A DNA stretch of 64,000 bases from Ignavibacteria bacterium RIFOXYC2_FULL_35_21 (GCA_001804705.1 MHAY01000044.1:1-64000); one strand, 5' to 3'; positions 1 through 64,000 are shown, numbered from the stretch's first letter. Made by a program: numbers and translations. The notes: generated by a model not told the origin, from the letters alone.

Positions 1-75
1 CAACTACTTAGCGATTTCAAATTTTCAAAGAACAATTTATGCTTTGATAACTCTTTGACTTTGTTCAACTTTTAA

Positions 76-2148
76 CTGGACAGTAATGATTCATTAGATT
101 ATAATAACCAATTAAATATTATCAAAATACATCCTTATCAAATAATTCAAAATAGGGAGGGTGATTATTTAGTTGTAGGATATTATCTGGACGATATTCC
201 AAGCCCTACAAAAAATAAAGGTTTTGTATTTAAATTTAGATTTGATCAAAACCAAGATTTAATACTACTTTGGGCTAAAACGTTGAAATGGGATGCTAAT
301 GATTATAGATTTTTAATACAATCTATTGTTGAAAACAATTCTCTAGAATATTTTATTACTGGTTTTTATAGACAATCCACTAACAAAGCAGATGTTTTTA
401 TTATGAAAATTAATAATGATGGAGATTTGATTTGGAAAAAAAAGATAAGTTTCCCTCTTGATAAAGATTTTAATGAATTTCCATCGTATTTAAAAATGAG
501 TAATGATAATACAAAATTGTTTTTAGGTATTAATCAAACTAATTCAAATAATTCTCCAAACCCAAATTATTATATTTGTAGTTTTAATCCAAATGATGCT
601 TTCCCAACTTTTCCTTATTATAATTATCTAGTTCAAAATAATCCAAGCATGGGTTATACAATTGATAAATTGTTACAAAATGGATTTATTACTACATTTG
701 AATATGACGATTCAAACGTTGGGTTATCGATTTTAAATGATTTTAACAGACCTGACGTATCAATGGATTGTTTAGGAACTGGTTCATTTGAATTACAGTC
801 TTGGACTAATAATGTAGAATGGGTACCATATCCTTTTACATTAGAATCTTATAATTTATTATATGATAATGAACCTTCCATTACACCATTTACTGCTGAT
901 TTATCTCGGGAACAACCGTGTAATTTGGGAATAAATTGTCATTGTGGAAATGAAAGTTATGATATTAAAATTTTATCGATTCAAACCTCCGATTGCTGTT
1001 TTGATATACATATTAATCAAAAGCAAAATTCATGTCCCTTTTCCAATATTGATGTAATTGATTATTCAACATCACCACCAACAATAGTACCTAAAACAAT
1101 TCATTCATCAAGTTATATAACAATTTGTCCCGAAAATTTTATTGGTTCGAAAAATTTTATTTTTAGAATTACAATGACTGATGGTCAGTATTGTGAAATT
1201 GAAAAAACAATAAAATGTGCATGTGATTGTGATGATATTAATTTAGGAATTTCAATAGTTGCAGAACCAATAGGAAAAAGTAATGATTGTTGTCAATTTG
1301 GAATTTTTATTGAAAATAATATTGACTGTATGATTAAAGGTACAATGACTAATGATGGTATTGATCCAAAGACTCTCTATCTCGCAAAAGGTAAAACTCC
1401 ATTGCCTATTTATACAATTGAAGTTTGTTCTCCCCTTGTTGCAACACCTACAATTACATTATCAATTGATGGTTGCCAAATTGAGAAACAATTTGAATTA
1501 AAATGTGAAAAAAATTGCTGCGATGATATTTCAAATTTAATTATAAATGGCCCTACACCTGACCCTAATGACGTAGTTAATTGCTGTTATACATTATCTT
1601 TTGATATTAGCAATATTGATTGTATAAAATCAATGAAAATAAAAGACCAATTTGGTAACGGAATAAATACCTCTGTTTTGTATATTAATCAAAATGTTAT
1701 TAATTTCTGCATCCAAAAGGATAATTATCCTGATTTGAACACATTATCTATATTTATTGTTTTCTATAATAGTATTGATGATTTTAATCCGGAGAATATC
1801 GTCTGTACAAAACCTGCAGAATTGGATATATCATCTTGCAATACTTGTTGTGACAATATTAATTCAACTATTACTACAAGCGCCTCACCTAATCCCAACT
1901 GTTGTATGGTTGAAATAACATTTAGTAATATAGGAAGTTCGAATTGTTGGCAGTATGCTGAATTTTTTATAGAAGATGAAATGCCGCGTAGAAATAAAAA
2001 CTTAATTTATTGGCAATTAGTTCATCCAAATGAATCTTTAATATTCGAGCATTGCATTGATTATGCAAAAAGATATCATGTCCAATTTTTTAACCAGGAA
2101 GGAAAATTATTATGTGATAAAACTTTGGAGATTAGCTGTGGGTCTTAA
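76..2148 (+). CDS. Cys-rich secreted-type protein, 5' end broken or outside the window
   Basis: I do not recognise this gene. The frame is open from base 76 to 2148, but there is no credible start: the first usable codon is a TTG at 283 and the first ATG is at 403, neither behind a ribosome site. The same frame continues upstream to base 1 with protein-like sequence, interrupted only by TAA at 73-75. The N-terminal part has motifs such as FIMKINNDGDLIWKKK, typical of secreted repeat proteins of Bacteroidota. From about residue 217 (counting from 283) there are four units of roughly 95-110 residues, each opening with a Cys cluster (NCHCGN, CDCDD, NCCDD, TCCDN) and carrying a second CC or CW-type site. 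No sorting domain is visible at the C-terminus. It may be a pseudogene or a protein with a recent nonsense mutation. Base composition is more AT-rich than in the neighbours. Confidence 0.6.
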   Translation: MDSNDSLDYNNQLNIIKIHPYQIIQNREGDYLVVGYYLDDIPSPTKNKGFVFKFRFDQNQDLILLWAKTLKWDANDYRFLIQSIVENNSLEYFITGFYRQSTNKADVFIMKINNDGDLIWKKKISFPLDKDFNEFPSYLKMSNDNTKLFLGINQTNSNNSPNPNYYICSFNPNDAFPTFPYYNYLVQNNPSMGYTIDKLLQNGFITTFEYDDSNVGLSILNDFNRPDVSMDCLGTGSFELQSWTNNVEWVPYPFTLESYNLLYDNEPSITPFTADLSREQPCNLGINCHCGNESYDIKILSIQTSDCCFDIHINQKQNSCPFSNIDVIDYSTSPPTIVPKTIHSSSYITICPENFIGSKNFIFRITMTDGQYCEIEKTIKCACDCDDINLGISIVAEPIGKSNDCCQFGIFIENNIDCMIKGTMTNDGIDPKTLYLAKGKTPLPIYTIEVCSPLVATPTITLSIDGCQIEKQFELKCEKNCCDDISNLIINGPTPDPNDVVNCCYTLSFDISNIDCIKSMKIKDQFGNGINTSVLYINQNVINFCIQKDNYPDLNTLSIFIVFYNSIDDFNPENIVCTKPAELDISSCNTCCDNINSTITTSASPNPNCCMVEITFSNIGSSNCWQYAEFFIEDEMPRRNKNLIYWQLVHPNESLIFEHCIDYAKRYHVQFFNQEGKLLCDKTLEISCGS

Positions 2149-2222
2149 AAACGGCATTATAATTCAATAAATAATATTAATAGCAAAAAACCATAATATT
2201 ACTAATAGAGGAGGTATTTCTT

Positions 2223-3431
2223 ATGAAAAAAGTATTATTAATTTCTACATTGATTATTATTTTTTTATTGTCAAATGAATTCATTTTTGCTCAGTGGATT
2301 CCTTATAATAATGGTATAATTGCAAATGCAAAGCATGTTTTTGCATTTGCAATTAGTGGAAATAATATTTTTGCCGGGACTGGTGGAGGTATATTTCATT
2401 CAACAGATAATGGGGACACCTGGGTTGAAAAAAATGAAGGATTAACATCTCTTTTAATTTCTGATATTGCAATAAGTGGGAATAATATTTTTGCCGGGAC
2501 TTATGGAAGAGGGGTATTTCTGTCAACTGACAATGGTGTTAGCTGGACTGAAAAAAATAATGGAATAAATAATCCTGAAATTATGACATTAGCTATAAGC
2601 GATATTAATATATTTGTTGGGTCTGAGGGTGGTGATTTTTATATTTCTAATGACACTGGTAATAATTGGATTTCAAAAAGAACCGGGTCATTATATTATC
2701 CTTATCTCAATTCAATAGTTATAAGTGGAAATCATATTTATGTTGGAACCGGAGGCGGAGGAATAATACTATCAACGGATTATGGTAATAATTGGTCTAT
2801 AAAAAATTCAGGATTAACTAATTATTGGATTAATTCAATAATAATAAGCGGAGTTAGTGTTTATGCCGGAGGCCAAGGCGGTATATTTTGTTCATCAAAC
2901 AACGGGGATAGCTGGACATCAAAAACCACAGGCTTAACCGATACAAGTGTAAATCGTATTGTTATTTATGGAAATAATATTTTTGCAGGAACTTACAGAG
3001 GTGGTATATTTCTATCAACAGATAACGGAAATAGCTGGTCTGCAAAAAATGAAGGTTTAACCGGTCTTTTTATTCGAAGCTTTGCAATAAGCGGAGGTTA
3101 TATATTTACCGGTACTGATACCAGTGGCATATTCAGAGCAAAGCTGAGTGATTTTGGAATAGAGGATGTATCAGATGAAATTTCAAACAATGATGATTTT
3201 ATCTTATTTCCTATTCCCGTTACAGACAAAATCCAACTGAAACTCAATTTTGATTTAAGTTATAAATCACGTGTTACCATTTTCGATTGCTTGGGCAAAG
3301 AGTGGCTCTCGCAGGTCATAAACAGCAACCGGTCAGAGCTGAACTGCTCCACATTTCCGAACGGCATATACTTTTGCGTTGTCAAATGCGGTAGCAAGGT
3401 ATATACAGGGAAGTTTGTGGTAGTTAAATAA
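2223..3431 (+). CDS. Secreted beta-propeller (BNR-like) protein with T9SS sorting domain
   Basis: This is a 402-residue exported protein. A signal peptide spans about residues 1-23 (ending FIFAQ). Six to seven repeats of about 45 residues follow, each with a variant of LSTDNGxxWxxKNxGL and an xISGNNIFAGT strand, as in BNR/sortilin-type propellers. The last 80 residues begin at FPIPVTDKIQL and end KFVVVK, a type A sorting domain for type IX secretion and cell-surface attachment. The start is supported by GAGGAGG at 2208-2214. The propeller part is very AT-rich, whereas the final ~200 bases encoding the sorting domain are visibly richer in GC, which suggests the domain was swapped in. Ligand or activity is unknown. 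Confidence 0.85.
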   Translation: MKKVLLISTLIIIFLLSNEFIFAQWIPYNNGIIANAKHVFAFAISGNNIFAGTGGGIFHSTDNGDTWVEKNEGLTSLLISDIAISGNNIFAGTYGRGVFLSTDNGVSWTEKNNGINNPEIMTLAISDINIFVGSEGGDFYISNDTGNNWISKRTGSLYYPYLNSIVISGNHIYVGTGGGGIILSTDYGNNWSIKNSGLTNYWINSIIISGVSVYAGGQGGIFCSSNNGDSWTSKTTGLTDTSVNRIVIYGNNIFAGTYRGGIFLSTDNGNSWSAKNEGLTGLFIRSFAISGGYIFTGTDTSGIFRAKLSDFGIEDVSDEISNNDDFILFPIPVTDKIQLKLNFDLSYKSRVTIFDCLGKEWLSQVINSNRSELNCSTFPNGIYFCVVKCGSKVYTGKFVVVK

Positions 3432-3534
3432 ATTCTGGATGATTTATTATTTCAAGTTTCAATTAAATAATTTGGGTAAAACAAAAAAAAACCCATTGAA
3501 TCAACGGAGCTTTGAATAAATGTCTTATCAATTT

Positions 3535-3849
3535 TTATTTAACCGGATTTTCCGTTTCTTCGGGTTTTGGTAATTCGTAAGAAAGTTTACCCTCATAAAT
3601 TTCTTTCATAGCCATGAAAGTAGGCTTTGGAATCCTGTCGAATTCGCGGCTGATAGCTATCTGGTCAAAGTTTACACCTTCGGTTTCACCAGTGTCAATG
3701 ACATCAGCCATCCTTACAGTCAGCTCGCTTTTAATGAAATCATTTATCTGGCGTGCGCGGAATCCCATTGCGACTATTGACTGGTAAATCACACCTTTTT
3801 CGGATTCCTTCATCCGCACTTTTATAGGATTTACAGAATAAGTTTCCAT
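3535..3849 (-). CDS. rpoZ: RNA polymerase omega subunit-like protein
   Basis: The 104-residue protein has the core of the omega family: IYQSIVAMGFRARQINDFIK in the N-terminal half, and KPTFMAMKEIYEGKLSYE near the end, which matches the KPTxxAxEEIxxGK motif of Bacteroidota omega proteins. Omega assists assembly and stability of RNA polymerase by clamping the beta-prime subunit. It is divergently transcribed from the MerR-type gene, with about 98 bp between the two starts. A weak GGA lies before the ATG. The assignment rests on motif similarity, and length fits the family. Confidence 0.7.
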   Translation of the reverse strand: METYSVNPIKVRMKESEKGVIYQSIVAMGFRARQINDFIKSELTVRMADVIDTGETEGVNFDQIAISREFDRIPKPTFMAMKEIYEGKLSYELPKPEETENPVK

Positions 3850-3947
3850 GTTTTTTCCAAAAAATTAAAAAATAGAATAGCAAAAATAGAAATTTTTTTT
3901 TAATATTGCAACTTAGTTAATCTTCTTAATATATAAGTGCTTTAATT

Positions 3948-4358
3948 ATGCAGAAGCTTTATCATTCAATTAGCGAAGTCAGCGAGCTCGTTGACGAGGA
4001 ACAGCACATTTTAAGGTATTGGGAAAAAGAGTTCGACCAGCTCAAGCCCAAGAAGAACAGAGGGGGTAACAGGATTTATTCCGATAAGGATTTAGTCCTG
4101 CTCAAGCTTATAAAAAAATATTTGAGAATAGATAAGCTTTCCCTGAAAGGTGCTAAGGAGCAATTGGATAAATATCTTACACTTGGGCAGGAAGCTACCC
4201 TTTTTGGTCATATTGCTCACTCTGTTGATGTTTTTGATGATGGAACACTTAGAAAAAGTAGAAAATCCGGACAAGATGAAATATATGTTAATCGAAGTGA
4301 ACTTACTGAATTATACAGTACTTTAAAAGAAGTATCGGACATATTAAAATCATCTTGA
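3948..4358 (+). CDS. MerR-family transcriptional regulator
   Basis: A 136-residue DNA-binding protein. Residues 1-70 form a MerR winged helix: SISEVSELVDEEQHILRYWE is the classical helix-turn-helix start, followed by FDQLKPKKNRGGNRIYSDKD and a leucine-rich dimerisation helix. Only a short C-terminal part follows, without the Cys residues of metal sensors, so the signal cannot be predicted. Short MerR proteins of this type with RYWE and the RxGNRxY wing are common single-copy genes in Bacteroidota/Chlorobi. Divergent from rpoZ. No clear Shine-Dalgarno site. Confidence 0.85.
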   Translation: MQKLYHSISEVSELVDEEQHILRYWEKEFDQLKPKKNRGGNRIYSDKDLVLLKLIKKYLRIDKLSLKGAKEQLDKYLTLGQEATLFGHIAHSVDVFDDGTLRKSRKSGQDEIYVNRSELTELYSTLKEVSDILKSS

Positions 4359-4583
4359 AATCTCACCGCAAATGGTTGTATTGATTTGTTTTTATAAATA
4401 ATAATATTGAATTTATTATAATTTTCTTTAAGTGTTTTTTTAAATTAATAATTTTTTTTGTAGATTAAATGTTTCAAATAATCTAAAATATATAAGGTTT
4501 ATAAACATCATAATTATAATTTTATAGTAAAGCTCAGGAATCAGAATATAATTAATTATAAATTAAATTTGGGGTCAGATGAA

Positions 4584-5567
4584 ATGGTACGTATAACAAG
4601 GATATTAATCGTATTATTGGTTTCATGCTTTTTGGTTGGCGGACTGGCTAATGCCAAAGGTCCTAAAAAAGGACTAACCTACAAGATGACAACAGTGGGC
4701 AAGCATGATGACGAGGTATTAGGTGTATTTGTTAATTGGGACAATTCAAAAGTAGCGACTTGCAGTCTCGATGAAACAATAAAAATCTGGAGCATACCGC
4801 TGAAAAAGGAACTATTGACACTAAGGGGGCACCTTGGGCCTGTTAATAATATTTCTTTTTCAGGAAACGACAAGTGGCTTGCAAGCGGCTCAACCGACAT
4901 GACTGTCAGGGTTTGGGATGTGGAATCCGGCAAACAGCTTGAAGTTTTAAAGGGGCATACAGACCAGGTAATAGGAGTTTATTTCAGCCAGGACGACAGT
5001 TGTACGTTTATTGCAAGTACAAGCTTTGACAAGACGGTGAAGCTGTGGGATACCCGCTTGGGAAGCGAAGTAAAAACCCTTAGGGGCCATACAGAACCTA
5101 CCAATAACGTTGCATACAGCTATGACGCGAAGTATCTTGCTTCATGCAGCGATGACAAAACAATAAAAATCTGGTCAACGGATTTACATACAAAAGAACC
5201 GATTATGACTTTGAGGGGCCATAACTCACCGGTCCTTACCTGTTTATTCAGCTTTGACAGTAAAGTACTGGCATCTTCCGACATGGAAGGCTACATCAAA
5301 ATATGGGAAATGCCTTCAGGCAAACTTTTAAGGACTATTAAAGCTCATGATGAACTTGTGCAGGATGTTTCATTTGCCGAAGACAATAAGACCATTGTGA
5401 GCGCCAGCCTCGATAAAAAGTGTAAGTTGTGGGATATAACAACCGGAAACAATCTAATGGCCTTCGATGCCAAAGTCGAGATTTGGTCGGTTGATTTAAT
5501 CAGCGATGCCAGCGTAATTGTTCTCGGTTGTGCAGATGGTACAGTCAGATTTTTAATTAAAAAGTAA
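4584..5567 (+). CDS. Exported WD40-repeat protein
   Basis: I place the start at the ATG at 4584 (327 residues) because it directly opens a signal peptide (MVRITRILIVLLVSCFLVGG, cleaved near ANAKG); an in-frame TTG at 4569 would add five residues. Seven WD40 blades fill the rest, each with GH and WD-type dipeptides (for example LRGHLGPVNN followed by VRVWDVESGK). Such propellers are protein-interaction scaffolds, here probably periplasmic. The OmpA-like gene follows after 25 bp, so the two are likely co-transcribed and may act together at the envelope. No sorting domain is present, unlike the T9SS cargo elsewhere in the window. Confidence 0.85.
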   Translation: MVRITRILIVLLVSCFLVGGLANAKGPKKGLTYKMTTVGKHDDEVLGVFVNWDNSKVATCSLDETIKIWSIPLKKELLTLRGHLGPVNNISFSGNDKWLASGSTDMTVRVWDVESGKQLEVLKGHTDQVIGVYFSQDDSCTFIASTSFDKTVKLWDTRLGSEVKTLRGHTEPTNNVAYSYDAKYLASCSDDKTIKIWSTDLHTKEPIMTLRGHNSPVLTCLFSFDSKVLASSDMEGYIKIWEMPSGKLLRTIKAHDELVQDVSFAEDNKTIVSASLDKKCKLWDITTGNNLMAFDAKVEIWSVDLISDASVIVLGCADGTVRFLIKK

Positions 5568-5592
5568 TTGTAAGAAAGAAGGAGAGAATAAA

Positions 5593-6321
5593 ATGAAAAA
5601 TATAAAAAGAATGACTGTTGCTTTTATGTTGGTTTTCACAATCGGCATATTTATGCAGGGTGTGTCTTATGCACAATTGATACAGACAGTAGTTGCCTTA
5701 ACTGGCAACGTGTTCGACGGAATAAGCAAAGCTCCCGTTACTGCAACAATCAAGATTACCGATGAAAACGGTAAAAGAGTTAATCAAACGCGCAGTAATG
5801 CAATCGAGAATGGGTCATACTACGTTACAAGTCTCAGGCCCGGGAACACTTATTTTGTGAATATTACAAAAGAAGATTACTTCGACGAAAAATTCAAAAT
5901 TACTGTAGCGAATACCGATAAATATGAGGAGATATCAAGGGACTTTTTGATTAAGCCAAAAGCCAAAGGAGCAAAAATTCCTCTTCCGGTGCCTCCTTTC
6001 GAGCTTAATAAATCGAAACTCAGATATGGAGCCGAAGACCTGCTCGAAGGAATTCAAAGCACACTCGTGAACAATCCTGATGTAAAATTCGAGATTATAT
6101 GCTATCCAGATAATGATAAAGATGTGAAGATGAATCAAAAGCTGACAGATGAAAGATGCGAGGCTTTGAAAGAATATTTAATGGCAAACGGAGTCGAAAG
6201 CCTTCGTTTCAAAACTCAGGGTTCGGCTACTACTGACCCGTTGAAACCGCCGCCAACTGCTAAAATGGCTAAAGGCAAAAGATATATAGGTACTTCGTAT
6301 ATCGTTGTAACAGATTTTTAA
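5593..6321 (+). CDS. OmpA-like envelope protein with carboxypeptidase-regulatory-like domain
   Basis: The 242-residue exported protein has a signal peptide ending near VSYAQ. An N-terminal beta-sandwich resembling a carboxypeptidase regulatory-like domain (LTGNVFDGISKAPVTATIKI, about residues 35-120) is followed by an OmpA C-terminal-type domain (PPFELNKSKLRYGAEDLLEG through LTDERCEALKEYLMANGV), which in this family binds peptidoglycan. The usual terminal motif is modified (RYIGTSYIVVTDF). GGAGAG before the ATG supports the start. A strong intrinsic terminator follows the stop, so this ends the WD40-OmpA transcription unit. It probably anchors a surface complex to the cell wall; that role is inference. 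Confidence 0.75.
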   Translation: MKNIKRMTVAFMLVFTIGIFMQGVSYAQLIQTVVALTGNVFDGISKAPVTATIKITDENGKRVNQTRSNAIENGSYYVTSLRPGNTYFVNITKEDYFDEKFKITVANTDKYEEISRDFLIKPKAKGAKIPLPVPPFELNKSKLRYGAEDLLEGIQSTLVNNPDVKFEIICYPDNDKDVKMNQKLTDERCEALKEYLMANGVESLRFKTQGSATTDPLKPPPTAKMAKGKRYIGTSYIVVTDF

Positions 6322-6339
6322 ATTTGATAACAGAGTATA

Positions 6340-6385
6340 AAGCCATTCCAAAACAATTTTGGTTTTGGGATGGCTTTTCTTTTTT
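6340..6385 (+). terminator. Intrinsic terminator after the OmpA-like gene
   Basis: AAGCCATTCCAAAAC at 6340-6354 pairs with GTTTTGGGATGGCTT at 6362-6376 (15 bp, one G-T wobble), followed by a T-rich tract TTCTTTTTT. Confidence 0.9.
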
Positions 6386-6468
6386 ACTGTTATTAATTAA
6401 AAAAATGCACTTATTTTTGCAAATAATCGGATACACAATATTCAAAACATATTTAAGGGGAAATCAAT

Positions 6469-7260
6469 ATGAAAAAAGTATTATTCTTATTTTTATTTGC
6501 TTCATTTTTAATATATCCGTACTCGGTATGTTCGGCACAGACCAAAGAACTCAGCGGGAGCCAAATAGATAAGTTGAAGAGCATACCAACGAATTATTTC
6601 ATTGGTTTATCATTTACAAATATGGTGCCTCAGAAAGAATTTTTTGATAATCTGCCAAAAAGCGGGCAGGGCTTCTCCTTATATGGAGGATTCAATGCTG
6701 ACCCAATGCCGCTTGCTTTCGGATTAGAATTTGATTTTCTGTTTAACGGAAGTAATACGAAATACAGGGATACTTCTGCATTTTTTGAAGGACTTGCATA
6801 TATTAGACATGATACTGTTTCAACTCAAAGTATGGTTATTCCTATTAATATTTTCGCAAGATATCAACCTGATATCATGGGTTATGTATCACCTTATGTT
6901 GAAGCTATTTTAGGTCTTCATGTTTTGACAAATTCACAAAACTTCAATTCGGGAATCATTTTCCCGGGGGATACTGTCTATCCCGATAAAATATCGGACA
7001 GCAAATCGAGTGTTGCTCTTCATTATGGTGTAGGTGTTGGAGTTTTGTTAAAACTGGTTGATTTTGTCGGTTTGCCTGCAAGCCATTCCAGTCTGAATTT
7101 CGATATTCTACTGAGATATTTGTTAGGAAGCGAAGCAAAATATCAGGAAACCGAAAGTGTCGGATTTGATAATAATAAAAAACCATTTTTCAACGTCAAA
7201 GATTATAAATCGAAAACTGATATGATTATTTTTACAGCAGGTTTTGTATTCAAATTTTAA
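6469..7260 (+). CDS. Outer-membrane beta-barrel protein
   Basis: A 263-residue protein with a signal peptide (residues 1-24, ending VCSAQ). The remainder shows alternating hydrophobic/aromatic strands (FIGLSFTNMVPQKEF, ALHYGVGVGVLLKLVDFVGL) and ends in a terminal strand MIIFTAGFVFKF with C-terminal Phe, the usual signal for barrel insertion. It fits the small OmpW/opacity-like porin families of Bacteroidota. GGGG at about 6456 supports the start. It begins a possible unit with the two lipoprotein genes that follow. Substrate or function unknown. Confidence 0.75.
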   Translation: MKKVLFLFLFASFLIYPYSVCSAQTKELSGSQIDKLKSIPTNYFIGLSFTNMVPQKEFFDNLPKSGQGFSLYGGFNADPMPLAFGLEFDFLFNGSNTKYRDTSAFFEGLAYIRHDTVSTQSMVIPINIFARYQPDIMGYVSPYVEAILGLHVLTNSQNFNSGIIFPGDTVYPDKISDSKSSVALHYGVGVGVLLKLVDFVGLPASHSSLNFDILLRYLLGSEAKYQETESVGFDNNKKPFFNVKDYKSKTDMIIFTAGFVFKF

Positions 7261-7281
7261 TAATTAATAAAAGGAATGATT

Positions 7282-7695
7282 ATGTTTAAGAAATTTCTGT
7301 CATTGTTTGTACTTCTTTTTGTAGTTACATTAATCGGCTGTACCACTGCACGTGAGCATAAGCAGAATCTCGGTACGACCCAGGAAAATGAAATGACACT
7401 CGGACAGGTCCAGAAGGAAATCCATAAAGGAATGTCCGGCGCTGAAGTCGCAGAAGCTCTCGGTTCGCCGAATCAGGTTACCAAGGATGAAAGCGAAGAT
7501 GAAACATGGATTTATGATAAAATTGCAACCGAAGTAACCTACGACCAAAGTTCAGGCGGTTGGTTCCTAATTCTCGGCGGTGAGTCTTACCGCTCCGGTG
7601 CTGTCAGCTCAAAGCAAAAGACTCTGACGGTCGTGATTAAATTTGATGTTAACAAAAAAGTAAAGGCTTTCAGTTATCATTCTTCTCAATACTAA
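7282..7695 (+). CDS. Lipoprotein with SmpA/BamE-like domain
   Basis: I choose the ATG at 7282 over the in-frame ATG at 7276 because AAAGG at 7270-7274 leaves correct spacing only for the former. The product (137 residues) has a lipobox VTLIGC. The region GMSGAEVAEALGSPNQVT followed by ETWIYDK is the hallmark of the SmpA/OmlA (BamE-like) fold, which in other bacteria supports outer-membrane protein assembly. The loop SSGGWFLILGGESYRSG and the strand LTVVIKFDVNKKV complete the fold. The role in this lineage is inferred only from the fold. Another lipoprotein gene follows after 13 bp. Confidence 0.75.
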   Translation: MFKKFLSLFVLLFVVTLIGCTTAREHKQNLGTTQENEMTLGQVQKEIHKGMSGAEVAEALGSPNQVTKDESEDETWIYDKIATEVTYDQSSGGWFLILGGESYRSGAVSSKQKTLTVVIKFDVNKKVKAFSYHSSQY

Positions 7696-7708
7696 ACGGG
7701 GAATTGAA

Positions 7709-8266
7709 ATGCGTATTTTAATGAAAATATTTGCTGTTATTTTCCTTGTGATTTTATGTATCGGATGTACGGTAATGTCTCAGCGAAGCGATTACGATAC
7801 ACCCAAGACACAGCTCCAGACACGGGAGTTCCAGACTCGGGAGTATGACACAAACGACACTAAGCTGATAATGAAAGCCGTACTGAATGTATTGCAGGAC
7901 GATGGATTTATCGTCAAGAATGCAGTAGTTGACCTTGGCTTACTTTCGGCATCAAAGGAAATTGACTTGCAGAATTCCGGTTCAAAGGATGACTTCTGGT
8001 CATCATTCTTCGAGATATTAAGCAAACCAAGGACAAGGAAGGGCCACACTGCCGAACCGACTTACAACAAGGTGAAAATTGTCGAGGTGTCAATCAATGT
8101 AACCGAAATCGGCAAGAGGAGCAAGGTCAGGGCTAACTTCCAGGCAAAGATTCTCGACAACAAAGGTAATACTGTTCAGGTCTCGGATGTTGACGATGCT
8201 AAGTTCTACCAGGACTTTTTCGCAAAAGTTGACAAAGGAGTGTTCATACAAAAGCAGGGACTTTAA
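7709..8266 (+). CDS. Lipoprotein of unknown function
   Basis: A 185-residue protein with an N-terminal lipobox (LCIGC, Cys at about residue 20). The mature part reads as an alpha/beta domain: NDTKLIMKAVLNVLQDDGF then VVDLGLLSASKEID and VEVSINVTEIGKRSKVRANF. This layout is familiar from uncharacterised periplasmic lipoproteins in Bacteroidota and Proteobacteria, but I cannot give a family name with certainty. It lies 13 bp after the BamE-like lipoprotein gene and is preceded by GGGGAA, so it is co-transcribed. An array of heptanucleotide repeats starts right after its stop. Confidence 0.7.
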   Translation: MRILMKIFAVIFLVILCIGCTVMSQRSDYDTPKTQLQTREFQTREYDTNDTKLIMKAVLNVLQDDGFIVKNAVVDLGLLSASKEIDLQNSGSKDDFWSSFFEILSKPRTRKGHTAEPTYNKVKIVEVSINVTEIGKRSKVRANFQAKILDNKGNTVQVSDVDDAKFYQDFFAKVDKGVFIQKQGL

Positions 8267-8273
8267 TTAATTA

Positions 8274-8301
8274 ATAATTGATAATTCACAATTAACAATT
8301 A
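8274..8301. repeat. Degenerate heptanucleotide array after a stop codon
   Basis: Four consecutive 7-mers, ATAATTG, ATAATTC, ACAATTA and ACAATTA, begin 7 bp after the stop of the preceding lipoprotein gene. Part of a window-wide pattern (8544, 8762, 19514, 24628, 49355, 58322). Confidence 0.6.
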
Positions 8302-8345
8302 AATATTTTTCCTTTAACTGCGTTAATAAAAAAACGGAGATATAT

Positions 8346-8564
8346 ATGCAGACACTGGAAAAAATTCTCGACGATATTATGGCTCTCGAAAGTGATGAGA
8401 AAATTTTAATATCGGATATATTAAATAAAAGACGTATCGAAGAAGAACGTCAGCAAATTGCATTTCTTGCAAAAGATTCCATACAGGAATACCATGCTGG
8501 CAAATACAAAGCATTGTCAGCAGAAGAAGGTTTGGAGGTACTGCAATTAGTAATTAGTAATTAG
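8346..8564 (+). CDS. Small protein, possible orphan antitoxin-like
   Basis: A 72-residue acidic/basic helical protein (LEKILDDIMALESDEKILIS, then a charged helix RRIEEERQQIAFLAKDS and a final KALSAEEGLEVLQLVIS). Its size and layout resemble small addiction-module components, but no toxin gene follows and I cannot assign a family. ACGGAG precedes the ATG at suitable spacing. The last codons and stop lie inside a heptanucleotide array, so the C-terminus has been shaped by the repeat. Confidence 0.5.
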   Translation: MQTLEKILDDIMALESDEKILISDILNKRRIEEERQQIAFLAKDSIQEYHAGKYKALSAEEGLEVLQLVISN

Positions 8565-8571
8565 TAATTGA
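8544..8571. repeat. Heptanucleotide array across a stop codon
   Basis: CAATTAG, TAATTAG, TAATTAG and TAATTGA run in register from 8544. The stop TAG of the small upstream gene is at 8562-8564, inside the array. Confidence 0.75.
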
Positions 8572-8588
8572 TTATACACCTACCCCAG

Positions 8589-8782
8589 CCCTTCCTCGTA
8601 GGAAGGGAGTCCCTTCGATAAGCTTAGACTGTCATTCTTTGCGAGCTTTGTGTCTTCTTCGCGAACTTTGCGTGAAAATAAAAATGTTTATGTGGATTTT
8701 CGGCTATGGATTCCGTGTCAAGCACGGAATGACATTAATCCTCTTACCCATTTCCCAATTCAATTCGTAATTCGTAATTGAT
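8589..8782. repeat. Gene-free spacer built of hairpins and repeats
   Basis: The spacer between the small gene and the convergent channel gene holds CCCTTCC/GGAAGGG (8589-8607), ATTCCGTG/CACGGAAT (8710-8730), a stretch with repeated TTTGCG motifs (about 8637-8683), and an AATTCGT heptamer array (8762-8782) abutting the 3' end of the channel gene. I see no gene. Confidence 0.55.
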
Positions 8783-8784
8783 TA

Positions 8785-10689
8785 TTAATCCTCAGCCAAT
8801 ACAATAATCCTGTCTTCCTTTGAGAAAACGACCCCATCCGATTTATCCGGATTCACAACCACACCAAAGAATTTATCGGGTTTGTAAGCATATTCATGTA
8901 TTCTATAACCGAAGGCAACCTCTCCAAACTGTGCCGCCGATGCGATTACAGTATAGAAATTGACAGATTTTCCAACATCAACATAATCCGTAACCGGCTT
9001 CAGGTAAATCTCCGAGCCTTCAGCATCGAAGAAATCATCAAATACGTATTTCAGATACTTGTTTTCGGAAAATTGAGTGAGCATAAGGCTTATCAGTTTA
9101 TCGCTGATAATGAAATCGTCGGCTCTGGCAACCTCGGCAAGGGATTGGTTGCGTACATCGAGCATCTCACTGACAATACTGAAATGCTTTCCGCATTGCT
9201 CAGATATATTTCTTAGATGCAATAGGCAAATAAGAGTCTGTGCATCGGCTTCCTGAATGTCCATCCCTTTTGTATAGCTCAGGATTATGATGTGGTCAAA
9301 CGAAGGAATGTCAATCGCATCAAGCTGGCTCCTGAATGTTATGTTACCATACTTAAATTCGACATGTTTATTTTTCAATTTTGAATTTAGTTCTGCAACT
9401 GTATCCTCCATATTGTCATATTCTGCCATAATCAGAACTTTTGAACCGGTTGCGGCATAGTTGTCAAGTTCCTTGATGATTCTGCTTCCTTTTTCGTTCC
9501 AACCCAAAACTAAGGATTTTTCTGTAGGAGGCTTTTTCGTTTTTTCATGCTTAATCACACTGCGGTCAATCATGATGTCCGTTTTACCCGAAAGAATCAC
9601 CGTGTCGTCATCTTCGGAAATTGCAATGATTTTATCCCCCTCCCTTATCATTGTATTCATCGGTGGATTAACTTGCACCTTACCGTTCTTATATTGCAAA
9701 CCGATTACAGCAGAATCCTCATAAGCAAATAAAGATTCCTTAAAAGTCCTTCCGACTAATCTTGGTTCGAGCTGGAAATATATTTCATCTCCGGCATAAT
9801 CGAGAAGCTCAGTGTAAACGACACTCAATCCTGACTGGCGGCAGGTTTGTGCAGTTACTTTTGCGACAACATCATAAGAAAGGACATAAGTTACCTCATC
9901 CCTGCCGACAACTTTTGCGGCTTCAAGATTAGCTTCTTCCTTGATTTCGGCAACAATGTGATATTTATCTTTACGCCTGTGCGGATTATTCGTCAAAGCA
10001 AGAACTGATTTAATAACATGCGTATCCGGATTAGGTGCTTCAGGAGAAATAATTATAATAGACCTTGCATCGTGGGGATTGACCATCTCTATATCTGTGA
10101 TTTCAAGGGGCCTGCCCGAACGACAAATCACCTTTGTATTTTCTGTATCCGGGATTTTTGCTTTAATCTCTTCTTCCATTTCAACCTTGTCTTTGTCGCC
10201 AAGTATGACTATCACAGAATCCTTTTTGTTTTCATTTGCAATAATAAGCTCAGAAATAATTGTGAATATCTTAGGGGACCAGCGAATAATCAAGGTATGA
10301 CAGCTCTCCAGGATTCTTGATTTTCCACGTCGAAGATAATCAATCCTGTTTTTGAATGAATTAGTTATGATACCGATTAGTAAGCTGAGAAGGAAAACAC
10401 CGCTCAGAGTAACGAAAAGCATTACAATTCTGAATCCCCAGCCGGTGTCGTTGCCCATCGTGCCGGCGTCGAGGCTCCTGATAAGGCTGTCCCATATTGC
10501 CTCGATATATGATATCGAGGATTCGGTATCCTGTGTGAACTGTGCGGCTGCTACGATTGAACCTGCAATTATGACTACTATAATCCCAATAACTATCAGC
10601 CACCAAAGCAGCACAACCGTACCTGCCGATAATGTGTTTTCAAATCTATATTTGAATCTTTCAAATAATGTCGGTTTGCTGTAACTCAT
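8785..10689 (-). CDS. CASTOR/POLLUX-type ion channel with TrkA-N-like RCK domains
   Basis: A 634-residue inner-membrane protein. Two hydrophobic segments (about residues 23-48 and 87-112) flank a pore-loop-like stretch (ISYIEAIWDSLIRSLDAGTM), followed by two long Rossmann/RCK-type halves (VIVILGDKDKVEMEEEIKA, then KSLVLGWNEKGSRIIKELDN). The sequence VICRSGRPLEITDIEMVNPH is characteristic of the CASTOR/POLLUX/DMI1 family, whose plant members are nuclear-envelope cation channels needed for root symbiosis; bacterial members are mostly uncharacterised. Length is a little below the plant proteins, which carry N-terminal extensions. It is transcribed alone, towards the small gene on its left. Confidence 0.85.
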   Translation of the reverse strand: MSYSKPTLFERFKYRFENTLSAGTVVLLWWLIVIGIIVVIIAGSIVAAAQFTQDTESSISYIEAIWDSLIRSLDAGTMGNDTGWGFRIVMLFVTLSGVFLLSLLIGIITNSFKNRIDYLRRGKSRILESCHTLIIRWSPKIFTIISELIIANENKKDSVIVILGDKDKVEMEEEIKAKIPDTENTKVICRSGRPLEITDIEMVNPHDARSIIIISPEAPNPDTHVIKSVLALTNNPHRRKDKYHIVAEIKEEANLEAAKVVGRDEVTYVLSYDVVAKVTAQTCRQSGLSVVYTELLDYAGDEIYFQLEPRLVGRTFKESLFAYEDSAVIGLQYKNGKVQVNPPMNTMIREGDKIIAISEDDDTVILSGKTDIMIDRSVIKHEKTKKPPTEKSLVLGWNEKGSRIIKELDNYAATGSKVLIMAEYDNMEDTVAELNSKLKNKHVEFKYGNITFRSQLDAIDIPSFDHIIILSYTKGMDIQEADAQTLICLLHLRNISEQCGKHFSIVSEMLDVRNQSLAEVARADDFIISDKLISLMLTQFSENKYLKYVFDDFFDAEGSEIYLKPVTDYVDVGKSVNFYTVIASAAQFGEVAFGYRIHEYAYKPDKFFGVVVNPDKSDGVVFSKEDRIIVLAED

Positions 10690-10804
10690 AACTATCTTGT
10701 CTGCTATATAATATAGATAATCAATTTATAAAATTTCAAGTGAACAAAAATAACAGAATTTTCAATGAACATGAAATATCTTTTTTAGAAAAAATTGAAT
10801 TTAA

Positions 10805-11218
10805 ATGTGTGTTCCTCGTTTGTTTTTCAATAATATTAATCGATTTATTAAAAATTTAATATTTTCTGAGACTTTTTATTGTTTCATGTGTCGTTATAGA
10901 AGTAGTAATTATATATTTGCAGGTAATTATGGTGGTGGTGTTTTTAGAGCAAAATTATCTGATTTATTAACTGATGTAAATACAGAAGAAAAAGTAAATG
11001 AAGCATTTAAAGTTTCTCCCAATCCTGTTACAGATAAATTGAATGTTCAGCTTAATGATGAATTAAATACAAAATTTGAAATAATAAACATATTAGGCTT
11101 AAAAGTATTGACAGGTGAGCTTTCGGGAGAATATACTACAATCAATATTTCACAACTTCCGTCAGGAATGTATTTTATGAAAATTAGAAATGAAGTAAGG
11201 AAGTTTGTGAAGGAGTAA
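10805..11218 (+). pseudogene. Remnant of a T9SS propeller gene (C-terminal end only)
   Basis: From about 10909 the frame encodes one last propeller strand (YIFAGNYGGGVFRAKLSDLL) and a complete T9SS sorting domain (SPNPVTDKLNVQLND to MYFMKIRNEVRKFVKE). The piece YIFxGxxxxGxFRAKLSD is nearly the same as the end of the propeller in the gene at 2223. The preceding ~100 bases of open frame do not read like propeller or signal peptide, so the 5' part of the gene is gone. It probably is not exported and is likely a decaying remnant. Confidence 0.7.
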
Positions 11219-11228
11219 AAGGTTATGT

Positions 11229-11243
11229 CAGGAGTAACTCCTG
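11229..11243. repeat. GTAACTCCTG hairpin repeat
   Basis: CAGGAGTAACTCCTG is a short palindrome within TGTCAGGAGTAACTCCTGCC. Related copies are at 25712-25734 and 26264-26282. Confidence 0.6.
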
Positions 11244-11266
11244 CCATGGTTTATCAGATATAAATT

Positions 11267-11400
11267 GAATAGCCACGACTTTTAAGTCGTGGTGTTTTTT
11301 TTGAACCACGATATAGGGGATTTATCCCCTAATCAATATAAGTGACTAAAGTCGGAATGTGGACGAAACCTAAACACCTATCTGAAGATAGGTGCTATTC
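11267..11400 (+). repeat. REP-like palindromic element, copy A
   Basis: This 134-bp element runs from GAATAGC to GCTATTC, giving 7-bp inverted ends. It contains a left perfect palindrome CCACGACTTTTAAGTCGTGG, a central GGGGATTTATCCCC hairpin and a right palindrome CACCTATCTGAAGATAGGTG. Three further full or shortened copies and one half copy are in this window, with compensatory stem changes, so the folded structure rather than the exact sequence is conserved. It fills the non-coding stretch between the propeller remnant and lnt. Confidence 0.85.
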
Positions 11401-11498
11401 AAAGAGGATATAATGGGATGCATATTTTTTATTAAATACCTCGTTAACCAATAAATCCTTAATTTTGCTCAATTTTTCTGACTATGAGCAAAGATTGA

Positions 11499-13160
11499 AT
11501 GATTAAAAAAGAAAACGTTAGCAAAAGGAAAATATATTTAACGGGAATAATGACAGGGGTGCTTCTTGCTTTGTCATTCCCTCCTCTGCCTCTGCCATTG
11601 CTGAGTTTTGTGGCTTTTGTGCCTTTGCTTTTCGCTCTCGATTTGAAGCAATACAGAAAGCCATTTCTATTAATCTATCTTACTTTCTTTATTTATCATG
11701 GTGGAGCAAATTGGTGGATAAGCTCATGGCAGTCGGAGACAGACCCTTTCCTGATGCTTTCAGGTTTTGCTATTTGGCTTGTTCATCCCTTCTTTTTCTT
11801 TTTACCATTGAGTTTATTCCTTTTCATCAGAAAAAAATTCGGTTTGAATATTGCATTATGGCTTTTCCCTTTTGCATGGGTTGGATTCGAATGGCTGCAC
11901 AGTCTCGGCGAAGTTGCTTATCCATGGATTACTATTGGATATACTCAAATCTATAACAGGCTATGGGTACAAGCGGCAGACATCAGCGGAGTCTGGGGAT
12001 TGAGCTTTATGATTGTTCTAATCAATGTTATTGTTTATAAATTGATTTTGAGGTACAACTCATTTCAGCAGGAGAAAAAAAGTTTTAAATCCTTTATTAA
12101 AATTCCAAAAGTAATTACATTAACTGTCGGATTAATTCTTCTGATTGTTGTTCCTATGGTATATGGCTCATTCAGGCTTCCGCAGTTTGAGCATGCAAAG
12201 CTTATTAAAGAAAATAAATCAATCAGAGTGGGTGTGATACAGCCGAACATCAATCCATGGCGGAAATGGGAATCGAATGTTTTCAGGCAAATCAGGGAGC
12301 ATCGCAAAATAAGCGATTCACTGAGAAAAGCTGTGGGTGGACTTGACCTCGTTATATGGAGCGAAACGGCAATACCATTCCTCAGCTTTGAGTTCAACAG
12401 CGACCATAAATTCACATACATCCAGGACTGGATTGATTCTTCAGGCTTTTCACTTCTCACAGGTTTCACTGATATTTATTTTTACAAAGAGCCGAAGAAA
12501 GCACCTAAGACGGCAAAAGTTCTGCTTGGTGATTCGAGTCGGATTTATGATTCGTATAACTCTGCTATTGTTATTAATCCGACTCCTAATGATACCGACA
12601 CACAGTTATATAGGAAGATGAAGCTTACTCCATTCGGTGAAAGAGTGCCTTACGAAGAGTTGTTCCTGTTTGCAAGGAAGTGGGTGCAATGGGGAGTAGG
12701 AATATCGAGCTGGGCTTTCGGGCCAAAGCAATCGGTACTTGAAATAAAAAATAACGGAATTAATACAAAGATAGGTTCAATAATCTGCATCGAATCAATA
12801 TACCCGGGATTCGTGAAAGACTTTGTTTTATTAGATGCAAATATTCTTACAGTTATAACAAATGACGGTTGGTATGATTATACCGAGGGACCTGAACAGC
12901 ATTACCAGATTGCCTGCATGAGGGCAATCGAGACAAGGAGATATATTGCACGCTGTGCCAATACAGGTGTTTCAGGTTTTATCACACCTATGGGTTCATC
13001 TATTCTCAAAGCACCACAATACACAAAAATAGGGATAGCGGCGAGTGTGCCTTTACTTAAAGAAAAATCTTTTTATGTCAGGTATGGTGACTGGCTGGTA
13101 TATTTTTGCACGGGAATTTGTATTTTGTTTTTGATAATCGGATTCTTCAGAAAAAAATAA
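11499..13160 (+). CDS. lnt: Apolipoprotein N-acyltransferase
   Basis: The 553-residue inner-membrane enzyme adds the third acyl chain to the N-terminal Cys of lipoproteins. Six or so N-terminal membrane segments (from ITGVLLALSFPP-like sequence at about residue 15 to LIVVPMVYGSF near 225) are followed by a periplasmic nitrilase domain starting IRVGVIQPNINPWRKW. The expected Glu-Lys-Cys triad is present: Glu in IWSETAIPF (~289), Lys in MKLTPFGERVPYEE (~372) and Cys in GSIICIESIYPG (~430). A final membrane helix lies at the C-terminus. It fits the many lipoproteins encoded nearby. The first ATG is used; no strong ribosome site. Confidence 0.93.
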   Translation: MIKKENVSKRKIYLTGIMTGVLLALSFPPLPLPLLSFVAFVPLLFALDLKQYRKPFLLIYLTFFIYHGGANWWISSWQSETDPFLMLSGFAIWLVHPFFFFLPLSLFLFIRKKFGLNIALWLFPFAWVGFEWLHSLGEVAYPWITIGYTQIYNRLWVQAADISGVWGLSFMIVLINVIVYKLILRYNSFQQEKKSFKSFIKIPKVITLTVGLILLIVVPMVYGSFRLPQFEHAKLIKENKSIRVGVIQPNINPWRKWESNVFRQIREHRKISDSLRKAVGGLDLVIWSETAIPFLSFEFNSDHKFTYIQDWIDSSGFSLLTGFTDIYFYKEPKKAPKTAKVLLGDSSRIYDSYNSAIVINPTPNDTDTQLYRKMKLTPFGERVPYEELFLFARKWVQWGVGISSWAFGPKQSVLEIKNNGINTKIGSIICIESIYPGFVKDFVLLDANILTVITNDGWYDYTEGPEQHYQIACMRAIETRRYIARCANTGVSGFITPMGSSILKAPQYTKIGIAASVPLLKEKSFYVRYGDWLVYFCTGICILFLIIGFFRKK

Positions 13161-13176
13161 AAATCCTTCCATAATT

Positions 13177-13203
13177 CACCAATCTGAAGATTGGTGCTAA
13201 TCT
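13177..13203. repeat. Solitary right half of the REP-like element
   Basis: CACCAATCTGAAGATTGGTG (13177-13196) followed by GCTAATCT matches the right-hand hairpin of the REP-like family (compare 20777-20802). No left half is present. Confidence 0.6.
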
Positions 13204-13320
13204 TATATAATAAAATAGAACTAAAATTTGCTTTTTACCATTTTTTTTAAGAATTTGAAAGATTGAAATGAATTTTCAATTTTGAAAACAATTAATAATT
13301 ATAGAATAGGGAGTGATGAG

Positions 13321-16300
13321 ATGAAGAGAGGATTTTACTACTTGTTAATTTTTGTGATTTTTACTTCACTGAATTATGCAGCAGAGCCGTATCATTTGAG
13401 AATACAAGCCGAACAACAGAAAATCAAACAATTAAATAATGCGAATATAGCCTATCAGATTTGCCAGGAAGGGGAGAGATTACCCGATGGCTCTTATTCA
13501 CCCGATAAGATTTACAATATCGAAAGAGTAAGCCCTGAGCATTATTTTCAAAATATGCTCCACATTAAAACGAAGAACTTTTACAAACTTGGAAAAGGCG
13601 ATAAACTTCTTGGTTCATTATCTTTACAATCAGCACTTTCAGAGTTAAAGATAAAAAATTTGAGGGCCCCTTTTGCAGACAAAGCCGAAAATACTATACA
13701 GTCGGCAGATGAGGAAAGTATATCAAGAATATATGAAGTATATTATGAATCAAATGTTGACCCTTATGCGGCATGTATGGAACTGATGAAGAATCCGGAT
13801 GTGGAGTATGCAGTTCCAGTTTTCAAAAGATATCCTTGTTATAAACCAAATGATACCAGGTACAATCAGCAATGGGGACTTCCAAAAATAGGCTTGGAAG
13901 CGGCATGGGCATTGAGCAAGGGGGATACAAACGTTGTAATTGGAATTGTTGATTCAGGAACTGACTGGAATCATGAAGACCTTGCCGATAATATTTTTAT
14001 CAACCGTGGTGAAGATGGATTAGATAATGAAGGAAAAAGCAAAAGGACCAATGGCAAGGATGATGACGAAAACGACAAAATTGACGATTACCATGGCTGG
14101 GCATTAGTAGGAAATGTTACATATAATGATATAATACAGGGTAATTGGAAGGAAAATAATAATCCATATAATCCTACTAATAATCATGGCACACACGTAG
14201 CCGGATGTGCTTCCGCTGTTACAGACAATGGCAAAGGTGTCGCCGGACCGGGGTTTAAGTGTAAAATATTACCGGTAAAATGCTCGGCAGACAATGACTA
14301 TTATGGATATATACTACGTGGTTACGATGGAATAAAATATGCTGCTGATATGGGGTGCAAGGTAATAAACTGCAGTTGGGGTGGCCCTATTTCCAGTCCT
14401 GTGGAGCAGGAAATAATAAATTATGCCTACAATAAAGGTGCAATCGTCGTTGTTGCCGCAGGAAATGACAATAAATTTAACATAGACCAGGGTGGGCAAT
14501 TCCCAGCAGCTTATAAAAATGTACTTTGTGTCGGGTCTTCGGACCAAAACGATAAAGTTTCGGGTTTTTCAAATATCGGAAGAACTGTTACAGTTTATTC
14601 TCCCGGTAGTAACATAATGGCAACAATGCCTAATAATTCATACGACTACCAAAGCGGAACTTCAATGGCTTCGCCTATTACAGCGGGTGTAGTAGCCCTG
14701 GTGGTTTCTACTCATCCAACATGGACTCCCAAGCAGATTATTCATCAGATTCACAGTACATCAGATAATGTTTTAACGACAGACCCTAATAAGAGAAGCT
14801 ATTATTACGGAAGACTGAATGCTTCAAATGCACTTTTGTATAATAATGGAGGACAACAAAATATACCGGGAGTTGAAATCGAATCTTATACGATTCAGGG
14901 AAAATCAGCATTAACGGATGGTACGATAACACAGGTTAATCTTAAAGTAACAAATTTTTTATCTCCAGCAAACCAGTTAAACTTAAAGTTCACTTCGCTA
15001 AGCAGTTTTTTAACAATCGAGAATGACCAGATAACTATTGGAACATTAGGAAACAATGAAAGCACTAATAAAGCTTTACAGGTACAACTGCAACCGAATA
15101 ATCCCTGGTATAACGGGACTGCCGAATTGTTAGTAACAATACAAGCCAATAATTACACTGATTACCAAATAATCAGATTGCCGATTAATATCAGTAGTAA
15201 TAATCAATACACAAGAACATATTATTTCAGTGATGATAATACTCCTTTGTGGTCTGATATGATGGCAACATCAGAAACCAGTTTCTGGGCAGTCGGAGTT
15301 GGTGGTGAATTCAGGAATGCCAGCGGCTATTTCAGATGGCCAAATGTAGGAAACTACAGAGGTGTTTTCCAGAATGATATGGTTTATTCCGTTTTTGCAT
15401 TCGATGAACAACATGCATTAATCGGGTCAGGGCCGAGTAATGGCCAGGCAAAAATATATATCACGCAAAACGGCGGTTCATCATGGACACCTGTTGATGT
15501 ATCATCAATCACAGGCTTTGTCAATGGTATTCATTTCTTCGATAATAATAACGGAATTTTCCTCGGTGACCCGAAAAACAATAAATGGGGAATCGGAGTT
15601 ACCACAAACGGAGGACAAAACTGGACTCAGGTTAATACGTCCGCTCCCTTATCCGGGGAAACCGGATTTGTAGGCTCAATCTATTGGCACGGAGACAATG
15701 GCTGGTTCGGTACATCTAAAGGACGGATATACAGAACAACAAATCGGGGAGCTACATGGTCTGTCGGAGTGATTAATAAAGCACAACCGGTTTACTCCAT
15801 TGCGTTCAAAGATGATAATAGCGGTATAGCAATTTATTCTGAATATCCTGTCGAGTCGGATAGCAGTAAGCTTGTAGCCAGCACTACTGACAAGGGTGCA
15901 ACCTGGGCAGGGCCCAGATACAATATGACTCAAAACGGGCATCTGCCTGTCTATGCATTCTACCCTGACAGTTCTTCGATGATTTATGTTTTGTGTTCTA
16001 TAGGCGAGGTTCAGGGAACATCCAATCTTGGGACTAATTGGTATCCCGTACTCTCGGAAAAGGAAGCCAGAGTGTTTGTCGGTTCTCATGTATTGCTCGG
16101 CGAAAACCGAGCCCGCCTTTGGGAAGTCGGAAAGACTATCGGTTTTCTTGATTTCGGTTATATGCCTTTGAATGCCAACAGGGATTTGGTACTTGTTTCG
16201 GGAAATTCACTCGATTTTGACAGCGTAAAAATTGGCAGTACAAAAACAGGAACTGTTGAAATTAAGAATACCGGTAATGTTGACGTTAAAGTTTTTTCTG

Positions 16301-16803
16301 TAGGTTTCAATTATCCCAGTAGTACAGATTCGAGCGAGTTCACATTGTTTAGTTCACCTCCTTCTTTTATATCGCCCGACGTTATAAAAAAATTAAGGAT
16401 ATGGTTCAAGCCCTCAAAGATTGGAACCCGAACTGCAAGTTTTTATATTAGAACCGACGGTTCACCTGATGAATTTAATATTCAGTTGACAGGTGTCGGA
16501 TTAGACACAGCTACCTCAGCAATTGAAATAGGGGATAAATTTAATTTCAATATCGGAAGCATTAATCCGAATCCCGTATCTGTTCAGGCTTTTATAGGAT
16601 TCACACTACCTAATGACGGCAATATTGAAATTTCTGTTTTCAATTCACTTGGCATAGAAACGAAAAAGATTTTTAACGGACTTGTAACTTCAGGTGAAAA
16701 TTTATTACCGATTAACGTTGAAGATTTATCATCGGGTGTATATTATATTAGAATGAAATTCGGTGAAAGAATAATAAGTAAAAAATTCATCGTCAATAGA
16801 TAA
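13321..16803 (+). CDS. T9SS-secreted subtilisin-family serine protease, multidomain
   Basis: The ATG at 13321 opens a signal peptide (MKRGFYYLLIFVIFTSLNYA) and follows GGGAGTGATGAG; an upstream in-frame start at 13282 would spoil it. The 1160-residue protein has a propeptide-like region, an S8 catalytic domain with Asp in GIVDSGTDW (~212), His in NHGTHVAG (~290), oxyanion Asn in VVAAGNDN and Ser in SGTSMASPITAG (~448), then a beta-sandwich, BNR-type propeller repeats (VTTNGGQNWTQVN, YRTTNRGATWSVG), an ASPM/SPD2/HYDIN-like Ig domain (GSTKTGTVEIKNTGNVDVKV) and a T9SS sorting domain (INPNPVSVQAFIGF to KKFIVNR). It should be an extracellular or surface protease. Confidence 0.92.
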   Translation: MKRGFYYLLIFVIFTSLNYAAEPYHLRIQAEQQKIKQLNNANIAYQICQEGERLPDGSYSPDKIYNIERVSPEHYFQNMLHIKTKNFYKLGKGDKLLGSLSLQSALSELKIKNLRAPFADKAENTIQSADEESISRIYEVYYESNVDPYAACMELMKNPDVEYAVPVFKRYPCYKPNDTRYNQQWGLPKIGLEAAWALSKGDTNVVIGIVDSGTDWNHEDLADNIFINRGEDGLDNEGKSKRTNGKDDDENDKIDDYHGWALVGNVTYNDIIQGNWKENNNPYNPTNNHGTHVAGCASAVTDNGKGVAGPGFKCKILPVKCSADNDYYGYILRGYDGIKYAADMGCKVINCSWGGPISSPVEQEIINYAYNKGAIVVVAAGNDNKFNIDQGGQFPAAYKNVLCVGSSDQNDKVSGFSNIGRTVTVYSPGSNIMATMPNNSYDYQSGTSMASPITAGVVALVVSTHPTWTPKQIIHQIHSTSDNVLTTDPNKRSYYYGRLNASNALLYNNGGQQNIPGVEIESYTIQGKSALTDGTITQVNLKVTNFLSPANQLNLKFTSLSSFLTIENDQITIGTLGNNESTNKALQVQLQPNNPWYNGTAELLVTIQANNYTDYQIIRLPINISSNNQYTRTYYFSDDNTPLWSDMMATSETSFWAVGVGGEFRNASGYFRWPNVGNYRGVFQNDMVYSVFAFDEQHALIGSGPSNGQAKIYITQNGGSSWTPVDVSSITGFVNGIHFFDNNNGIFLGDPKNNKWGIGVTTNGGQNWTQVNTSAPLSGETGFVGSIYWHGDNGWFGTSKGRIYRTTNRGATWSVGVINKAQPVYSIAFKDDNSGIAIYSEYPVESDSSKLVASTTDKGATWAGPRYNMTQNGHLPVYAFYPDSSSMIYVLCSIGEVQGTSNLGTNWYPVLSEKEARVFVGSHVLLGENRARLWEVGKTIGFLDFGYMPLNANRDLVLVSGNSLDFDSVKIGSTKTGTVEIKNTGNVDVKVFSVGFNYPSSTDSSEFTLFSSPPSFISPDVIKKLRIWFKPSKIGTRTASFYIRTDGSPDEFNIQLTGVGLDTATSAIEIGDKFNFNIGSINPNPVSVQAFIGFTLPNDGNIEISVFNSLGIETKKIFNGLVTSGENLLPINVEDLSSGVYYIRMKFGERIISKKFIVNR

Positions 16804-16824
16804 ATTCTGAAATTCTGATGGAAT

Positions 16825-16954
16825 GAATAGCTACTACTTTTAAGTAGTGGTGAATAAAATCGAATTTGTGAGGGACTTATCCCCAAATAAATAAGTGACT
16901 AAAGTCGTAAGGTGGTGGTGTATATTCTCCACTATCTAAAGATAGTGGCTATTC
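16825..16954 (+). repeat. REP-like palindromic element, copy B
   Basis: GAATAGC to GCTATTC, 130 bp, in the same orientation as copy A. The left stem is CTACTTTTAAGTAG, with compensatory change relative to copy A, and the right stem is CCACTATCTAAAGATAGTGG. A central GGGACTTATCCCC hairpin and AAGTGACTAAAGTCG are shared with copy A. It occupies the spacer between the protease and the PrsW-like gene. Confidence 0.85.
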
Positions 16955-17013
16955 AAAAAGAAATAAAATTATTTAAAAATTTGAAATACATTTATTTCAG
17001 ATAAAGGTTCGTA

Positions 17014-17967
17014 ATGATTTTAATATCCCTCATTATGGCTGTCGCTCCGGCAGTCCTCGTGTTGTTATACTATTACAATCAGGATAAGGCAAAACCCGAA
17101 CCCAAAGGTTTAATCACAAAAGTATTTTTCCTTGGTTTTGCAAGCATTATTCCTGCTATCATTATTGAATTGATTCTGGATGCTGTAGCCGAAGCAATAC
17201 TATTTTTACCAATCATATATTTTTTCATCAAATCGTTTATTGTAGCCGGGTTTGTCGAGGAATCGCTCAAGCTTTTTGTTGTGAAGCAATTCGCATACAA
17301 AGATGCACATTTCGATGAAGTGATGGACGGAATTGTATATGCAGTAGTAGCCAGCATGGGATTTGCATGTTTTGAAAATGTACTTTACGTTACCGGAGGA
17401 GGCTGGACACTTGCCCTGTTGAGAGCATTCACTGCGGTACCACTTCATGCCGTTGCATCGGGTATTATGGGATATTACATCGGCAAAGCAAAATTTGCAC
17501 AAACGAAATCGGATGAGACAAGTTTAATTTTTAAAGGTTTGCTGATTGCTGTTCTCATACATGGTGCATATGACTTCTTCCTTTTCTCGATGCCCGTTCT
17601 TGGTGATGCTGTCGGATTATTGGTTATTCCAATTATTGTCGGTTCATTTTTCTTCCTGAAGAAGAAAATCAAACTTGCAATTGCTGAAGATGTCAGCGAA
17701 GGGAGAACAACTGAAGAATATACACTCAGCAGGTTAATGCCTTTACCCGGGACTGTTCAGAATTTTAGTAAAATGAGCCGTACTGAATTATACCGTCATC
17801 TTGAGATGGAAAGAATGCACAGGCAAATCCATGGAATGACTCAACCAAAATCACAACCGCAAACTTTTAAGGAGGAATTGGAAAAACAAATTGAGAATGA
17901 ATCAATAATTCCTCGTGAATCACAGAAATCTAAGCAAGTTGGTTTGGATATGGAAGGTGAAAAGTAG
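17014..17967 (+). CDS. PrsW-family intramembrane metalloprotease
   Basis: A 317-residue multi-spanning protein, about eight hydrophobic segments in residues 1-225. The family motifs are present: FVEESLKLFVVKQF (~81-90), HFDEVMDGIVYAVVASMGFA with FEN following, LHAVASGIMGYYIG, and HGAYDFFLF. In Gram-positive bacteria PrsW cleaves anti-sigma factors; in this lineage the substrate is unknown. The last ~90 residues form a soluble, Gln/Lys-rich tail (EMERMHRQIHGMTQPKSQPQ) that is not part of the protease. AAAGG lies before the ATG. Confidence 0.88.
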   Translation: MILISLIMAVAPAVLVLLYYYNQDKAKPEPKGLITKVFFLGFASIIPAIIIELILDAVAEAILFLPIIYFFIKSFIVAGFVEESLKLFVVKQFAYKDAHFDEVMDGIVYAVVASMGFACFENVLYVTGGGWTLALLRAFTAVPLHAVASGIMGYYIGKAKFAQTKSDETSLIFKGLLIAVLIHGAYDFFLFSMPVLGDAVGLLVIPIIVGSFFFLKKKIKLAIAEDVSEGRTTEEYTLSRLMPLPGTVQNFSKMSRTELYRHLEMERMHRQIHGMTQPKSQPQTFKEELEKQIENESIIPRESQKSKQVGLDMEGEK

Positions 17968-17994
17968 TTTATGACTCCAAAATGTAAGGGAAAT

Positions 17995-18324
17995 TTATAT
18001 TGAATAAATCACTTTTCCTTCTCTAAGTATTTTGCTTAGGAACCCACTTCTGTCGTGATTTTTATTAAGTATGACGGGCTCTATTCTATTATCTATTTTA
18101 TCAACCAACTCATAAAGCTTTGCAGATAAATCCAAATAGTTACCCTTAACACCATCAACAATGAATGCAACATCAATATCACTATATTCTCTTATGTCTC
18201 CTCTTGAGTAAGAGCCATATAAAATCACTTTCTCATAGCTTAGGAAACTTTTTGCTCTTTCAGCTAATAGAATTATTTTTTCAGTAATATCTTTATCAAT
18301 TTTTATTTTATTATTTACAATCAT
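17995..18324 (-). CDS. MNT-type nucleotidyltransferase-domain protein
   Basis: The 109-residue protein has the minimal nucleotidyltransferase signature: VILYGSYSRGDIREYSDIDVAFIVDG gives the GS-x(n)-DxD metal-binding site, and a third acidic position follows (NRIEPVIL). Such proteins occur as the MNT half of HEPN/MNT toxin-antitoxin pairs, where they AMPylate the toxin, but no HEPN partner is adjacent. The Uri-type endonuclease gene lies 31 bp upstream on the same strand, so it may be the last gene of that unit. Confidence 0.8.
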   Translation of the reverse strand: MIVNNKIKIDKDITEKIILLAERAKSFLSYEKVILYGSYSRGDIREYSDIDVAFIVDGVKGNYLDLSAKLYELVDKIDNRIEPVILNKNHDRSGFLSKILREGKVIYSI

Positions 18325-18355
18325 AATGACAAACCTAAGTAATTTTTCATAGTAA

Positions 18356-18721
18356 TCATCTAATTCCTACCAAATGGGATTCACACTTCCTGCAATCGGA
18401 TGACCCAAAGCCTTTAGCAGGTACAAATGCTCCTTTTTTCTTCAGTATTTTTTGGTTGTAATAACATTCCTTTCTCTCTGTTGAAGAGTATTTCCTGACT
18501 TTCACAATTTCTGCATGTTTTGATGAGAGAAGGTAATCAATGTGCCAGTGGATTTTCTTTGCTCCTTCTATGTGCCTTGCGATTCTTTGTTCGAGGTTCT
18601 TCATTGCACTGCCTGTATAAATATAATTTCCTGCCGGAAAGAAACAAACACCAAGCGAGCCGACTCTGATTCTCAAATCCTTCTTCACTTTGATATATAA
18701 TTGATATGCACCTGAGTTCAT
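18356..18721 (-). CDS. Uri-superfamily (DUF123, GIY-YIG-like) endonuclease
   Basis: I place the start at 18721 (121 residues) because its ATG overlaps the TGA of the upstream dehydrogenase gene by 4 bp, a classic coupling. The protein matches the DUF123 family of GIY-YIG-fold nucleases: GAYQLYIKVKKDLRIRVGSL, FPAGNYIYTGSAMKNLEQRI (the modified GIY-YIG strand), IHWHIDYLLSS, and a Cys pair near the end (CRKCESHLVG). Archaeal and bacterial members are little studied. Co-expression with an SDR is probably incidental. Confidence 0.8.
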   Translation of the reverse strand: MNSGAYQLYIKVKKDLRIRVGSLGVCFFPAGNYIYTGSAMKNLEQRIARHIEGAKKIHWHIDYLLSSKHAEIVKVRKYSSTERKECYYNQKILKKKGAFVPAKGFGSSDCRKCESHLVGIR

Positions 18722-19491
18722 GGCTTCTTCTGATATTTGAAATGCGTAATTAACCAATCGAAAAGCGGGACAGGAAGCAGTTTCCCAATGAATGCACCAA
18801 GAATAATCGGCTTCGGAAACTTAATAGTTGATTTGTTTTGAGCAATTCCATCAACAATAATTTTTGCGGCTTTGTCAGATTCCATAAGCATTGGCATATA
18901 AAATTCATTCTTAGCTGTCATGTTAGATTTGATGAAACCGGGTTTAACTGTTATGACTTTTATTCCAAATTTCTTTAATTCGATTCTTGCCGATTCAAGA
19001 AAATTACTCATAGCCGCCTTACTCGAAGAATAAGCCGACACACCGGGTATTCCCCTTGCATCAACAGGTGTGCCGATTCCAACTATTTTACCATATCCTT
19101 GTGTCTTCATTATCGGAAGAACAGCAGAAACTCCGATGGCAATTCCGAAAACATTAACATCATAGATGTACTTGAATGTATCGAGATTCATTCCGTCAAT
19201 ATATTCACTTCCTCCTATTCCGGCATTTAGTATCGCTATATCAATACCACCAAATGTTTTCAGAGCAAAATCAACTGAAGAGTTCATATTCTCTTGTATC
19301 GTAACATCACATACCTTAACAAAGCCTTTCCCGCCCTTGCTTTCGAGCAACTCTTTCGTTATGTTCAACTGCTCTTCATTTCTTGCAAGGAGTAAAACAT
19401 CAGCCCCTCTTCTTCCGTATTCGACAGCCAAAGCCCTGCCAATACCGCTTGAAGCACCTGTTATTAATACTCTCAGTATTTTTTTATTCAT
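18718..19491 (-). CDS. Short-chain dehydrogenase/reductase (SDR)
   Basis: A 257-residue classical SDR. The NAD(P)-binding TGASSGIGRALA is at residues ~12-23, NAG in LNAGIG, the catalytic Ser/Tyr/Lys motif reads YSSSKAAMSNF, and KPGFIKSNMT completes the fold. The C-terminal helix (GKLLPVPLFDWLITHFKY) is hydrophobic and could associate with the membrane, as in DltE/YqjQ-like SDRs. Substrate unknown. Its stop overlaps the start of the Uri-type gene. Confidence 0.88.
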   Translation of the reverse strand: MNKKILRVLITGASSGIGRALAVEYGRRGADVLLLARNEEQLNITKELLESKGGKGFVKVCDVTIQENMNSSVDFALKTFGGIDIAILNAGIGGSEYIDGMNLDTFKYIYDVNVFGIAIGVSAVLPIMKTQGYGKIVGIGTPVDARGIPGVSAYSSSKAAMSNFLESARIELKKFGIKVITVKPGFIKSNMTAKNEFYMPMLMESDKAAKIIVDGIAQNKSTIKFPKPIILGAFIGKLLPVPLFDWLITHFKYQKKP

Positions 19492-19513
19492 TGGTATTAT
19501 TAAAGAATAAAAT

Positions 19514-19690
19514 TTTCAATTTCTAATTTTCAATTTTCAATCAATTATCAATGTTCAATTTCTAAGTATTTCAATTATTTTAGAAATTTTAAAATACCAA
19601 AGAATTAAATCCTCAAAATGTTTGTTAGTTTTTAATATTAGAAATTCTATATTTATTGAAAATTACAAAATTGAAAATTATAAATTTTGA
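19514..19690. repeat. AT-rich gene-free spacer with heptamer array
   Basis: TTTCAAT, TTCTAAT, TTTCAAT and TTTCAAT run in 7-bp register from 19514, and the spacer then continues as short TTGAAAATT-type repeats to about 19690. I see no gene; the composition resembles the flanks of the four-helix-bundle cassette at 50.3-50.8 kb. Confidence 0.5.
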
Positions 19691-19718
19691 TATTTTTATA
19701 TAATTCAATTATCAATGC

Positions 19719-20612
19719 TTATTTAAGCGAATGGATAAGAACATTCATGTTATAGAAGAGCAAATCGAAATAATTATTCCTTCCTGCAACTCCACCATTC
19801 GGGTCAAGCTGAGCGAGACTGATTCCGAGAGATTCGGCAATCACCTTCGCAGGACCGGGATTAAGCTGTGGCTCAGTGAAAATAGCTTTAACGCCCGATT
19901 TTTTTATTTTGCTGATTAAATCACCTGTGTGCCTTACTGATGGCTCAACTCCGGGGTCAATTTCAATAGCACCACCGTAATTCAATCCGTATCTTTTGAT
20001 GAAATACCTGAATGAAGGATGAAAAAGGAATATTGATTTTCCACGTATTTGGACAGTTCTCGCCTGAATCTGTAAATTCAGAAGTTCAAGTCTTGCGATA
20101 AACACTTTGGCATTATTACGATAATTATTTTCATTTGCTTTATCCAACCTGATAAGAATTTCTGTCAATTTCCCGACAAGAGTTTTTACAGCGAGAGGGT
20201 CGGTCCAGAAATGCGGGTCAATGATATCAGAGCCTGATTCGTGAGATTCATTGCCGTGTCTGTACGACTCTGCAAAGTTCATTTTATACTCAGCGGGCAA
20301 ATAATCCATTAATCTTATAACATTTTTAGCTTGAATTTTCACTGCCCAGCCATCCAATTCTTCCGAAACATAAAAAAGTGCTTTTGCTTTTTCCATTTTT
20401 TTAATATCAGAAGGATTCGGTGCAAATGTATGAGGCGAAGCTCCGGGAGGCACAAGTACCGAAACATCGGCGATATTATGTGTTAATTCATCCAGAATAA
20501 ATTTCACCGGAAATCCCGTTACAACATAATCAGGTTTTGCAGAAATTACAGTCTGAACCTCAATAATTGTCAAAAATATAGAAATCAGATAATAAGGAAT
20601 AATTTTTTTCAT
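19719..20612 (-). CDS. Zinc/manganese-type ABC transporter substrate-binding protein (ZnuA/TroA family)
   Basis: A 297-residue exported protein with a signal peptide (residues ~1-24). It follows the cluster A-I metal-binding fold: VVTGFPVKFILDELTHN, VPPGASPHTFAPNPSDI with the first metal His, DPHFWTDPLAVKTLVGKL with the second, FLFHPSFRYFIKRYGL with the third, and AIFTEPQLNPGPAKVIAES near the end. The His-rich loop of ZnuA is reduced to RHGNESHESG. No permease or ATPase gene is adjacent, so it either works with a distant transporter or delivers metal otherwise. Confidence 0.88.
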   Translation of the reverse strand: MKKIIPYYLISIFLTIIEVQTVISAKPDYVVTGFPVKFILDELTHNIADVSVLVPPGASPHTFAPNPSDIKKMEKAKALFYVSEELDGWAVKIQAKNVIRLMDYLPAEYKMNFAESYRHGNESHESGSDIIDPHFWTDPLAVKTLVGKLTEILIRLDKANENNYRNNAKVFIARLELLNLQIQARTVQIRGKSIFLFHPSFRYFIKRYGLNYGGAIEIDPGVEPSVRHTGDLISKIKKSGVKAIFTEPQLNPGPAKVIAESLGISLAQLDPNGGVAGRNNYFDLLFYNMNVLIHSLK

Positions 20613-20706
20613 AATAAATTTTATATTGTTTTAAATAACGCATGCAATTACGTAAAACAAAAGTATTAATTTTGGTATAATTTGTGCAGTTATCTTATAA
20701 TTAATT

Positions 20707-20802
20707 GAATAGCCACGACTTTTAAGTAGTGGGGGGCTATTAAATAAGAGAGGGATTAATCCCCAAAATTAGCATTCACCAATCTAAAGATTGGTGTTAT
20801 TC
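20707..20802 (+). repeat. REP-like palindromic element, copy C (shortened)
   Basis: Starts GAATAGCCACGACTTTTAAG and ends CACCAATCTAAAGATTGGTG plus TTATTC. It has an internal deletion (96 bp against about 130). One stem position is mismatched (CCACGACTT against AAGTAGTGG), intermediate between copies A and B. Confidence 0.8.
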
Positions 20803-20899
20803 TTATAAAATAATGGTTATCATATATTTTATAAACCCAAATTATGGGTTAATTATTTGTGAAAAATTGATTAATTTATAAACTAATAAAAAATCCTTT

Positions 20900-23854
20900 A
20901 TGGTTTCACTCAATCAAACTATGACGGTACATAGAAAAAAGATGACAAAGTTTTTAATGTTCGCTGTGTTATTCATAGCTTTATCAGGAACAGCACAGGC
21001 ACAGCTCGAGTATGCAAGTCCGTCGAACTGGATGTTTCCCGATGGAAATCCTGAAGGCACTCATTATCAGAAAATTATATCACAGCCTCAACCATTGAAT
21101 TATTTTGCAATAAAATGGTCATCATCAGCCATTGCAGGCGATGTTCAGCCACTCATCGGGAATATAATCAATAACTCCAAAATTTATTCAATCTATAATT
21201 ATGCTCCAAATGAGATTTGTGCTGTGATTGGCGATAAAATTGTTTTACTCGATGCTACCGGTAAAAAGGTCGAGACCGAACTACCTAAAACAACTTCAGG
21301 AATAAAATCTATTTCTATATTATTTGATACTACTGATACATATATAAACTCAAGACCCGGAAGTCTTCTTATTCTGGGACTTGAAACGATGGAAGTCGAA
21401 AACCTAAGGGACAGCCTTGCTTTTTCTTATATTGCAGGATATGACCCTGTTTTCAGGCAGTTCAAAATACTGAACAGGCTTGCATTGGATTTGCGTCCAT
21501 TCAATCCGAATATTTTTGCAAGTATTAAGCCAGTTTTTGCTAAGAAAACGAATAACGAGGTTTCGATATTCTCGATTATAAACATGAGCAAGCCGGATAC
21601 AACGGCACCTATTGCTCCATTCTTCAGGGGTATGGTTCAGTTCAATACAGGAAATCTTATACAGGCATTTCCATATCCCGATGTAGGCGATATCAATTCA
21701 TCGAGAGTAATGCTCGGTCCTGAGTGTCACAAGGGACAGCCGTCACTTTCGACTTATAACTGGTCTCTGAATATGTTATTGCCAATATATCCTGCATTTA
21801 ATATAATTGATACAATTCAAAGTACTGTACTTGGAACTTCGACAGAAACCAATACACCTTATCTTGTAGGATTGAACCTGACGGATACTGTTGTTTATAG
21901 TGGTATCGGAGCAATACCTTTGAGCAGTTCAATTCCTGCAACAAGCTCAAGACCTTTTATAAAACCTTATTATATTAACATCAATGACCAAAATAATCTT
22001 GCAGATAGTATTTTCATTTTAATGGCGGAACAATACAACGGACTTGACAGTTCACACGGACAGGCGAGACTGCATTTGCTAAGCACACAAGGAACATTTT
22101 TAACATTGCCGCAGGAACAAAACCCCGTTGACAATCCATCTTTTAATGGAACTGATAATCATTACTGGTCTGTGGCTGTCGGAAACGTTGACGGCTTGAT
22201 AACAAATTCATGGTTCCCATATTATCCGAATAATTCCGGCAATGAGCTTGTCGTAACGCAGAGTTCGAGAGACTTTGCTGTGGCTCAAAACAGGCTTTCA
22301 ATAATGAGATACAACAGCGGAGTAAGGCAGTTGAAACCATCTCCACCCAACACTTACTTATTTCAATTTGATACATTATGTTCACAACGAATAAACGGAT
22401 GGGTTGCCGCTGTAAACGATTTAGACGGTGCGGCAGATAAAAAGGATGAAATCATTCTTGTTGACGGCTCGACTATGAGAATAATGAGGATGAGGGATTA
22501 TGCGGATTTGCAGTTCCGCGCAGGTTATCCTTTCGACACTGTTTTTACATATACTTTTACAGGACAGACTATTTCAAACGCTTCAATTGCAGATTTGGAG
22601 GGTGACGGACTGAATGATTTGATTATTACGACATTCGACAGCACTTATGTTTTCGGAACCATACTTGCAAACGCTATTGATGTGGTAGAGCCATTGACAA
22701 CGAATACATATTGTGCGGGAGATACGGTTTTCATACGATGGGCAAATATCGTTAAAGACAGGAATGGTGTGAATATACTGTATAAGCCGCTTCCGGGATA
22801 TTTCCCGAATGATACGACAATTATAATTCATAATTCATATCCAAATACAAGAGATACTGTTACATATTTATATATTGTTGACAGCATGACACTTGGTACA
22901 CAGGGTTATTTCATCGTTGAGAATGAATTTCAGAAGCATGTGAAAGACAGCACTGCTGTTCAGATATTCAACAAGCCACATCTTGACAGCATACAATTCA
23001 ATCAGTTGATGTTTGAGCCGGGTGAAACTTTGACAGCAAGCGGAGTGGCTCTATGCGTTGATTCTGTTGCATTAGAATACAAATACAGAAGTGATTCGAC
23101 CTGGACAAAAATGACAATTATAACAGTTGGAAATAATCAGAATTTCAGCATTGATGCTATTATACCATGTGTGAATTTCTTCCGCTGTGACAGTGCTGAT
23201 GAGGATAGCCTTCTGTTCATCCAGCTACTTGGAATAAAGGGAATATATACCGATACATCATTAAGTACATCAATCAGAATTAATCCGGTTCCGTTTCCTG
23301 TTGTAGTTGATACATGTCCTTCAATATGTAAAACAAGATTTTTTTCGTGGAACCCTGCCATACTCCAATTTGCTTGTGACAGCATGGGAATTTATGTGTC
23401 ATACAATTGCACGGGTTCTTACGAACTATTAGCAAATGTCGCACTGACAGACGGGCAGTATGAGTGGGATTTACCTCTGAATCTTCCGGATTGTGTTACA
23501 GTCAGATTCTGCTGTGTGAATTCATGCATCAGGTTTGACACAAATTTGACTAACAACCGTGTGCAGTACATCAATATCGTTGCGCCGAATCCGTTCAAGC
23601 CTCCGCTTGAAACTGCTGATATTGTTTACAAAGTTCCTGCGGAAACGAATGTTACAATAAGAATCATAGACCAAAATAACAGGCTGGTAGCCGAACTTGC
23701 AAACAGTAAACTATGTTTTCCAGATATTTCTTACTGCGAGAAATGGAACGGAACAATATGGAACGGCTCTTATGCGGCAAACGGTATGTATTATATCGTT
23801 CTTGAAATGTCAAATGGGATAAAAGAAGTACATCCAATATTTGTTAGGAAATAA
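20900..23854 (+). CDS. Large secreted protein with FlgD/T9SS-like C-terminal domain
   Basis: A 984-residue exported protein of unknown function. The likely signal peptide is MTKFLMFAVLFIALSGTAQA, so translation may begin at an internal Met (codon 8 or 15) rather than at 20900. The middle resembles FG-GAP/VCBS-like repeats (DLDGAADKKDEIILVDGS, ASIADLEGDGLNDLIITTF), then Ig-like beta-sandwich segments, and a final segment FKPPLETADIVYKVPAETNV to EVHPIFVRK like FlgD-Ig/T9SS terminal domains. A Cys-rich part (VVDTCPSICKTRFF, FCCVNSCIRFD) precedes it. Likely a surface protein. Confidence 0.75.
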   Translation: MVSLNQTMTVHRKKMTKFLMFAVLFIALSGTAQAQLEYASPSNWMFPDGNPEGTHYQKIISQPQPLNYFAIKWSSSAIAGDVQPLIGNIINNSKIYSIYNYAPNEICAVIGDKIVLLDATGKKVETELPKTTSGIKSISILFDTTDTYINSRPGSLLILGLETMEVENLRDSLAFSYIAGYDPVFRQFKILNRLALDLRPFNPNIFASIKPVFAKKTNNEVSIFSIINMSKPDTTAPIAPFFRGMVQFNTGNLIQAFPYPDVGDINSSRVMLGPECHKGQPSLSTYNWSLNMLLPIYPAFNIIDTIQSTVLGTSTETNTPYLVGLNLTDTVVYSGIGAIPLSSSIPATSSRPFIKPYYININDQNNLADSIFILMAEQYNGLDSSHGQARLHLLSTQGTFLTLPQEQNPVDNPSFNGTDNHYWSVAVGNVDGLITNSWFPYYPNNSGNELVVTQSSRDFAVAQNRLSIMRYNSGVRQLKPSPPNTYLFQFDTLCSQRINGWVAAVNDLDGAADKKDEIILVDGSTMRIMRMRDYADLQFRAGYPFDTVFTYTFTGQTISNASIADLEGDGLNDLIITTFDSTYVFGTILANAIDVVEPLTTNTYCAGDTVFIRWANIVKDRNGVNILYKPLPGYFPNDTTIIIHNSYPNTRDTVTYLYIVDSMTLGTQGYFIVENEFQKHVKDSTAVQIFNKPHLDSIQFNQLMFEPGETLTASGVALCVDSVALEYKYRSDSTWTKMTIITVGNNQNFSIDAIIPCVNFFRCDSADEDSLLFIQLLGIKGIYTDTSLSTSIRINPVPFPVVVDTCPSICKTRFFSWNPAILQFACDSMGIYVSYNCTGSYELLANVALTDGQYEWDLPLNLPDCVTVRFCCVNSCIRFDTNLTNNRVQYINIVAPNPFKPPLETADIVYKVPAETNVTIRIIDQNNRLVAELANSKLCFPDISYCEKWNGTIWNGSYAANGMYYIVLEMSNGIKEVHPIFVRK

Positions 23855-23918
23855 ACGTTATTAGTTTATTATTTTTTTGTAACCTTACTATTGTTATACA
23901 AATAAAAAGAAAATAATC

Positions 23919-24614
23919 ATGAGAATACTTGTTGTTGAAGACGAAAAGAAAGTATCTAATTTCATAAAGCAGGGCCTTGAAGAAGAAAGATACATTGTCG
24001 AAGTTGTCAATGATGGAGTTTCAGGCCTGGAAATGGCTATGAACAATCAATTCGATGCAATTCTTCTGGATGTCATGCTCCCCGGTAAAGACGGATTTAC
24101 TGTGTTGAGTGAACTTCGTGAAGCCGGTGTTTCAACACCAATTTTAATGTTGACAGCCAAAGGGACAACCGAGGACAGGGTGCATGGACTCGACCTTGGT
24201 GCCGATGATTACCTTCCCAAACCGTTCAGCTTCGATGAGCTTGCGGCTCGGTTGCGTTCAATCCTCAGGCGTTCCAGCCCCGAAAAGACTACTAAGTTAA
24301 AATGTGGCGACCTTGTACTCGATACGGTTTCACATCTTGCTTTCAGGTTCGGGCAGGAAATCGAGCTAACAACAAAAGAATATGCTTTGCTCGAGTACCT
24401 GATTCGCAACAAAAACAGGATTCTCAGCCGCAGTACAATAACTCAGCATGTATGGAAGCACAGCTTCGACCCCGAATCGAATATTATTGATGTTTATATC
24501 AAACGCCTTCGTTCCAAGATAGAAAATGAAGATGGCTCCAAGCCTTTGCTACAGAGCATTCGCGGCGTAGGTTACAGAATGAGGGATTTACATCATGAGA
24601 AGAGCCACGCTTAA
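23919..24614 (+). CDS. OmpR/PhoB-family response regulator
   Basis: A 231-residue two-component regulator. The receiver domain has acidic pocket EDE (residues ~6-8), phosphoacceptor Asp in ILLDVMLPGKDGF (~51), Thr/Ser in MLTAKG and Lys in LPKPFS. The winged-helix DNA-binding half begins KLKCGDLVLDTVS and ends SIRGVGYRMRD. Close to CopR/MprA-type regulators. The expected sensor kinase is not adjacent, so it is an orphan here. A heptanucleotide array starts 14 bp past the stop. Confidence 0.92.
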   Translation: MRILVVEDEKKVSNFIKQGLEEERYIVEVVNDGVSGLEMAMNNQFDAILLDVMLPGKDGFTVLSELREAGVSTPILMLTAKGTTEDRVHGLDLGADDYLPKPFSFDELAARLRSILRRSSPEKTTKLKCGDLVLDTVSHLAFRFGQEIELTTKEYALLEYLIRNKNRILSRSTITQHVWKHSFDPESNIIDVYIKRLRSKIENEDGSKPLLQSIRGVGYRMRDLHHEKSHA

Positions 24615-24627
24615 GTGTGAGTTTTGG

Positions 24628-24655
24628 GTGTTGCGTGTTAAGTGTTGAGTGCTGA
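24628..24655. repeat. Heptanucleotide array after the response-regulator gene
   Basis: GTGTTGC, GTGTTAA, GTGTTGA and GTGCTGA run in exact 7-bp register from 24628 to 24655, just after the stop at 24612-24614. Confidence 0.75.
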
Positions 24656-24812
24656 ATTGAAAATTCTATTTATATGTTGCTAATATAAATTAATTCCATA
24701 AAACTCATTGATTGTTATATTGAAATACTACTATCTTCTATTTTGTTATTAAGAAAATAATTTTAAAAAAAAAGTTTATTTAATCTCTTAAACTAAATTT
24801 TCAGAGAGTTCA

Positions 24813-25694
24813 ATGAGTTATTTTATAGCTAAAATTAAATACATTATCATTTTAACATCCATTTGCCTTTTTGCAGTTGCATGTAGGGAGAATACAACAA
24901 ATCCAATTGATGAAAAGGCCATTTATCAGGATTCCGGTAAGAAAGCTTTAGTTATTATTGTCGAAAACAAAGACCTGATTGCTTTCTCTGATGAAAATAT
25001 GTTCCGGTCATATAAGAGTGTAATATTACCGGTTATTTCGGACTTGTTTGGTGTGCCTGCCGATTCTATGAAGAATTTGACATTAGCTGAGATTGTTGAG
25101 AAATACGGTGAAACATGGCAGGTAAATCAAATTGCAGAAGCCGGTCAAAACTATTATGATAAAATTATAAAGCTAAACGATGAAACTGCAACTACAATAT
25201 GCTTTCTCGATTCACTCAAAATGCTCAGTTCTTATGGATATACAATTGATGTAGTACTTAACTTGCATGGTTCTATCACCTCTTTGGTTTTCACTGATGA
25301 GAGCATTGATATTGGCACATTAACGCAAAAAATAAAATCAACCGGAATTGAAATCCGTGCATTATACCAAACTTCATGCTATGGCAAATATGGTCTCGAT
25401 TTTTGGAATAACATCGGATTATATGCAGTAAACGGTGCAGAAGGTTTGAATAAAATCACATTATTCTCCGCAGTATATTTTATTCAAGAGTGGATTTCAG
25501 GAAAAACCTATGAAGAGGCTGTTTATTCTGCATACAATTTGGAAATTCAAAAACTCAGGACATATAATAATATTTTACCGGTTGATTTATATTTCCTCAC
25601 GCAGGAGACATTACTTAACAGCCTGCAAAGAGTGGCAGGAAAGGATACGAAGATTTTATGGGAGAATGTTCCTGCAAAAGTAGTGCTGTTTTGA
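24813..25694 (+). CDS. Lipoprotein with caspase-fold (clostripain-like) cysteine peptidase domain
   Basis: A 293-residue protein with a lipobox (LFAVAC, Cys ~24). In the second half VVLNLHGS (His ~151) and LYQTSCYGKYGLDFW (Cys ~189) reproduce the His-Cys dyad and strand order of clan CD peptidases (C11/caspase-like). The following GLYAVNGAEGLNK and WISGKTYEEAV are also seen in that family. The N-terminal half contains a QIAEAGQNYYDKI-type helix. Membrane-anchored, probably outer membrane or periplasmic. Substrate unknown. The Gly after His is present; no inhibitor or adaptor gene is adjacent. Confidence 0.6.
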   Translation: MSYFIAKIKYIIILTSICLFAVACRENTTNPIDEKAIYQDSGKKALVIIVENKDLIAFSDENMFRSYKSVILPVISDLFGVPADSMKNLTLAEIVEKYGETWQVNQIAEAGQNYYDKIIKLNDETATTICFLDSLKMLSSYGYTIDVVLNLHGSITSLVFTDESIDIGTLTQKIKSTGIEIRALYQTSCYGKYGLDFWNNIGLYAVNGAEGLNKITLFSAVYFIQEWISGKTYEEAVYSAYNLEIQKLRTYNNILPVDLYFLTQETLLNSLQRVAGKDTKILWENVPAKVVLF

Positions 25695-25711
25695 ATCTAT
25701 AAATGATATTT

Positions 25712-25734
25712 CTGTCAGGTGTAACTCCTGACAG
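25712..25734. repeat. GTAACTCCTGAC hairpin repeat
   Basis: CTGTCAGG and CCTGACAG (8-bp stem) flank TGTAACT. Same family as 11229 and 26264. It follows the caspase-fold gene. Confidence 0.65.
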
Positions 25735-25762
25735 GGATCGGTAGTTTATTTTCAAATCCTTT

Positions 25763-26122
25763 TTATACAAGCATGGCTCTCATTGGTTTGATTACTCTGC
25801 TCAAGGGGTCTAAGATTAACCCGAAAATTTTAAGCGTTACAGCTCCTAAAAGGTTTTCATCGTCACCATCTTCTCCAAGAATAACAGGTGTATGTCCCTC
25901 TGCCTGAACGAAAGGTAATTTAAGAAAACATTCAGATATATTTCTTTTTATTCTGGAACCGTCTGCAAGTATAAATTCCATTTCTCTTTGTGGTTTTAAT
26001 TCCAATTCTTTCCAAATAGGTTTTGTTACCATAGAATAGCTGGCTCCGCTATCAACCAACATGTTGATTTCTTTTTGCTTTTGAATATTTTCGACCGAAG
26101 CCTCAACGAAAATCAAGCCCAT
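25763..26122 (-). CDS. Retropepsin-like aspartic protease domain protein
   Basis: The 119-residue protein has a single retroviral-type aspartyl protease half: MLVDSGASYSMVTKPIWKEL gives the DSGA catalytic triad-type motif (Asp ~24), followed by MEFILADGSRI, ISECFLKLPF and VILGEDGDDENLLGAVTLKI, which corresponds to the second hydrophobic-Gly motif. Such one-domain proteins act as homodimers. No signal peptide, so probably cytoplasmic. Similar small clan AA proteins are frequent in cyanobacteria and Bacteroidota; function unknown. Confidence 0.8.
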   Translation of the reverse strand: MGLIFVEASVENIQKQKEINMLVDSGASYSMVTKPIWKELELKPQREMEFILADGSRIKRNISECFLKLPFVQAEGHTPVILGEDGDDENLLGAVTLKIFGLILDPLSRVIKPMRAMLV

Positions 26123-26227
26123 GATTTTTCTCGCAAAATAAAATAAAAATTTATTATCTAAATATACATTAAACTAAGAATAAGACGAAATAAAGTTTTA
26201 TAACGAATTCAAGAAACCCCCTGAATC

Positions 26228-26282
26228 CCCCTTTGAAAAAGGGGGAAATATGTTTCCTTCTGTAAGGAGTAACTCCTGACAA
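26228..26282. repeat. Two short hairpin repeats in a gene-free spacer
   Basis: CCCCCTTTGAAAAAGGGGG (26228-26246) followed by AAGGAGTAACTCCTGACA (26264-26282), another member of the GTAACTCCTGAC family. Confidence 0.6.
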
Positions 26283-26313
26283 GGATTGTGAGATTGTTAC
26301 AATTACGAATATA

Positions 26314-26347
26314 ATATCAACCGCAGGAAAAAACCTGCGGTTGATAT
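26314..26347 (-). terminator. Strong hairpin after the barrel-protein gene
   Basis: ATATCAACCGCAGG (26314-26327) and CCTGCGGTTGATAT (26334-26347) form a perfect 14-bp stem with loop AAAAAA, 15 bp beyond the minus-strand stop at 26362. No strong T tract follows on the minus strand, so it may stabilise the mRNA end as well as terminate. Confidence 0.7.
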
Positions 26348-26361
26348 CGAATAAATATTAA

Positions 26362-26976
26362 TTAAAAGTAAATATTCGCTCCGACTGCCGAGCCGCCGAG
26401 ATTGAGTGTATTCTGGTTGCTCATTGCAGCAGAGTATGAAAGCATATTATATCCAAAACCCATCTGGATAAAAACTGATAAGGTTTTTGATGAATTAAGG
26501 AAACCTTCAGCACCAAAACATGCGAATATCATTATCAAAGAATTTGTTACTTCATCATTTCCTGAAGTAAATTTCGGCAAATTAGTAAAGCTGAATCCTG
26601 CTCCGAGATAGGTCATAACATCGCCATGTCTTAGGTAATATTTTCCTCCTGCAGTAAACGAAAGTGTAGTTACAGCATCAGGTGAAGGACCAGATTGAGG
26701 TGTTTGACCTACACTTAGATACCCTACACCGAATTGCAAGGCAAATGATTGGCTAAATAAGTAAACCAGATTTGCAGAGGCTGTAGGAGCAAATGTTACA
26801 TTACTTAATGAACCACTTGGCAAAGCTACAGATTGAGTTATTCCGGCAGGTAAAGCTATTCCTGCATTTAATCCCCAGGCACCGCTTCCGAATTGTGCGT
26901 TTGAAGCTAAGGTTAGACTTAAGGTTATAATAATAGCTATTATAATCCTATTAGAAATAGTGTGAAATCTATTCAT
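26362..26976 (-). CDS. Small outer-membrane beta-barrel protein
   Basis: I choose the ATG at 26976 (204 residues) because GGGGAA lies 7 bp upstream and it opens the signal peptide MNRFHTISNRIIIAIIITL, cleaved after SNAQ; the longer frame to 27024 lacks this. The mature protein has glycine-rich amphipathic strands (FALQFGVGYLSVGQ, TTLSFTAGGKYYLR, SVFIQMGFGYNMLS) and ends VGANIYF with the C-terminal Phe of barrel proteins. It belongs with the opacity-like porin families. A strong hairpin follows it. Confidence 0.78.
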   Translation of the reverse strand: MNRFHTISNRIIIAIIITLSLTLASNAQFGSGAWGLNAGIALPAGITQSVALPSGSLSNVTFAPTASANLVYLFSQSFALQFGVGYLSVGQTPQSGPSPDAVTTLSFTAGGKYYLRHGDVMTYLGAGFSFTNLPKFTSGNDEVTNSLIMIFACFGAEGFLNSSKTLSVFIQMGFGYNMLSYSAAMSNQNTLNLGGSAVGANIYF

Positions 26977-27211
26977 AAAAATTCCCCATAAGATTGTGAT
27001 AAAAATGTTATTTAAGTTTAACAATCTGACTAAGAAAGTAATCTTGATTCAAAAAGGATTTATAAATTATAATTAGATTATTCTACTTTTAAAAATAAGA
27101 TATTTTAAATTATTTATTTGTTAAACCTAAATCTAAATACAAATATAAAAATTTTGTTTTATTGAAAACAATAAAAAATTAATTTTTATTAAGAAGGTTA
27201 TTAGAGAAAAG

Positions 27212-27244
27212 TAAAAAAAAGCCCACTTTAAACTGCGGGCTTTA
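27212..27244 (-). terminator. Intrinsic terminator of the IPT/FGE lipoprotein gene
   Basis: On the minus strand AAAGCCCGCAGTTTAAAGTG runs into GGGCTTTTTTTTAC: stem AAGCCC/GGGCTT plus flanking pairs, then eight T residues. It lies 25 bp after the stop at 27269. Confidence 0.88.
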
Positions 27245-27268
27245 AAATGATTTGTTTAAATTGTTTTC

Positions 27269-29401
27269 TTACTTTTTCCTAACTACCCTGAAACCGCGGT
27301 TATTAGCCAGGTCCTCGGGGCTTCTGCCATCCCTTTTTGCTGATGCACATTCTGCAGGTGTGTCGCTGAACGAACCGCCGCGAACAACTTTTTCCGGGAA
27401 ACCTGATGAGGGTCCTCTGGGGTCAACATCGGGTGAGGGCCTAGTCTTATAATACTCAAGGTCAAACCAGTCCCAGCACCATTCAAGTATGTTTCCGTGC
27501 ATATCATAAAGTCCAAAATCATTTGGAACTTTCAATCCCACATTATATACTTTATTACCCGAATTATCGCTTGTCCAACCCATTTGGTCAATGTTTCCGG
27601 CAAAATTGGTTGTTGTTCCGGCCCTGCAGGCATATTCCCACTCTGCTTCGGTTGGAAGGCGGAAACCGTTTGCATCCCAATTGCAGGTTACTTCAGTTCC
27701 GTTAATTGTATAGCAAGTATCTAAACCGACAATCACAGACAGCCTGTTGCAAAACTCGAGAACCCTGTACCAGTCAACCTGTTCGACCGGATTTTTATCT
27801 ATCTTAGAATAGCTTGGATCTGAGCCATCCATCACAGTTTTCCATTCTAGCAGAGAGACTTCGTATTTGCCCATATAAAAAGGATATGAAATTGTTACCT
27901 CGTGCTGAGGGCCATCTTCTTCAATTGATGCAGAACCCATATTAAAAGTACCTGAAGGAACTAACACTGTTTGGATAATATAATTTTTTTCCAGGATATT
28001 CAAATTCACTCCATTGCTTATTTTTGAGTCAACATGAATCTTGACAAGCCCGGATGTCGCTCCAACAGGAACCTTTACTACTATTCGTGTATCACTCCAA
28101 CTGACATAATCTGATGATTGGGCATTAATTCCATTAAATTCAACATAACTATTACCTATCGTATCTCCAAAATAGCTCCCGTTAATTCCGATTGACTGCC
28201 CTTCATTCGCCGATTGTACATCAATATAATCAATAAAAGGGTCATCGGGAGCGGGGGGCTGAACTGTTATATTATAAGCATTACTTTCCTTATTATTTAC
28301 AGTAACTATCACAGAACCGCTCGTAGCATTAGCAGGGACTTTTACCTTAATTTCCGTATTTGTCCATGCAGTATATTCCGTGCAAATAACACCATTGATT
28401 TTAACATTGCTATTAGCCATCGTGCTTCCGAAATAATCCCCGGTAATTGTTATGTTTTCTCCGTTCGTTGCAGGATTGGGGCTTATAGTATTAATTACAG
28501 GAGGAGGTAATTCCGGCGGTAGAATTTTTACATAATACTTATTAGACCGTTTCCCGTCAGCACGCCTTACATCAATCGTATCTGATATTACATTTAAGGG
28601 TACTTTGACAATAATTTTACTATCTGACCATAAAGAATATTCTGTACCTAAAAATCCACCGAAATACACATTGCTTGTACCTTTTGTACTGCCAAAACTT
28701 GAACCATTGATAGTTAATTCCTCACCCTGATGAACTGTGTCCGGAGCGACGCTGCTGATATCAGGAAATCCGTTTATTTTATATTCAACTTCATTACTTT
28801 TAACCCAAATACTATCGATTTCAATACTGATAAACAATTTTCCTGAAGCAGTAATGGTTGAAGGAGCCGAAAGAACGATTTTAACATCTGACCAGGATTC
28901 ATAATCATTAATTGAAGGCCTTTCACCTCTCGCAAATTCAACAAAACTGTTCATCCGGGTAGCACCAAAATTTCTTCCATTGATTTCCAATTTAGTACCA
29001 AGTGAAAATGAGGATGGATTTATATTATCAATATAAGGGACACTTGTTGCGGCTGTATCAACAGTGAAATCAACCTGATTGCTGTTTTTCCCGTTGGCGT
29101 TTACTAAAAGTTTACCTGTTTTTGAATTAGTAGGAACTTTGACAGTAATTTTTACATCTGACCACAACATTATATCAGTTGAATTTGCCCTTGCACCTGT
29201 AAATTCGACATAACCGGAGCCTTGTGCAGCACCGAAGTTTTTTCCGTTGATGTCAATTATTGCCCCAATTTCTCCATGGTTTTTTGACAATGTAATGATT
29301 GTCGGGCCGGTTTCAGGAGTAGTGGTATTATCTTCTCCGCAACTTGAAAATAAAAAGAATAAACAAGATACAAGTAAAAATGACAGAATCGTTTTCTTCA
29401 T
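27269..29401 (-). CDS. Lipoprotein with five IPT/TIG domains and a formylglycine-generating-enzyme (FGE/SUMF1) domain
   Basis: A 710-residue lipoprotein (lipobox LFSSCG, Cys ~20). Five IPT/TIG Ig-like domains follow, each with the pattern of KNHGEIGAIIDINGKNFG and VKITVKVPTNSKTGKL. From about residue 480 an FGE-sulfatase domain begins (VPSGTFNMGSASIEEDGPQH) with EVSLLEWKTVM, FRLPTEAEWEYACRAGT, DMHGNILEWCWDW, VRGGSFSD and the final RGFRVVRK. True FGE enzymes use two Cys in RCRGG-like context; here the corresponding Cys pattern is not evident, so it may be a carbohydrate- or protein-binding relative. GAGGAT precedes the ATG. Outer-membrane location inferred. Confidence 0.9.
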   Translation of the reverse strand: MKKTILSFLLVSCLFFLFSSCGEDNTTTPETGPTIITLSKNHGEIGAIIDINGKNFGAAQGSGYVEFTGARANSTDIMLWSDVKITVKVPTNSKTGKLLVNANGKNSNQVDFTVDTAATSVPYIDNINPSSFSLGTKLEINGRNFGATRMNSFVEFARGERPSINDYESWSDVKIVLSAPSTITASGKLFISIEIDSIWVKSNEVEYKINGFPDISSVAPDTVHQGEELTINGSSFGSTKGTSNVYFGGFLGTEYSLWSDSKIIVKVPLNVISDTIDVRRADGKRSNKYYVKILPPELPPPVINTISPNPATNGENITITGDYFGSTMANSNVKINGVICTEYTAWTNTEIKVKVPANATSGSVIVTVNNKESNAYNITVQPPAPDDPFIDYIDVQSANEGQSIGINGSYFGDTIGNSYVEFNGINAQSSDYVSWSDTRIVVKVPVGATSGLVKIHVDSKISNGVNLNILEKNYIIQTVLVPSGTFNMGSASIEEDGPQHEVTISYPFYMGKYEVSLLEWKTVMDGSDPSYSKIDKNPVEQVDWYRVLEFCNRLSVIVGLDTCYTINGTEVTCNWDANGFRLPTEAEWEYACRAGTTTNFAGNIDQMGWTSDNSGNKVYNVGLKVPNDFGLYDMHGNILEWCWDWFDLEYYKTRPSPDVDPRGPSSGFPEKVVRGGSFSDTPAECASAKRDGRSPEDLANNRGFRVVRKK

Positions 29402-29528
29402 AGTTTATCCTCAAAGTTAATATTAAACATTTTAGTTATTGGAATTTTTACAACTAACACACAAAATTGAAATAGGTTGCCAAAAATTTAACAGTTAAAC
29501 AAAATTTTTGTAAAGATAAAGCCAACTA

Positions 29529-30659
29529 TCAAACAACCGGCTTGTCATATATCCTATAAGTTTTGTAATGCTCTCCGTTCATAGTCATAGTCAGTCCGCG
29601 ATTCATCATAACATTATCTTCAAGTATCCAGCCGGCTTCACCATTTTTATAATTTGATACTTTACCGCGTTCAAGAAACTCATAATAAAGAATTGAATCA
29701 ATACCGGTTCTATGATATTCAGGCAATACACCGAGAACAATAATTCTTACTAAATTAATTTTCTTCTTTTTTGTCAGGAGTTGCCATAAACCCGGGAGAA
29801 GTCTCCCTTTTTTGTTATGAATCAGGCATTGATTTATGTCGGGCAAAGCAAGGGCAAAGCCTGCAACTTTACCGTCAGATTCGGCAATGAGAGCGAACCT
29901 TGGGTCCAGAACATGCTTTAAATCATCAGCAAGAAAATCGAACTCTTCGTTAGTCATTCTGACAAAACCCCAATTTGGCTCCCATGCTTTATTATAAACG
30001 TTTTTGAATATTTCAACATCTTTTTTGAATTCTTCATTATTTTTGATGTTCATTTCTCTGATTTTCACTTTATACCTCTGGCGCAGGGAACTCTGAACCC
30101 TTTTCATTTTCTCTGTAACAAATGTTTCCAATGTAAGCTTATAGGCAAACAAATCCTTTGCTTTTTCGAAACCTGCTTTTTCAATCAACCTGTGATAATA
30201 TTCTGAGTTATAGGGCATCATAACGACCGGTGGAAGCTCATATCCTTTGACAAGGCATCCAAGGTCATCGTTTGTCGAAGGATTCATAGGCCCTCTCATA
30301 ACGGTCATTCCATTCTCACTGAGCCACTTCTCTGCAGATTCAAATAAAGCATTAGCAATATCCTGGTTATTAATACATTCAAAAAAGCCGAAAAAACCTA
30401 CGGTATCATTATGTGTTCTATTGTGATTATCGTTTATTATAGCGGCTATTCTGCCAACAACATCATTTCCGGATTCAGCAAGATATAGTTTGATTTTTGA
30501 ATGTAAGAAAAATGGATTTTTATTTACATTCAGCATCTTCATTCTTTCCGAAATAAGAGGAGGTACCCAGTTCGGATGGTTTTTATAGAAATTCCACTGG
30601 CTTTTAACAAAACGCAGCAGGTCTTTTTTATTTTCAACTGTATTAATTTTAAAATTCAT
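29529..30659 (-). CDS. GNAT-like N-acetyltransferase-fold protein
   Basis: A 376-residue cytoplasmic protein. It opens with VENKKDLLRFVKSQWNFYKN and contains WVPPLISERM, GFFGFFECINNQDIANALFE, MTVMRGPMNPSTNDDLG and a C-terminal GNAT-type core (RIIVLGVLPEYHRTGIDSIL), a combination seen in an uncharacterised protein family widespread in Bacteroidota and Chlorobi. The acetyl-CoA binding Q/RxxGxG/A motif is weak (EYHRTGIDSI). Substrate unknown. Monocistronic. Confidence 0.75.
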   Translation of the reverse strand: MNFKINTVENKKDLLRFVKSQWNFYKNHPNWVPPLISERMKMLNVNKNPFFLHSKIKLYLAESGNDVVGRIAAIINDNHNRTHNDTVGFFGFFECINNQDIANALFESAEKWLSENGMTVMRGPMNPSTNDDLGCLVKGYELPPVVMMPYNSEYYHRLIEKAGFEKAKDLFAYKLTLETFVTEKMKRVQSSLRQRYKVKIREMNIKNNEEFKKDVEIFKNVYNKAWEPNWGFVRMTNEEFDFLADDLKHVLDPRFALIAESDGKVAGFALALPDINQCLIHNKKGRLLPGLWQLLTKKKKINLVRIIVLGVLPEYHRTGIDSILYYEFLERGKVSNYKNGEAGWILEDNVMMNRGLTMTMNGEHYKTYRIYDKPVV

Positions 30660-30775
30660 AATATACCAATTATGTAAAAACTTTATAATTTAAACTTAAA
30701 AATTTATTAAAAAAAATTTAAGAAACTTAAAATTAGAAAATAAATCCAAAAGGAAAAAAGATTAATGAAATAAAA

Positions 30776-31552
30776 TTAATCTGATTTGAAGTTTTTCGTA
30801 ATATTATCGGTAATTATTTCAGTAATAAATTCTTTTGGTATGAGTTCGAAACCATCAGCTATTTGAATTTCTTTGCATTTCTTAAAGGATTCGGCAACAA
30901 CAAATAATGGGAGACCAATTTTATTTATTGATTGTGCGAGATATAAAGAGGGAGTACCGTTTATTATATCGCCGGAATACAGAACTGCATCGGCACCAAT
31001 AAGTGCAAAGTCAATTTTAGGGAGATTATCATCAATAAGTATTACATTACATTTGACCTTCAATACTTTTAATTTATCAAGCCAAATAGCACTAAAATCA
31101 ATATCATTCCATATAGATTGAATAACATACACATTCAAGTCTATTCCGGCACAAGCGATAATATTAAAAACATTAGAACTATATGAACAGGTCAATATTG
31201 ATGTATTTTCTTTTTTAAATAGTTTTTCAATTGTAAGATTGATACATTTATCAGAAGCCCTATACATATCGGATTCAAGATTTTTCAGGAAATTCGCAAT
31301 TTCTTTTTTGGCAGATAATTTAGGGAATTCATTGATAAAAATTTTTAATATATTTGTTGGTGCAGCCATATTCGGTTTTGCCAGGAGAAGCTCGTTGGCT
31401 AAAACGAGGATATTTATTTTATTTGATTCATTAAAATAATTTGCAGCATCAGTCAGAAGATTGAGAACATTCCTTGCAATCACAGAGCTTCCGTTTGTGA
31501 AGTCATTTCTGATTTCTACGATTCTTTTTCGGAACTCATAGGGCAGGGTCAT
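30776..31552 (-). CDS. eIF2B alpha/beta/delta-like (sugar-phosphate isomerase family) protein
   Basis: The 258-residue protein has the MtnA/eIF2B/ribose-1,5-bisphosphate isomerase fold: an N-terminal helical part (SSVIARNVLNLLTDAANYFN), then ILTCSYSSNVFNII, VILIDDNLPKIDFALIGADA, VLYSGDIINGTPSLYLAQS and LFVVAESFKKC. The GAD (in ALIGADAV) motif that carries the catalytic Asp in MtnA is present; the catalytic Cys of MtnA would correspond to the TCSYSS region. Substrate not predictable. Starts 11 bp after the stop of the TerB-like gene, in one operon. Confidence 0.78.
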   Translation of the reverse strand: MTLPYEFRKRIVEIRNDFTNGSSVIARNVLNLLTDAANYFNESNKINILVLANELLLAKPNMAAPTNILKIFINEFPKLSAKKEIANFLKNLESDMYRASDKCINLTIEKLFKKENTSILTCSYSSNVFNIIACAGIDLNVYVIQSIWNDIDFSAIWLDKLKVLKVKCNVILIDDNLPKIDFALIGADAVLYSGDIINGTPSLYLAQSINKIGLPLFVVAESFKKCKEIQIADGFELIPKEFITEIITDNITKNFKSD

Positions 31553-31563
31553 CGGCTTATGAA

Positions 31564-31932
31564 TTATATACTCGTTTCGTCTTTATTAATACTAATATCG
31601 AGGTCCCACTCTTTTGCCAGCCAGTCCAATAGCTCAGATTCATTCTCGTCAAAGAAATCAGCTTCAGCTATTTCAAACAAAGTACCGTATATTACTTCAC
31701 GGGCTTCCTGCCTTTCGATATTCATTAAAAACTGCTTAAAACTATCGATGTTCTCAATAATTGACTTGTAATCATGTATTAGTGAGCGGTAATCATGCTC
31801 GCCAAGTTCACTGACGACATTCCTCAGAGCCTCTGTCTCTTCGTAAGAAACGACGTTGTCAGCCATGAGAAGATGCTCGATAAGCCCAACCAGAGCTAAT
31901 TTTTCATCTTTTGTGAATTGATTAATTTCCAT
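31564..31932 (-). CDS. TerB-like tellurite-resistance-fold protein
   Basis: A 122-residue acidic helical protein. ALVGLIEHLLMADNVVSYEE and IYGTLFEIAEADFFDENESE are the two acidic LxxxxxADGxxxxxE segments typical of the TerB/DjlA metal-binding helical fold. Function unknown; these domains are thought to bind divalent cations. It is the first gene of a two-gene unit with the eIF2B-like gene. Confidence 0.65.
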   Translation of the reverse strand: MEINQFTKDEKLALVGLIEHLLMADNVVSYEETEALRNVVSELGEHDYRSLIHDYKSIIENIDSFKQFLMNIERQEAREVIYGTLFEIAEADFFDENESELLDWLAKEWDLDISINKDETSI

Positions 31933-32019
31933 TTTTCCCTCGAATGTGATTAATAATTTATATGCACAAATTAATTTGACGAAGTAATTAAAGTAATATT
32001 AGGTTTTGTTTTTATTTTT

Positions 32020-32355
32020 TTAAAAATCTTCTCCTGACTTAGCCAGGAACTGTCTTTTCTCTTCAATTTTGATTAATTTCTCTTTTACAGCTTTGCCAAG
32101 CTCAATGTGCCTGGAATTTGAATAGTTCATCAGTGCTATAAACACATCTGCCGCTTCGTCTTCGAGTATATAATGTTCGACATTTTTCCCCTTCCAAAGT
32201 TTTTTTTCTGCATTAGCCAATTCGCCGGCTTCGCCGTTTAACTCAAGGCAGAAGAATTCAGGTGTTCTTATGGGAAAAATGTCTTGTTGATATGAATCAA
32301 ATTCTGATTGAATTTTGTTCAATGTATCAAGAGTATCGAGTTTGAAATATTCCAT
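32020..32355 (-). CDS. MazG-like nucleotide pyrophosphohydrolase
   Basis: I start at the ATG at 32355 (111 residues); the open frame to 32379 begins only with TTG. The protein matches all-alpha NTP pyrophosphatases: LELNGEAGELANAEKKLWKG carries the ExxE half, and LEDEAADVFIALMNYS carries the ExxD half, which together bind Mg2+. KEKLIKIEEKRQFL ends the fold. It probably hydrolyses non-canonical NTPs to NMP and pyrophosphate. Monocistronic. Confidence 0.82.
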   Translation of the reverse strand: MEYFKLDTLDTLNKIQSEFDSYQQDIFPIRTPEFFCLELNGEAGELANAEKKLWKGKNVEHYILEDEAADVFIALMNYSNSRHIELGKAVKEKLIKIEEKRQFLAKSGEDF

Positions 32356-32520
32356 AAAATTTAATATATAATGAATCAAACAATAATTTAAACTATAATT
32401 ACGATTGAACTAAATGAGCATTTTAAAGTATAGTGCCAATTATTTATTTTTTCAATTAAGTAAAATAATCTTAATTTTACATTTCAAATTTTTTGTGAAC
32501 AAATAATTTAAAAGAAAGTT

Positions 32521-32904
32521 ATGAAAGAAGCATCAATGATGCGTCTGAGCATAAAATCAGCTCAGTTTTATTCCTACCATGGAGTTAAGGCAGAAGAGCA
32601 GGTGCTTGGCGGGAAATACGAAGTTGACCTCGACCTTTTTTATGACGCAACACAAGCCATAGTTAATGACGACGTGAAGTATGCAATCAATTACGAGGAA
32701 GCATTCTATTGCATCGAGGAAGTCATCGGTGGTGACGAAGGCTACAACCTCGTTGAAACTATTGCAAATGAGATTCTGCAAATGGCTATGGAGAAGTTTC
32801 CAAACCTCGAGAAAGCTACAGTCAGAGTACGCAAGATGAGTGTTCCTATCAGGCGTGTGGTTAACTATATAGAAGCAGAGCAGACTATTACACGTAAAAA
32901 TTAA
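32521..32904 (+). CDS. folB: Dihydroneopterin aldolase
   Basis: A 127-residue folate-pathway enzyme. LSIKSAQFYSYHGVKAEEQV has the catalytic YHG region, KYEVDLDLFYDATQA the substrate-binding strand, VKYAINYEEAFYCIEEVIGG the conserved Tyr/Glu helix, and LVETIANEILQMAM with ATVRVRKMSVPI completes the fold. It converts dihydroneopterin to 6-hydroxymethyl-dihydropterin and glycolaldehyde. An internal Met (codon 6 or 7) is another possible start. folK follows after 17 bp. Confidence 0.92.
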   Translation: MKEASMMRLSIKSAQFYSYHGVKAEEQVLGGKYEVDLDLFYDATQAIVNDDVKYAINYEEAFYCIEEVIGGDEGYNLVETIANEILQMAMEKFPNLEKATVRVRKMSVPIRRVVNYIEAEQTITRKN

Positions 32905-32921
32905 TAAGAGAAATAAATCTC

Positions 32922-33419
32922 ATGCAGAAACCTGTATTTACACTTCTGTCTATCGGAGCAAATATCGGGGAACGCTTTGAAAATATAGAAAAGGCAATTG
33001 AATATCTCTCTTCATCGGGAGTTTTAACCGATATAAAATCTTCTTCCATTTATGAGACTGAACCTGTTGGATACCGGAACCAGCCATGGTTCTTGAATGC
33101 TGTGGTTTCAGGTTACACAACAATTCCAGCCGATTTATTGATGGGAATAATAAAGAACATCGAAGAAATCATTGGCAGAAAAAAACGGGAAAAATGGCAT
33201 GAGAGAGAAATTGACATTGACATACTTCTTTATGGTAAACTGATATATAAAGATAATAACATAACAATCCCCCATCCGAGAATGCACGAAAGAAGGTTTG
33301 TTCTTGTCCCTGCCGCCGAAATCGTGGGGGAGATTGTTCATCCCCAAAGCGGTAAAACTATTAATCAATTATTAAATGATTGTAAGGATAAATCGGATGT
33401 GAAAAAGTTGGAAATATAA
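32922..33419 (+). CDS. folK: 6-hydroxymethyl-7,8-dihydropterin pyrophosphokinase
   Basis: A 165-residue kinase acting directly after FolB in folate synthesis. LLSIGANIGERFENIEKAIE, SSIYETEPVGYRNQPWFLNA, GRKKREKWHEREIDIDILLY (the two metal-binding Asp) and IPHPRMHERRFVLVPAAEI are the family signatures in order. Starts 17 bp after folB, so the two are one operon. Confidence 0.95.
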   Translation: MQKPVFTLLSIGANIGERFENIEKAIEYLSSSGVLTDIKSSSIYETEPVGYRNQPWFLNAVVSGYTTIPADLLMGIIKNIEEIIGRKKREKWHEREIDIDILLYGKLIYKDNNITIPHPRMHERRFVLVPAAEIVGEIVHPQSGKTINQLLNDCKDKSDVKKLEI

Positions 33420-33519
33420 TTTTAATAATCAAAGTATTGTTGCACTTATGTACTATTTAGCTAAAAAACAATAATACACATACAACGTCAGAAATTTAAT
33501 AAAAATATAAAGGTAAATT

Positions 33520-33681
33520 ATGAATAATCAATATCATGCATATTTTGAAAATGACGGTGAATGGTTCATCGGTTATTGCCCTGAATTCCCCGGAGCTAAT
33601 GGTATGGGAAAAACTATTGAAGATTGCCGTCAAAATCTTATTGAAGCTATTAAATTGATTGTTGATGACAGGTTGAATTAA
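33520..33681 (+). CDS. HicB-like small protein
   Basis: A 53-residue protein with the HicB N-terminal fold: EWFIGYCPEFPGANGMGKTI then EDCRQNLIEAIKLIVDD. AAAGG lies 7 bp upstream of the ATG. HicB proteins are antitoxins (or pseudo-RNase H partial folds) paired with HicA; no HicA-like frame lies in the flanking ~120 bp, and the DNA-binding part is absent, so it is an orphan or unrelated regulator. Confidence 0.7.
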   Translation: MNNQYHAYFENDGEWFIGYCPEFPGANGMGKTIEDCRQNLIEAIKLIVDDRLN

Positions 33682-33806
33682 TCACATAAATAGTAAGATT
33701 GAAGCCATTCCAAGACATAATGAAATCCCGGATTTACTCGTTAAAAAAAATTATCAAAAACCTCGAATTACCTGCACTTTAAAAAAAAATTATTTTAATC
33801 ATAATT

Positions 33807-35000
33807 TTAATAACTTAATTGGATTAACTTTTCGCAGGAAATTGTACCTTTAACCAATCTAAAATAATAAATCCCATGAGATAACTTTTTCAATACTTCA
33901 TCCGTATTTAATGAATACTGATATTCTCCTTTTTCTTTCATTTCATTCACCATCGCAGCTACTTCATTACCCAATATATCATAAATTTTAAGTGTAACAA
34001 GAGAACGTTCATTCAGGTAAAATTTGATGATAGTTGACTCATTAACAGGATTAGGATATACTTCCAGAAATTCTTTTTCATTTGTATTATTTTCTACTGA
34101 AGTTTCTGGTCTTGAAGATGCTACTGTCAGTTCATCAACCCACATTGTTTGTTCGACAGGGGAACCATCACCTATATAAGGAAGAATCAGAAATTGGTTA
34201 AATTTCATATTTGGAAATTCACCTGTCCTGAGAGCGGCATTTGGTGCATCAATAATTAGTGTTCCATCATACCAGTAACGGATTACACCATCAGGAATTC
34301 CTTTGCCATTCTGAATACTGTTCAATTTAAAATATGCTTCGATGAAATGCCAGTCATTTTTATAATAGGGACCTATAGAGTCAGAGAAATAATTTGTTGA
34401 AGCTTTCCATTGTTTGTCATTCCAATGATTGGCACCATTCAAATAGCAATCACCAGCAGGGTAAATATCGCTTGTACCATTGCAACCAGCAATTGACCTA
34501 TTTTCTGTAATACCTGATAATTCTACTCCAATATTATTTTCATCAACATTATCACCATCCTGAATGGCAAGTATTGGTTTCCCATTATTATGTTCAATGT
34601 AAGTTGTCAGGTGAGTATATGCAGGACCAACATACTGATGGTCTTCTGTAGTAGTAAAATTAAATTCATGAGGATGATAGAGCTTTTGTGAGCCAATATA
34701 ATTGGTGCTGTACTTCACCCAATAGCTTAGATATACTTCGTCGGAAGGAGTAAATTGAATCCTGCCACCTGCTTTAGGAGTTCTATCACCTTGTAAGAAT
34801 GTGAATTTTGCTGAACTACCTGAATTGCCGATAAAATCAGTTGAATCAAGATAAAAATTTGGTTCGTCGTACCATCCTCTTTTAGAATAATTCTCATCAT
34901 CAAATGATTCATGGAAGAATATGTTTTGAGATTTTAAAGGTATTATTAATACTCCAACCAGAAGAGTCAGACAATACAATGATTTATTGAGGTTAAACAT
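33807..35000 (-). CDS. T9SS-secreted protein with lectin/lyase-like beta-sandwich
   Basis: A 397-residue exported protein, signal peptide about residues 1-24. The mature part starts FFHESFDDENYSKRGWYD and continues with strands such as VYLSYWVKYSTNYIGSQKLY and PDGVIRYWYDGTLIIDAPN, which resemble concanavalin-like glucanase/polysaccharide lyase folds. I do not recognise the exact family. The C-terminal ~80 residues (VYPNPVNESTIIKFYLNERS to EKLIQLSY) are a T9SS sorting domain. The start is 3 bp after the stop of the upstream 72-residue gene, so the two are co-transcribed. Confidence 0.8.
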   Translation of the reverse strand: MFNLNKSLYCLTLLVGVLIIPLKSQNIFFHESFDDENYSKRGWYDEPNFYLDSTDFIGNSGSSAKFTFLQGDRTPKAGGRIQFTPSDEVYLSYWVKYSTNYIGSQKLYHPHEFNFTTTEDHQYVGPAYTHLTTYIEHNNGKPILAIQDGDNVDENNIGVELSGITENRSIAGCNGTSDIYPAGDCYLNGANHWNDKQWKASTNYFSDSIGPYYKNDWHFIEAYFKLNSIQNGKGIPDGVIRYWYDGTLIIDAPNAALRTGEFPNMKFNQFLILPYIGDGSPVEQTMWVDELTVASSRPETSVENNTNEKEFLEVYPNPVNESTIIKFYLNERSLVTLKIYDILGNEVAAMVNEMKEKGEYQYSLNTDEVLKKLSHGIYYFRLVKGTISCEKLIQLSY

Positions 35001-35002
35001 AA

Positions 35003-35221
35003 CTATAAGGATTGGCTGATTGCTTGTTTATTAATCTGTTCATTTTTGTAATCAGAATAATAATTTAATTTGATATTTCTTTTTTTTGAAAGCTCTATCA
35101 CAACGGAATGAGCATTATCAGCCATTCTTCCTGAATCAAATTTATTCTTTTCAGCCAACTTTAATTGCAAATCATATTTTTGTTTTAATATATCATCTAT
35201 TAACATTTCATCACTCCTCAA
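35003..35221 (-). CDS. Small protein of unknown function
   Basis: A 72-residue protein, perhaps starting at the second Met (MLIDDILKQKYDLQLKLAEK). Polar and helical, with no recognisable domain. It is 3 bp upstream of the T9SS lectin-like gene and 23 bp downstream of a 79-residue gene. The pair resembles a small antitoxin/toxin layout but neither partner is a known family. Confidence 0.45.
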   Translation of the reverse strand: MRSDEMLIDDILKQKYDLQLKLAEKNKFDSGRMADNAHSVVIELSKKRNIKLNYYSDYKNEQINKQAISQSL

Positions 35222-35244
35222 GTAATTGTAATGGTGTAACTATT

Positions 35245-35484
35245 TCAGGGACTAATAAACTTTGATGATAAAGACTTCAAATAATTATCCATTCCTTCTT
35301 CAGCTAAAATTGTATCTTCTTCTTCAAAATCAGCATAGTGTTTAAAACTATCATTATAATTATTTTTTTTCATCTTATAATTCGATCTGAATTTAATATA
35401 ATCAATATATGTTGACAGTTCAATAAGTTCTGTGCTACTTAGCGAATTAATACTTTCAATAATATTAGTTCTGTTATTTAACAT
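35245..35484 (-). CDS. Small protein, possibly antitoxin-like
   Basis: A 79-residue protein: IIESINSLSSTELIELSTYI then DYIKFRSNYKMKKN. The first helix plus an xxYIxYLKxRS-type linker resembles DUF2281-like antitoxins, and the acidic tail DFEEEDTILAEEGMDNYLKS is also antitoxin-like. No toxin is recognisable next to it; the 72-residue gene downstream is too polar for a RelE- or VapC-type fold. Confidence 0.45.
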   Translation of the reverse strand: MLNNRTNIIESINSLSSTELIELSTYIDYIKFRSNYKMKKNNYNDSFKHYADFEEEDTILAEEGMDNYLKSLSSKFISP

Positions 35485-35562
35485 TATTATAACCTTTAAA
35501 AATTAACCATATATTTAACGAAAATTGAATAAAATAATTTCAAATTATTATTAAATTAATCA

Positions 35563-36336
35563 TCACCTATTCTTCCACACAGGGCTTCTTTTCTCGCAGA
35601 AAGCATTTATGCCTTCGTTTGCATCTTCGGTTTCCATCAGTTCATTTATGTACATTTGTTCAAGCTTAGGAAGCGAGGTCTTAACAACATCATTGAATCT
35701 TATTCTCGCGGCTTTGACAGCATAGCGAAGTGATGATGCACTTTTGGGGATAATATTTTTTTCAATCCATTCATTTAAAGTTGTCCCCATAGTTTCTATA
35801 TCCTCGAAAACATCATTGAGAAGTCCTAATGCCTTTGCTTCTTCTGCATTGATTATTTTTCCTGTAAGAAGTAAATCTTCTGCTTTTGTCCATCCGATTT
35901 TTAGAGGGAGTAAAAGAGAAGCCGGAGGAGCGAAAACACCGAGAATAATTTCAGGCTGTCCGAATTTTGCTGATTTATCTGCAAAAAGGAAATTGCAGAT
36001 TAGTGCAAGCTCCATTCCACCACCGAGGCACTGACCTGAAATTTTTGCCATTGTGGGAATTGACAAATCAATTAATTCATAAAATAATTTGTGAAAACTG
36101 TCGAGCATTTTTCCTGCATGTTCTTTTGTGTGTTCCGGAACACTTGCACCGAATGAAAAGTGCTTTCCGGCACCTTCGAATGTAATCAGCTTAATGTTAT
36201 TATTAGTTTTAAAATCATTAAAGACTGTGTGTAAATCATTCATCATAATAGCATCGAGGACATTGCCTTTGCCATCATTCAAAGTGATTTTTGCAACTGC
36301 ACCTTCATGCGTAAATTCTAAGGATATTTTTTCCAT
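35563..36336 (-). CDS. dch: Cyclohexa-1,5-diene-1-carbonyl-CoA hydratase
   Basis: The start at 36336 (257 residues) fits the TTGAGGGA site 7 bp upstream; the frame extends four codons further only with a TTG. A crotonase-superfamily protein: KLITFEGAGKHFSFGASVPE and ISGQCLGGGMELALICNFLF are the oxyanion-hole strands, FGQPEIILGVFAPPASLLLP and GKIINAEEAKALGLLNDVFE follow. The SVPEHTKEHA and length agree with Dch/BzdW, which adds water to the dienoyl-CoA produced by benzoyl-CoA reductase. Its role is supported by oah 2.5 kb upstream and bzdNOPQ on the other strand. Confidence 0.82.
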   Translation of the reverse strand: MEKISLEFTHEGAVAKITLNDGKGNVLDAIMMNDLHTVFNDFKTNNNIKLITFEGAGKHFSFGASVPEHTKEHAGKMLDSFHKLFYELIDLSIPTMAKISGQCLGGGMELALICNFLFADKSAKFGQPEIILGVFAPPASLLLPLKIGWTKAEDLLLTGKIINAEEAKALGLLNDVFEDIETMGTTLNEWIEKNIIPKSASSLRYAVKAARIRFNDVVKTSLPKLEQMYINELMETEDANEGINAFCEKRSPVWKNR

Positions 36337-36366
36337 GTCTTCCCTCAATATATTTTCTGATTGTGT

Positions 36367-38340
36367 TTATTCTTTAATAAATGTTCTTGTTTGGCTCCAC
36401 TGTGTAGTGAAAGCTTTGAGGAAATATAATCCCGAACTAAGTTTGGATGTATTATAAATAAATTGATTATTGTTCATTGATACTTCATCAACTTTATTTC
36501 CAAGTACATTGTAAACATATAAATTAATTTTTTCCAATTTATTCTCCATGTTAATTATTTTGATTGTCAATAAATCAGAAGTAATTGTTGGATAAATTTG
36601 AAAAAAATTTAAATCTTCATGATTGTCATTTACTTCTCCAATAACACCATAAGGATAACAGCCTATATCAGCTCTGCTGCTGTCGGGGTCATTATAAAAT
36701 GGATTTGGGTCTCCAGTATTTATACAGAGAGAATTAGCTTTGAGATGAAAATCGTCATTATCGAAATCAACAAATTCGGGATTAGTACTTATTGCATTTT
36801 GTCCGCCTGTTCCCGGAGGTCCGTTGTATCCATTATTGTTGAAAGTGCAGTTGTAATCAATAACCAAATTTTTGTCTTTGAAAATTCCGAGAGTGTAACC
36901 ATATACAATATTATTAATTACTTTTGATTCACTTCCTGATGCAAATATTCCCCTGTTATCTGGTGTCTCTTTACTAATAACTGTATTATTATAGATATGG
37001 CTGACAGAAGCAGTATCGCTGGATATACCACCACTTGTATTATTAACTAATAAATTGTGATGAATGTTAGCACTTGTAGCGTTAATCATAATTCCCATCG
37101 CATCATTGTCTTTCAGCCTGTTATTAAATATATTAACAGTTGAACCTGTACTATCTGCGCGTATTCCGACCTGTGAACAAGAGTAAATATCATTATCGTG
37201 AATTTCACTGTAACTATCAACACCTAATATAATGCCTGCCAAATCAACATTTGAGATATTGTTATCCCAAACGTTGGAAGAACTTTCCCTAATAATGACA
37301 ATACCACCTCCACTATAGTTACTTGTATCATCCATGTAGATGGTATTGGAACGTATAGATGATTGAGAACCTTCATTAACAGAAACTTGAAAATTTGCAT
37401 TATTGAAAATTATATTTCCGTTGATTAATGTCAAAGCATTGTTCCTTGTCATTATTCCGCCTGAGGGATTATCATAGACAATATTATTTTGGATGAGCAT
37501 AGGGCCTTTTGATTCTTCAGGTTTTACTACCCAGCCTGTAGAATCAGCCCCGATACCGGCACCGGCATCCGGTGGCATTTCATCTCCTGTACGGTCAATC
37601 CCATTGGAATAAACTGTATTTGCCCGTACAATCGGCTTAGAACCTTCACGTGCTGAGATACCATTCCAACCATTCCTGTAAACAACGTTATTTTCAACAA
37701 GAGGTGCGGCTCCGTTTTGTATGCCTATTCCAACCTCACGGTTCTCATAGACAACATTATCCCTTGCAACACCTTTAGCAAAATGGTTGAATCCGATCCC
37801 GATTCCAAAATTCCTGTAAACTTTATTATGAATTATCGTTGGGACTGCAGGCTTGCCGTCCTTCTCGTGTGAACCGATTCCGGTAGAGCCATTATCATGA
37901 ACGATACAATTTTTTATCGTTGAAGATGTACCCCTGTTCTGCACAGCATGGCTATGCCCCGGTAGGTGGTGATTTACAGTATCCATACCCGTTATTTCAA
38001 ATCCATCGAGTATAGCCCCGTCGGCACTATTCACGACAGGAGGAATTCCACCCGCTGAATCTCTCAATCCTTCTGAGTGAATAATCGTTACAGATGCTCG
38101 ATTCCAGTAGCCATCATCTACTCCATCCGACATTAAAACAACCGAATCTTTCAATACAAGAAATTCATGATAACTTCCTGGTTTGACAAGTACAGTATCA
38201 TGAGCATTAGCCGAATTAATCGCTGATTGAATTGTCGAAAACTCATCGGGAACGATAATGGTTTTACCCGGTAATGAATTAATTGAAACAATAAATATTA
38301 AAACAATAATAACAACTAAACTAAAATTTACTTTTCTCAT
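36367..38340 (-). CDS. T9SS-secreted right-handed beta-helix protein
   Basis: A 657-residue exported protein: signal peptide ~1-25, IIVPDEFSTIQSAINSANAH opens a parallel beta-helix, then about fourteen PbH1-type turns (IIHNKVYRNFGIGIGFNHFA, VVYENREVGIGIQNGAAPLV and so on), a Pro-rich closing segment and a T9SS sorting domain (IYPTITSDLLTIKIINM to SQTRTFIKE). Similar to NosD-like/pectate-lyase-like surface proteins; no catalytic residues can be assigned. It lies between dch and oah although it has no evident role in aromatic degradation. GAGAGGAT precedes the ATG. Confidence 0.85.
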   Translation of the reverse strand: MRKVNFSLVVIIVLIFIVSINSLPGKTIIVPDEFSTIQSAINSANAHDTVLVKPGSYHEFLVLKDSVVLMSDGVDDGYWNRASVTIIHSEGLRDSAGGIPPVVNSADGAILDGFEITGMDTVNHHLPGHSHAVQNRGTSSTIKNCIVHDNGSTGIGSHEKDGKPAVPTIIHNKVYRNFGIGIGFNHFAKGVARDNVVYENREVGIGIQNGAAPLVENNVVYRNGWNGISAREGSKPIVRANTVYSNGIDRTGDEMPPDAGAGIGADSTGWVVKPEESKGPMLIQNNIVYDNPSGGIMTRNNALTLINGNIIFNNANFQVSVNEGSQSSIRSNTIYMDDTSNYSGGGIVIIRESSSNVWDNNISNVDLAGIILGVDSYSEIHDNDIYSCSQVGIRADSTGSTVNIFNNRLKDNDAMGIMINATSANIHHNLLVNNTSGGISSDTASVSHIYNNTVISKETPDNRGIFASGSESKVINNIVYGYTLGIFKDKNLVIDYNCTFNNNGYNGPPGTGGQNAISTNPEFVDFDNDDFHLKANSLCINTGDPNPFYNDPDSSRADIGCYPYGVIGEVNDNHEDLNFFQIYPTITSDLLTIKIINMENKLEKINLYVYNVLGNKVDEVSMNNNQFIYNTSKLSSGLYFLKAFTTQWSQTRTFIKE

Positions 38341-38360
38341 AACTATCCTCTCAAATCATT

Positions 38361-38684
38361 TTATCTTAAACTTATAGTATTTACAAGTATTATATCATCC
38401 ATTGTAGCACCACAGCCGTCAGTTATCTTTTTCCAGCTTAGATGGACATCAACAGGCAATTCTTTTTCATCGAGAATTTTTGTGAAATCTTCAGGCATAT
38501 TCCATATTCTAAGTGTGTCTTTATTAAGAGCAACAAACCAGCCGCCGCAGCACATACACTTTCTATAGTCATAACCAATTATTTTTGCATCGGAAGATGT
38601 GTAGTCGTCATTGGTATCGGTTGAATCGCAACATGATGGAAGGATTAAAATAAATAATAAACAAATTAATGCAATAATTTTCAT
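38361..38684 (-). CDS. Small Cys-rich lipoprotein
   Basis: A 107-residue protein with signal peptide and lipobox (LILPSCC, Cys ~18-19). The mature part has KCMCCGGWFVAL, LRIWNMPEDFTKI and CGATMDDIILVNT, a pattern seen in small lipoproteins of unknown function in Bacteroidota. GAGATGAG lies before the ATG. 20 bp upstream of the beta-helix gene, so probably co-transcribed with it. Confidence 0.7.
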   Translation of the reverse strand: MKIIALICLLFILILPSCCDSTDTNDDYTSSDAKIIGYDYRKCMCCGGWFVALNKDTLRIWNMPEDFTKILDEKELPVDVHLSWKKITDGCGATMDDIILVNTISLR

Positions 38685-38842
38685 TGTTTTCTCATCTCAA
38701 GTGAAATAACACATCGTAACACTGAGCCCCGAAACAAGTTCGGGATAAACTCCGTCGAAGTGTGATTATATTTTACTTATCTATCTTTGACTCAGCTCAG
38801 TCTGATAAGGTTTAATATAACAAAAAAATGATTAATTAATCC

Positions 38843-39931
38843 TTATTTATATTGCGGCGAAATCGCCTTAATAAGTTCATCATTCCATTCATGCCCTTCG
38901 GCTAACATTTGACGCAGCTTGATGAAATCACATTCCCTGTTGTCCTTTGGACCTTCATTGAAGGCTCTGAAACCAGCTTTTCCTTCGGTCATCATGTTTA
39001 GTGCCAGCCAATCGCGGTTGCTTTCCTTGTTCTTGTCCCAATGCTCCAATTTGTGTTTACGTACTGAATTTATCGTTTTACTTAGGCAGTTTGGCATCGT
39101 AAGCATCAGTCGCGTGCAGAAATCATCAACTGTTTGGTCGAGAAGAGTCAGGTCAACAACAGCGCTTTTCAGTATTTCTTTCCCCTTGGCAAGGTCATCT
39201 CCGGTTTTTGGTTTACCATAGATTAAATCTCCTTTTTCATTGACCCAGCGGTCAGTATATACTAATGGATTTGGAACATACTCGCCATTTACTTTCAAGA
39301 CAGGAACAATCTTTGTTAATAAGCCATACTTGTAAGCTTCGTGAGCGGACCAAGGTTCGCAAACTGTGTTTGAATACATTGCATTTTCAACACCGACAAA
39401 CAAAGGGAGGAAGTCAGTGGCGCCGCCATCGGGGGCACTTCCATGCTTGGGACCAGCCTGGGCGAATCGTGCCAGGTCGGAAGCAATTGCGAAATCACAA
39501 GCCATTCCGATTTCCTGTCCGCCTCCGACTCTCATTCCGTTCACCCTGCAAATCACAGGTTTGTCGTTCATCAGAATCGAGGAGACCATGTCGTTAAAAA
39601 GCCTCATGTATTGCTTGTACTCCTGCGGATTACCGGAATAATACTCAGCATACTCTTTTGTGTTTCCACCAGTACAGAATGCTTTGTCTCCAACTGCAGT
39701 GAAAACGACAGCAACTACACTACGGTCATTAGAAGCCTGTCGCATTAATAAAATTACTTCTTTGACCATATCTGTTGTGTAAGAATTGAACTGTGTCGGA
39801 TTATTGAGAATTATCCAAGCATTGTAAATGCCTTCGCAAGGCTGACCTTTTGCATCCAAACAGGGACGCTTTTCATAAATTACACCACCTTTTAAATCAA
39901 TTTTTTCTACCAAGTCATGTGATACTAACAT
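38843..39931 (-). CDS. oah: 6-oxocyclohex-1-ene-1-carbonyl-CoA hydrolase
   Basis: A 362-residue crotonase-superfamily ring hydrolase (BamA, also BzdY), the marker enzyme of anaerobic benzoyl-CoA degradation. It is recognisable by YEKRPCLDAKGQPCEGIYNA, FCTGGNTKEYAEYYSGNPQE, RVNGMRVGGGQEIGMACDFA and GPKHGSAPDGGATDFLPLFV. It adds two waters to the dienoyl-CoA-derived ketone and cleaves the ring to 3-hydroxypimelyl-CoA. The length equals that of known homologues (about 375 residues). AAAGGTAAT precedes the ATG. A cluster of TTGACAT half-sites lies just upstream. Confidence 0.93.
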   Translation of the reverse strand: MLVSHDLVEKIDLKGGVIYEKRPCLDAKGQPCEGIYNAWIILNNPTQFNSYTTDMVKEVILLMRQASNDRSVVAVVFTAVGDKAFCTGGNTKEYAEYYSGNPQEYKQYMRLFNDMVSSILMNDKPVICRVNGMRVGGGQEIGMACDFAIASDLARFAQAGPKHGSAPDGGATDFLPLFVGVENAMYSNTVCEPWSAHEAYKYGLLTKIVPVLKVNGEYVPNPLVYTDRWVNEKGDLIYGKPKTGDDLAKGKEILKSAVVDLTLLDQTVDDFCTRLMLTMPNCLSKTINSVRKHKLEHWDKNKESNRDWLALNMMTEGKAGFRAFNEGPKDNRECDFIKLRQMLAEGHEWNDELIKAISPQYK

Positions 39932-40005
39932 AATTACCTTTCTATTATTTTTATATTATTGTTAATTATCTTGTACATGTTTTTTTAACTTAAAAAAATT
40001 CCCTA

Positions 40006-40131
40006 TTTGACAGAATATTTAATTATTTATATTTATTATTATATTTTATGTCAAAAGTAAGTACTTTATAAATAGGGCTTTGCGAAATATTATTTGACAT
40101 TTTATTGACATTTGTTTTTATTATGTCAATA
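40006..40131 (-). promoter_or_regulatory. Candidate operator region upstream of oah
   Basis: TTGACA/TGTCAA half-sites cluster here: TTTGACAG near 40007, ATGTCAA at 40048-40054, TTTGACAT at 40093-40100, then the inverted repeat TATTGACAT (40103-40111) and ATGTCAATA (40123-40131), 9-bp arms with an 11-bp spacer. The oah gene starts about 75 bp to the left, on the minus strand. That a regulator binds here is inference. Confidence 0.4.
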
Positions 40132-40176
40132 AATATGTAGCCCATTTTTTATCTCCGATTTTATTTAAAATTTCTC

Positions 40177-41859
40177 TTAAAACAATTTCTCATTTTGTTT
40201 TTTAGGTCTTACATCTTTTATTGCTTGTTTGAAAAGAGATGATCCAACTCCCCCGGGTATCTTGATTTCCCTTCCTTCGAGAAGATCTTCGATTGTAATA
40301 ATCTGCATTTTATCAAACTTATAACCTTCGTAATAACCTTCCTCTTTTGAAGCTTCATACATAGGTTTAGTTACTTGTTCAGCAAAGCAGGTAAAAACAC
40401 CCATATCAGCTTCCTGCTTTTTTAAGACGGTTATAAATTCTCTGATATTTCTAACATTAGCATGTCCGTTCGTAACGGCAATAAGAATTCTGCCTCTGCC
40501 CTTACCATTTTTGGGAAAGGTAATATAACCGTCCCAGCCTTTATCTGCAGTCTTTTTAGGATTGATTATCCCACCAAGGAGAAATTCTACTACCCAAAGC
40601 TGGAACTCAAATCTTCCTTTTGAATCTTTTTGGGCTAAAGCTTTTGCCGAAGCAATATCTTTCGGGAAGCCGTGAATCGAAATTGTTTTCAAAAAATCTT
40701 TTCTTGCATAATCAGGTAAAGGCTTAATCAAACGGTCTAAAATGAGCTTGACGGTAAGATGGGAAATATCAACTCCGAGCCAGTTCCTATTCAATCGGTT
40801 TGCAACTGCTATTGTAGTACCACAGCCGCAGAAGAAGTCAGCCACAACATCACCATCTTTTGAGGAAGCATTTATAATTCTTTCTAACAGGGCTTCGGGC
40901 TTTTGGGTGGGATAGCCGAGTCGTTCAGCAGCATGAGCAGATATAGGTTTTATGTCGGTCCAAATATCTCCAATAACCGTACCTTGTGAGTCATCCAAGT
41001 ATCTTTTTATTCTAGGTGTGCCTTTTTTTGTAAAATAAATGTAACCGTGTTTATATAAAATTTCTAACTTATCAATAACACCCATTTTATTAAATTTTTT
41101 TTCATTTACTAACTTTTTTACAATCCTGTTAGGAACTGCCCAGCTTCTACCTGCATCAGTAGGATTAAATCCATGCCATTCCATACCTGACTCCCCCGAT
41201 GAGGTTTTTGGTCCTGTTAGGTCACCGGACATATAATTACCTTTTGTGTTTTTCTTCCTATAAAATTTCTCAATATAATCTTTACTTAAAGGAGCAGATA
41301 TTGGTCTATAAAAATATTTAGAGGATTTAGTATAATAGAAAATTATATCTGAAACACTTGGCATTTTCAGCCTGGCATCATTATGTGCATTAGTCCTTTG
41401 CCAGGTGATTTCATTTCTAAAATTTTCTTTTCTAAAAATCAAGTCACAGATAATTTTCAAATAATGGCTCATGTTCGGGTCGCAGTGGAGATAGAATGAA
41501 CCTGTATTTATGAGTACCTTGTGCATATAATAGATACGTATTGCCATTGTTGTAAGATATGCAACAGATGATTTTGAAATATTTATTTTGTCGAGTGTTT
41601 TTAGAAAATCATGTAAATCGAGATTTAAATTTTCTATCTCAAATAATGTGTCTTTATATTTTACATTACTCCAGGTGTCGTTGAATGCTTCCCTTTGAGC
41701 TTTCGTGTCGGTCATGTCAATATCTTCGAACAAAACATTGTAATTCCTTTTTGAATTAAAAGGAGGATCAATGTAAATTAGGTCAACGAATCCATCAGGA
41801 TACTTTGAATGTAATTCCTTCAATACATCAAGGCAATCGCCGAAATAAAGTTCTTTCAT
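40177..41859 (-). CDS. Site-specific DNA methyltransferase (type III Mod-like, adenine/cytosine-N4) with degenerate nuclease-like C-terminus
   Basis: A 560-residue beta-class N-methyltransferase. Motif IV ([17 protein letters not shown], ~30) comes before motif I ([20 protein letters not shown], ~338), as expected for beta-class enzymes; motif X ([18 protein letters not shown]) lies between. The C-terminal ~150 residues ([67 protein letters not shown]) correspond to the Mrr-like nuclease domain often fused to such enzymes, but the position normally occupied by Lys reads VTNG. No Res partner gene is adjacent. It sits between oah and the divergent SDR. Confidence 0.85.
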
Positions 41860-42201
41860 ATTTTTTTGGGATTATTTTTCTTATAAAAATACAAAAGAAT
41901 AAGAAAATTATGAAGTGATTAAAATTTAGGAAGCTATTGTTCATGTTTAATACACCTTTTATATATTGAAATGACTTATATTCACAACAACCAATAATCA
42001 AAATAATAATTATTTTTACCAATCCTGATGTGTGTGTCTGTAAGCCAAAAAATTAAAATCAGTCTATTTTAAATAAAAGTTCAGCAACACAAAAATTACA
42101 GATTATCATTGACTTTTTTAATAGTTATTTGTTGCTTTATAGAAAATAATTTATTAACTTGAAAAAAATGCGTTCATTGCAAAAACATAGAGGTATTTTA
42201 A
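41860..42201. other. AT-rich intergenic region, no gene seen
   Basis: 342 bp between the methyltransferase and the divergent SDR gene. Only short AT-rich frames are present, and I see no hairpin or repeat. It must hold the promoters of both genes. A TTGACTTTTTT run at about 42108 is a poor match to the half-sites upstream of oah. Confidence 0.4.
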
Positions 42202-42945
42202 ATGAATCTTGAAGGTAAATCTGCTATTGTTACAGGTGGAAGCCTTGGAATCGGAAATGCTATATCTTTGAAATTGGCTGAGTATGGAGCTAATGTAGCT
42301 CTGAATTATCGGAAGCACAAAGAAGAAGCCGACGAGACGATTAAAAAAATTGAAGCAATGGGACGGCAGGGTTTAGCTGTCCAGGCTGATGTTTCAAATT
42401 TTGCCGATGCTGACAGAATGGTTACTGAAGTTATTTCCCGCTTTGGCAGGTTAGACATTTTAGTGAATAATGCCGGTATTAATTGGGACGGGGTGATTTG
42501 GAAGATGACTGAAGAACAGTGGGATAAGGTTCTCGATATTAATCTGAAAGGATATTTCAATTATGTCCGTGCCGTATCTCCGCACTTCCGTGAACAGCAG
42601 TCGGGCAAGATTGTCAATGTTACTTCTATTAACGGAATGAGAGGTAAATTCGGGCAGTCAAATTATTCTGCTTCCAAGGCAGGAATCATCGGATTAACAA
42701 AAGCTGTAGCTAAAGAATTAGGAAAATATTCTGTGAATGTTAATGCAGTAGCTCCGGGATTAATCGAAACAGACATGATGAAAGATGCCCCGGAAAATGT
42801 TAGGACTGCGGCATTACAGGATATTGTTTTAAATAGAATGGGGCAGCCTGATGAGGTTGCCAATGTCGTTGTTTTTTTATGCAGTGATTTAGCCAGGCAT
42901 ATTACCGGCGAAGTCGTTAAGGTAGATGGCGGACAATATATTTAA
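42202..42945 (+). CDS. SDR oxidoreductase, FabG/PhaB-like
   Basis: A 247-residue short-chain dehydrogenase: TGGSLGIGNAISLKLAEYG (~8-26), NAGINWDGVIWKMTEEQW, SGKIVNVTSINGMRGKFGQ and NYSASKAGIIGLTKAVAKEL, PGLIETDMM, ITGEVVKVDGGQYI. It is closest in pattern to beta-ketoacyl (or acetoacetyl-CoA) reductases of the FabG/PhaB type. In Azoarcus bzd clusters an SDR (BzdZ) accompanies the ring-cleavage genes; here it may reduce or oxidise the hydroxyacyl-CoA intermediates of the lower pathway. It starts the plus-strand bzd block together with the thiolase. Confidence 0.85.
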   Translation: MNLEGKSAIVTGGSLGIGNAISLKLAEYGANVALNYRKHKEEADETIKKIEAMGRQGLAVQADVSNFADADRMVTEVISRFGRLDILVNNAGINWDGVIWKMTEEQWDKVLDINLKGYFNYVRAVSPHFREQQSGKIVNVTSINGMRGKFGQSNYSASKAGIIGLTKAVAKELGKYSVNVNAVAPGLIETDMMKDAPENVRTAALQDIVLNRMGQPDEVANVVVFLCSDLARHITGEVVKVDGGQYI

Positions 42946-43130
42946 AAAATAGATTTGGGATTAGTTCCCAGGATGATATACTGTGCTGAAACTTGTCCTG
43001 CTAAAGCGGGATTAATTTCAGCATCCATAAAAAAATATTTCAATTATATATAAACAGAGGTTTGTTTAGAAGAAATATCTGAAAATTGGATGTTGAATAA
43101 ATTTCAAGCTTAAACAAAGCTTATGCTATT

Positions 43131-43180
43131 GGAAGTTTAAACTTCCCTGGCTCATGCTTCGACAAGCTCAGCATGACACA
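43131..43180. repeat. Palindrome and repeat-like spacer
   Basis: GGAAGTTTAAACTTCC is a perfect 16-bp palindrome at 43131-43146, followed by CTTCGACAAGCTCAGCATGA, a sequence type common between genes in Bacteroidota. The 280-bp spacer 42946-43225 has no gene. Confidence 0.5.
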
Positions 43181-43225
43181 TCAGGAACTGAACCAGGTCC
43201 GCTATAAACTAAGACGAAAGGAATT

Positions 43226-44416
43226 ATGAATCTTAATGACATCGTTGCCATATCGGCTGTGCGAACTCCGATGGGCAAATTCGGCGGTACTCTGAAAAAT
43301 GTTGCATCTTATGACTTAGGTGCTGTATCAATTCGTGAAGCTCTCAAACGTGCATCCCTCAATGGTAATCAAATTGATGAAGTAATTCTCGGAAGCTGCC
43401 GCCAGGCAGGCAATGGGCCTAATCCGGCAAGGACTGCATCAGTACGTGGCGGTGTTGATATATCCATTCCGGTTATTACTCTCAATATGGCATGTCCTTC
43501 GGGTATGAAAGCATTGGTTTTTGCATCCCAGGCTATACGGCTTGGTGAAGCTGAAACCGTTCTTATCGGGGGATTCGACAGCATGAGTACAATACCTTAT
43601 TTACTAAAGGGAGCTCGTTGGGATGGTTTTAAAATGGGAAATAAAGTGTTGGAAGACGGCTGGAGCGACAGCATTGACCCGCTAATAGGACAGGGAATGG
43701 GAGAAACCGCCGAAAACCTTTATGACAAATATAAAATTCCGAGGGAAGAACAGGATGAATTTGCCGTAAGCAGTCACGTGAAAGCCGCAGCAGCTCAGAA
43801 GAACGGCTGGTTTGACGAAGAAATCGTTCCTGTTGAAGTTCCGGGAGTTGGAAAGAATCCACCTATAATTTTCGCTCAAGATGAAACTATAAGATATGAA
43901 ATAGATAAAGAAAAAATGGCTAAGATACCGCCTGCATTTCGCAAGGATGGAACTGTTTCGGCAGGCAATTCCTGCGGATTAAGTGACGGCTCGACTGCAC
44001 TTGTTATAACACATCGGGCTCATGCTGAAAAACTTGGTGCCAAGCCATTGTTTTCGATTGTATCTTACGGACAGGTAGCCGTAGCTCCTTCAATTATGGG
44101 TGAAGGGCCAACTTATTCAATACCAATAGCATTGAAAAATGCAAAAATGAATTTAAATGATATGGATTTGATAGAAGTAAACGAAGCCTTTGCTGTACAG
44201 GTTCTTGCTAATGAGCAGGTACTGAAATGGGACAGGAACAAGTTGAATGTGCATGGTGGTGCTATTGCGCTCGGACATCCGACAGGCATAAGCGGAGCTA
44301 GAATTATTGTTACGCTTTATCATGCATTGAAAAAATTGGATAAAACATTCGGCATTGCAGGTATTTGCGGTGGAGGCGGAGTCAGTATTGCAACAGTTAT
44401 TAAGAGGGAATTGTAA
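43226..44416 (+). CDS. Thiolase (acetyl-CoA acetyltransferase family)
   Basis: A 396-residue thiolase. It has the catalytic Cys loop in LNMACPSGMKALVFASQAIR (Cys ~89), GGFDSMSTIPYLLKGARWD, EVNEAFAVQVLANEQVL, HGGAIALGHPTGISGARIIV (His) and GGGGVSIATVIKREL near the second Cys (CGGGGV). It cleaves a 3-ketoacyl-CoA or condenses acetyl-CoA; in this context it probably ends the beta-oxidation of pimelyl-CoA-derived intermediates. AAAGG precedes the ATG. bzdN follows after 96 bp. Confidence 0.93.
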   Translation: MNLNDIVAISAVRTPMGKFGGTLKNVASYDLGAVSIREALKRASLNGNQIDEVILGSCRQAGNGPNPARTASVRGGVDISIPVITLNMACPSGMKALVFASQAIRLGEAETVLIGGFDSMSTIPYLLKGARWDGFKMGNKVLEDGWSDSIDPLIGQGMGETAENLYDKYKIPREEQDEFAVSSHVKAAAAQKNGWFDEEIVPVEVPGVGKNPPIIFAQDETIRYEIDKEKMAKIPPAFRKDGTVSAGNSCGLSDGSTALVITHRAHAEKLGAKPLFSIVSYGQVAVAPSIMGEGPTYSIPIALKNAKMNLNDMDLIEVNEAFAVQVLANEQVLKWDRNKLNVHGGAIALGHPTGISGARIIVTLYHALKKLDKTFGIAGICGGGGVSIATVIKREL

Positions 44417-44512
44417 AATTAAGAACTCGGTTAACTCAAATATAAATTGCAATCGCATTAGTAAAAGTATTCTATACTTAATCAGCTTATATTTTATTGG
44501 AAAGGAGATTAC

Positions 44513-45643
44513 ATGATTTCTCAGTTTCGGGATTGGGAGGAAAACAGGCACGTTTATGCTAAGAATTGGAAGGAAAAGACAGGAGGAAAAGTAATAGGCT
44601 ACTTTTGCACTTATGTCCCCGAAGAAATTCTGTATGCTGCCGACATCCTGCCCGTTAGAATATTAGGAAGCCACGAGCCACAGGATGTAACAGAACCATA
44701 TATATTCGGGATGTTTTGTCCATTTTGCAGGGATTGCCTTGCCCAGGGTTTGAAGGGTAGATATGATTATTTAGATGGAGTAATGATTTCCCAGTCATGC
44801 CTGCATATACGTCAGGCATATACAAGCTGGGTAAAACATGTCCCGCAAAGTTTTTCTTATTATCTTCCGATGCCAAATAACGTTCAAAGCAAACATGCTG
44901 TTCCTTACCTTGCGGCAGAATTGAAATCATTTAAAAGTGCAGTAGAGAAATGGATTGGCAAAGAAATAACAAACGACGACCTCAAAAGAGGTATTGATAT
45001 AATGAATGAGAACAGAAGCCTGATGCATAAGCTTTACTCATTTAAGAAAAAAGACAGCCCACCGGTCTCTGGCGAAGAAACCATGCAGGTTGCTATATCC
45101 CAGCAGATGGTAGATAAAAGAGAACATTCACCCCAACTTAAGAAACTCGTCGAAGAGCTTGAAACCGGAGCTTTCAATACAGTTAACAAAGGCACAAGAT
45201 TAATGATACTCGGCAGTGAAGATGATGACATTCCTTTTGTCAGGATGGTTGAATCAGTCGGAGGCTCGGTTGTTATAGATGACCATTGCGTTGGGACAAG
45301 GTATTTCTGGAATAATGTTGATGTTAACGGGAGTGACTTGCTGGAATCCATAGCAAAACGTTATATCGAAAGGCCTGCCTGTCCGAGTAAGGACTGGATT
45401 GAAAGGAGCAGGATACCTCATCTATTAAACCTTGCAAAGGAATTTAATGCAAAGGGTGCAATTGTCATTCAGCAGAAGTTCTGCGACCCGCATGAATTAG
45501 ATATACCTGCAATCACAAAGACATTTAATGCTAACGATATAAAAACACTGTTTCTTGAATTTGACGTAACTGTACCATTAGGGCAGTTTAAGATTCGCGT
45601 TGAAGCCTTTTTAGAAATGCTTCAGGAAGATGATTTATTTTAA
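44513..45643 (+). CDS. bzdN: Benzoyl-CoA reductase, subunit BzdN (BcrC family)
   Basis: A 376-residue subunit of the substrate-reducing half of ATP-dependent class I benzoyl-CoA reductase. It belongs to the HgdB/2-hydroxyacyl-CoA dehydratase D family: VIGYFCTYVPEEILYAADIL, FCPFCRDCLAQGLKGRYDYL and GVMISQSCLHIRQAYTSW contain Cys residues that ligate the [4Fe-4S] cluster, and GTRLMILGSEDDDIPFVRMV is the second Rossmann-like half. Length is close to Azoarcus BzdN and Thauera BcrC. AAGGAG precedes the ATG, and bzdO follows after 15 bp, so the subunits are made together. Confidence 0.93.
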   Translation: MISQFRDWEENRHVYAKNWKEKTGGKVIGYFCTYVPEEILYAADILPVRILGSHEPQDVTEPYIFGMFCPFCRDCLAQGLKGRYDYLDGVMISQSCLHIRQAYTSWVKHVPQSFSYYLPMPNNVQSKHAVPYLAAELKSFKSAVEKWIGKEITNDDLKRGIDIMNENRSLMHKLYSFKKKDSPPVSGEETMQVAISQQMVDKREHSPQLKKLVEELETGAFNTVNKGTRLMILGSEDDDIPFVRMVESVGGSVVIDDHCVGTRYFWNNVDVNGSDLLESIAKRYIERPACPSKDWIERSRIPHLLNLAKEFNAKGAIVIQQKFCDPHELDIPAITKTFNANDIKTLFLEFDVTVPLGQFKIRVEAFLEMLQEDDLF

Positions 45644-45658
45644 CATAAGGAGAAAATA

Positions 45659-46969
45659 ATGGCAGTACCAACATATAAAACAGAACAACTGAAATGCTGG
45701 AAAAAAGCAAAAGAATTGAGACAGGATTTTTACAAAAGATATGCAAATGCTCACGACAATGGCGGACTTCGGTGGGCGGGAGGTGCCTGGAGCTTCGGAG
45801 CTATACCTGCCGGATTGGGAAATGATATTTTTCCAATCACCGGAGAACCTTATGCCGCAGGTATTGCATTCAATAAAGAATTTTCATTGCGTTGTCTTGA
45901 AGCAACTGAAAAGAAAGGTTATGCAAGAGACTTATGCTCATATATGCGTACCTATTGGGGTTCGATTATACTCGATGAATATTTATACGGCGGGAAATTC
46001 CCCAAACCTGATTTTATGTGGCAGGACCATATCTGCTGCAGCCATGCTAAATGGTACCAGGTAGCTAATGAACTTGAAGGAGGTGGTGTTCCGACATACA
46101 GCATTGATGTGGCTGTTGGACCCTACCAGGATGTTACAGACAGCAGGATTGATTATATTGTTAATCAGATGCACGAAGGAATTGAATGGCTCGAAAAAGT
46201 TACGGGCAGAAGATACAATGATGACCTGCTTATCGAAGCTGTTCATAATGAATGCAGGGCAACATCGGTTTGGGCTGAGGTTTGTGAATTGAACAAAGGA
46301 GTCCCTGCTCCTCTCGATGAAAAATCAATGTATTCGCTTTATGTTCTCGGTACTCTTGAAAAACATGCAAAATCGGTAGCTGATTTTTATGAAGAACTTC
46401 GTGATGAGGTCAAGTACAGAGTAGAAAATCAAATTGCCGCTACTCCGCATGAGAGATGCAGATTGATGTCAGACACACAGCCGCCTTGGGGATTTCTGAA
46501 TGTATTCAGATATCTTGAAAATTTCGGGGCTGTTTCTATCGGTTCTCTATATACATTTGGATTAATAGGCGTATGGGAAGACAAACCCGATGGTTCATGG
46601 GGACCCAGAACAACTCCTCAACAAAAAGGAATCAAGATTGAAACACGTGACCAGGCATTAAAAATTCTTGCCGATTGGAATTTGAGTAAGCCCGAATGGC
46701 AGCATTTTTATTCACCACACATCAAAAGCGATATGATGATTAGAATAGCTAAGGAATGGAAGCTCGACGGTATTATGCTTCATTACAACCGCGGATGTGA
46801 GGGGCTTTCACTTGGCATCGCTGAGAATCGTCTTGCATTGATTGAAGCAGGATACCCCGTAATGGCATTCGAGGGCAATATGGGTGACGAAAGAGAATTT
46901 GATGAAGCAAAGACTATGGGCAGAATTGACTCATTCATGGAAACATTGGGAATGAAAGAAATAAAGTAG
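45659..46969 (+). CDS. bzdO: Benzoyl-CoA reductase, subunit BzdO (BcrB family)
   Basis: A 436-residue partner of BzdN in the reductase half. Same D-component fold: [40 protein letters not shown] (cluster Cys and substrate loop), [15 protein letters not shown]-like loop near [15 protein letters not shown], and the C-terminal [20 protein letters not shown] with the third cluster Cys. Lengths of ~430-450 fit BzdO/BcrB. AAGGAG precedes the ATG. The last ~80 codons are repeated 1.6 kb downstream (48343-48585), flanking an inserted gene. Confidence 0.93.
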
Positions 46970-46978
46970 AAAGTATAA
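46736..46978 (+). repeat. Direct repeat, copy 1 (3' end of bzdO)
   Basis: About 243 bp covering the last ~78 codons of bzdO, the stop and AAAGTATAA. It is repeated at 48343-48585 with about three substitutions after the first 30 bp. The two copies frame the T9SS gene inserted between bzdO and bzdP. Confidence 0.95.
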
Positions 46979-47008
46979 AATTGTTTCACATATTTATCGA
47001 GGTTCATT

Positions 47009-48307
47009 ACGAAAAAAATTCTTTTTAGTTCGCTCATCACTTTTTTTGTAATCTTTCATTCAGGGCTCAGTCAGAGTGACACATTATGGATTAAAGATAG
47101 TATCAGACAAACAAATAATGTTAAATTCAGCAATGACGGTCAGTATGTTATCCGTACAATAAACACAACTTCACTTGATACAAATGGCTCCCTACAACTC
47201 AGAGATGCACAAACCGGTGAAATTGTTTGGAAACGGATTGGAAATGCCCAATTTGAATTAGCTCTCTCTCCAACAAGTAATACCATAACAACAATAGATT
47301 ACCTGGATACTATTAAAGTGTGGAATATTGAGAGCCGAGAATTAGTGAAAACATATAATAAAATTAATTTTGATACAACTGAATTCGGGCTTCAGTATGG
47401 TTCAATAATAAAATTATGTTTTTCAAAAGATGGCAATTACTTATTTTTCGTCTATAATTATAACTATAATGGACCTAATAAACCTGTTCCTGAATTATAC
47501 AGAATAAATCTTGAAAATGACTCAATTATAAAATGTTTAGAACTTAGGAGAATGATTGATATTATTTACTCACCGATTTCAGATACTTTAGCTGTGTTGA
47601 CTGAAGGTGGTGACTATCAAATTTTTATAGTTGATGCAAATACATTTGAAATAAAAAATTGGTTTTATACTGACCAGCAAATATTTGATTACACTATTTC
47701 CCCAAATGGGAATTATTTAGCAACAGCAGGTTCAGACGGGAATGTAAAGATATGGAGTATGACAGATTATAGTTTATATAAAACCATCCAATTTGATAGC
47801 AATAATTATGCGATAGATTACTTGAAATTTAATCATTCTTCAAATTATTTGTTAACGGTTGGTGGAGGATTTGGTAATCGAAAAACAAAAGTATGGGATT
47901 TATCAACTAATGAAAATCTGCGAATATATCCTCACTCTGGAAATTTCGATATAGCACCTGATGACAGCAGTATCATATTTACTGAATTAAATAAATTGAT
48001 AATGATAAAAGCGTATTGGACACCATCGGGTGTTTCTGATAATACGAATCCGGACAGTCCAAGAATAATAAGACCAAATCCGACTGATGGTGTAACAAAT
48101 ATAGATATTGATATTACAAAATATGGTGAATATTCAATAAAAATAATTGATGGAAATGGTAAAGAGATTGATAAAATATTTAACGGAGAGTTAGAACCAG
48201 GGCAAAGAAATATCAAATGGGACGCAGGCAGGCTTCAGGGAGGTATGTATTTTATAATAATACAAGGAAAAAACTATTCTGAAACTTTAAAGCTTGTAAA
48301 GGAGTAG
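47009..48307 (+). CDS. T9SS WD40-like protein inserted between bzdO and bzdP, start codon ACG
   Basis: The frame is open from 47009 to 48307 and encodes a typical exported protein: residues [20 protein letters not shown] make a signal peptide, seven or so degenerate WD40 blades ([34 protein letters not shown]) follow, and a T9SS sorting domain ends it ([19 protein letters not shown] to ETLKLVKE). CGAGG stands at correct distance upstream, but the start position reads ACG, not ATG. The first common start in frame is GTG at 47318, which would lose the signal peptide. It may be a recently inactivated gene. It interrupts the reductase operon. Confidence 0.75.
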
Positions 48308-48312
48308 GTAAA

Positions 48313-48576
48313 ATGAAAAAAGACATTATTCTTTTATTAATGATGATAAGGATAGCAAAGGTATGGAAGCTCGACGGTATTATGCTTCATTACAACCGCG
48401 GATGTGAGGGGCTTTCACTTGGCATCGCTGAGAATCGTCTTGCATTGATTGAAGCAGGATACCCCGTAATGGCATTTGAGGGCAATATGGGTGACGAAAG
48501 AGAATTTGATGAAGCAAAGACTATGGGCAGAATTGACTCATTCATGGAAACATTGGGAATGAAAGAAATAAAATAG
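48313..48576 (+). pseudogene. Chimeric fragment: signal-peptide start fused to the BzdO C-terminus
   Basis: Encodes 87 residues. The first ~10 ([10 protein letters not shown]) look like the start of a secreted protein's signal peptide behind GGAGTAGGT, and from MIRIAK on the sequence is the BzdO C-terminus including RGCEGLS. It was made where the inserted segment joined the second copy of the repeat. It is not a functional reductase subunit but could be translated. Confidence 0.85.
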
Positions 48577-48585
48577 AAAGTATAA
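48343..48585 (+). repeat. Direct repeat, copy 2
   Basis: Second copy of the bzdO 3' end (see 46736-46978). The following sequence TTAAATTTTGAGGTATATATG leads directly into bzdP, so this copy keeps the original bzdO-bzdP junction; in copy 1 the same region now leads into the inserted gene. Confidence 0.95.
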
Positions 48586-48603
48586 TTAAATTTTGAGGTA
48601 TAT

Positions 48604-49365
48604 ATGATAAATGTTGGAATAGATGTCGGAGCAAAAAATATAAAGATTGTTGTCCTTCGGGATGGAGAGATTATAGGTAAAGGAATATCTCTTGCAGGAT
48701 TCGAAACAAAAGAAACAACCAAAATATTATTCGATGAAACAATAAAACAAGCAGGAATAACACCTGAACAGATTGATTCAATAACCTCGACAGGAAGCGG
48801 AAGAAAAGCCGCCGACTTTGCTAAATTCAGCGTTACTGAAGTTACTGCGGCAACAAAAGGTGCTACTTCCCTCTTTCCGTCTGTCCGATGTGTAATTGAT
48901 GTCGGAGCCGAAGAAGGAAGAACAATCAGGTGCGATACGGAAGGGAAAATAATTGATTTTGCTTTGAATGAAAAGTGTGCGGCAGGTGCCGGTGCCTTCA
49001 TCGAGGCTATGTCGCGGGCACTTGAAATACCGGTTGAGGATTTCGGAATGATTTCTTTGCAATCTGATAAAGAAATTCCCTTGAATGCACAATGTGCCGT
49101 TTTTGCCGAATCCGAAGTAGTTTCTCTCCTTCATGCAAAAACAGAAAAGAAAGACATAGCAAAATCTGTCAATGATGCAGTTGCCTCGCGTATAACATCA
49201 ATGGCACGTAAAGTAGGATTTGAAAAAGATATTGAACTCATTGGTGGTATGGCGAAAAATACCGGGTTTGTTCAGTCATTGAAAAAAGCACTTGAATCGG
49301 AAATTATTATTCCCGAAAACCCTGAGTTCATCTCGGCTTATGGAGCAGCACTTATTAATGAATAA
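48604..49365 (+). CDS. bzdP: Benzoyl-CoA reductase activase subunit BzdP
   Basis: A 253-residue ASKHA-fold ATPase of the electron-activation half, close to HgdC/BcrD. INVGIDVGAKNIKIVVLRDG (phosphate 1), ALNEKCAAGAGAFIEAMSRA (Cys ligand plus helix-cluster-helix), NAQCAVFAESEVVSLL (second Cys) and IELIGGMAKNTGFVQSLKKA (adenosine) are in order. ATP hydrolysis, with the [4Fe-4S] cluster shared with BzdQ, drives electrons to BzdNO. It lacks the ~150-residue insert of Thauera BcrA, which supports the Azoarcus type. TTGAGG precedes the ATG. Its stop codon lies at the edge of a heptamer array. Confidence 0.9.
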   Translation: MINVGIDVGAKNIKIVVLRDGEIIGKGISLAGFETKETTKILFDETIKQAGITPEQIDSITSTGSGRKAADFAKFSVTEVTAATKGATSLFPSVRCVIDVGAEEGRTIRCDTEGKIIDFALNEKCAAGAGAFIEAMSRALEIPVEDFGMISLQSDKEIPLNAQCAVFAESEVVSLLHAKTEKKDIAKSVNDAVASRITSMARKVGFEKDIELIGGMAKNTGFVQSLKKALESEIIIPENPEFISAYGAALINE

Positions 49366-49395
49366 TGAATAATGAATAATGAATAATGAATAATG
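49355..49395. repeat. AATAATG heptanucleotide array over the bzdP stop
   Basis: Five exact copies of AATAATG (49361-49395) follow a partial one at 49355-49360. The stop of bzdP (49363-49365) lies in the first copy, and the array fills about half of the spacer to bzdQ. Confidence 0.9.
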
Positions 49396-49425
49396 AAAAT
49401 ATTAATAATATAAATGGAGAAGTGA

Positions 49426-50292
49426 ATGGCACAGGAATTCTGGCGTTGGAAAGAATATAACTGGAAGAGTGAAAAAATTGATTGGAAGGGCGGTTCGATA
49501 ATTACCGCTGGGGTTGATGTCGGTTCGGTCAGCTCACAGGCATTAATCCTTGTTGATGGTGAAATGTATGCATACTCAAGCATGAGAACCGGCTCTGACA
49601 GCCCTCAGAGTGCTGTTAATGCAATGAACTGGGCTTTGGATGGTTCGGGTATGAAATTGGAAAACATTAACTACGTTGTCGGCACCGGATACGGCAGGGT
49701 AAATGTCCCGTTTGCAAATAAGACCATTACTGAAATAGCATGTCATGCAAGGGGAGCGAATATGATGTATGGTGGCAGTGTGCGTACAATCCTCGATATG
49801 GGAGGTCAGGATTGTAAAGCGATTCGCTGTGATGAAAAAGGTAAAGTTTCAAATTTTCTAATGAATGATAAATGTGCCGCAGGAACGGGACGTGGAATGG
49901 AAGTCTTTGCCGACCTTCTATCAGTTCCAATTGAAGAAGTTGGTGACTTATCATTCAATGTAGCTGAAGAACCCGAACCCGTAAGCAGCACTTGTGTGGT
50001 GTTTGCAAAAACTGAAGCAACCGGACTTCTTCGTGAAGGTTGGCCGAAAAATAAGGTTATTGCGGCATATTGTTCTGCTATGGCTCACAGGGTTGTTACA
50101 CTTCTTGAAAGAATCGGTGTGGAAAAGGATTTTGTTATTACTGGTGGTATTGCAAAAAATATTGGAGTTGTAAATCGCCTTCAAAAAGAACTTGGAATTG
50201 AGATTTTGAAAACCGAATATGATGCTCAGATAGCCGGTGCTTTGGGTGCGGCATTGTTTGCAAAGGCACTCGTTGAGAAAGAAAGAAAATAA
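49426..50292 (+). CDS. bzdQ: Benzoyl-CoA reductase activase subunit BzdQ
   Basis: A 288-residue second ASKHA ATPase subunit. ITAGVDVGSVSSQALILVDG, TEIACHARGANMMYGGSVRT, ILDMGGQDCKAIRCDEKGKV, NDKCAAGTGRGMEVFADLLS and STCVVFAKTEATGLL are typical for BcrA/BzdQ, including the two Cys that bind the bridging [4Fe-4S] cluster. Size as for BzdQ of Azoarcus rather than the larger BcrA of Thauera. GGAGAAG precedes the ATG. With BzdP it accepts electrons from the ferredoxin encoded 570 bp downstream. Confidence 0.92.
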   Translation: MAQEFWRWKEYNWKSEKIDWKGGSIITAGVDVGSVSSQALILVDGEMYAYSSMRTGSDSPQSAVNAMNWALDGSGMKLENINYVVGTGYGRVNVPFANKTITEIACHARGANMMYGGSVRTILDMGGQDCKAIRCDEKGKVSNFLMNDKCAAGTGRGMEVFADLLSVPIEEVGDLSFNVAEEPEPVSSTCVVFAKTEATGLLREGWPKNKVIAAYCSAMAHRVVTLLERIGVEKDFVITGGIAKNIGVVNRLQKELGIEILKTEYDAQIAGALGAALFAKALVEKERK

Positions 50293-50395
50293 TTAATGTA
50301 TGATAGAAAATAATTGATTAGAAAAGTTCAATAATTTTAAATTTTTAATTTAAAATTTTCAATGAATATTAAATATTAAATTTAAAATGATTTAA

Positions 50396-50765
50396 ATGAA
50401 AACTTATTCAGGAACTTATGATTTAGAGGAAAGAACAGCCACATTTGGTGAAAATATTATCGGGTTATTTAAAAATATTAAGTCCGGTACAATAACAACA
50501 CCAATTATTTTACAATTAATTAGGTCAGGAACAAGTATTGGAGCTAATTATATGGAAGCAAATGGCTCCAGTTCAAAGAAAGATTTTAGGAACAAGATAT
50601 ATATATATATGTAAAAAGGAATCGAAGGAAACTATGCATTGGTTAAGAATGTTAAAAACTGCAAGCAAAGAATTTAAAGTTGAAATTATAAAATTATTTC
50701 AGGAAGCTAATGAATTAACATTAATTTTCAATAAGATTACACATACTTTAGATGGAAGAATTTAA
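50396..50765 (+). pseudogene. Four-helix-bundle (S23-type) protein gene, frameshifted at an AT tract
   Basis: The first frame (50396-50614) encodes LEERTATFGENIIGLFKNIK, LQLIRSGTSIGANYMEANGS and SSKKDFRNKIY, the standard first part of the 23S-rRNA-intervening-sequence family of four-helix bundles. It then stops. The next frame continues ICKKESKETMHWLRMLKTAS and KLFQEANELTLIFNKI to 50765. The break lies exactly in an (AT)7 tract (50597-50610). One extra AT unit, or two fewer, would restore a single ~121-residue protein. Possibly phase-variable, possibly dead. Sits between bzdQ and the ferredoxin gene. Confidence 0.88.
50597..50610. repeat. (AT)7 slippage tract
   Basis: Seven AT dinucleotides at the point where the four-helix-bundle reading frame breaks. 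Confidence 0.9.
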
Positions 50766-50865
50766 AATTTATTTATTAAAAAATCATTAAAAATTAAAAA
50801 TTAGAAATTTCAAATTATAGATATTACTGTATTGAATAAATAAAAATAAAAATAAAGAGAATGTT

Positions 50866-51153
50866 ATGATTGCAAATTTCGGATATAAAGATGGTTCAGG
50901 CGATTACTTTATTAGTATTGACACTGACAAATGCAATGGTTGCGGGGATTGTGTTCCTGTATGCCCTGCCGGAGTGCTTGAAGTAAGGGATAATGAATTT
51001 GACCCACTTGCAGATGATAAGATGGCTGCCGTTAAGGAAGAGCATAGGAAGAAAATCAAATATTCATGTGCTCAGTGCAAACCTGAAATGAATATGAAGA
51101 ATCTGCCTTGTATTATGGCTTGTCCGCCGGATGCAATCGCTCATTCGTGGTGA
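50866..51153 (+). CDS. bzdM: Ferredoxin of the benzoyl-CoA reductase system (BzdM-like)
   Basis: A 95-residue ferredoxin. The first cluster motif CNGCGDCVPVCP and a second, widely spaced set (CAQCKPE, CIMACPPDAIAHSW) bind two [4Fe-4S] clusters. It is longer than clostridial-type ferredoxins, with a charged insertion (MAAVKEEHRKKIKY), as in the ferredoxins encoded in bzd/bcr clusters. It should deliver low-potential electrons to BzdPQ. Followed after 36 bp by the BzdV-like gene. Confidence 0.85.
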   Translation: MIANFGYKDGSGDYFISIDTDKCNGCGDCVPVCPAGVLEVRDNEFDPLADDKMAAVKEEHRKKIKYSCAQCKPEMNMKNLPCIMACPPDAIAHSW

Positions 51154-51189
51154 TATTTTTTTTATCATTGTTAAGCTGGAAAAATTAAA

Positions 51190-53745
51190 ATGAGTGAAAT
51201 AAGTTTAACAATAAATAACATAGAAGTAAAAGTCCCGGAAGGCACAAGCATACTTGACGCTGCGGCTTCTGCGGGTATATATATTCCTGTGCTTTGCAGT
51301 CATCCTGACTTAGGAGATTTTAATACAGTTGAATTATCAACCTTTATATATCAAGGTGCTAACAAAATTGAAAACGATATTACAGCAACAATAGATTCCA
51401 TCCGAGGCTGTGGTATCTGCCTTGTTGTAGATGAAACCAAATCCGAACTTATTCCATCGTGCAAAACTAAGGTTGCACAGGGAATGAAAATAGCAACAGA
51501 AAACGAAGTAGCAGTAAAGAGGAGACGTGAGAATCTTTCCAAAATACTTGCGAAACATCCTCATTCATGTCTCACTTGTAGTCAGAGAGAAGGCTGTATT
51601 CCGATGACTGATGTATGCCCGGGCAGTGTGGTGTCTAATGAAAGATGTTGTGCATTACTGAATAACTGCGAGTTTCAACGAGTTGTTGATTATGTCGGGG
51701 TATTGCCTGAAACACCAAGATACCAATTCGGAAATCTTCCTAAAATCACAGAAGACCCGCTTTTTAATCGCGATTTTAATTTATGTATAGGTTGTGGAAG
51801 GTGCGTAAGAGTTTGCCAGCAGGTTAAGGGTGTTTACGCACTCGGTGCAGTAATACAAAATGGTGAATTGAAAATCGGAACTGTTGATGGCCCATTGCTC
51901 GATAATGCAGCATGTAAATATTGCGGCTCATGTGTTGAGGTATGCCCAACAGGTGCAATAATGGACAAAGTAAGTCCGAGATTAAAGGAGTATAAGGATT
52001 TTGTTCCCTGCAAAGCAAGTTGCCCCGGCGAAGTTGATATTCCACAATATGTAAGGCTTGTGCGTGAAGGGAAACCACAGGATGCAGCGAATGTGATTTC
52101 ATCGAGCCTTCCTCTGCCTTCTGTTCTTGGAAAAGTGTGTTTCCATCCTTGCGAAACAGCATGCAAAAAGAATGAACTATTATCAATTCCGGACAGTCGT
52201 CAGAATGCAATGAGCATAAGGATGCTCAAAGATTTTGCAATGACAAACAGCATTCTTAAAACTCCAAAAAAGTTGAAAGCGAACACAGGAAAGAATGTTG
52301 CAGTAATAGGAGCAGGTCCCGCAGGACTTTCTGCCGCACATTTTCTTTCTCTCAAAGGGCATAATGTTACCCTTTATGAAAGAGAAAGTGAAATAGGTGG
52401 TATGCTAAGGTATGGTATCCCGCGATACAGGTTGTCAGAGGATGTTCTGAATAAAGACACGAATTGGATTCTAAGTTCTGGCATCAATGTTAAAACAAAT
52501 ACAATTTTTGGAAAAGATATAATACTCGATAACCTGCTTGGAAATGGCACTGATGCAGTATTTATCAGTATCGGGTTATCGAAAAGCAAGAATCTCCCAA
52601 TTCCTATCTCAGGCGAACCTTCTGTTCACTATGGCGTTGAATTTTTAAATGCAATTGCAAAGAAAAACATACCTGCTCATTATTTTGAATCAAAATCTGT
52701 TGTTGTGATTGGCGGCGGAAATGTAGCCACTGATGCCGCTCGATGTGCTTTGAGGTTGAAAGCATCAAATGTTACAATCGTATGCCTCGAACAATATGAT
52801 GAAATGCCGGCTTATACAGATGAACTTATTGAAGCTCAGGATGAAGGCATAGCAATCCTGAATGGATGGGGAATTTCAGGTATAAATAAAACCAACGATA
52901 AAAATGAAATACTATTAAAGAAATGTACAAATGTATTTAATGCTCAAGGAGAATTTTCTCCCGCTTATGATGAATCAATCACCGATAAACTAATTACAGA
53001 TTCCGTTATTGTTTGTATTGGACAAGAAGCCAATTACGACTTTTCGGATTCTAAATTTGATTCAATTCTGAATAGAGGATTAATAAAAGTAAAATCTGAC
53101 TCACTTGAAACCAGTATAAAAGGTGTTTACGCTGGTGGGGATATTGTTTCAGGCCCAAAGTCAGTGATTGAAGCTGTGGGAGCGGGAAGAAAAGCCGCAC
53201 GCTCGATTGATTTATACCTTGGCGGTGATGGAATAATCGAAACTGAAGAAGGATTAAATAAAGAATATAATATGTTCATCGGAAGAAATGATGGATTCAA
53301 TTCTTTACAAAGGACGGCAGCAAAAACCGATGATACTGAAATTAGATTAAGAAGCTTTGAGCCTTATGAGAGGACATATACTTCCGTTGAAGCTCTTATT
53401 GAATCTACCAGATGTCTTCAGTGTGACCTGCGGCTTCATCTGAGGCATAATCCTTTGCCCCCGGAAAAATATCTTTTATTTAATAAAGATTTAATCGAAG
53501 GACTACCTGATGGTGAGGGTGTTATACAAATATTAAACAATGATAAAGAAGTAACAGTAATAAAAGGCACTGATAATATCAGGAAAACAATGTTGGAATG
53601 GCTCAATGATAATAAAGAATATTCATATTTCATTTATGAGTCTGACCCTATGTTCACAAAACGTGAGAGTGAACTGCTTCAGCAGTATTTACAGAAACAC
53701 GGTAAACTTCCTGATGCCGGTGATGGATTGGATGATTTGTTTTAG
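51190..53745 (+). CDS. bzdV: BzdV-like NAD(P)H/ferredoxin oxidoreductase
   Basis: An 851-residue multidomain protein. The N-terminus is a NuoG-like 2Fe-2S domain (VPEGTSILDAAASAGIYIPV, Cys at PVLCSH and GCGICLV), then a His/Cys segment (HPHSCLTCSQREGC), two [4Fe-4S] motifs (CIGCGRCVRVC and CKYCGSCVEVC), and a GltD-like FAD/NAD(P) module (GAGPAGLSAAHFLSLKGHN ~373; GGGNVATDAARCALRL ~507). A final tail begins GEGVIQILNNDKEVTVIKG and ends DAGDGLDDLF. In Azoarcus this protein is proposed to recycle the ferredoxin. It likely links NAD(P)H to the ferredoxin of benzoyl-CoA reductase. Confidence 0.85.
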   Translation: MSEISLTINNIEVKVPEGTSILDAAASAGIYIPVLCSHPDLGDFNTVELSTFIYQGANKIENDITATIDSIRGCGICLVVDETKSELIPSCKTKVAQGMKIATENEVAVKRRRENLSKILAKHPHSCLTCSQREGCIPMTDVCPGSVVSNERCCALLNNCEFQRVVDYVGVLPETPRYQFGNLPKITEDPLFNRDFNLCIGCGRCVRVCQQVKGVYALGAVIQNGELKIGTVDGPLLDNAACKYCGSCVEVCPTGAIMDKVSPRLKEYKDFVPCKASCPGEVDIPQYVRLVREGKPQDAANVISSSLPLPSVLGKVCFHPCETACKKNELLSIPDSRQNAMSIRMLKDFAMTNSILKTPKKLKANTGKNVAVIGAGPAGLSAAHFLSLKGHNVTLYERESEIGGMLRYGIPRYRLSEDVLNKDTNWILSSGINVKTNTIFGKDIILDNLLGNGTDAVFISIGLSKSKNLPIPISGEPSVHYGVEFLNAIAKKNIPAHYFESKSVVVIGGGNVATDAARCALRLKASNVTIVCLEQYDEMPAYTDELIEAQDEGIAILNGWGISGINKTNDKNEILLKKCTNVFNAQGEFSPAYDESITDKLITDSVIVCIGQEANYDFSDSKFDSILNRGLIKVKSDSLETSIKGVYAGGDIVSGPKSVIEAVGAGRKAARSIDLYLGGDGIIETEEGLNKEYNMFIGRNDGFNSLQRTAAKTDDTEIRLRSFEPYERTYTSVEALIESTRCLQCDLRLHLRHNPLPPEKYLLFNKDLIEGLPDGEGVIQILNNDKEVTVIKGTDNIRKTMLEWLNDNKEYSYFIYESDPMFTKRESELLQQYLQKHGKLPDAGDGLDDLF

Positions 53746-53747
53746 AT

Positions 53748-53969
53748 ATGATGAAAGAAATGAATATAATTACTGAAAAATCAGAATGGATTAAACGAAA
53801 TGTCGTTGATGAGCCACGACTAAGTGAGTTGGTTGAACTCTATGAAGAACTCAATTTTAAAGTTAAGCTTGTTGAACCAACAGAATCAGATTTTCAGGAA
53901 GATGGGTGTAACGAGTGTATAAAAGGTTTTGCAGGAAGATATAAAGTCATTTATACTAAACCAAAATAA
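53748..53969 (+). CDS. Small protein of the bzd cluster, unknown function
   Basis: A 73-residue protein that starts 2 bp after the bzdV stop, so it is translated with it. LSELVELYEELNFKVKLVEP looks like an alpha/beta start, and DGCNECIKGFAGRYKVIYTK carries a CxxC. No family recognised; may be a small accessory metal or Fe-S protein. Confidence 0.65.
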   Translation: MMKEMNIITEKSEWIKRNVVDEPRLSELVELYEELNFKVKLVEPTESDFQEDGCNECIKGFAGRYKVIYTKPK

Positions 53970-54006
53970 TTTTAAGATGTTTATTTGAAACTTGAGAGAA
54001 AGAATT

Positions 54007-56082
54007 ATGCTTGATTCCTTATTCAAACCGAGAGCAGTTGCATTGATTGGAGCATCAACGAAAGAGTTGTCAATCGGAAATGTGATTATTAAAAATTTGC
54101 AGAGATATAATTTCACAGGCCCTATTTATCCGATAAATCCCAAAGCTCCTGATATTCGCGGCATTAAAGCATATCCTACAATCTTTGATGTGCCAGGTGA
54201 AGTAGATGTTGCACACATTGTAATTCCGCCTCCGATGGTTCCCCAGGCTGTTGAGGATTGCGGCAAAAAAGGTGTAAAGAATGTAATCATCAATACAGCA
54301 GGCTTCAAAGAAATGGGTGCTGAGGGCGAAGCTCTGCAAAATGATTTTGTCGAAAGAGGAAAAAAATACGGAGTGAGAATTTTCGGTCCCAACTGCCAGG
54401 GAATAATCAATACAGACCCTGTTTATAATGCCTATTGCGATTTCACATTCACCTATCCTAAACCAGGACATATTTCAATAGTTGCCCAAAGCGGCGGTGT
54501 TGGTGCTGTGATTATGCAAAATCTTTATGACCTCGATGTCGGAATGAGAATGTATGCATCAAACGGAAATGCCTGCGATATTTCCATACCCGAAATCATC
54601 AGGTATTGGGGAAATGATGATGAGACGCGTGTTATTTTATTATATGTCGAAAGCCTGGATGACCCTAAATATTTTATGGATGTTGCTTATGAAGTCGCCG
54701 CCAGGAAACCTATTCTTGCAATGAATGCAGGAAGAACTGAGGAGGGTGCAAAAGCCGCTACATCCCACACAGGAGGACTTGCCGGAGGAAAAGCAACGGA
54801 TTTGATTTTCAAAAAGACAGGCATACTTGCTTTCAGCGATGCACAGGAAATGTGCCAGGCAGCAGTTGCTTTTGCATCTCAACCTATTCCAAAAGGCAAC
54901 CGTGTCGGTATGATTACTAATACCGGTGGTCCTGCAATCATAGCCACAGATGAGCTTGTTGACGGTGGATGTGAAATGCCCCCTCTTACTGAGAAAGCAA
55001 TTGCAAAATTGAAAGAGACGATGTTTGAAGCCGCATCAATCAATAATCCGATTGATGTAGTGGCTACTGCAGGAGCTCCCCAGTTCCGCAGTGCCGTAGA
55101 TGTTATGATGGATGAGGAGCAGATTGACAGTGTATATATAAATTTTGTTACACCGCCTTTCGTGGATTGCGAAGCCGTTGCACGTGAATTTGCTGAAGTC
55201 AGCAAACAAAGAAGAAAGCCGATTGTCTGCAATTATATGACTGACAAAGCACAATGGACTGAAACAACAAAGATATTAAAAGAAGGCGGTATCCCCTGCT
55301 ATGACTTCCCAGGCACAGCGGCTAAAGCACTTGTAGCATTGTGCAGATATGAGGCTCTTCGTTCCAGAGAAAAAGGCGAAGTGATATATTTTAATGATTG
55401 TAACAAAAGAGAAGTTGAGAATATTATTACAAAGGCTAAGGATTCAGGAAGAACAATTCTTTCTGCACAGGAAGTTTATAACATTTTGGATGTATACAAA
55501 ATACCGTCAGCAGGATGGAAAATCGTAAATGATGTTTCCGCTTCTGTCTCCGCTTCAGAAGAAATTGGTTTCCCAGTTGTGATTAAAGCTGATTCACCCG
55601 AAATAATTCACAAAAGTGATGTCGGCGGCGTTGCAGTCAATTTGAAAAGTGCTGATGAAGTAAAATCAAAAGCTGAAGAAATGAAAAATAAATTTTCTGT
55701 TAAAGAACTTAATTTCTTTATACAGAAGTATCATTCAGGCGGCAGGGAGCTTATAATCGGCGCTAAGGCAGAAGCCGGACTCGGGCATTTGCTTATGTTC
55801 GGGATGGGTGGTATTTATGTTGAAATACTGAAAGATGTATCGTTTGAATTAGCACCGGTAACATCTATCGAAGCAAAGGAAATGCTGTCTTCAATTAAAA
55901 TGGCGAAATTGTTAAAAGGATATCGTGGTGAAAAGGGAGTATTTCTTGATGGAGTCGTTGAAATTATTGAGCGTCTATCACAACTTGTTACAGAGAATCC
56001 ATCAATAAAAGAACTCGACTTGAATCCTTTGCTTGCTTTTGAAGATAGAATTATTGTAGTTGATGCAAGAATAAGCGTTTGA
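54007..56082 (+). CDS. Acyl-CoA synthetase, ADP/NDP-forming (fused alpha-beta)
   Basis: The ATG at 54007 (691 residues) follows GAGAGAAAG; a TTG at 53992 would add five residues. The CoA-binding domain (residues ~1-130: LFKPRAVALIGASTKELSIG, PEVDVAHIVIPP-like strand), a succinyl-CoA-ligase-like domain with the phospho-His in KAATSHTGGLAGGK (~257) and a C-terminal ATP-grasp domain (GFPVVIKADSPEIIHKSDVG) are in the usual order for fused acetyl-CoA synthetases (ADP-forming). It interconverts an acyl-CoA plus ADP/phosphate with acid, CoA and ATP. Next to benzoyl-CoA genes it may act on an aryl or arylalkyl acid; substrate is inference. Confidence 0.88.
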   Translation: MLDSLFKPRAVALIGASTKELSIGNVIIKNLQRYNFTGPIYPINPKAPDIRGIKAYPTIFDVPGEVDVAHIVIPPPMVPQAVEDCGKKGVKNVIINTAGFKEMGAEGEALQNDFVERGKKYGVRIFGPNCQGIINTDPVYNAYCDFTFTYPKPGHISIVAQSGGVGAVIMQNLYDLDVGMRMYASNGNACDISIPEIIRYWGNDDETRVILLYVESLDDPKYFMDVAYEVAARKPILAMNAGRTEEGAKAATSHTGGLAGGKATDLIFKKTGILAFSDAQEMCQAAVAFASQPIPKGNRVGMITNTGGPAIIATDELVDGGCEMPPLTEKAIAKLKETMFEAASINNPIDVVATAGAPQFRSAVDVMMDEEQIDSVYINFVTPPFVDCEAVAREFAEVSKQRRKPIVCNYMTDKAQWTETTKILKEGGIPCYDFPGTAAKALVALCRYEALRSREKGEVIYFNDCNKREVENIITKAKDSGRTILSAQEVYNILDVYKIPSAGWKIVNDVSASVSASEEIGFPVVIKADSPEIIHKSDVGGVAVNLKSADEVKSKAEEMKNKFSVKELNFFIQKYHSGGRELIIGAKAEAGLGHLLMFGMGGIYVEILKDVSFELAPVTSIEAKEMLSSIKMAKLLKGYRGEKGVFLDGVVEIIERLSQLVTENPSIKELDLNPLLAFEDRIIVVDARISV

Positions 56083-56110
56083 AATGTGAATTTAATTGGA
56101 CAGAGGAAAT

Positions 56111-57310
56111 ATGCACAAGATTGAATCAGCAAAGTTTTTAAAGGAAGTAATGACAAATTACTTTGTCGGAATGGGCGATTCCAATAAGAAGATTGCCTGG
56201 TGTACAAGTGTTGGCCCGGCAGAGCTGTTACGCAGTTTCGGATTTGAAGTTCACTTTCCTGAAAACCATGGAGCATTGCTCGGAACGACCAGAACATCCG
56301 GAGATTTCATTCCGGTTGCTTCCAAACTCGGTTACTCAAGCGATATTTGCTCATACCTCACAAGCGACGTTGGTTCTTATCTGAGCAAGAATACTCCTTT
56401 GATGAAGCATTACGGCTTATCCGGAGTACCTAAACCTGATGTTCTTGTTTATAACACAAATCAGTGCCGTGAAGTGCAGGACTGGCTGACATTTTTTGCC
56501 CATGAATTTAATTGTCCTATTGTCGGTGTGCAATCACCGCGTCATCTTGACGAAGTAAAAAAAGCTGACATAGATAATGTTACTGCCCAGTTCAAATCTA
56601 TGCTCCCTGTTTTCGAACAAGCTTCCGGAGTAAAGTTTGACATTGACAGGTTTCGTGAAACAGTTAGGCTGAGTAAGGAAGCAACGTTCTTATGGAAACG
56701 TTCACTCGAAACTGCAAGAAATATTCCCGCTCCAATCAGCTTTTTTGACAGCACAATCCACATGGGGCCAATTGTCGTACTTAGAGGTACAGAAATAGCC
56801 AAGCAGTATTATGAAGTTCTTTTGAAGGAACTTGAAGGATATGTTCAGCAAGGTTCGGGAATTATCGAAAATGAAAAAACGAGGATTTACTGGGAAGGTA
56901 TGCCAATCTGGGGTAAATTGAGGTATATGTCAGATTTATTTGCCAGGCATAACTCTGCTGTCGTAGCCTCGACATATTGCAATAGCTGGATATTTGACGA
57001 TTTCGACGAGAATGAGCCATTCGAATCCACTGCCCTCGCTTATTCAACAATATTTATAAACAGAAGCGAAAAAGTTAAGCAGGATGTCATGGAAAAATTA
57101 ATCGAAGAATATAAGATTAACGGAGTTGTGTTCCATGATTCCAAGACATGTTTCAATAACTCAAACTCCCGGTTTGGTATGCCTCAACGGCTCAAAGAAA
57201 AGACAGGAGTTGAAACACTTGTTATAGAGGGTGATTTGTGCGACCTGAGGTTTTTTTCAGAAGCACAAACGACAACGAAGATTGAAGCTTTCATCGAACA
57301 AATGAATTAA
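56111..57310 (+). CDS. Third BcrC/HgdB-family (2-hydroxyacyl-CoA dehydratase D-type) subunit
   Basis: CAGAGGAAAT precedes the ATG at 56111 (399 residues). The protein belongs to the same family as BzdN and BzdO: IAWCTSVGPAELLRSFGFEV, YSSDICSYLTSDVGSYL, YNTNQCREVQDWLTFFAHEF, AVVASTYCNSWIFDDF and VFHDSKTCFNNSNSRFGMPQ carry the expected Cys, and VIEGDLCDLRFFSEAQTTTK ends it. It has only one such partner-free gene, unlike the NO pair. It could be a variant benzoyl-CoA reductase subunit, a substrate-specific subunit, or one subunit of an aryl-lactyl-type dehydratase. Close to the ADP-forming synthetase gene (28 bp). Confidence 0.82.
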   Translation: MHKIESAKFLKEVMTNYFVGMGDSNKKIAWCTSVGPAELLRSFGFEVHFPENHGALLGTTRTSGDFIPVASKLGYSSDICSYLTSDVGSYLSKNTPLMKHYGLSGVPKPDVLVYNTNQCREVQDWLTFFAHEFNCPIVGVQSPRHLDEVKKADIDNVTAQFKSMLPVFEQASGVKFDIDRFRETVRLSKEATFLWKRSLETARNIPAPISFFDSTIHMGPIVVLRGTEIAKQYYEVLLKELEGYVQQGSGIIENEKTRIYWEGMPIWGKLRYMSDLFARHNSAVVASTYCNSWIFDDFDENEPFESTALAYSTIFINRSEKVKQDVMEKLIEEYKINGVVFHDSKTCFNNSNSRFGMPQRLKEKTGVETLVIEGDLCDLRFFSEAQTTTKIEAFIEQMN

Positions 57311-57348
57311 GATTTTAAAATCATAATTATTAATTGCTGGTCAAAAGA

Positions 57349-58314
57349 ATGGAAGAAAAAAAATTAAAAATCGGAATAATTGGCCTTGGCCCTGTAGGAC
57401 TGATATTAGCAGTTCATTTCAAGCAAGTCGGATGCGAAGTTGCAATCTGCGATGCCGACAAAGATAAAATGAATTTAATACGAAACCATGGTATCGAACT
57501 TGTAGGTGCGATTAAGAAATCCTCTTTTTTCAATTACAACTATTCATCTGTCAGAGAGCTTCTTACCCATGACATCGATGTTTTAATCAGTTCTGTCAAA
57601 TCATACAGGATTGATACCATACTCGACCAGGTTGAGAAATATGCCCATAGTAATCTTTACCTTCTCTGTGCTCAGAATGGTATTGAAATAGGATTGAAAT
57701 ATACCAGCCACTTTGATGAATCACAGATATTAAGAATGGTCATAAACTTTGGGGGAGTGCTTCATTCTCCAAACGTTGTGAATGTAAGCTTTTTCGAACC
57801 GCCTAATTATGTGGCATCTATCAATGACACTCATCCTGAGAAAGCAAAGATTTTAGCTGCTACTCTGACGGATGCAGATATGCTAACAGAAAGCATAGAT
57901 TCGTTTTCAATTAATGACCATGTATGGAAAAAAACTATACTGATAGCTGCAATTTCTCCAATATGCGGTTTATCAAACCTCTCTATGAGCGAAGCAATGT
58001 CGAATGCAGATACAGTCGAAATCATAGAGCAGGCAATAGTTGAATCAATGGAGGTTGCAAAAGCCGAAGGTATAAAATTTAATGAGAATTTCGTAAAATT
58101 ATCGCTAAGAAAACTAAAAAATTATGGGGACCATATTCCATCTCTGGCTGTTGATATTGCTAATAACCGTCAAACTGAAATAGATTATTTCAATGGAAAA
58201 ATTGTTGAGTACGGCAGGAAACATTATAAGCAGACTCCTTTGAATCTGACTTTTACTAATCTTGTAAAAGCAATTACAAAGAAGTGCTGTTTGAACGGAA
58301 GTTTAATAGTATAA
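57349..58314 (+). CDS. Ketopantoate-reductase-like protein (copy 1)
   Basis: 321 residues from the ATG at 57349 (a TTG at 57334 would add five). KIGIIGLGPVGLILAVHFK is the NADP-binding Rossmann motif, LLCAQNGIEIGLKYTSHF, SINDHVWKKTILIAAISPIC (catalytic Lys) and LAVDIANNRQTEIDYFNGKI (catalytic Glu/Asp region) are as in PanE and the D-mandelate dehydrogenase branch. A paralogue lies 2.3 kb downstream, with a HisC-type gene between. Probably reduces a 2-oxoacid; not necessarily ketopantoate. Confidence 0.85.
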   Translation: MEEKKLKIGIIGLGPVGLILAVHFKQVGCEVAICDADKDKMNLIRNHGIELVGAIKKSSFFNYNYSSVRELLTHDIDVLISSVKSYRIDTILDQVEKYAHSNLYLLCAQNGIEIGLKYTSHFDESQILRMVINFGGVLHSPNVVNVSFFEPPNYVASINDTHPEKAKILAATLTDADMLTESIDSFSINDHVWKKTILIAAISPICGLSNLSMSEAMSNADTVEIIEQAIVESMEVAKAEGIKFNENFVKLSLRKLKNYGDHIPSLAVDIANNRQTEIDYFNGKIVEYGRKHYKQTPLNLTFTNLVKAITKKCCLNGSLIV

Positions 58315-58317
58315 AAT

Positions 58318-58525
58318 TAGAATTTTCAATTTTCAATTTAAAATTATCAATAAATATTAAATTTAAAATGTTTTAAAAGAAAACTAACTCAAGAAATAAT
58401 GATTTAGAAGAAAGTGAAGACATATATCATAAAAATTGAATAATCTTTAGATAAAAATATTTAAATATTTGATTATTTAAAATTCAATGAAAATTAAAAA
58501 TTGTAAATTATAAATTATAGAATAA
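58318..58525 (+). repeat. Deleted second copy of the four-helix-bundle cassette
   Basis: Bases 58365-58420 align without gaps to the start of the four-helix-bundle gene (50380-50435), but the start codon ATG is AAG. After about 55 bp it jumps to the gene's last codons (CTTTAGATAAAAATATTTAAA at about 58444) and then the same AT-rich 3' flank. Heptamer-like units ATTTTCA, ATTTTCA, ATTTAAA, ATTATCA run from 58322. No protein can be made. Confidence 0.75.
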
Positions 58526-58557
58526 ATAATTAATTCTGCTAGAAACGAGAAAATAAT

Positions 58558-59643
58558 ATGCCCTTAGTTGCAGAACATATTCAAAACCTCGAACCGTACA
58601 GGCCCGGCAAGACTATTGATGAAGTCAAGCGGGAGTATGGGATTGAGAAAATCGTAAAGCTTGCATCAAATGAAAATCCACTTGGTGTGTCGCCGCTGGC
58701 TATTCAGGCAATGATTGGGTCAATTCACCAGATTAATCGTTATCCCGATATAGCAAGTTTGCTTCTCCGCAATAAACTTGCTGAACTCTTTAAAGTCGGT
58801 TTTGACAGCATTGTTACAGGGCATGGCTCTGAGGCTATTATGCAGACTGCAGTAAGAACTTTCCTGATGAATGGCGAAGAAGTCATTACTGCAGAAGGTA
58901 CATTTGTCGGATTTTATGTCATGGTCAAAGCCTGTGGAATCAAAATGAATCTTGTTCCACTCAAAGACTACGGATTTGACCTGAAAGCTATTGTTGATGC
59001 AATTACTCCGAAAACAAAAATGATTTACCTCGTAAATCCAAACAGCCCGACAGGAACAATATACACAAAAGGTGAATTTGAAGAATTTATGAAAGCAGTT
59101 CCGCCTGATGTTCTTGTTATGGTTGACGAAGCATATATAGAGTTCGTTAAAGACCATCCGGAGTTTCCGGACTCAATGGATTACCGATATGATAATGTTA
59201 TAACACTCAGAACATTTTCAAAAGCTTATGGATTGGCTGGTATCCGTATAGGCTATGGCTTTGCTCATCCTGAATTGATTACACAAATGCACAAAGTTCG
59301 CTTACCATTCGAGCCGGGGATACCATCTCAAGCCGCAGGTGTCGCTGCTTTGACAGACAAGCAATTTCTTGATTATTATCTCAAATTAAATAGTTGTGGC
59401 AAGCAATTCATTTATGATGTTTATGACAAACTTGGTATTCAATACGTAAAAACAGAAGCAAATTTTATAATGAGCATTTTCGATTCTGAAAAAAGAGTAA
59501 ATGATATAACTGAGAAACTCATGCGAAAAGGTATAATTGTCAGAGGATTGAAGGCATTTTTGCTTCCTCATTGCATAAGAGTAACAATCGGTTTGCCGGA
59601 AGAAAATGAGATTTATGCCGATGCATTGAAATTAGTATTATAA
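58558..59643 (+). CDS. Histidinol-phosphate aminotransferase-like enzyme (HisC family)
   Basis: A 361-residue fold-type I PLP aminotransferase. GIEKIVKLASNENPLGVSPL, GHGSEAIMQTAVRTFLMNGE, YLVNPNSPTGTIYTKGEFEE, VDEAYIEFV, TFSKAYGLAGIRIGYGFA (PLP Lys ~222) and IIVRGLKAFLLPHCIRVTIG are all HisC family motifs. HisC-type enzymes often accept Phe and Tyr as well as histidinol phosphate. No other his genes are here; the neighbours are ketopantoate-reductase-like genes and aromatic genes, so an aromatic amino-acid role is plausible but inferred. Confidence 0.9.
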   Translation: MPLVAEHIQNLEPYRPGKTIDEVKREYGIEKIVKLASNENPLGVSPLAIQAMIGSIHQINRYPDIASLLLRNKLAELFKVGFDSIVTGHGSEAIMQTAVRTFLMNGEEVITAEGTFVGFYVMVKACGIKMNLVPLKDYGFDLKAIVDAITPKTKMIYLVNPNSPTGTIYTKGEFEEFMKAVPPDVLVMVDEAYIEFVKDHPEFPDSMDYRYDNVITLRTFSKAYGLAGIRIGYGFAHPELITQMHKVRLPFEPGIPSQAAGVAALTDKQFLDYYLKLNSCGKQFIYDVYDKLGIQYVKTEANFIMSIFDSEKRVNDITEKLMRKGIIVRGLKAFLLPHCIRVTIGLPEENEIYADALKLVL

Positions 59644-59664
59644 TAAAATTATCGAGAGAATAAA

Positions 59665-60639
59665 ATGGACCCAAAAAAATATAAAATTGGTGTAGTAGGA
59701 TTAGGCCCCGTTGGCTTGATACTTACCAGCCACCTGAAAGAAGCAGGTTGCGACATTGCCGTTTGCGATATGCTCAAAGAGAAGATGAACCTAATCCGTA
59801 ATGAAGGAATTATTCTTGTTGGAAAAATGGAGAAACAATGCTTTGTCAATTATGCATTTTCATCACTAGATGAAATTATTAATCATGGCATTGATATACT
59901 TATTTGTTCAGTCAAAGCATATCATGTTGATTATATTTTGGACCAAATTGTTAAGCACAATCATAGTGATGACTTGCTGATTATCAGCGCCCAGAACGGT
60001 ATTGGCATAGCACAGAAGTATGCGGACAGGTTCGTTGAATCTCGTGTTTTCAGGATGGTGGTCAATTTTGCAGGTAACTTATTCGCTCCTCATACTGTAA
60101 ATGTTACATTTTTTAATCCTCCGAATTATATAGCTTCAAAGGATGACTCACGAAATGATGTTAGTCAATGGTTTGCAGAAGCACTAAATTCTGTAGGATT
60201 GGCTACTGAAAGCACCGATTCATTCACTCTATCATATAAGGTTTGGGAAAAGACAATACTGAATGCCGCACTCAGCCCCTTGTGTGCAATATCAAGACTT
60301 ACAATGAAAGAAGCTATGGCAGACCCCGATACAAATGAAATTGTCGAGAAAATAATACTCGAAGCGATGGAGGTAGCCAAAGCAGAGGAAATCAAACTAC
60401 CTGATAACTTCGTTAAGCTTTGTATAAGATATTTGAAAAGTGCCGGAGACCACTTTCCTTCTCTTGCTGTTGACTTAATGAATAAGAGAGAGACAGAGAT
60501 TGAATATATGAATGGAAAGATTGTTGAGTTCGGGAGAAAGCATTATATCAGAACACCGCTGAACCTGACTTTTACTAATCTCGTGAGGGTGATTACAAAT
60601 AAAAACCAGTCTCAATGGAAAGGAAGCGGTAGTTTATAA
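59665..60639 (+). CDS. Ketopantoate-reductase-like protein (copy 2)
   Basis: A 324-residue paralogue of the protein encoded at 57349. GVVGLGPVGLILTSHLKEAG, ISAQNGIGIAQKYADRFVES, SYKVWEKTILNAALSPLCAI (catalytic Lys) and AVDLMNKRETEIEYMNGKIV are preserved, ending HYIRTPLNLTFTNLVRVITN as in copy 1. GAGAGAATAAA precedes the ATG, 21 bp after the HisC-type gene. Two copies around one aminotransferase suggest duplication and perhaps different substrates. Confidence 0.87.
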   Translation: MDPKKYKIGVVGLGPVGLILTSHLKEAGCDIAVCDMLKEKMNLIRNEGIILVGKMEKQCFVNYAFSSLDEIINHGIDILICSVKAYHVDYILDQIVKHNHSDDLLIISAQNGIGIAQKYADRFVESRVFRMVVNFAGNLFAPHTVNVTFFNPPNYIASKDDSRNDVSQWFAEALNSVGLATESTDSFTLSYKVWEKTILNAALSPLCAISRLTMKEAMADPDTNEIVEKIILEAMEVAKAEEIKLPDNFVKLCIRYLKSAGDHFPSLAVDLMNKRETEIEYMNGKIVEFGRKHYIRTPLNLTFTNLVRVITNKNQSQWKGSGSL

Positions 60640-60654
60640 ATTAATTTTTATTTT

Positions 60655-61233
60655 ATGAATGAATTATCTGATGTCGGAGTTGTGATTTTAGCAGCGGGTG
60701 AATCCAGTAGGATGAAATCGCCAAAGCCGTTTCTCAAGTATGATACGAATAGAAGATTTATTGATAAGATTATTGATGAATACAGGGATTTTGGAATAAA
60801 TCATATAGTTGTTGTTGTTAATAAAAGTACTATAAAAGAATTAAATCTTGACAATAATACTTTAGTTTGTGTTAATGAGCATTTGGAATACGAAAGATTT
60901 TATTCAATTAAATTAGGCCTGGAAAAGATTGGAAAATGTGATTTCTGTTTTATTCAAAATATTGATAATCCTTTTGTCAATAAATCAGTGTTAAATAAAT
61001 TATATGAAAATAAAAGTAAGAATGGAGGCATAATTCCTGTTATTCAGGACAAAGGAGGCCATCCAGTTTTGTTAGGCAGTGAAGTAATTAGTTATATTGT
61101 AAGGACAAAAGAATTGAATTTGAATTTCAAAGAAGTAATCAATGAATTTCCGGGCAACAGAGTCGAAGTTGCTGATAATTCAATTTTGATAAATATAAAT
61201 TCTCTTGAAGAATATCAAAAATATTTCAAATGA
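60655..61233 (+). CDS. MocA/MobA-like nucleotidyltransferase
   Basis: A 192-residue NTP transferase: GVVILAAGESSRMKSPKPFL is the signature loop, IDNPFVNKSVLNKLYE carries the metal site region, and KGGHPVLLGSEVISYI the substrate region. It resembles CTP:molybdopterin cytidylyltransferase (MocA), which makes the cofactor of xanthine-dehydrogenase-family enzymes. Its stop overlaps the start of the XdhC-like gene by 4 bp (ATGA), which supports that link. Confidence 0.75.
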   Translation: MNELSDVGVVILAAGESSRMKSPKPFLKYDTNRRFIDKIIDEYRDFGINHIVVVVNKSTIKELNLDNNTLVCVNEHLEYERFYSIKLGLEKIGKCDFCFIQNIDNPFVNKSVLNKLYENKSKNGGIIPVIQDKGGHPVLLGSEVISYIVRTKELNLNFKEVINEFPGNRVEVADNSILININSLEEYQKYFK

Positions 61234-62015
61234 AACAGATGGAAAACATCTATGACAAAATAGCCGAAATTCGCAAAAGCAGGCGGAAAGCTGTCCTTTG
61301 CACTGTTGTTTCGACAAAAGGTTCTGTACCGAGAAAAATCGGAGCTAAGATTATTGTCATGGATGACTCCAAAATATTCGGTACAATCGGCGGTGGAACC
61401 CTTGAAAAGAATGTGATTGAGAAAGCAGTAGAAACAATAACATCCTCAAAAGCCGAGTTAATAAGTTATAATCTTACGAAAGACCTTGGAATGGCATGTG
61501 GAGGCTCAGTAGAAATATTTATCGAACCACTATTCAACAGGTATAAATTACTCATCTTCGGAGCAGGGCATATCGGAAAAGCACTGACAAAATATTCAGA
61601 AAATCTTGAATTCGATTCTTACATAATTGATGAAAGAGAAAATATCTTCGATGATTGGCAGGAAGGCAGATATACTAAATTAAATATACCAATCGCTGAT
61701 TACTTCGCTCAATATAAAATTGATGAGTTTACATTTATAGTTATTGTTACAAAGGGACATGATACCGACAGAGAGGTACTCAAGGGGTGTATTAAAAGCA
61801 ATGCCGCATATATTGGCTTGATTGGGAGCAAAAGAAAAGCATTAGAAATCAGAAAAGAATTTGTATCGAATGGAATAGTTACCGATGCCGAATTTGACAG
61901 GATTGACGTTCCAATAGGATTAGAAATAAAAGCCGAAGGGCCTGAGGAGATTGCTATCAGTATAACTGCAAAATTGGTATTTGAAAAAAACAAATTGATT
62001 GAAACAATAGAATGA
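61230..62015 (+). CDS. XdhC/CoxI-family molybdenum-hydroxylase maturation protein
   Basis: A 261-residue protein. AVLCTVVSTKGSVPRKIGAK and FGTIGGGTLEKNVIEKAVET are the N-terminal XdhC signature, LLIFGAGHIGKALTKYSENL the Rossmann domain, and VIVTKGHDTDREVLKGCIKS with YIGLIGSKRKALEIRKE ends it. XdhC binds the Mo cofactor and inserts it, with the terminal sulfido ligand, into molybdenum hydroxylases. The ATGA overlap with the MocA-like gene indicates translational coupling; a second Met three codons in is a possible start. No molybdenum hydroxylase gene lies in the window. Confidence 0.88.
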   Translation: MKQMENIYDKIAEIRKSRRKAVLCTVVSTKGSVPRKIGAKIIVMDDSKIFGTIGGGTLEKNVIEKAVETITSSKAELISYNLTKDLGMACGGSVEIFIEPLFNRYKLLIFGAGHIGKALTKYSENLEFDSYIIDERENIFDDWQEGRYTKLNIPIADYFAQYKIDEFTFIVIVTKGHDTDREVLKGCIKSNAAYIGLIGSKRKALEIRKEFVSNGIVTDAEFDRIDVPIGLEIKAEGPEEIAISITAKLVFEKNKLIETIE

Positions 62016-62024
62016 TTATTCATC

Positions 62025-62270
62025 ATGGGAAAAACTCGAAAAAAAATAGATATATATATTGATAAAGAATTGTGCAAAGGTTGTGATATTTGTATTGAGC
62101 TATGCGGAGAAAATGTATTTATGAAATCGGAACATATCAATTCACGCGGTTACTATATACCGATTCCGGTAGCTCTCGACAAATGCACTGGCTGTATGAT
62201 ATGTGAATTGATATGTCCTGAGTTGGCAGTTATAATTGAAAAATCCGAATTAGTTAAGGAAACTGTCTGA
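62025..62270 (+). CDS. korD: 2[4Fe-4S] ferredoxin, 2-oxoacid:ferredoxin oxidoreductase delta subunit (KorD-like)
   Basis: An 81-residue ferredoxin with CKGCDICIELCGENVF and CTGCMICELICPELAV, the two cluster motifs of the delta subunit of 2-oxoglutarate:ferredoxin oxidoreductases. The stop is followed by the korA ATG after 2 bp, so it belongs to that enzyme. Confidence 0.88.
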   Translation: MGKTRKKIDIYIDKELCKGCDICIELCGENVFMKSEHINSRGYYIPIPVALDKCTGCMICELICPELAVIIEKSELVKETV

Positions 62271-62272
62271 TT

Positions 62273-63424
62273 ATGACGAGAGAAAATTATCTAAATAAAT
62301 TGAAAAATCAAACCCGCTTTATACAGGGTGATGAAGCGGCGGCTTATGGAGCATTGTATGCCGGGTGCAATTTCTTTGCAGGTTATCCTATCACACCTGC
62401 TTCAGAAGTTGCTGAATTAATGGCTAAGGAATTACCAAAAACCGGTGGTTATTATATTCAGATGGAAGACGAAATAGCAAGCATGGGTGCTTTAATCGGA
62501 GCCGCCTGGTCGGGTGGTAAATCCATGACTGCCACGTCAGGTCCCGGTTTTTCGCTAATGCAGGAAAACATTGGATACGCCTGCATGACAGAAACACCCT
62601 GCGTAATTGTTAATGTTCAACGTTCGGGCCCCTCCACAGGACAGGCAACTATGGGAGCTCAGGGAGACATGCTCCAGGCAAGATGGGGAACCCATGGCGA
62701 CCATGAGATGATTGCCCTATCGCCAAGCTCTGTGCAGGAGTCATTCGATTTGATGATTGAAGCATTTAACTTATCCGAAAAGTTCAGAAACCCTGTCATC
62801 TTCCTGCTTGACGGTGAAGTGGGACATATTCGTGAGAAAGTTGTTTTTCCTGATGTTAGTGAATTAAATATTTATCCACGTAATATCAGCAAAGTGAAAA
62901 CTGATGTTTTCGGTGGAGCAAGAATACCTCCTATGATTGAGTTTGGAATGGGTCATCGTATTCATGTTACCGGTTCAACACATAAAAGCAACGGTATGCG
63001 TGATGTAGTTTCGTTGGAAGCACACGACACACTTATCAGAAGACTCAACGACAAGATTGAATCGTGCCGCAATGAAATTGCCCGGTATAAAGAACATTTT
63101 ACAGACGATATGGAATATCTCGTTGTATCCTACGGAGCATCGGCAAGGCCCTCTATGGGAGCCGTATTGAAATTGCGTGAAAAAGGATTCCGAATCGGAT
63201 TTTTAAGATTAATTACTATCTGGCCCTTTGCAAGTACAATTGTTAAAGAACTCGGAAAAAAAGCAAATAAAATATTTGTGCCTGAAATGAACTTAGGGCA
63301 GATTTCAAGAGAAATAGAGCGGTTTGTTAGTTGTGATGTACTTCCGGTTTCAAAAATAGGTGGTGTACCTCATACAATTAATGAAATCGCAGAATATATT
63401 GAAAAAATAATCGTATTGAAATGA
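62273..63424 (+). CDS. korA: 2-oxoacid:ferredoxin oxidoreductase, alpha subunit (KorA-like)
   Basis: The 383-residue alpha subunit, similar to 2-oxoglutarate:ferredoxin oxidoreductases: FIQGDEAAAYGALYAGCNFF, AGYPITPASEVAELMAKEL, QMEDEIASMGALIGAAWSGG, TATSGPGFSLMQENIGYA and NVQRSGPSTGQATMGAQGDM. The oxidation of a 2-oxoacid to acyl-CoA reduces ferredoxin; in Thauera the 2-oxoglutarate enzyme supplies benzoyl-CoA reductase. Specificity cannot be fixed from sequence alone. A REP-like element separates it from korB. Confidence 0.9.
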   Translation: MTRENYLNKLKNQTRFIQGDEAAAYGALYAGCNFFAGYPITPASEVAELMAKELPKTGGYYIQMEDEIASMGALIGAAWSGGKSMTATSGPGFSLMQENIGYACMTETPCVIVNVQRSGPSTGQATMGAQGDMLQARWGTHGDHEMIALSPSSVQESFDLMIEAFNLSEKFRNPVIFLLDGEVGHIREKVVFPDVSELNIYPRNISKVKTDVFGGARIPPMIEFGMGHRIHVTGSTHKSNGMRDVVSLEAHDTLIRRLNDKIESCRNEIARYKEHFTDDMEYLVVSYGASARPSMGAVLKLREKGFRIGFLRLITIWPFASTIVKELGKKANKIFVPEMNLGQISREIERFVSCDVLPVSKIGGVPHTINEIAEYIEKIIVLK

Positions 63425-63461
63425 TATTCTCAAATTAGAATTAGTTCTTTAAATTATGTTT

Positions 63462-63590
63462 GAGTAGCCACTATCTTTAGATAGTGGGCGGTTTTATCCA
63501 CGTAACCCCGGCTTTAGCCTGTTATTTTAAGTGGATAAATCCAAAGGTGTGGTGTTGACTGGCTCCACTACTTAAAAGTAGTGGCTATTC
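63462..63590 (-). repeat. REP-like palindromic element, copy D, reverse orientation, between korA and korB
   Basis: Reads GAGTAGCCACTATCTTTAGA to CCACTACTTAAAAGTAGTGG plus CTATTC, the reverse complement of copies A-C. The middle contains TTTATCCAC and GTGGATAAA arms. It lies inside the kor operon. Confidence 0.88.
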
Positions 63591-63633
63591 AAAAATTTAA
63601 TATTAAATTTTAATTAAATGAAAATTTGCTTAA

Positions 63634-64000
63634 ATGAAAAATAATCTGCTGAAATATCTAAGAACAGAAATACTACCGACAGAATTTTGTGCCGGTTGCG
63701 GCTGTGGTACTGTGTTAAATATTTTCTGCCATGTTGTTGATGAAATGAAAATAAATCCTGATGATATTATAATGGTAACAGGAATCGGGTGTTCATCATG
63801 GATACCATCACCATATTTTTCTGCAGACACTTTACACACAACACATGGCAGAGCTATTGCTTTTGCCACAGGTGTGAAAGTTATGAAGCCTGAAAAACAT
63901 GTAATCGTAATTGCGGGTGATGGCGATTTAGCAGGTATAGGAGGTAACCACCTCATACATGCGGCACGTAGAAATATTGATTTGACTGTGTTTCTTGTTA
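63634..64000 (+). CDS. korB: 2-oxoacid:ferredoxin oxidoreductase, beta subunit (KorB-like), cut by the window end
   Basis: The open frame runs from the ATG at 63634 past the window edge (122 codons seen). ILPTEFCAGCGCGTVLNIFC is the conserved Cys motif, VTGIGCSSWIPSPYFSADTL and HTTHGRAIAFATGVKVM follow, and VIAGDGDLAGIGGNHLIHAA is the thiamine-diphosphate/Mg binding GDGD...N motif. Together with korD and korA it forms the enzyme. The first codon has no strong ribosome site because a REP-like element fills the spacer. Confidence 0.9.
   Translation, partial: MKNNLLKYLRTEILPTEFCAGCGCGTVLNIFCHVVDEMKINPDDIIMVTGIGCSSWIPSPYFSADTLHTTHGRAIAFATGVKVMKPEKHVIVIAGDGDLAGIGGNHLIHAARRNIDLTVFLV

Follow-up and report, generated by a model that had tools for sequence, protein, structure and literature searches.

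The window analyzed here is the whole 64,000-nucleotide stretch from Ignavibacteria bacterium RIFOXYC2_FULL_35_21. The original prediction placed two ketopantoate-reductase-like genes (KPR1 and KPR2) on both sides of a HisC-type aminotransferase gene within an aromatic island. This arrangement was confirmed, i.e., the three frames are open, all lie on the plus strand and match their family models, and the aromatic island is indeed of the benzoyl-CoA type, with the BzdN, BzdO, BzdQ, Oah and Had models all above cut-off. The genes are the following:

35563..36348, minus strand: dienoyl-CoA hydratase (Dch)-like (TIGR03189 244 bits, below the cut-off of 292.5, yet the best model)
38843..39931, minus strand: Oah, 6-oxocyclohex-1-ene-1-carbonyl-CoA hydrolase (TIGR03200 585 bits, cut-off 464)
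42202..42945, plus strand: FabG-like 3-hydroxyacyl-CoA dehydrogenase candidate (FabG-type SDR models), a candidate for side-chain or pimelyl beta-oxidation
43226..44416, plus strand: beta-ketothiolase candidate (TIGR01930 424 bits, cut-off 240.6)
44513..45643, plus strand: BzdN, benzoyl-CoA reductase (TIGR03190 480 bits, cut-off 453.8)
45659..46969, plus strand: BzdO, benzoyl-CoA reductase (TIGR03191 690 bits, cut-off 448.6)
48604..49365, plus strand: BzdP-like ATPase (TIGR00241 217 bits)
49426..50292, plus strand: BzdQ ATPase (TIGR03192 455 bits, cut-off 380)
51190..53745, plus strand: NAD(P)H:ferredoxin-type oxidoreductase (Pyr_redox_2, Fer4 and Fer2 domains), presumably BzdV-like
53992..56082, plus strand: ADP-forming acyl-CoA synthetase, acd-type (Pfam ATP-grasp_5, Succ_CoA_lig, CoA_binding_2)
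56096..57310, plus strand: HgdB-like protein (PF06050 204 bits)
57349..58314, plus strand: KPR1, ketopantoate-reductase fold (Pfam ApbA, ApbA_C)
58558..59643, plus strand: HisC-type aminotransferase (TIGR01141 315 bits, cut-off 276.55 (276.6))
59665..60639, plus strand: KPR2, ketopantoate-reductase fold (Pfam ApbA, ApbA_C)
60655..61233, plus strand: MobA-like nucleotidyltransferase (PF12804; TIGR03310 93.6 bits, under its cut-off)
61230..62015, plus strand: XdhC-like maturation factor (PF13478, PF02625)
62273..63424, plus strand: KorA, 2-oxoacid:acceptor oxidoreductase alpha subunit (NF006412 541 bits, cut-off 411)

KPR1 starts at the ATG at 57349, within a longest frame that runs from 57334 to 58314. 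The synthetase and HgdB-like genes lie immediately upstream, separated from each other by 13 bp and, in the case of HgdB, from the longest KPR1 frame by 23 bp. Past the window end, Had is encoded (462 bits, cut-off 339), KorB/KorC-like frames (judged by eye) follow KorA, and a separate gene for a BadF-type ATPase is located about 4.8 kb beyond that end (L059:4870-5631; TIGR00241 187 bits, cut-off 125). We propose that the MobA-like and XdhC-like proteins act in the maturation (of the cofactor, in the case of the MobA-like protein) of a molybdenum 4-hydroxybenzoyl-CoA reductase encoded downstream, that KorA reduces ferredoxin for the benzoyl-CoA reductase (BCR), and that the synthetase is an aryl-lactate (or benzoate) CoA ligase; its actual substrate could also be benzoate or 4-hydroxybenzoate.

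Preceded by HgdB, the series KPR1-HisC-KPR2-MobA-XdhC was found on a single contig in five relatives, and up to MobA, where the contig ends, in a sixth. In two more genomes (G010 and G012) the cassette is split across contigs and HgdB is not adjacent to KPR1, and one genome carries KPR1, KPR2 and HgdB without a HisC of the cassette type. This association of genes is not due to chance. Matches to ApbA_C, HgdB and HGD-D coincide, all in one set of 11 out of 36 genomes. Likewise, among 395 genomes of the phylum, Oah above cut-off (0 of 14 controls), HgdB and KPR2 share one set of four, which includes the own genome. Neither pattern is corrected for common descent or for transfer of the island as a unit, and three of the four genomes were already known from smaller searches. 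Furthermore, 79 related loci were compared. HgdB accompanies a KPR in 68 of them and was not found in 11, including stretches of 15-21 kb (L075, L078, L085, L102 and L133); a CoA ligase is present in 70 (ADP-forming in 41, AMP-forming in 29), and at least one of BCR, Had, Oah and Dch in 66. In 39 of the 79 loci the KPR is fused to the dehydratase-activating ATPase (BadF), as confirmed with Pfam on one protein. One genome (G336) shows the order BCR-ligase-HgdB-KPR-HcrB-HcrCA-BadF-thiolase-Had-Oah-Dch on one strand. A HisC gene is nearby in only nine loci, so that the majority of clusters would have to rely on a different aminotransferase, and the KPR of the HisC-less clusters could act on another substrate.

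The window HisC passes the HisC model TIGR01141, but so does a protein (L153, 286 bits) that is linked to 4-hydroxyphenylpyruvate dioxygenase (HPPD). HisD was not found in the own genome and was present in 3 of 36 genomes and 13 of 14 controls; likewise, prephenate dehydratase was not found in the own genome and was present in 2 of 36 genomes and in all 14 controls. The HisC subfamily occurs in 28 of 60 genomes, in nine within the cassette and in 19 elsewhere. All 19 genomes with a non-cassette HisC carry HPPD; 11 of these HisC genes lie within 1.4 kb of it and two more beside a fumarylacetoacetase (FAH)-like gene, so that 13 of 19 are linked to tyrosine-catabolic genes (the HgmA-like and FAH-like neighbours score under the curated cut-offs), and the few kb read on both flanks of the other six hold no HPPD or FAH-like gene. 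Among the nine cassette genomes HPPD was not found in seven; the two that carry both (G012 and G018) showed no HisC in the stretch read around the HPPD and HgmA-like genes and no second close HisC genome-wide. In a genome with both kinds (G044), the HPPD-linked HisC is 47% identical to the window HisC and the HisD-linked one 27%. In the tree, the cassette clade (100/100) is nested in a group (98/95) that holds all 13 HPPD/FAH-linked rows, separate from the HisC of HisD operons. The PLP lysine, the aspartate and the arginines are intact in the window HisC. At the positions of E. coli Y110 and Y243 it carries F, as do the seven HPPD/FAH-linked rows compared (of 13), whereas both HisD-linked rows carry Y. 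In addition, the asparagine before PTG is Ser in seven of nine cassette members, including that of the window; those HPPD-linked rows in which the motif could be located have Asn. A HisC of the histidine pathway is improbable, given that HisD was not found in the genome and that the tree places the enzyme apart from HisD-linked HisC. Judged from sequence, the enzyme is very probably an aromatic aminotransferase, and, because the own genome yielded neither HisD nor prephenate dehydratase and 13 of the 19 non-cassette homologues neighbour HPPD or FAH-like genes, most likely a tyrosine aminotransferase.

Both KPRs match ApbA and ApbA_C above the Pfam cut-off and reach 153-155 bits with TIGR00745 (cut-off 141.35). 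As predicted, no other pantothenate or histidine genes were found among the frames examined in the window; genome-wide, PanB is present (contig C101) and the two KPRs are the only ApbA_C matches. KPR1 forms a clade of its own and is a paralogue seen only in the cassette's family, and KPR2 groups weakly in the tree (87/78) with KPRs that occur singly in other Bacteroidota clusters. We then compared 95 non-PanE rows with E. coli PanE at a set of positions that includes N184, N194 and N241, which we take to be asparagines of the pantoate site. N184 is replaced by S, N194 by M, I or V and N241 by H in all 95 rows, and K176 and E256 are kept in all; in KPR1, the equivalents of K176 and E256 are retained and that of N180 is I. 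In the alignment, N194 and N241 are missing from D-mandelate-dehydrogenase-like chains too, whereas N184 is retained there, so that only the change of N184 to S separates the KPRs from both kinds. The nearest solved chains by sequence include the D-mandelate dehydrogenases 8wl1 and 3wfi (4e-13 to 5e-19), while E. coli PanE was matched only at 8e-5 to 7e-4. The best match of KPR1 is a D-mandelate dehydrogenase and that of KPR2 is 2ew2, but the archaeal KPR 5hws (5.6e-13) is as close to KPR1 as 3wfi (4.2e-13), and the top match of the KPR2 model, the D-mandelate dehydrogenase 5x20 (Z 36.0), is tied with KPRs (35), i.e., the fold does not separate the kinds. The KPRs are probably 2-hydroxyacid dehydrogenases rather than PanE; KPR2 may possibly double as PanE. 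Known enzymes of the KPR fold yield the (R) form. This is the form used by 2-hydroxyacyl-CoA dehydratases (HADs), as described in PMC11971306.

The best solved relative of the HgdB-like protein is HadB (3o3m_A, E 1.7e-51), and its model superimposes on this HadB alpha chain with Z 45.1 and an rmsd of 2.0 over 384 residues. The three cluster cysteines of HadB and Ser37/Glu55 (S37/E55/C84/C117/C346, in what we take to be the HadB numbering, matched to the alignment with 3o3m_A) are conserved in 65 of 65 HgdB-like rows. Of the HadB letters T36-S37-V38 and N56, S and N are present in 65, T in 63 and V in 62 of the 65 rows, and none of 46 BcrB-like paralogues from the same loci carries them. The curated HadB equivalog NF052455 gave 218 bits (cut-off 750). 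The protein does not score as a BCR substrate subunit (BcrB/BzdO), with TIGR02260 at 183.5 (cut-off 486.6) and TIGR03191 at 75 (cut-off 448.6), and its active-site letters differ from those of that type. An activase of the HadI type is available as the BadF-type gene past the window and, elsewhere, in the KPR-BadF fusions. Known 2-hydroxyacyl-CoA dehydratases are heterodimers, but a separate beta (HadC/FldC) subunit was not found in the own genome, where only BzdN, BzdO and HgdB match HGD-D over the full length; BzdN is a possible shared partner, and a dehydratase without a dedicated beta subunit would possibly be a new variant. HgdB and BadF could also make up an additional enzyme that reduces the ring of a substituted aroyl-CoA, the KPR then acting on a product of this ring chemistry. 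HgdB is about as identical to MbdO (31%), a subunit of 3-methylbenzoyl-CoA reductase, as to HadB (30%), and the benzoyl-CoA pathway genes in 66 of 79 loci would suit such an enzyme; however, the active-site signature is that of HadB and not of BcrB, MbdO or BzdO, the single-type activase would be as in dehydratases, and the fold is nearest to HadB alpha, by a modest margin (Z 45.1 versus 43.1 for BzdO and 39.3 for MbdO), so that ring reduction appears unlikely. We consider it rather likely that HgdB is a dehydratase, and propose that it is the alpha-type, catalytic subunit of a dehydratase acting on (R)-aryllactyl-CoA.

The cassette may be the front end of an anaerobic degradation of tyrosine, and perhaps phenylalanine, to benzoyl-CoA, with a probability of roughly 60% for the whole chain. 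Tyrosine would be transaminated to 4-hydroxyphenylpyruvate by the HisC-type enzyme, and the KPRs would use NAD(P)H to reduce this to (R)-4-hydroxyphenyllactate, whose CoA thioester would be made by the ADP-forming synthetase. The HgdB-like iron-sulfur protein would receive one high-energy electron from the BadF-type ATPase and, through a ketyl radical, dehydrate the thioester to 4-coumaroyl-CoA. Hydration, oxidation and thiolysis by a hydratase, for which no gene dedicated to coumaroyl-CoA could be singled out, the FabG-like protein (42202) and the thiolase (43226), or by a thiolase-like/693-aa pair past the window, would then yield 4-hydroxybenzoyl-CoA and acetyl-CoA, and the molybdenum 4-hydroxybenzoyl-CoA reductase encoded downstream would form benzoyl-CoA, to be processed by the Bzd reductase, Dch, Had and Oah. 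We infer the substrates, the reactions and how KPR1 and KPR2 share the work from the families, conservation, co-occurrence and residue signatures that were observed. The original prediction had linked aromatic amino acids to benzoyl-CoA via aryl-pyruvate, aryl-lactate and aryl-CoA, with HgdB and the synthetase, and the comparison supports it in the tyrosine-catabolic kinship of HisC, the co-occurrence of KPR, HgdB and benzoyl-CoA genes, the KPR-activase fusions and the HadB-type active site; less in accord with it are the many clusters with KPR and HgdB but no nearby HisC, and the lack of a dedicated beta subunit in the own genome.

The arylpyruvate made by HisC could alternatively be converted by KorABC or an indolepyruvate-type oxidoreductase to arylacetyl-CoA, with phenylglyoxylate decarboxylated to benzoyl-CoA and the KPRs in a side reaction, e.g., mandelate/phenylglyoxylate interconversion. 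The KorABC genes do lie downstream of the cassette, a phenylacetyl-CoA/phenylglyoxylate path is described for phenylalanine in Aromatoleum (in PMC9765128), and an own-genome frame of 621 aa, the size of an indolepyruvate oxidoreductase, weakly matches PadG, so that arylpyruvate could also go to arylacetyl-CoA. This route is nevertheless slightly more doubtful than ring reduction: the PadG model was over cut-off in none of 36 genomes and 14 controls, the best own match (140 bits) is a 1189-aa frame of pyruvate:ferredoxin oxidoreductase size, KorA reaches 541 bits with a general 2-oxoacid model but only 70 bits, a poor fit, with PadG, and HgdB and the KPR-activase fusions are left unexplained. 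An oxidation by the KPRs of external (R)-2-hydroxy acids, for example mandelate or an aryl-lactate, would fit the D-mandelate dehydrogenases among their nearest solved relatives, but is improbable, the activase fusion and the adjacency to HgdB pointing to a hydroxyacid consumed by dehydration. Finally, housekeeping genes out of place (PanE for pantothenate, HisC for histidine or phenylalanine synthesis) are the least probable explanation, for although these are indeed the genome's only panE- (ApbA_C) and close hisC-type genes, which is one half of the finding that the original prediction had named as speaking against it, and PanB is present, the vitamin and histidine pathways do not fit: neither HisD nor prephenate dehydratase turned up in the own genome, PanB is kept in 24 of the 25 relatives in which ApbA_C has no match, and the three PanE asparagines are replaced in 95 of 95 rows.

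FldABC/FldI, the phenyllactate dehydratase system of Clostridium sporogenes, and HadABC/HadI of Clostridioides difficile serve reductive amino-acid fermentation. The proposed aryl-lactate route would share with them the sequence from 2-oxo acid via (R)-2-hydroxy acid and CoA ester to enoyl-CoA by radical dehydration, and an HGD-D iron-sulfur protein with a BadF-type activase. Unlike them, the cassette has a KPR-type reductase, often fused to the activase, a ligase and not a CoA-transferase for the addition of CoA, and no dedicated beta subunit that could be found; its enoyl-CoA would be oxidised to aroyl-CoA, whereas theirs is reduced and excreted. With the anaerobic Bzd/Bcr benzoyl-CoA pathway the island has BzdNOPQ, Dch-like, Had and Oah in common, but we know of no Bzd/Bcr cluster with KPR, HgdB-like or HisC genes. 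The aerobic homogentisate-type genes of relatives (HPPD, HgmA-like, HisC, FAH-like) include the same HisC subfamily, presumably a tyrosine aminotransferase, but that pathway requires oxygen, and HPPD was not found in most cassette genomes (7 of 9). In Aromatoleum aromaticum, 3-(4-hydroxyphenyl)propanoate is described (in PMC9765128) as shortened by beta-oxidation to 4-hydroxybenzoyl-CoA, which is presumptively reductively dehydroxylated, both as proposed here, but that route begins at the propanoate and not at an amino acid via aryl-lactate dehydration. A nearly identical chemical sequence, from phenylpyruvate via 2-hydroxy-3-phenylpropanoyl-CoA and cinnamoyl-CoA to benzoyl-CoA, is drawn as hypothetical for the benzene strain BzS1 in PMC13416013, where the Fld system is also named. 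That proposal concerns benzene and another organism and sets the CoA ester ahead of the reduction; in the passages of PMC13416013 that describe it, the dehydratase is marked unassigned and no KPR or HisC cassette appears.

Such a route for amino acids was not found named in the open-access literature searched. Tentatively, Bacteroidota-type bacteria in general might convert protein-derived aromatic amino acids to benzoyl-CoA by an undescribed aryllactyl-CoA/coumaroyl-CoA route, with a homomeric one-subunit dehydratase and an activase often fused to an NAD(P)H-dependent aryl-lactate dehydrogenase, so that a single polypeptide would make the hydroxyacid and fire the radical enzyme that consumes it. 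The aryl-lactate route would fit the expressed functions of a Flavobacteriales MAG from a benzene culture, for which PMC8099898 describes peptidases, peptide uptake and benzoyl-CoA degradation expressed together. If true, it would give a function to gene sets that many different uncultured Bacteroidota-type bacteria carry and that score as 'panE' and 'hisC', and would link protein scavenging to anaerobic ring cleavage, with two tyrosine carbons saved as acetyl-CoA and not lost as CO2. It would also provide a radical dehydratase family member that is possibly free of a beta subunit, and a natural reductase-activase fusion, both directly testable.

The original prediction placed genes for two ketopantoate-reductase-like (KPR) proteins on either side of a HisC-type aminotransferase gene, and open frames together with family profile matches confirmed that the three genes exist in this order:

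57349-58314, + strand, KPR1 (open frame, profile match)
58558-59643, + strand, HisC-type aminotransferase (open frame, profile match)
59665-60639, + strand, KPR2 (open frame, profile match)

They are preceded by genes for an ADP-forming acyl-CoA synthetase and an HgdB-like protein and followed by MobA-like and XdhC-like genes, the successive gaps from the synthetase through the XdhC-like gene being 13, 23, 243, 21, 15 and -4 bp. About half of the 243-bp KPR1-HisC gap, which measures 22-34 bp in five relatives, is one copy (58314-58436) of a 123-nt AT-rich intergenic repeat (76%) that also occurs at 50333-50455. A promoter scan of 55900-62400 gave 40 promoter-like sites versus 23.6 expected from shuffling, and a terminator scan of this region picked out three terminator-like sites, none of them on the + strand. 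Most proteins of the island are 88-97% identical to those of three genomes of the same genus, the less conserved ones being BzdV-like (81-88%), XdhC (76-82%) and MobA (61-70%). Further upstream, a 246-nt stretch at the 3' end of bzdO (46733-46978) is repeated at 48340-48585 with 98% identity, and the two copies are separated by a gene (47318-48307, labelled by eye as WD-repeat/T9SS-type) that lies between bzdO and bzdP. This gene was not found at that place in genomes G002 and G003, and the gene between bzdO and bzdP of G001 is just 36% identical to it.

A housekeeping role in histidine or phenylalanine synthesis as the main function of the HisC-type enzyme was rejected, because neither HisD (found in 3 of the 36 genomes searched; 13 of 14 controls) nor prephenate dehydratase (2 of 36; 14 of 14 controls) had a match in the genome that carries the window. 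This genome, which lacks both matches, is 97.75% complete, and it may lack the capacity to synthesise histidine and phenylalanine. Close HisC homologues were found in 28 of the 60 genomes searched. Nine, the window's own included, are cassette proteins (67-100% identity), and the other 19 lie outside such a cassette (37-47%). All 19 genomes with a non-cassette HisC carry 4-hydroxyphenylpyruvate dioxygenase (HPPD), in 11 of them at most 1.4 kb from the HisC gene; in two more the HisC gene adjoins a fumarylacetoacetase (FAH)-like gene, and the six that have neither neighbour count against the link to tyrosine. For two representatives, scores of 371 and 448 bits against a cut-off of 277 bore out the HPPD assignment, and the HgmA-like and FAH-like neighbours scored under their cut-offs. 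All 28 HisC-bearing genomes had HPPD or the KPR cassette, compared with at least 14 of the remaining 32, the ApbA_C search having covered 36 of the 60 (Fisher p 5e-7, with shared ancestry ignored).

Genome G044 holds both HisC types; its HPPD-linked copy shares 47% identity with the window protein and its HisD-linked copy 27%. In a tree, which carries a long-branch warning at locus L138 and E. coli, the cassette proteins formed one clade (100/100) that was grouped with all 13 HPPD/FAH-linked rows (98/95), with the HisD-linked rows outside; the HPPD/FAH-linked rows may be read either as one side branch (72/50) or as the stock ancestral to the cassette rows. In the alignment, the PLP lysine, the aspartate and the arginines are intact in the window protein. 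At the positions of E. coli HisC Y110 and Y243 it has F, as have the seven HPPD/FAH-linked rows that were compared, and both HisD-linked rows have Y. Seven of the nine cassette members have Ser in front of the PTG motif; two have Asn, as do the HPPD-linked rows in which the motif was found. Hence, the missing HisD and prephenate dehydratase, the HPPD linkage, the tree and the residues argue, at the level of sequence, for an aromatic aminotransferase that probably acts on tyrosine.

A second housekeeping explanation, in which the KPR proteins would serve mainly as PanE, was rejected on gene distribution and on residue replacements at the PanE site. The genome has exactly two ApbA_C matches, KPR1 and KPR2. 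ApbA_C was found in 11 of 36 genomes, the identical 11 that hold an HgdB-like protein and any HGD-D match; since PanB is present in 35 of the 36, pantothenate synthesis fails to explain this distribution. Among the functional PanE residues K176, N180, N184 and E256, the equivalents of K176 and E256 are kept in KPR1 and KPR2, N184 is replaced by S in every row, and N180 by I in all five KPR1 rows (this alignment kept all KPR rows, family members being entered twice under two names). In a tree that included 12 of the 39 fused KPR rows described below, KPR1 and KPR2 formed separate clades; KPR2 clustered weakly (87/78) with the KPRs that occur singly in Ignavibacteria and Bacteroidales, and the KPR1-type rows came from the window's family only. 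The nearest solved relative of KPR1 is 8wl1, titled D-mandelate dehydrogenase, and a second D-mandelate dehydrogenase and the archaeal KPR 5hws match KPR1 about equally well; the nearest to KPR2 are 2ew2 and then 8wl1. When predicted folds were compared, D-mandelate dehydrogenase and KPRs appeared tied for KPR2, with no separation.

The analysis was then extended across genomes. Across 395 genomes spread evenly over the phylum, an Oah above its cut-off, HgdB (E ≤ 1e-80) and KPR2 (E ≤ 1e-60) were each confined to the same four genomes, a count that, like the other co-occurrence counts here, ignores common descent. These are the window's own genome, G012, G045 and G336, the last being the sole newcomer to the analysis. 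On a single contig and one strand, G336 carries BcrC-BcrB-BcrA-BcrD-ligase-HgdB-KPR-HcrB-HcrCA-BadF-thiolase-Had-Oah-Dch, the Bcr labels being given by BLAST to the Bzd proteins of the window. A scan of the species-genome collection matched 154 stretches, and the best 80 of these yielded 79 KPR-related loci. By record title, most belong to Bacteroidetes/Bacteroidota or Ignavibacteria; a few are from Chlorobiota, one is from Calditrichota and four come from bacteria without a placement. Within this best-80 sample HgdB was present in 68 of the 79 loci, always at 6.5 kb or less from the KPR gene and in 51 of the 68 at no more than 700 bp, and in 39 of the 79 the KPR is fused with a BadF ATPase (L110:9977-11854 is an example). 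Pfam matches to ApbA, ApbA_C and BcrAD_BadFG bore out the fusion for one protein. HgdB was not found in the other 11, five of which are stretches of 15-21 kb. A CoA ligase is nearby in 70 loci (41 ADP-forming, 29 AMP-forming), and at least one of BCR, Had, Oah and Dch is encoded in 66; eight of the 13 loci that lack these four are shorter than 12 kb.

HisC occurs in 9 of the 79 loci. KPR and HgdB without HisC is thus the commoner arrangement, and the window's family has therefore added HisC to a module whose core does without it. Within the genomes compared, KPR1 is not adjoined by HgdB in G010 and G012, and G009 lacks a HisC of the cassette type. At L138:5142-8155, from a Maribacter-labelled MAG, the gene between a KPR-BadF fusion and a thiolase encodes a more divergent HisC (34%). 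This association looks independent, which suggests repeated recruitment of a HisC to the module. In addition, a Cys-rich frame of about 160 aa lies between HgdB and KPR-BadF at L118:9452-9937, and other loci have frames of comparable length at a corresponding position. The Cys-rich frame had neither a Pfam nor an NCBIfam match, and by eye it resembles the C-terminal part of an AMP-forming ligase, as if a ligase tail had been retained after replacement of that ligase by the ADP-forming type.

Overall identity places the HgdB-like protein about equally near HadB (30%) and MbdO (31%). In alignments of rows longer than 350 aa (first alignment) or 380 aa (active-site comparison, with HgdB of 64 of the 68 loci plus the window and BcrB-like rows of 400-480 aa), the HadB letters at S37 and N56 are kept in 65 of 65 HgdB-like rows, and the BcrB-like paralogues of the same loci have V/I and I there (46 of 46). 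E55 and three cysteines are common to both types; the catalytic [4Fe-4S] coordination is common to BzdO and HadB (PMC11971306). An extra cysteine, C295, is present in every one of the 65 HgdB-like rows, and HadB, MbdO, BzdO and all 46 BcrB-like rows lack it. The predicted structure (pLDDT 88) is closest to HadB alpha (Z 45.1), followed by BzdO (43.1), MbdO (39.3) and HadC beta (31.1). The only full-length HGD-D matches in the genome are BzdN, BzdO and HgdB, so that no dedicated beta subunit is apparent and the proposed dehydratase may either be homomeric or borrow BzdN as partner. A 243-aa protein of the window's own genome (G000:C18:37526-38257, L200:3527-4258) matches the N-terminal part of HGD-D only (60 bits) and has a hydantoinase A-type gene as its neighbour; four other cassette genomes contain frames that resemble it in size and match.

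Past the window end, the same contig encodes KorB-like and KorC-like frames, a flavin subunit, a fused iron-sulfur/molybdenum subunit of 935-950 aa, a BadF-type ATPase (L059:4870-5631; TIGR00241, 187 bits), a 6-hydroxycyclohexenecarbonyl-CoA dehydrogenase scoring 462 bits against a cut-off of 339, a thiolase-like protein and one of 693 aa that has no NCBIfam match. The best model for the fused subunit is 4-hydroxybenzoyl-CoA reductase alpha, at 968 bits (below the cut-off of 994.6), and relatives with at least 60% identity occur in 12 of the 79 loci. This subunit, at L059:2017-4869, joins the gamma and alpha parts of that reductase in one protein of about 940 aa. Because a molybdenum enzyme is encoded there, the MobA-like and XdhC-like proteins are best read as its maturation factors.

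In the pathway that we propose, all of whose substrates we infer, tyrosine would be transaminated first, a KPR would form (R)-4-hydroxyphenyllactate, and the ligase would attach CoA. HgdB, primed by BadF and ATP, would then take out water to give 4-coumaroyl-CoA, which beta-oxidation-type steps would convert to 4-hydroxybenzoyl-CoA and acetyl-CoA, so that the KPR reduction would be repaid at the 3-hydroxyacyl-CoA dehydrogenase and the side chain would be redox-balanced. Finally, the molybdenum reductase would strip the phenolic OH and BCR would start the ring pathway. A PadG-type phenylglyoxylate route was rejected, as the PadG model had no match over its cut-off in the 36 genomes searched.

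The phenylalanine route described for Aromatoleum runs via phenylacetyl-CoA and phenylglyoxylate (PMC9765128), and an on-paper proposal for an anaerobic benzene degrader, which assigns no gene to the dehydratase, leads from phenylpyruvate through 2-hydroxy-3-phenylpropanoyl-CoA and cinnamoyl-CoA to benzoyl-CoA (PMC13416013). Among the top matches listed from one open-access library, we found no paper naming an amino-acid route of this kind and none using the term ketopantoate reductase together with these enzymes. With no description found there, the module would therefore be a new combination of known enzyme families, possibly with a dehydratase of one subunit.
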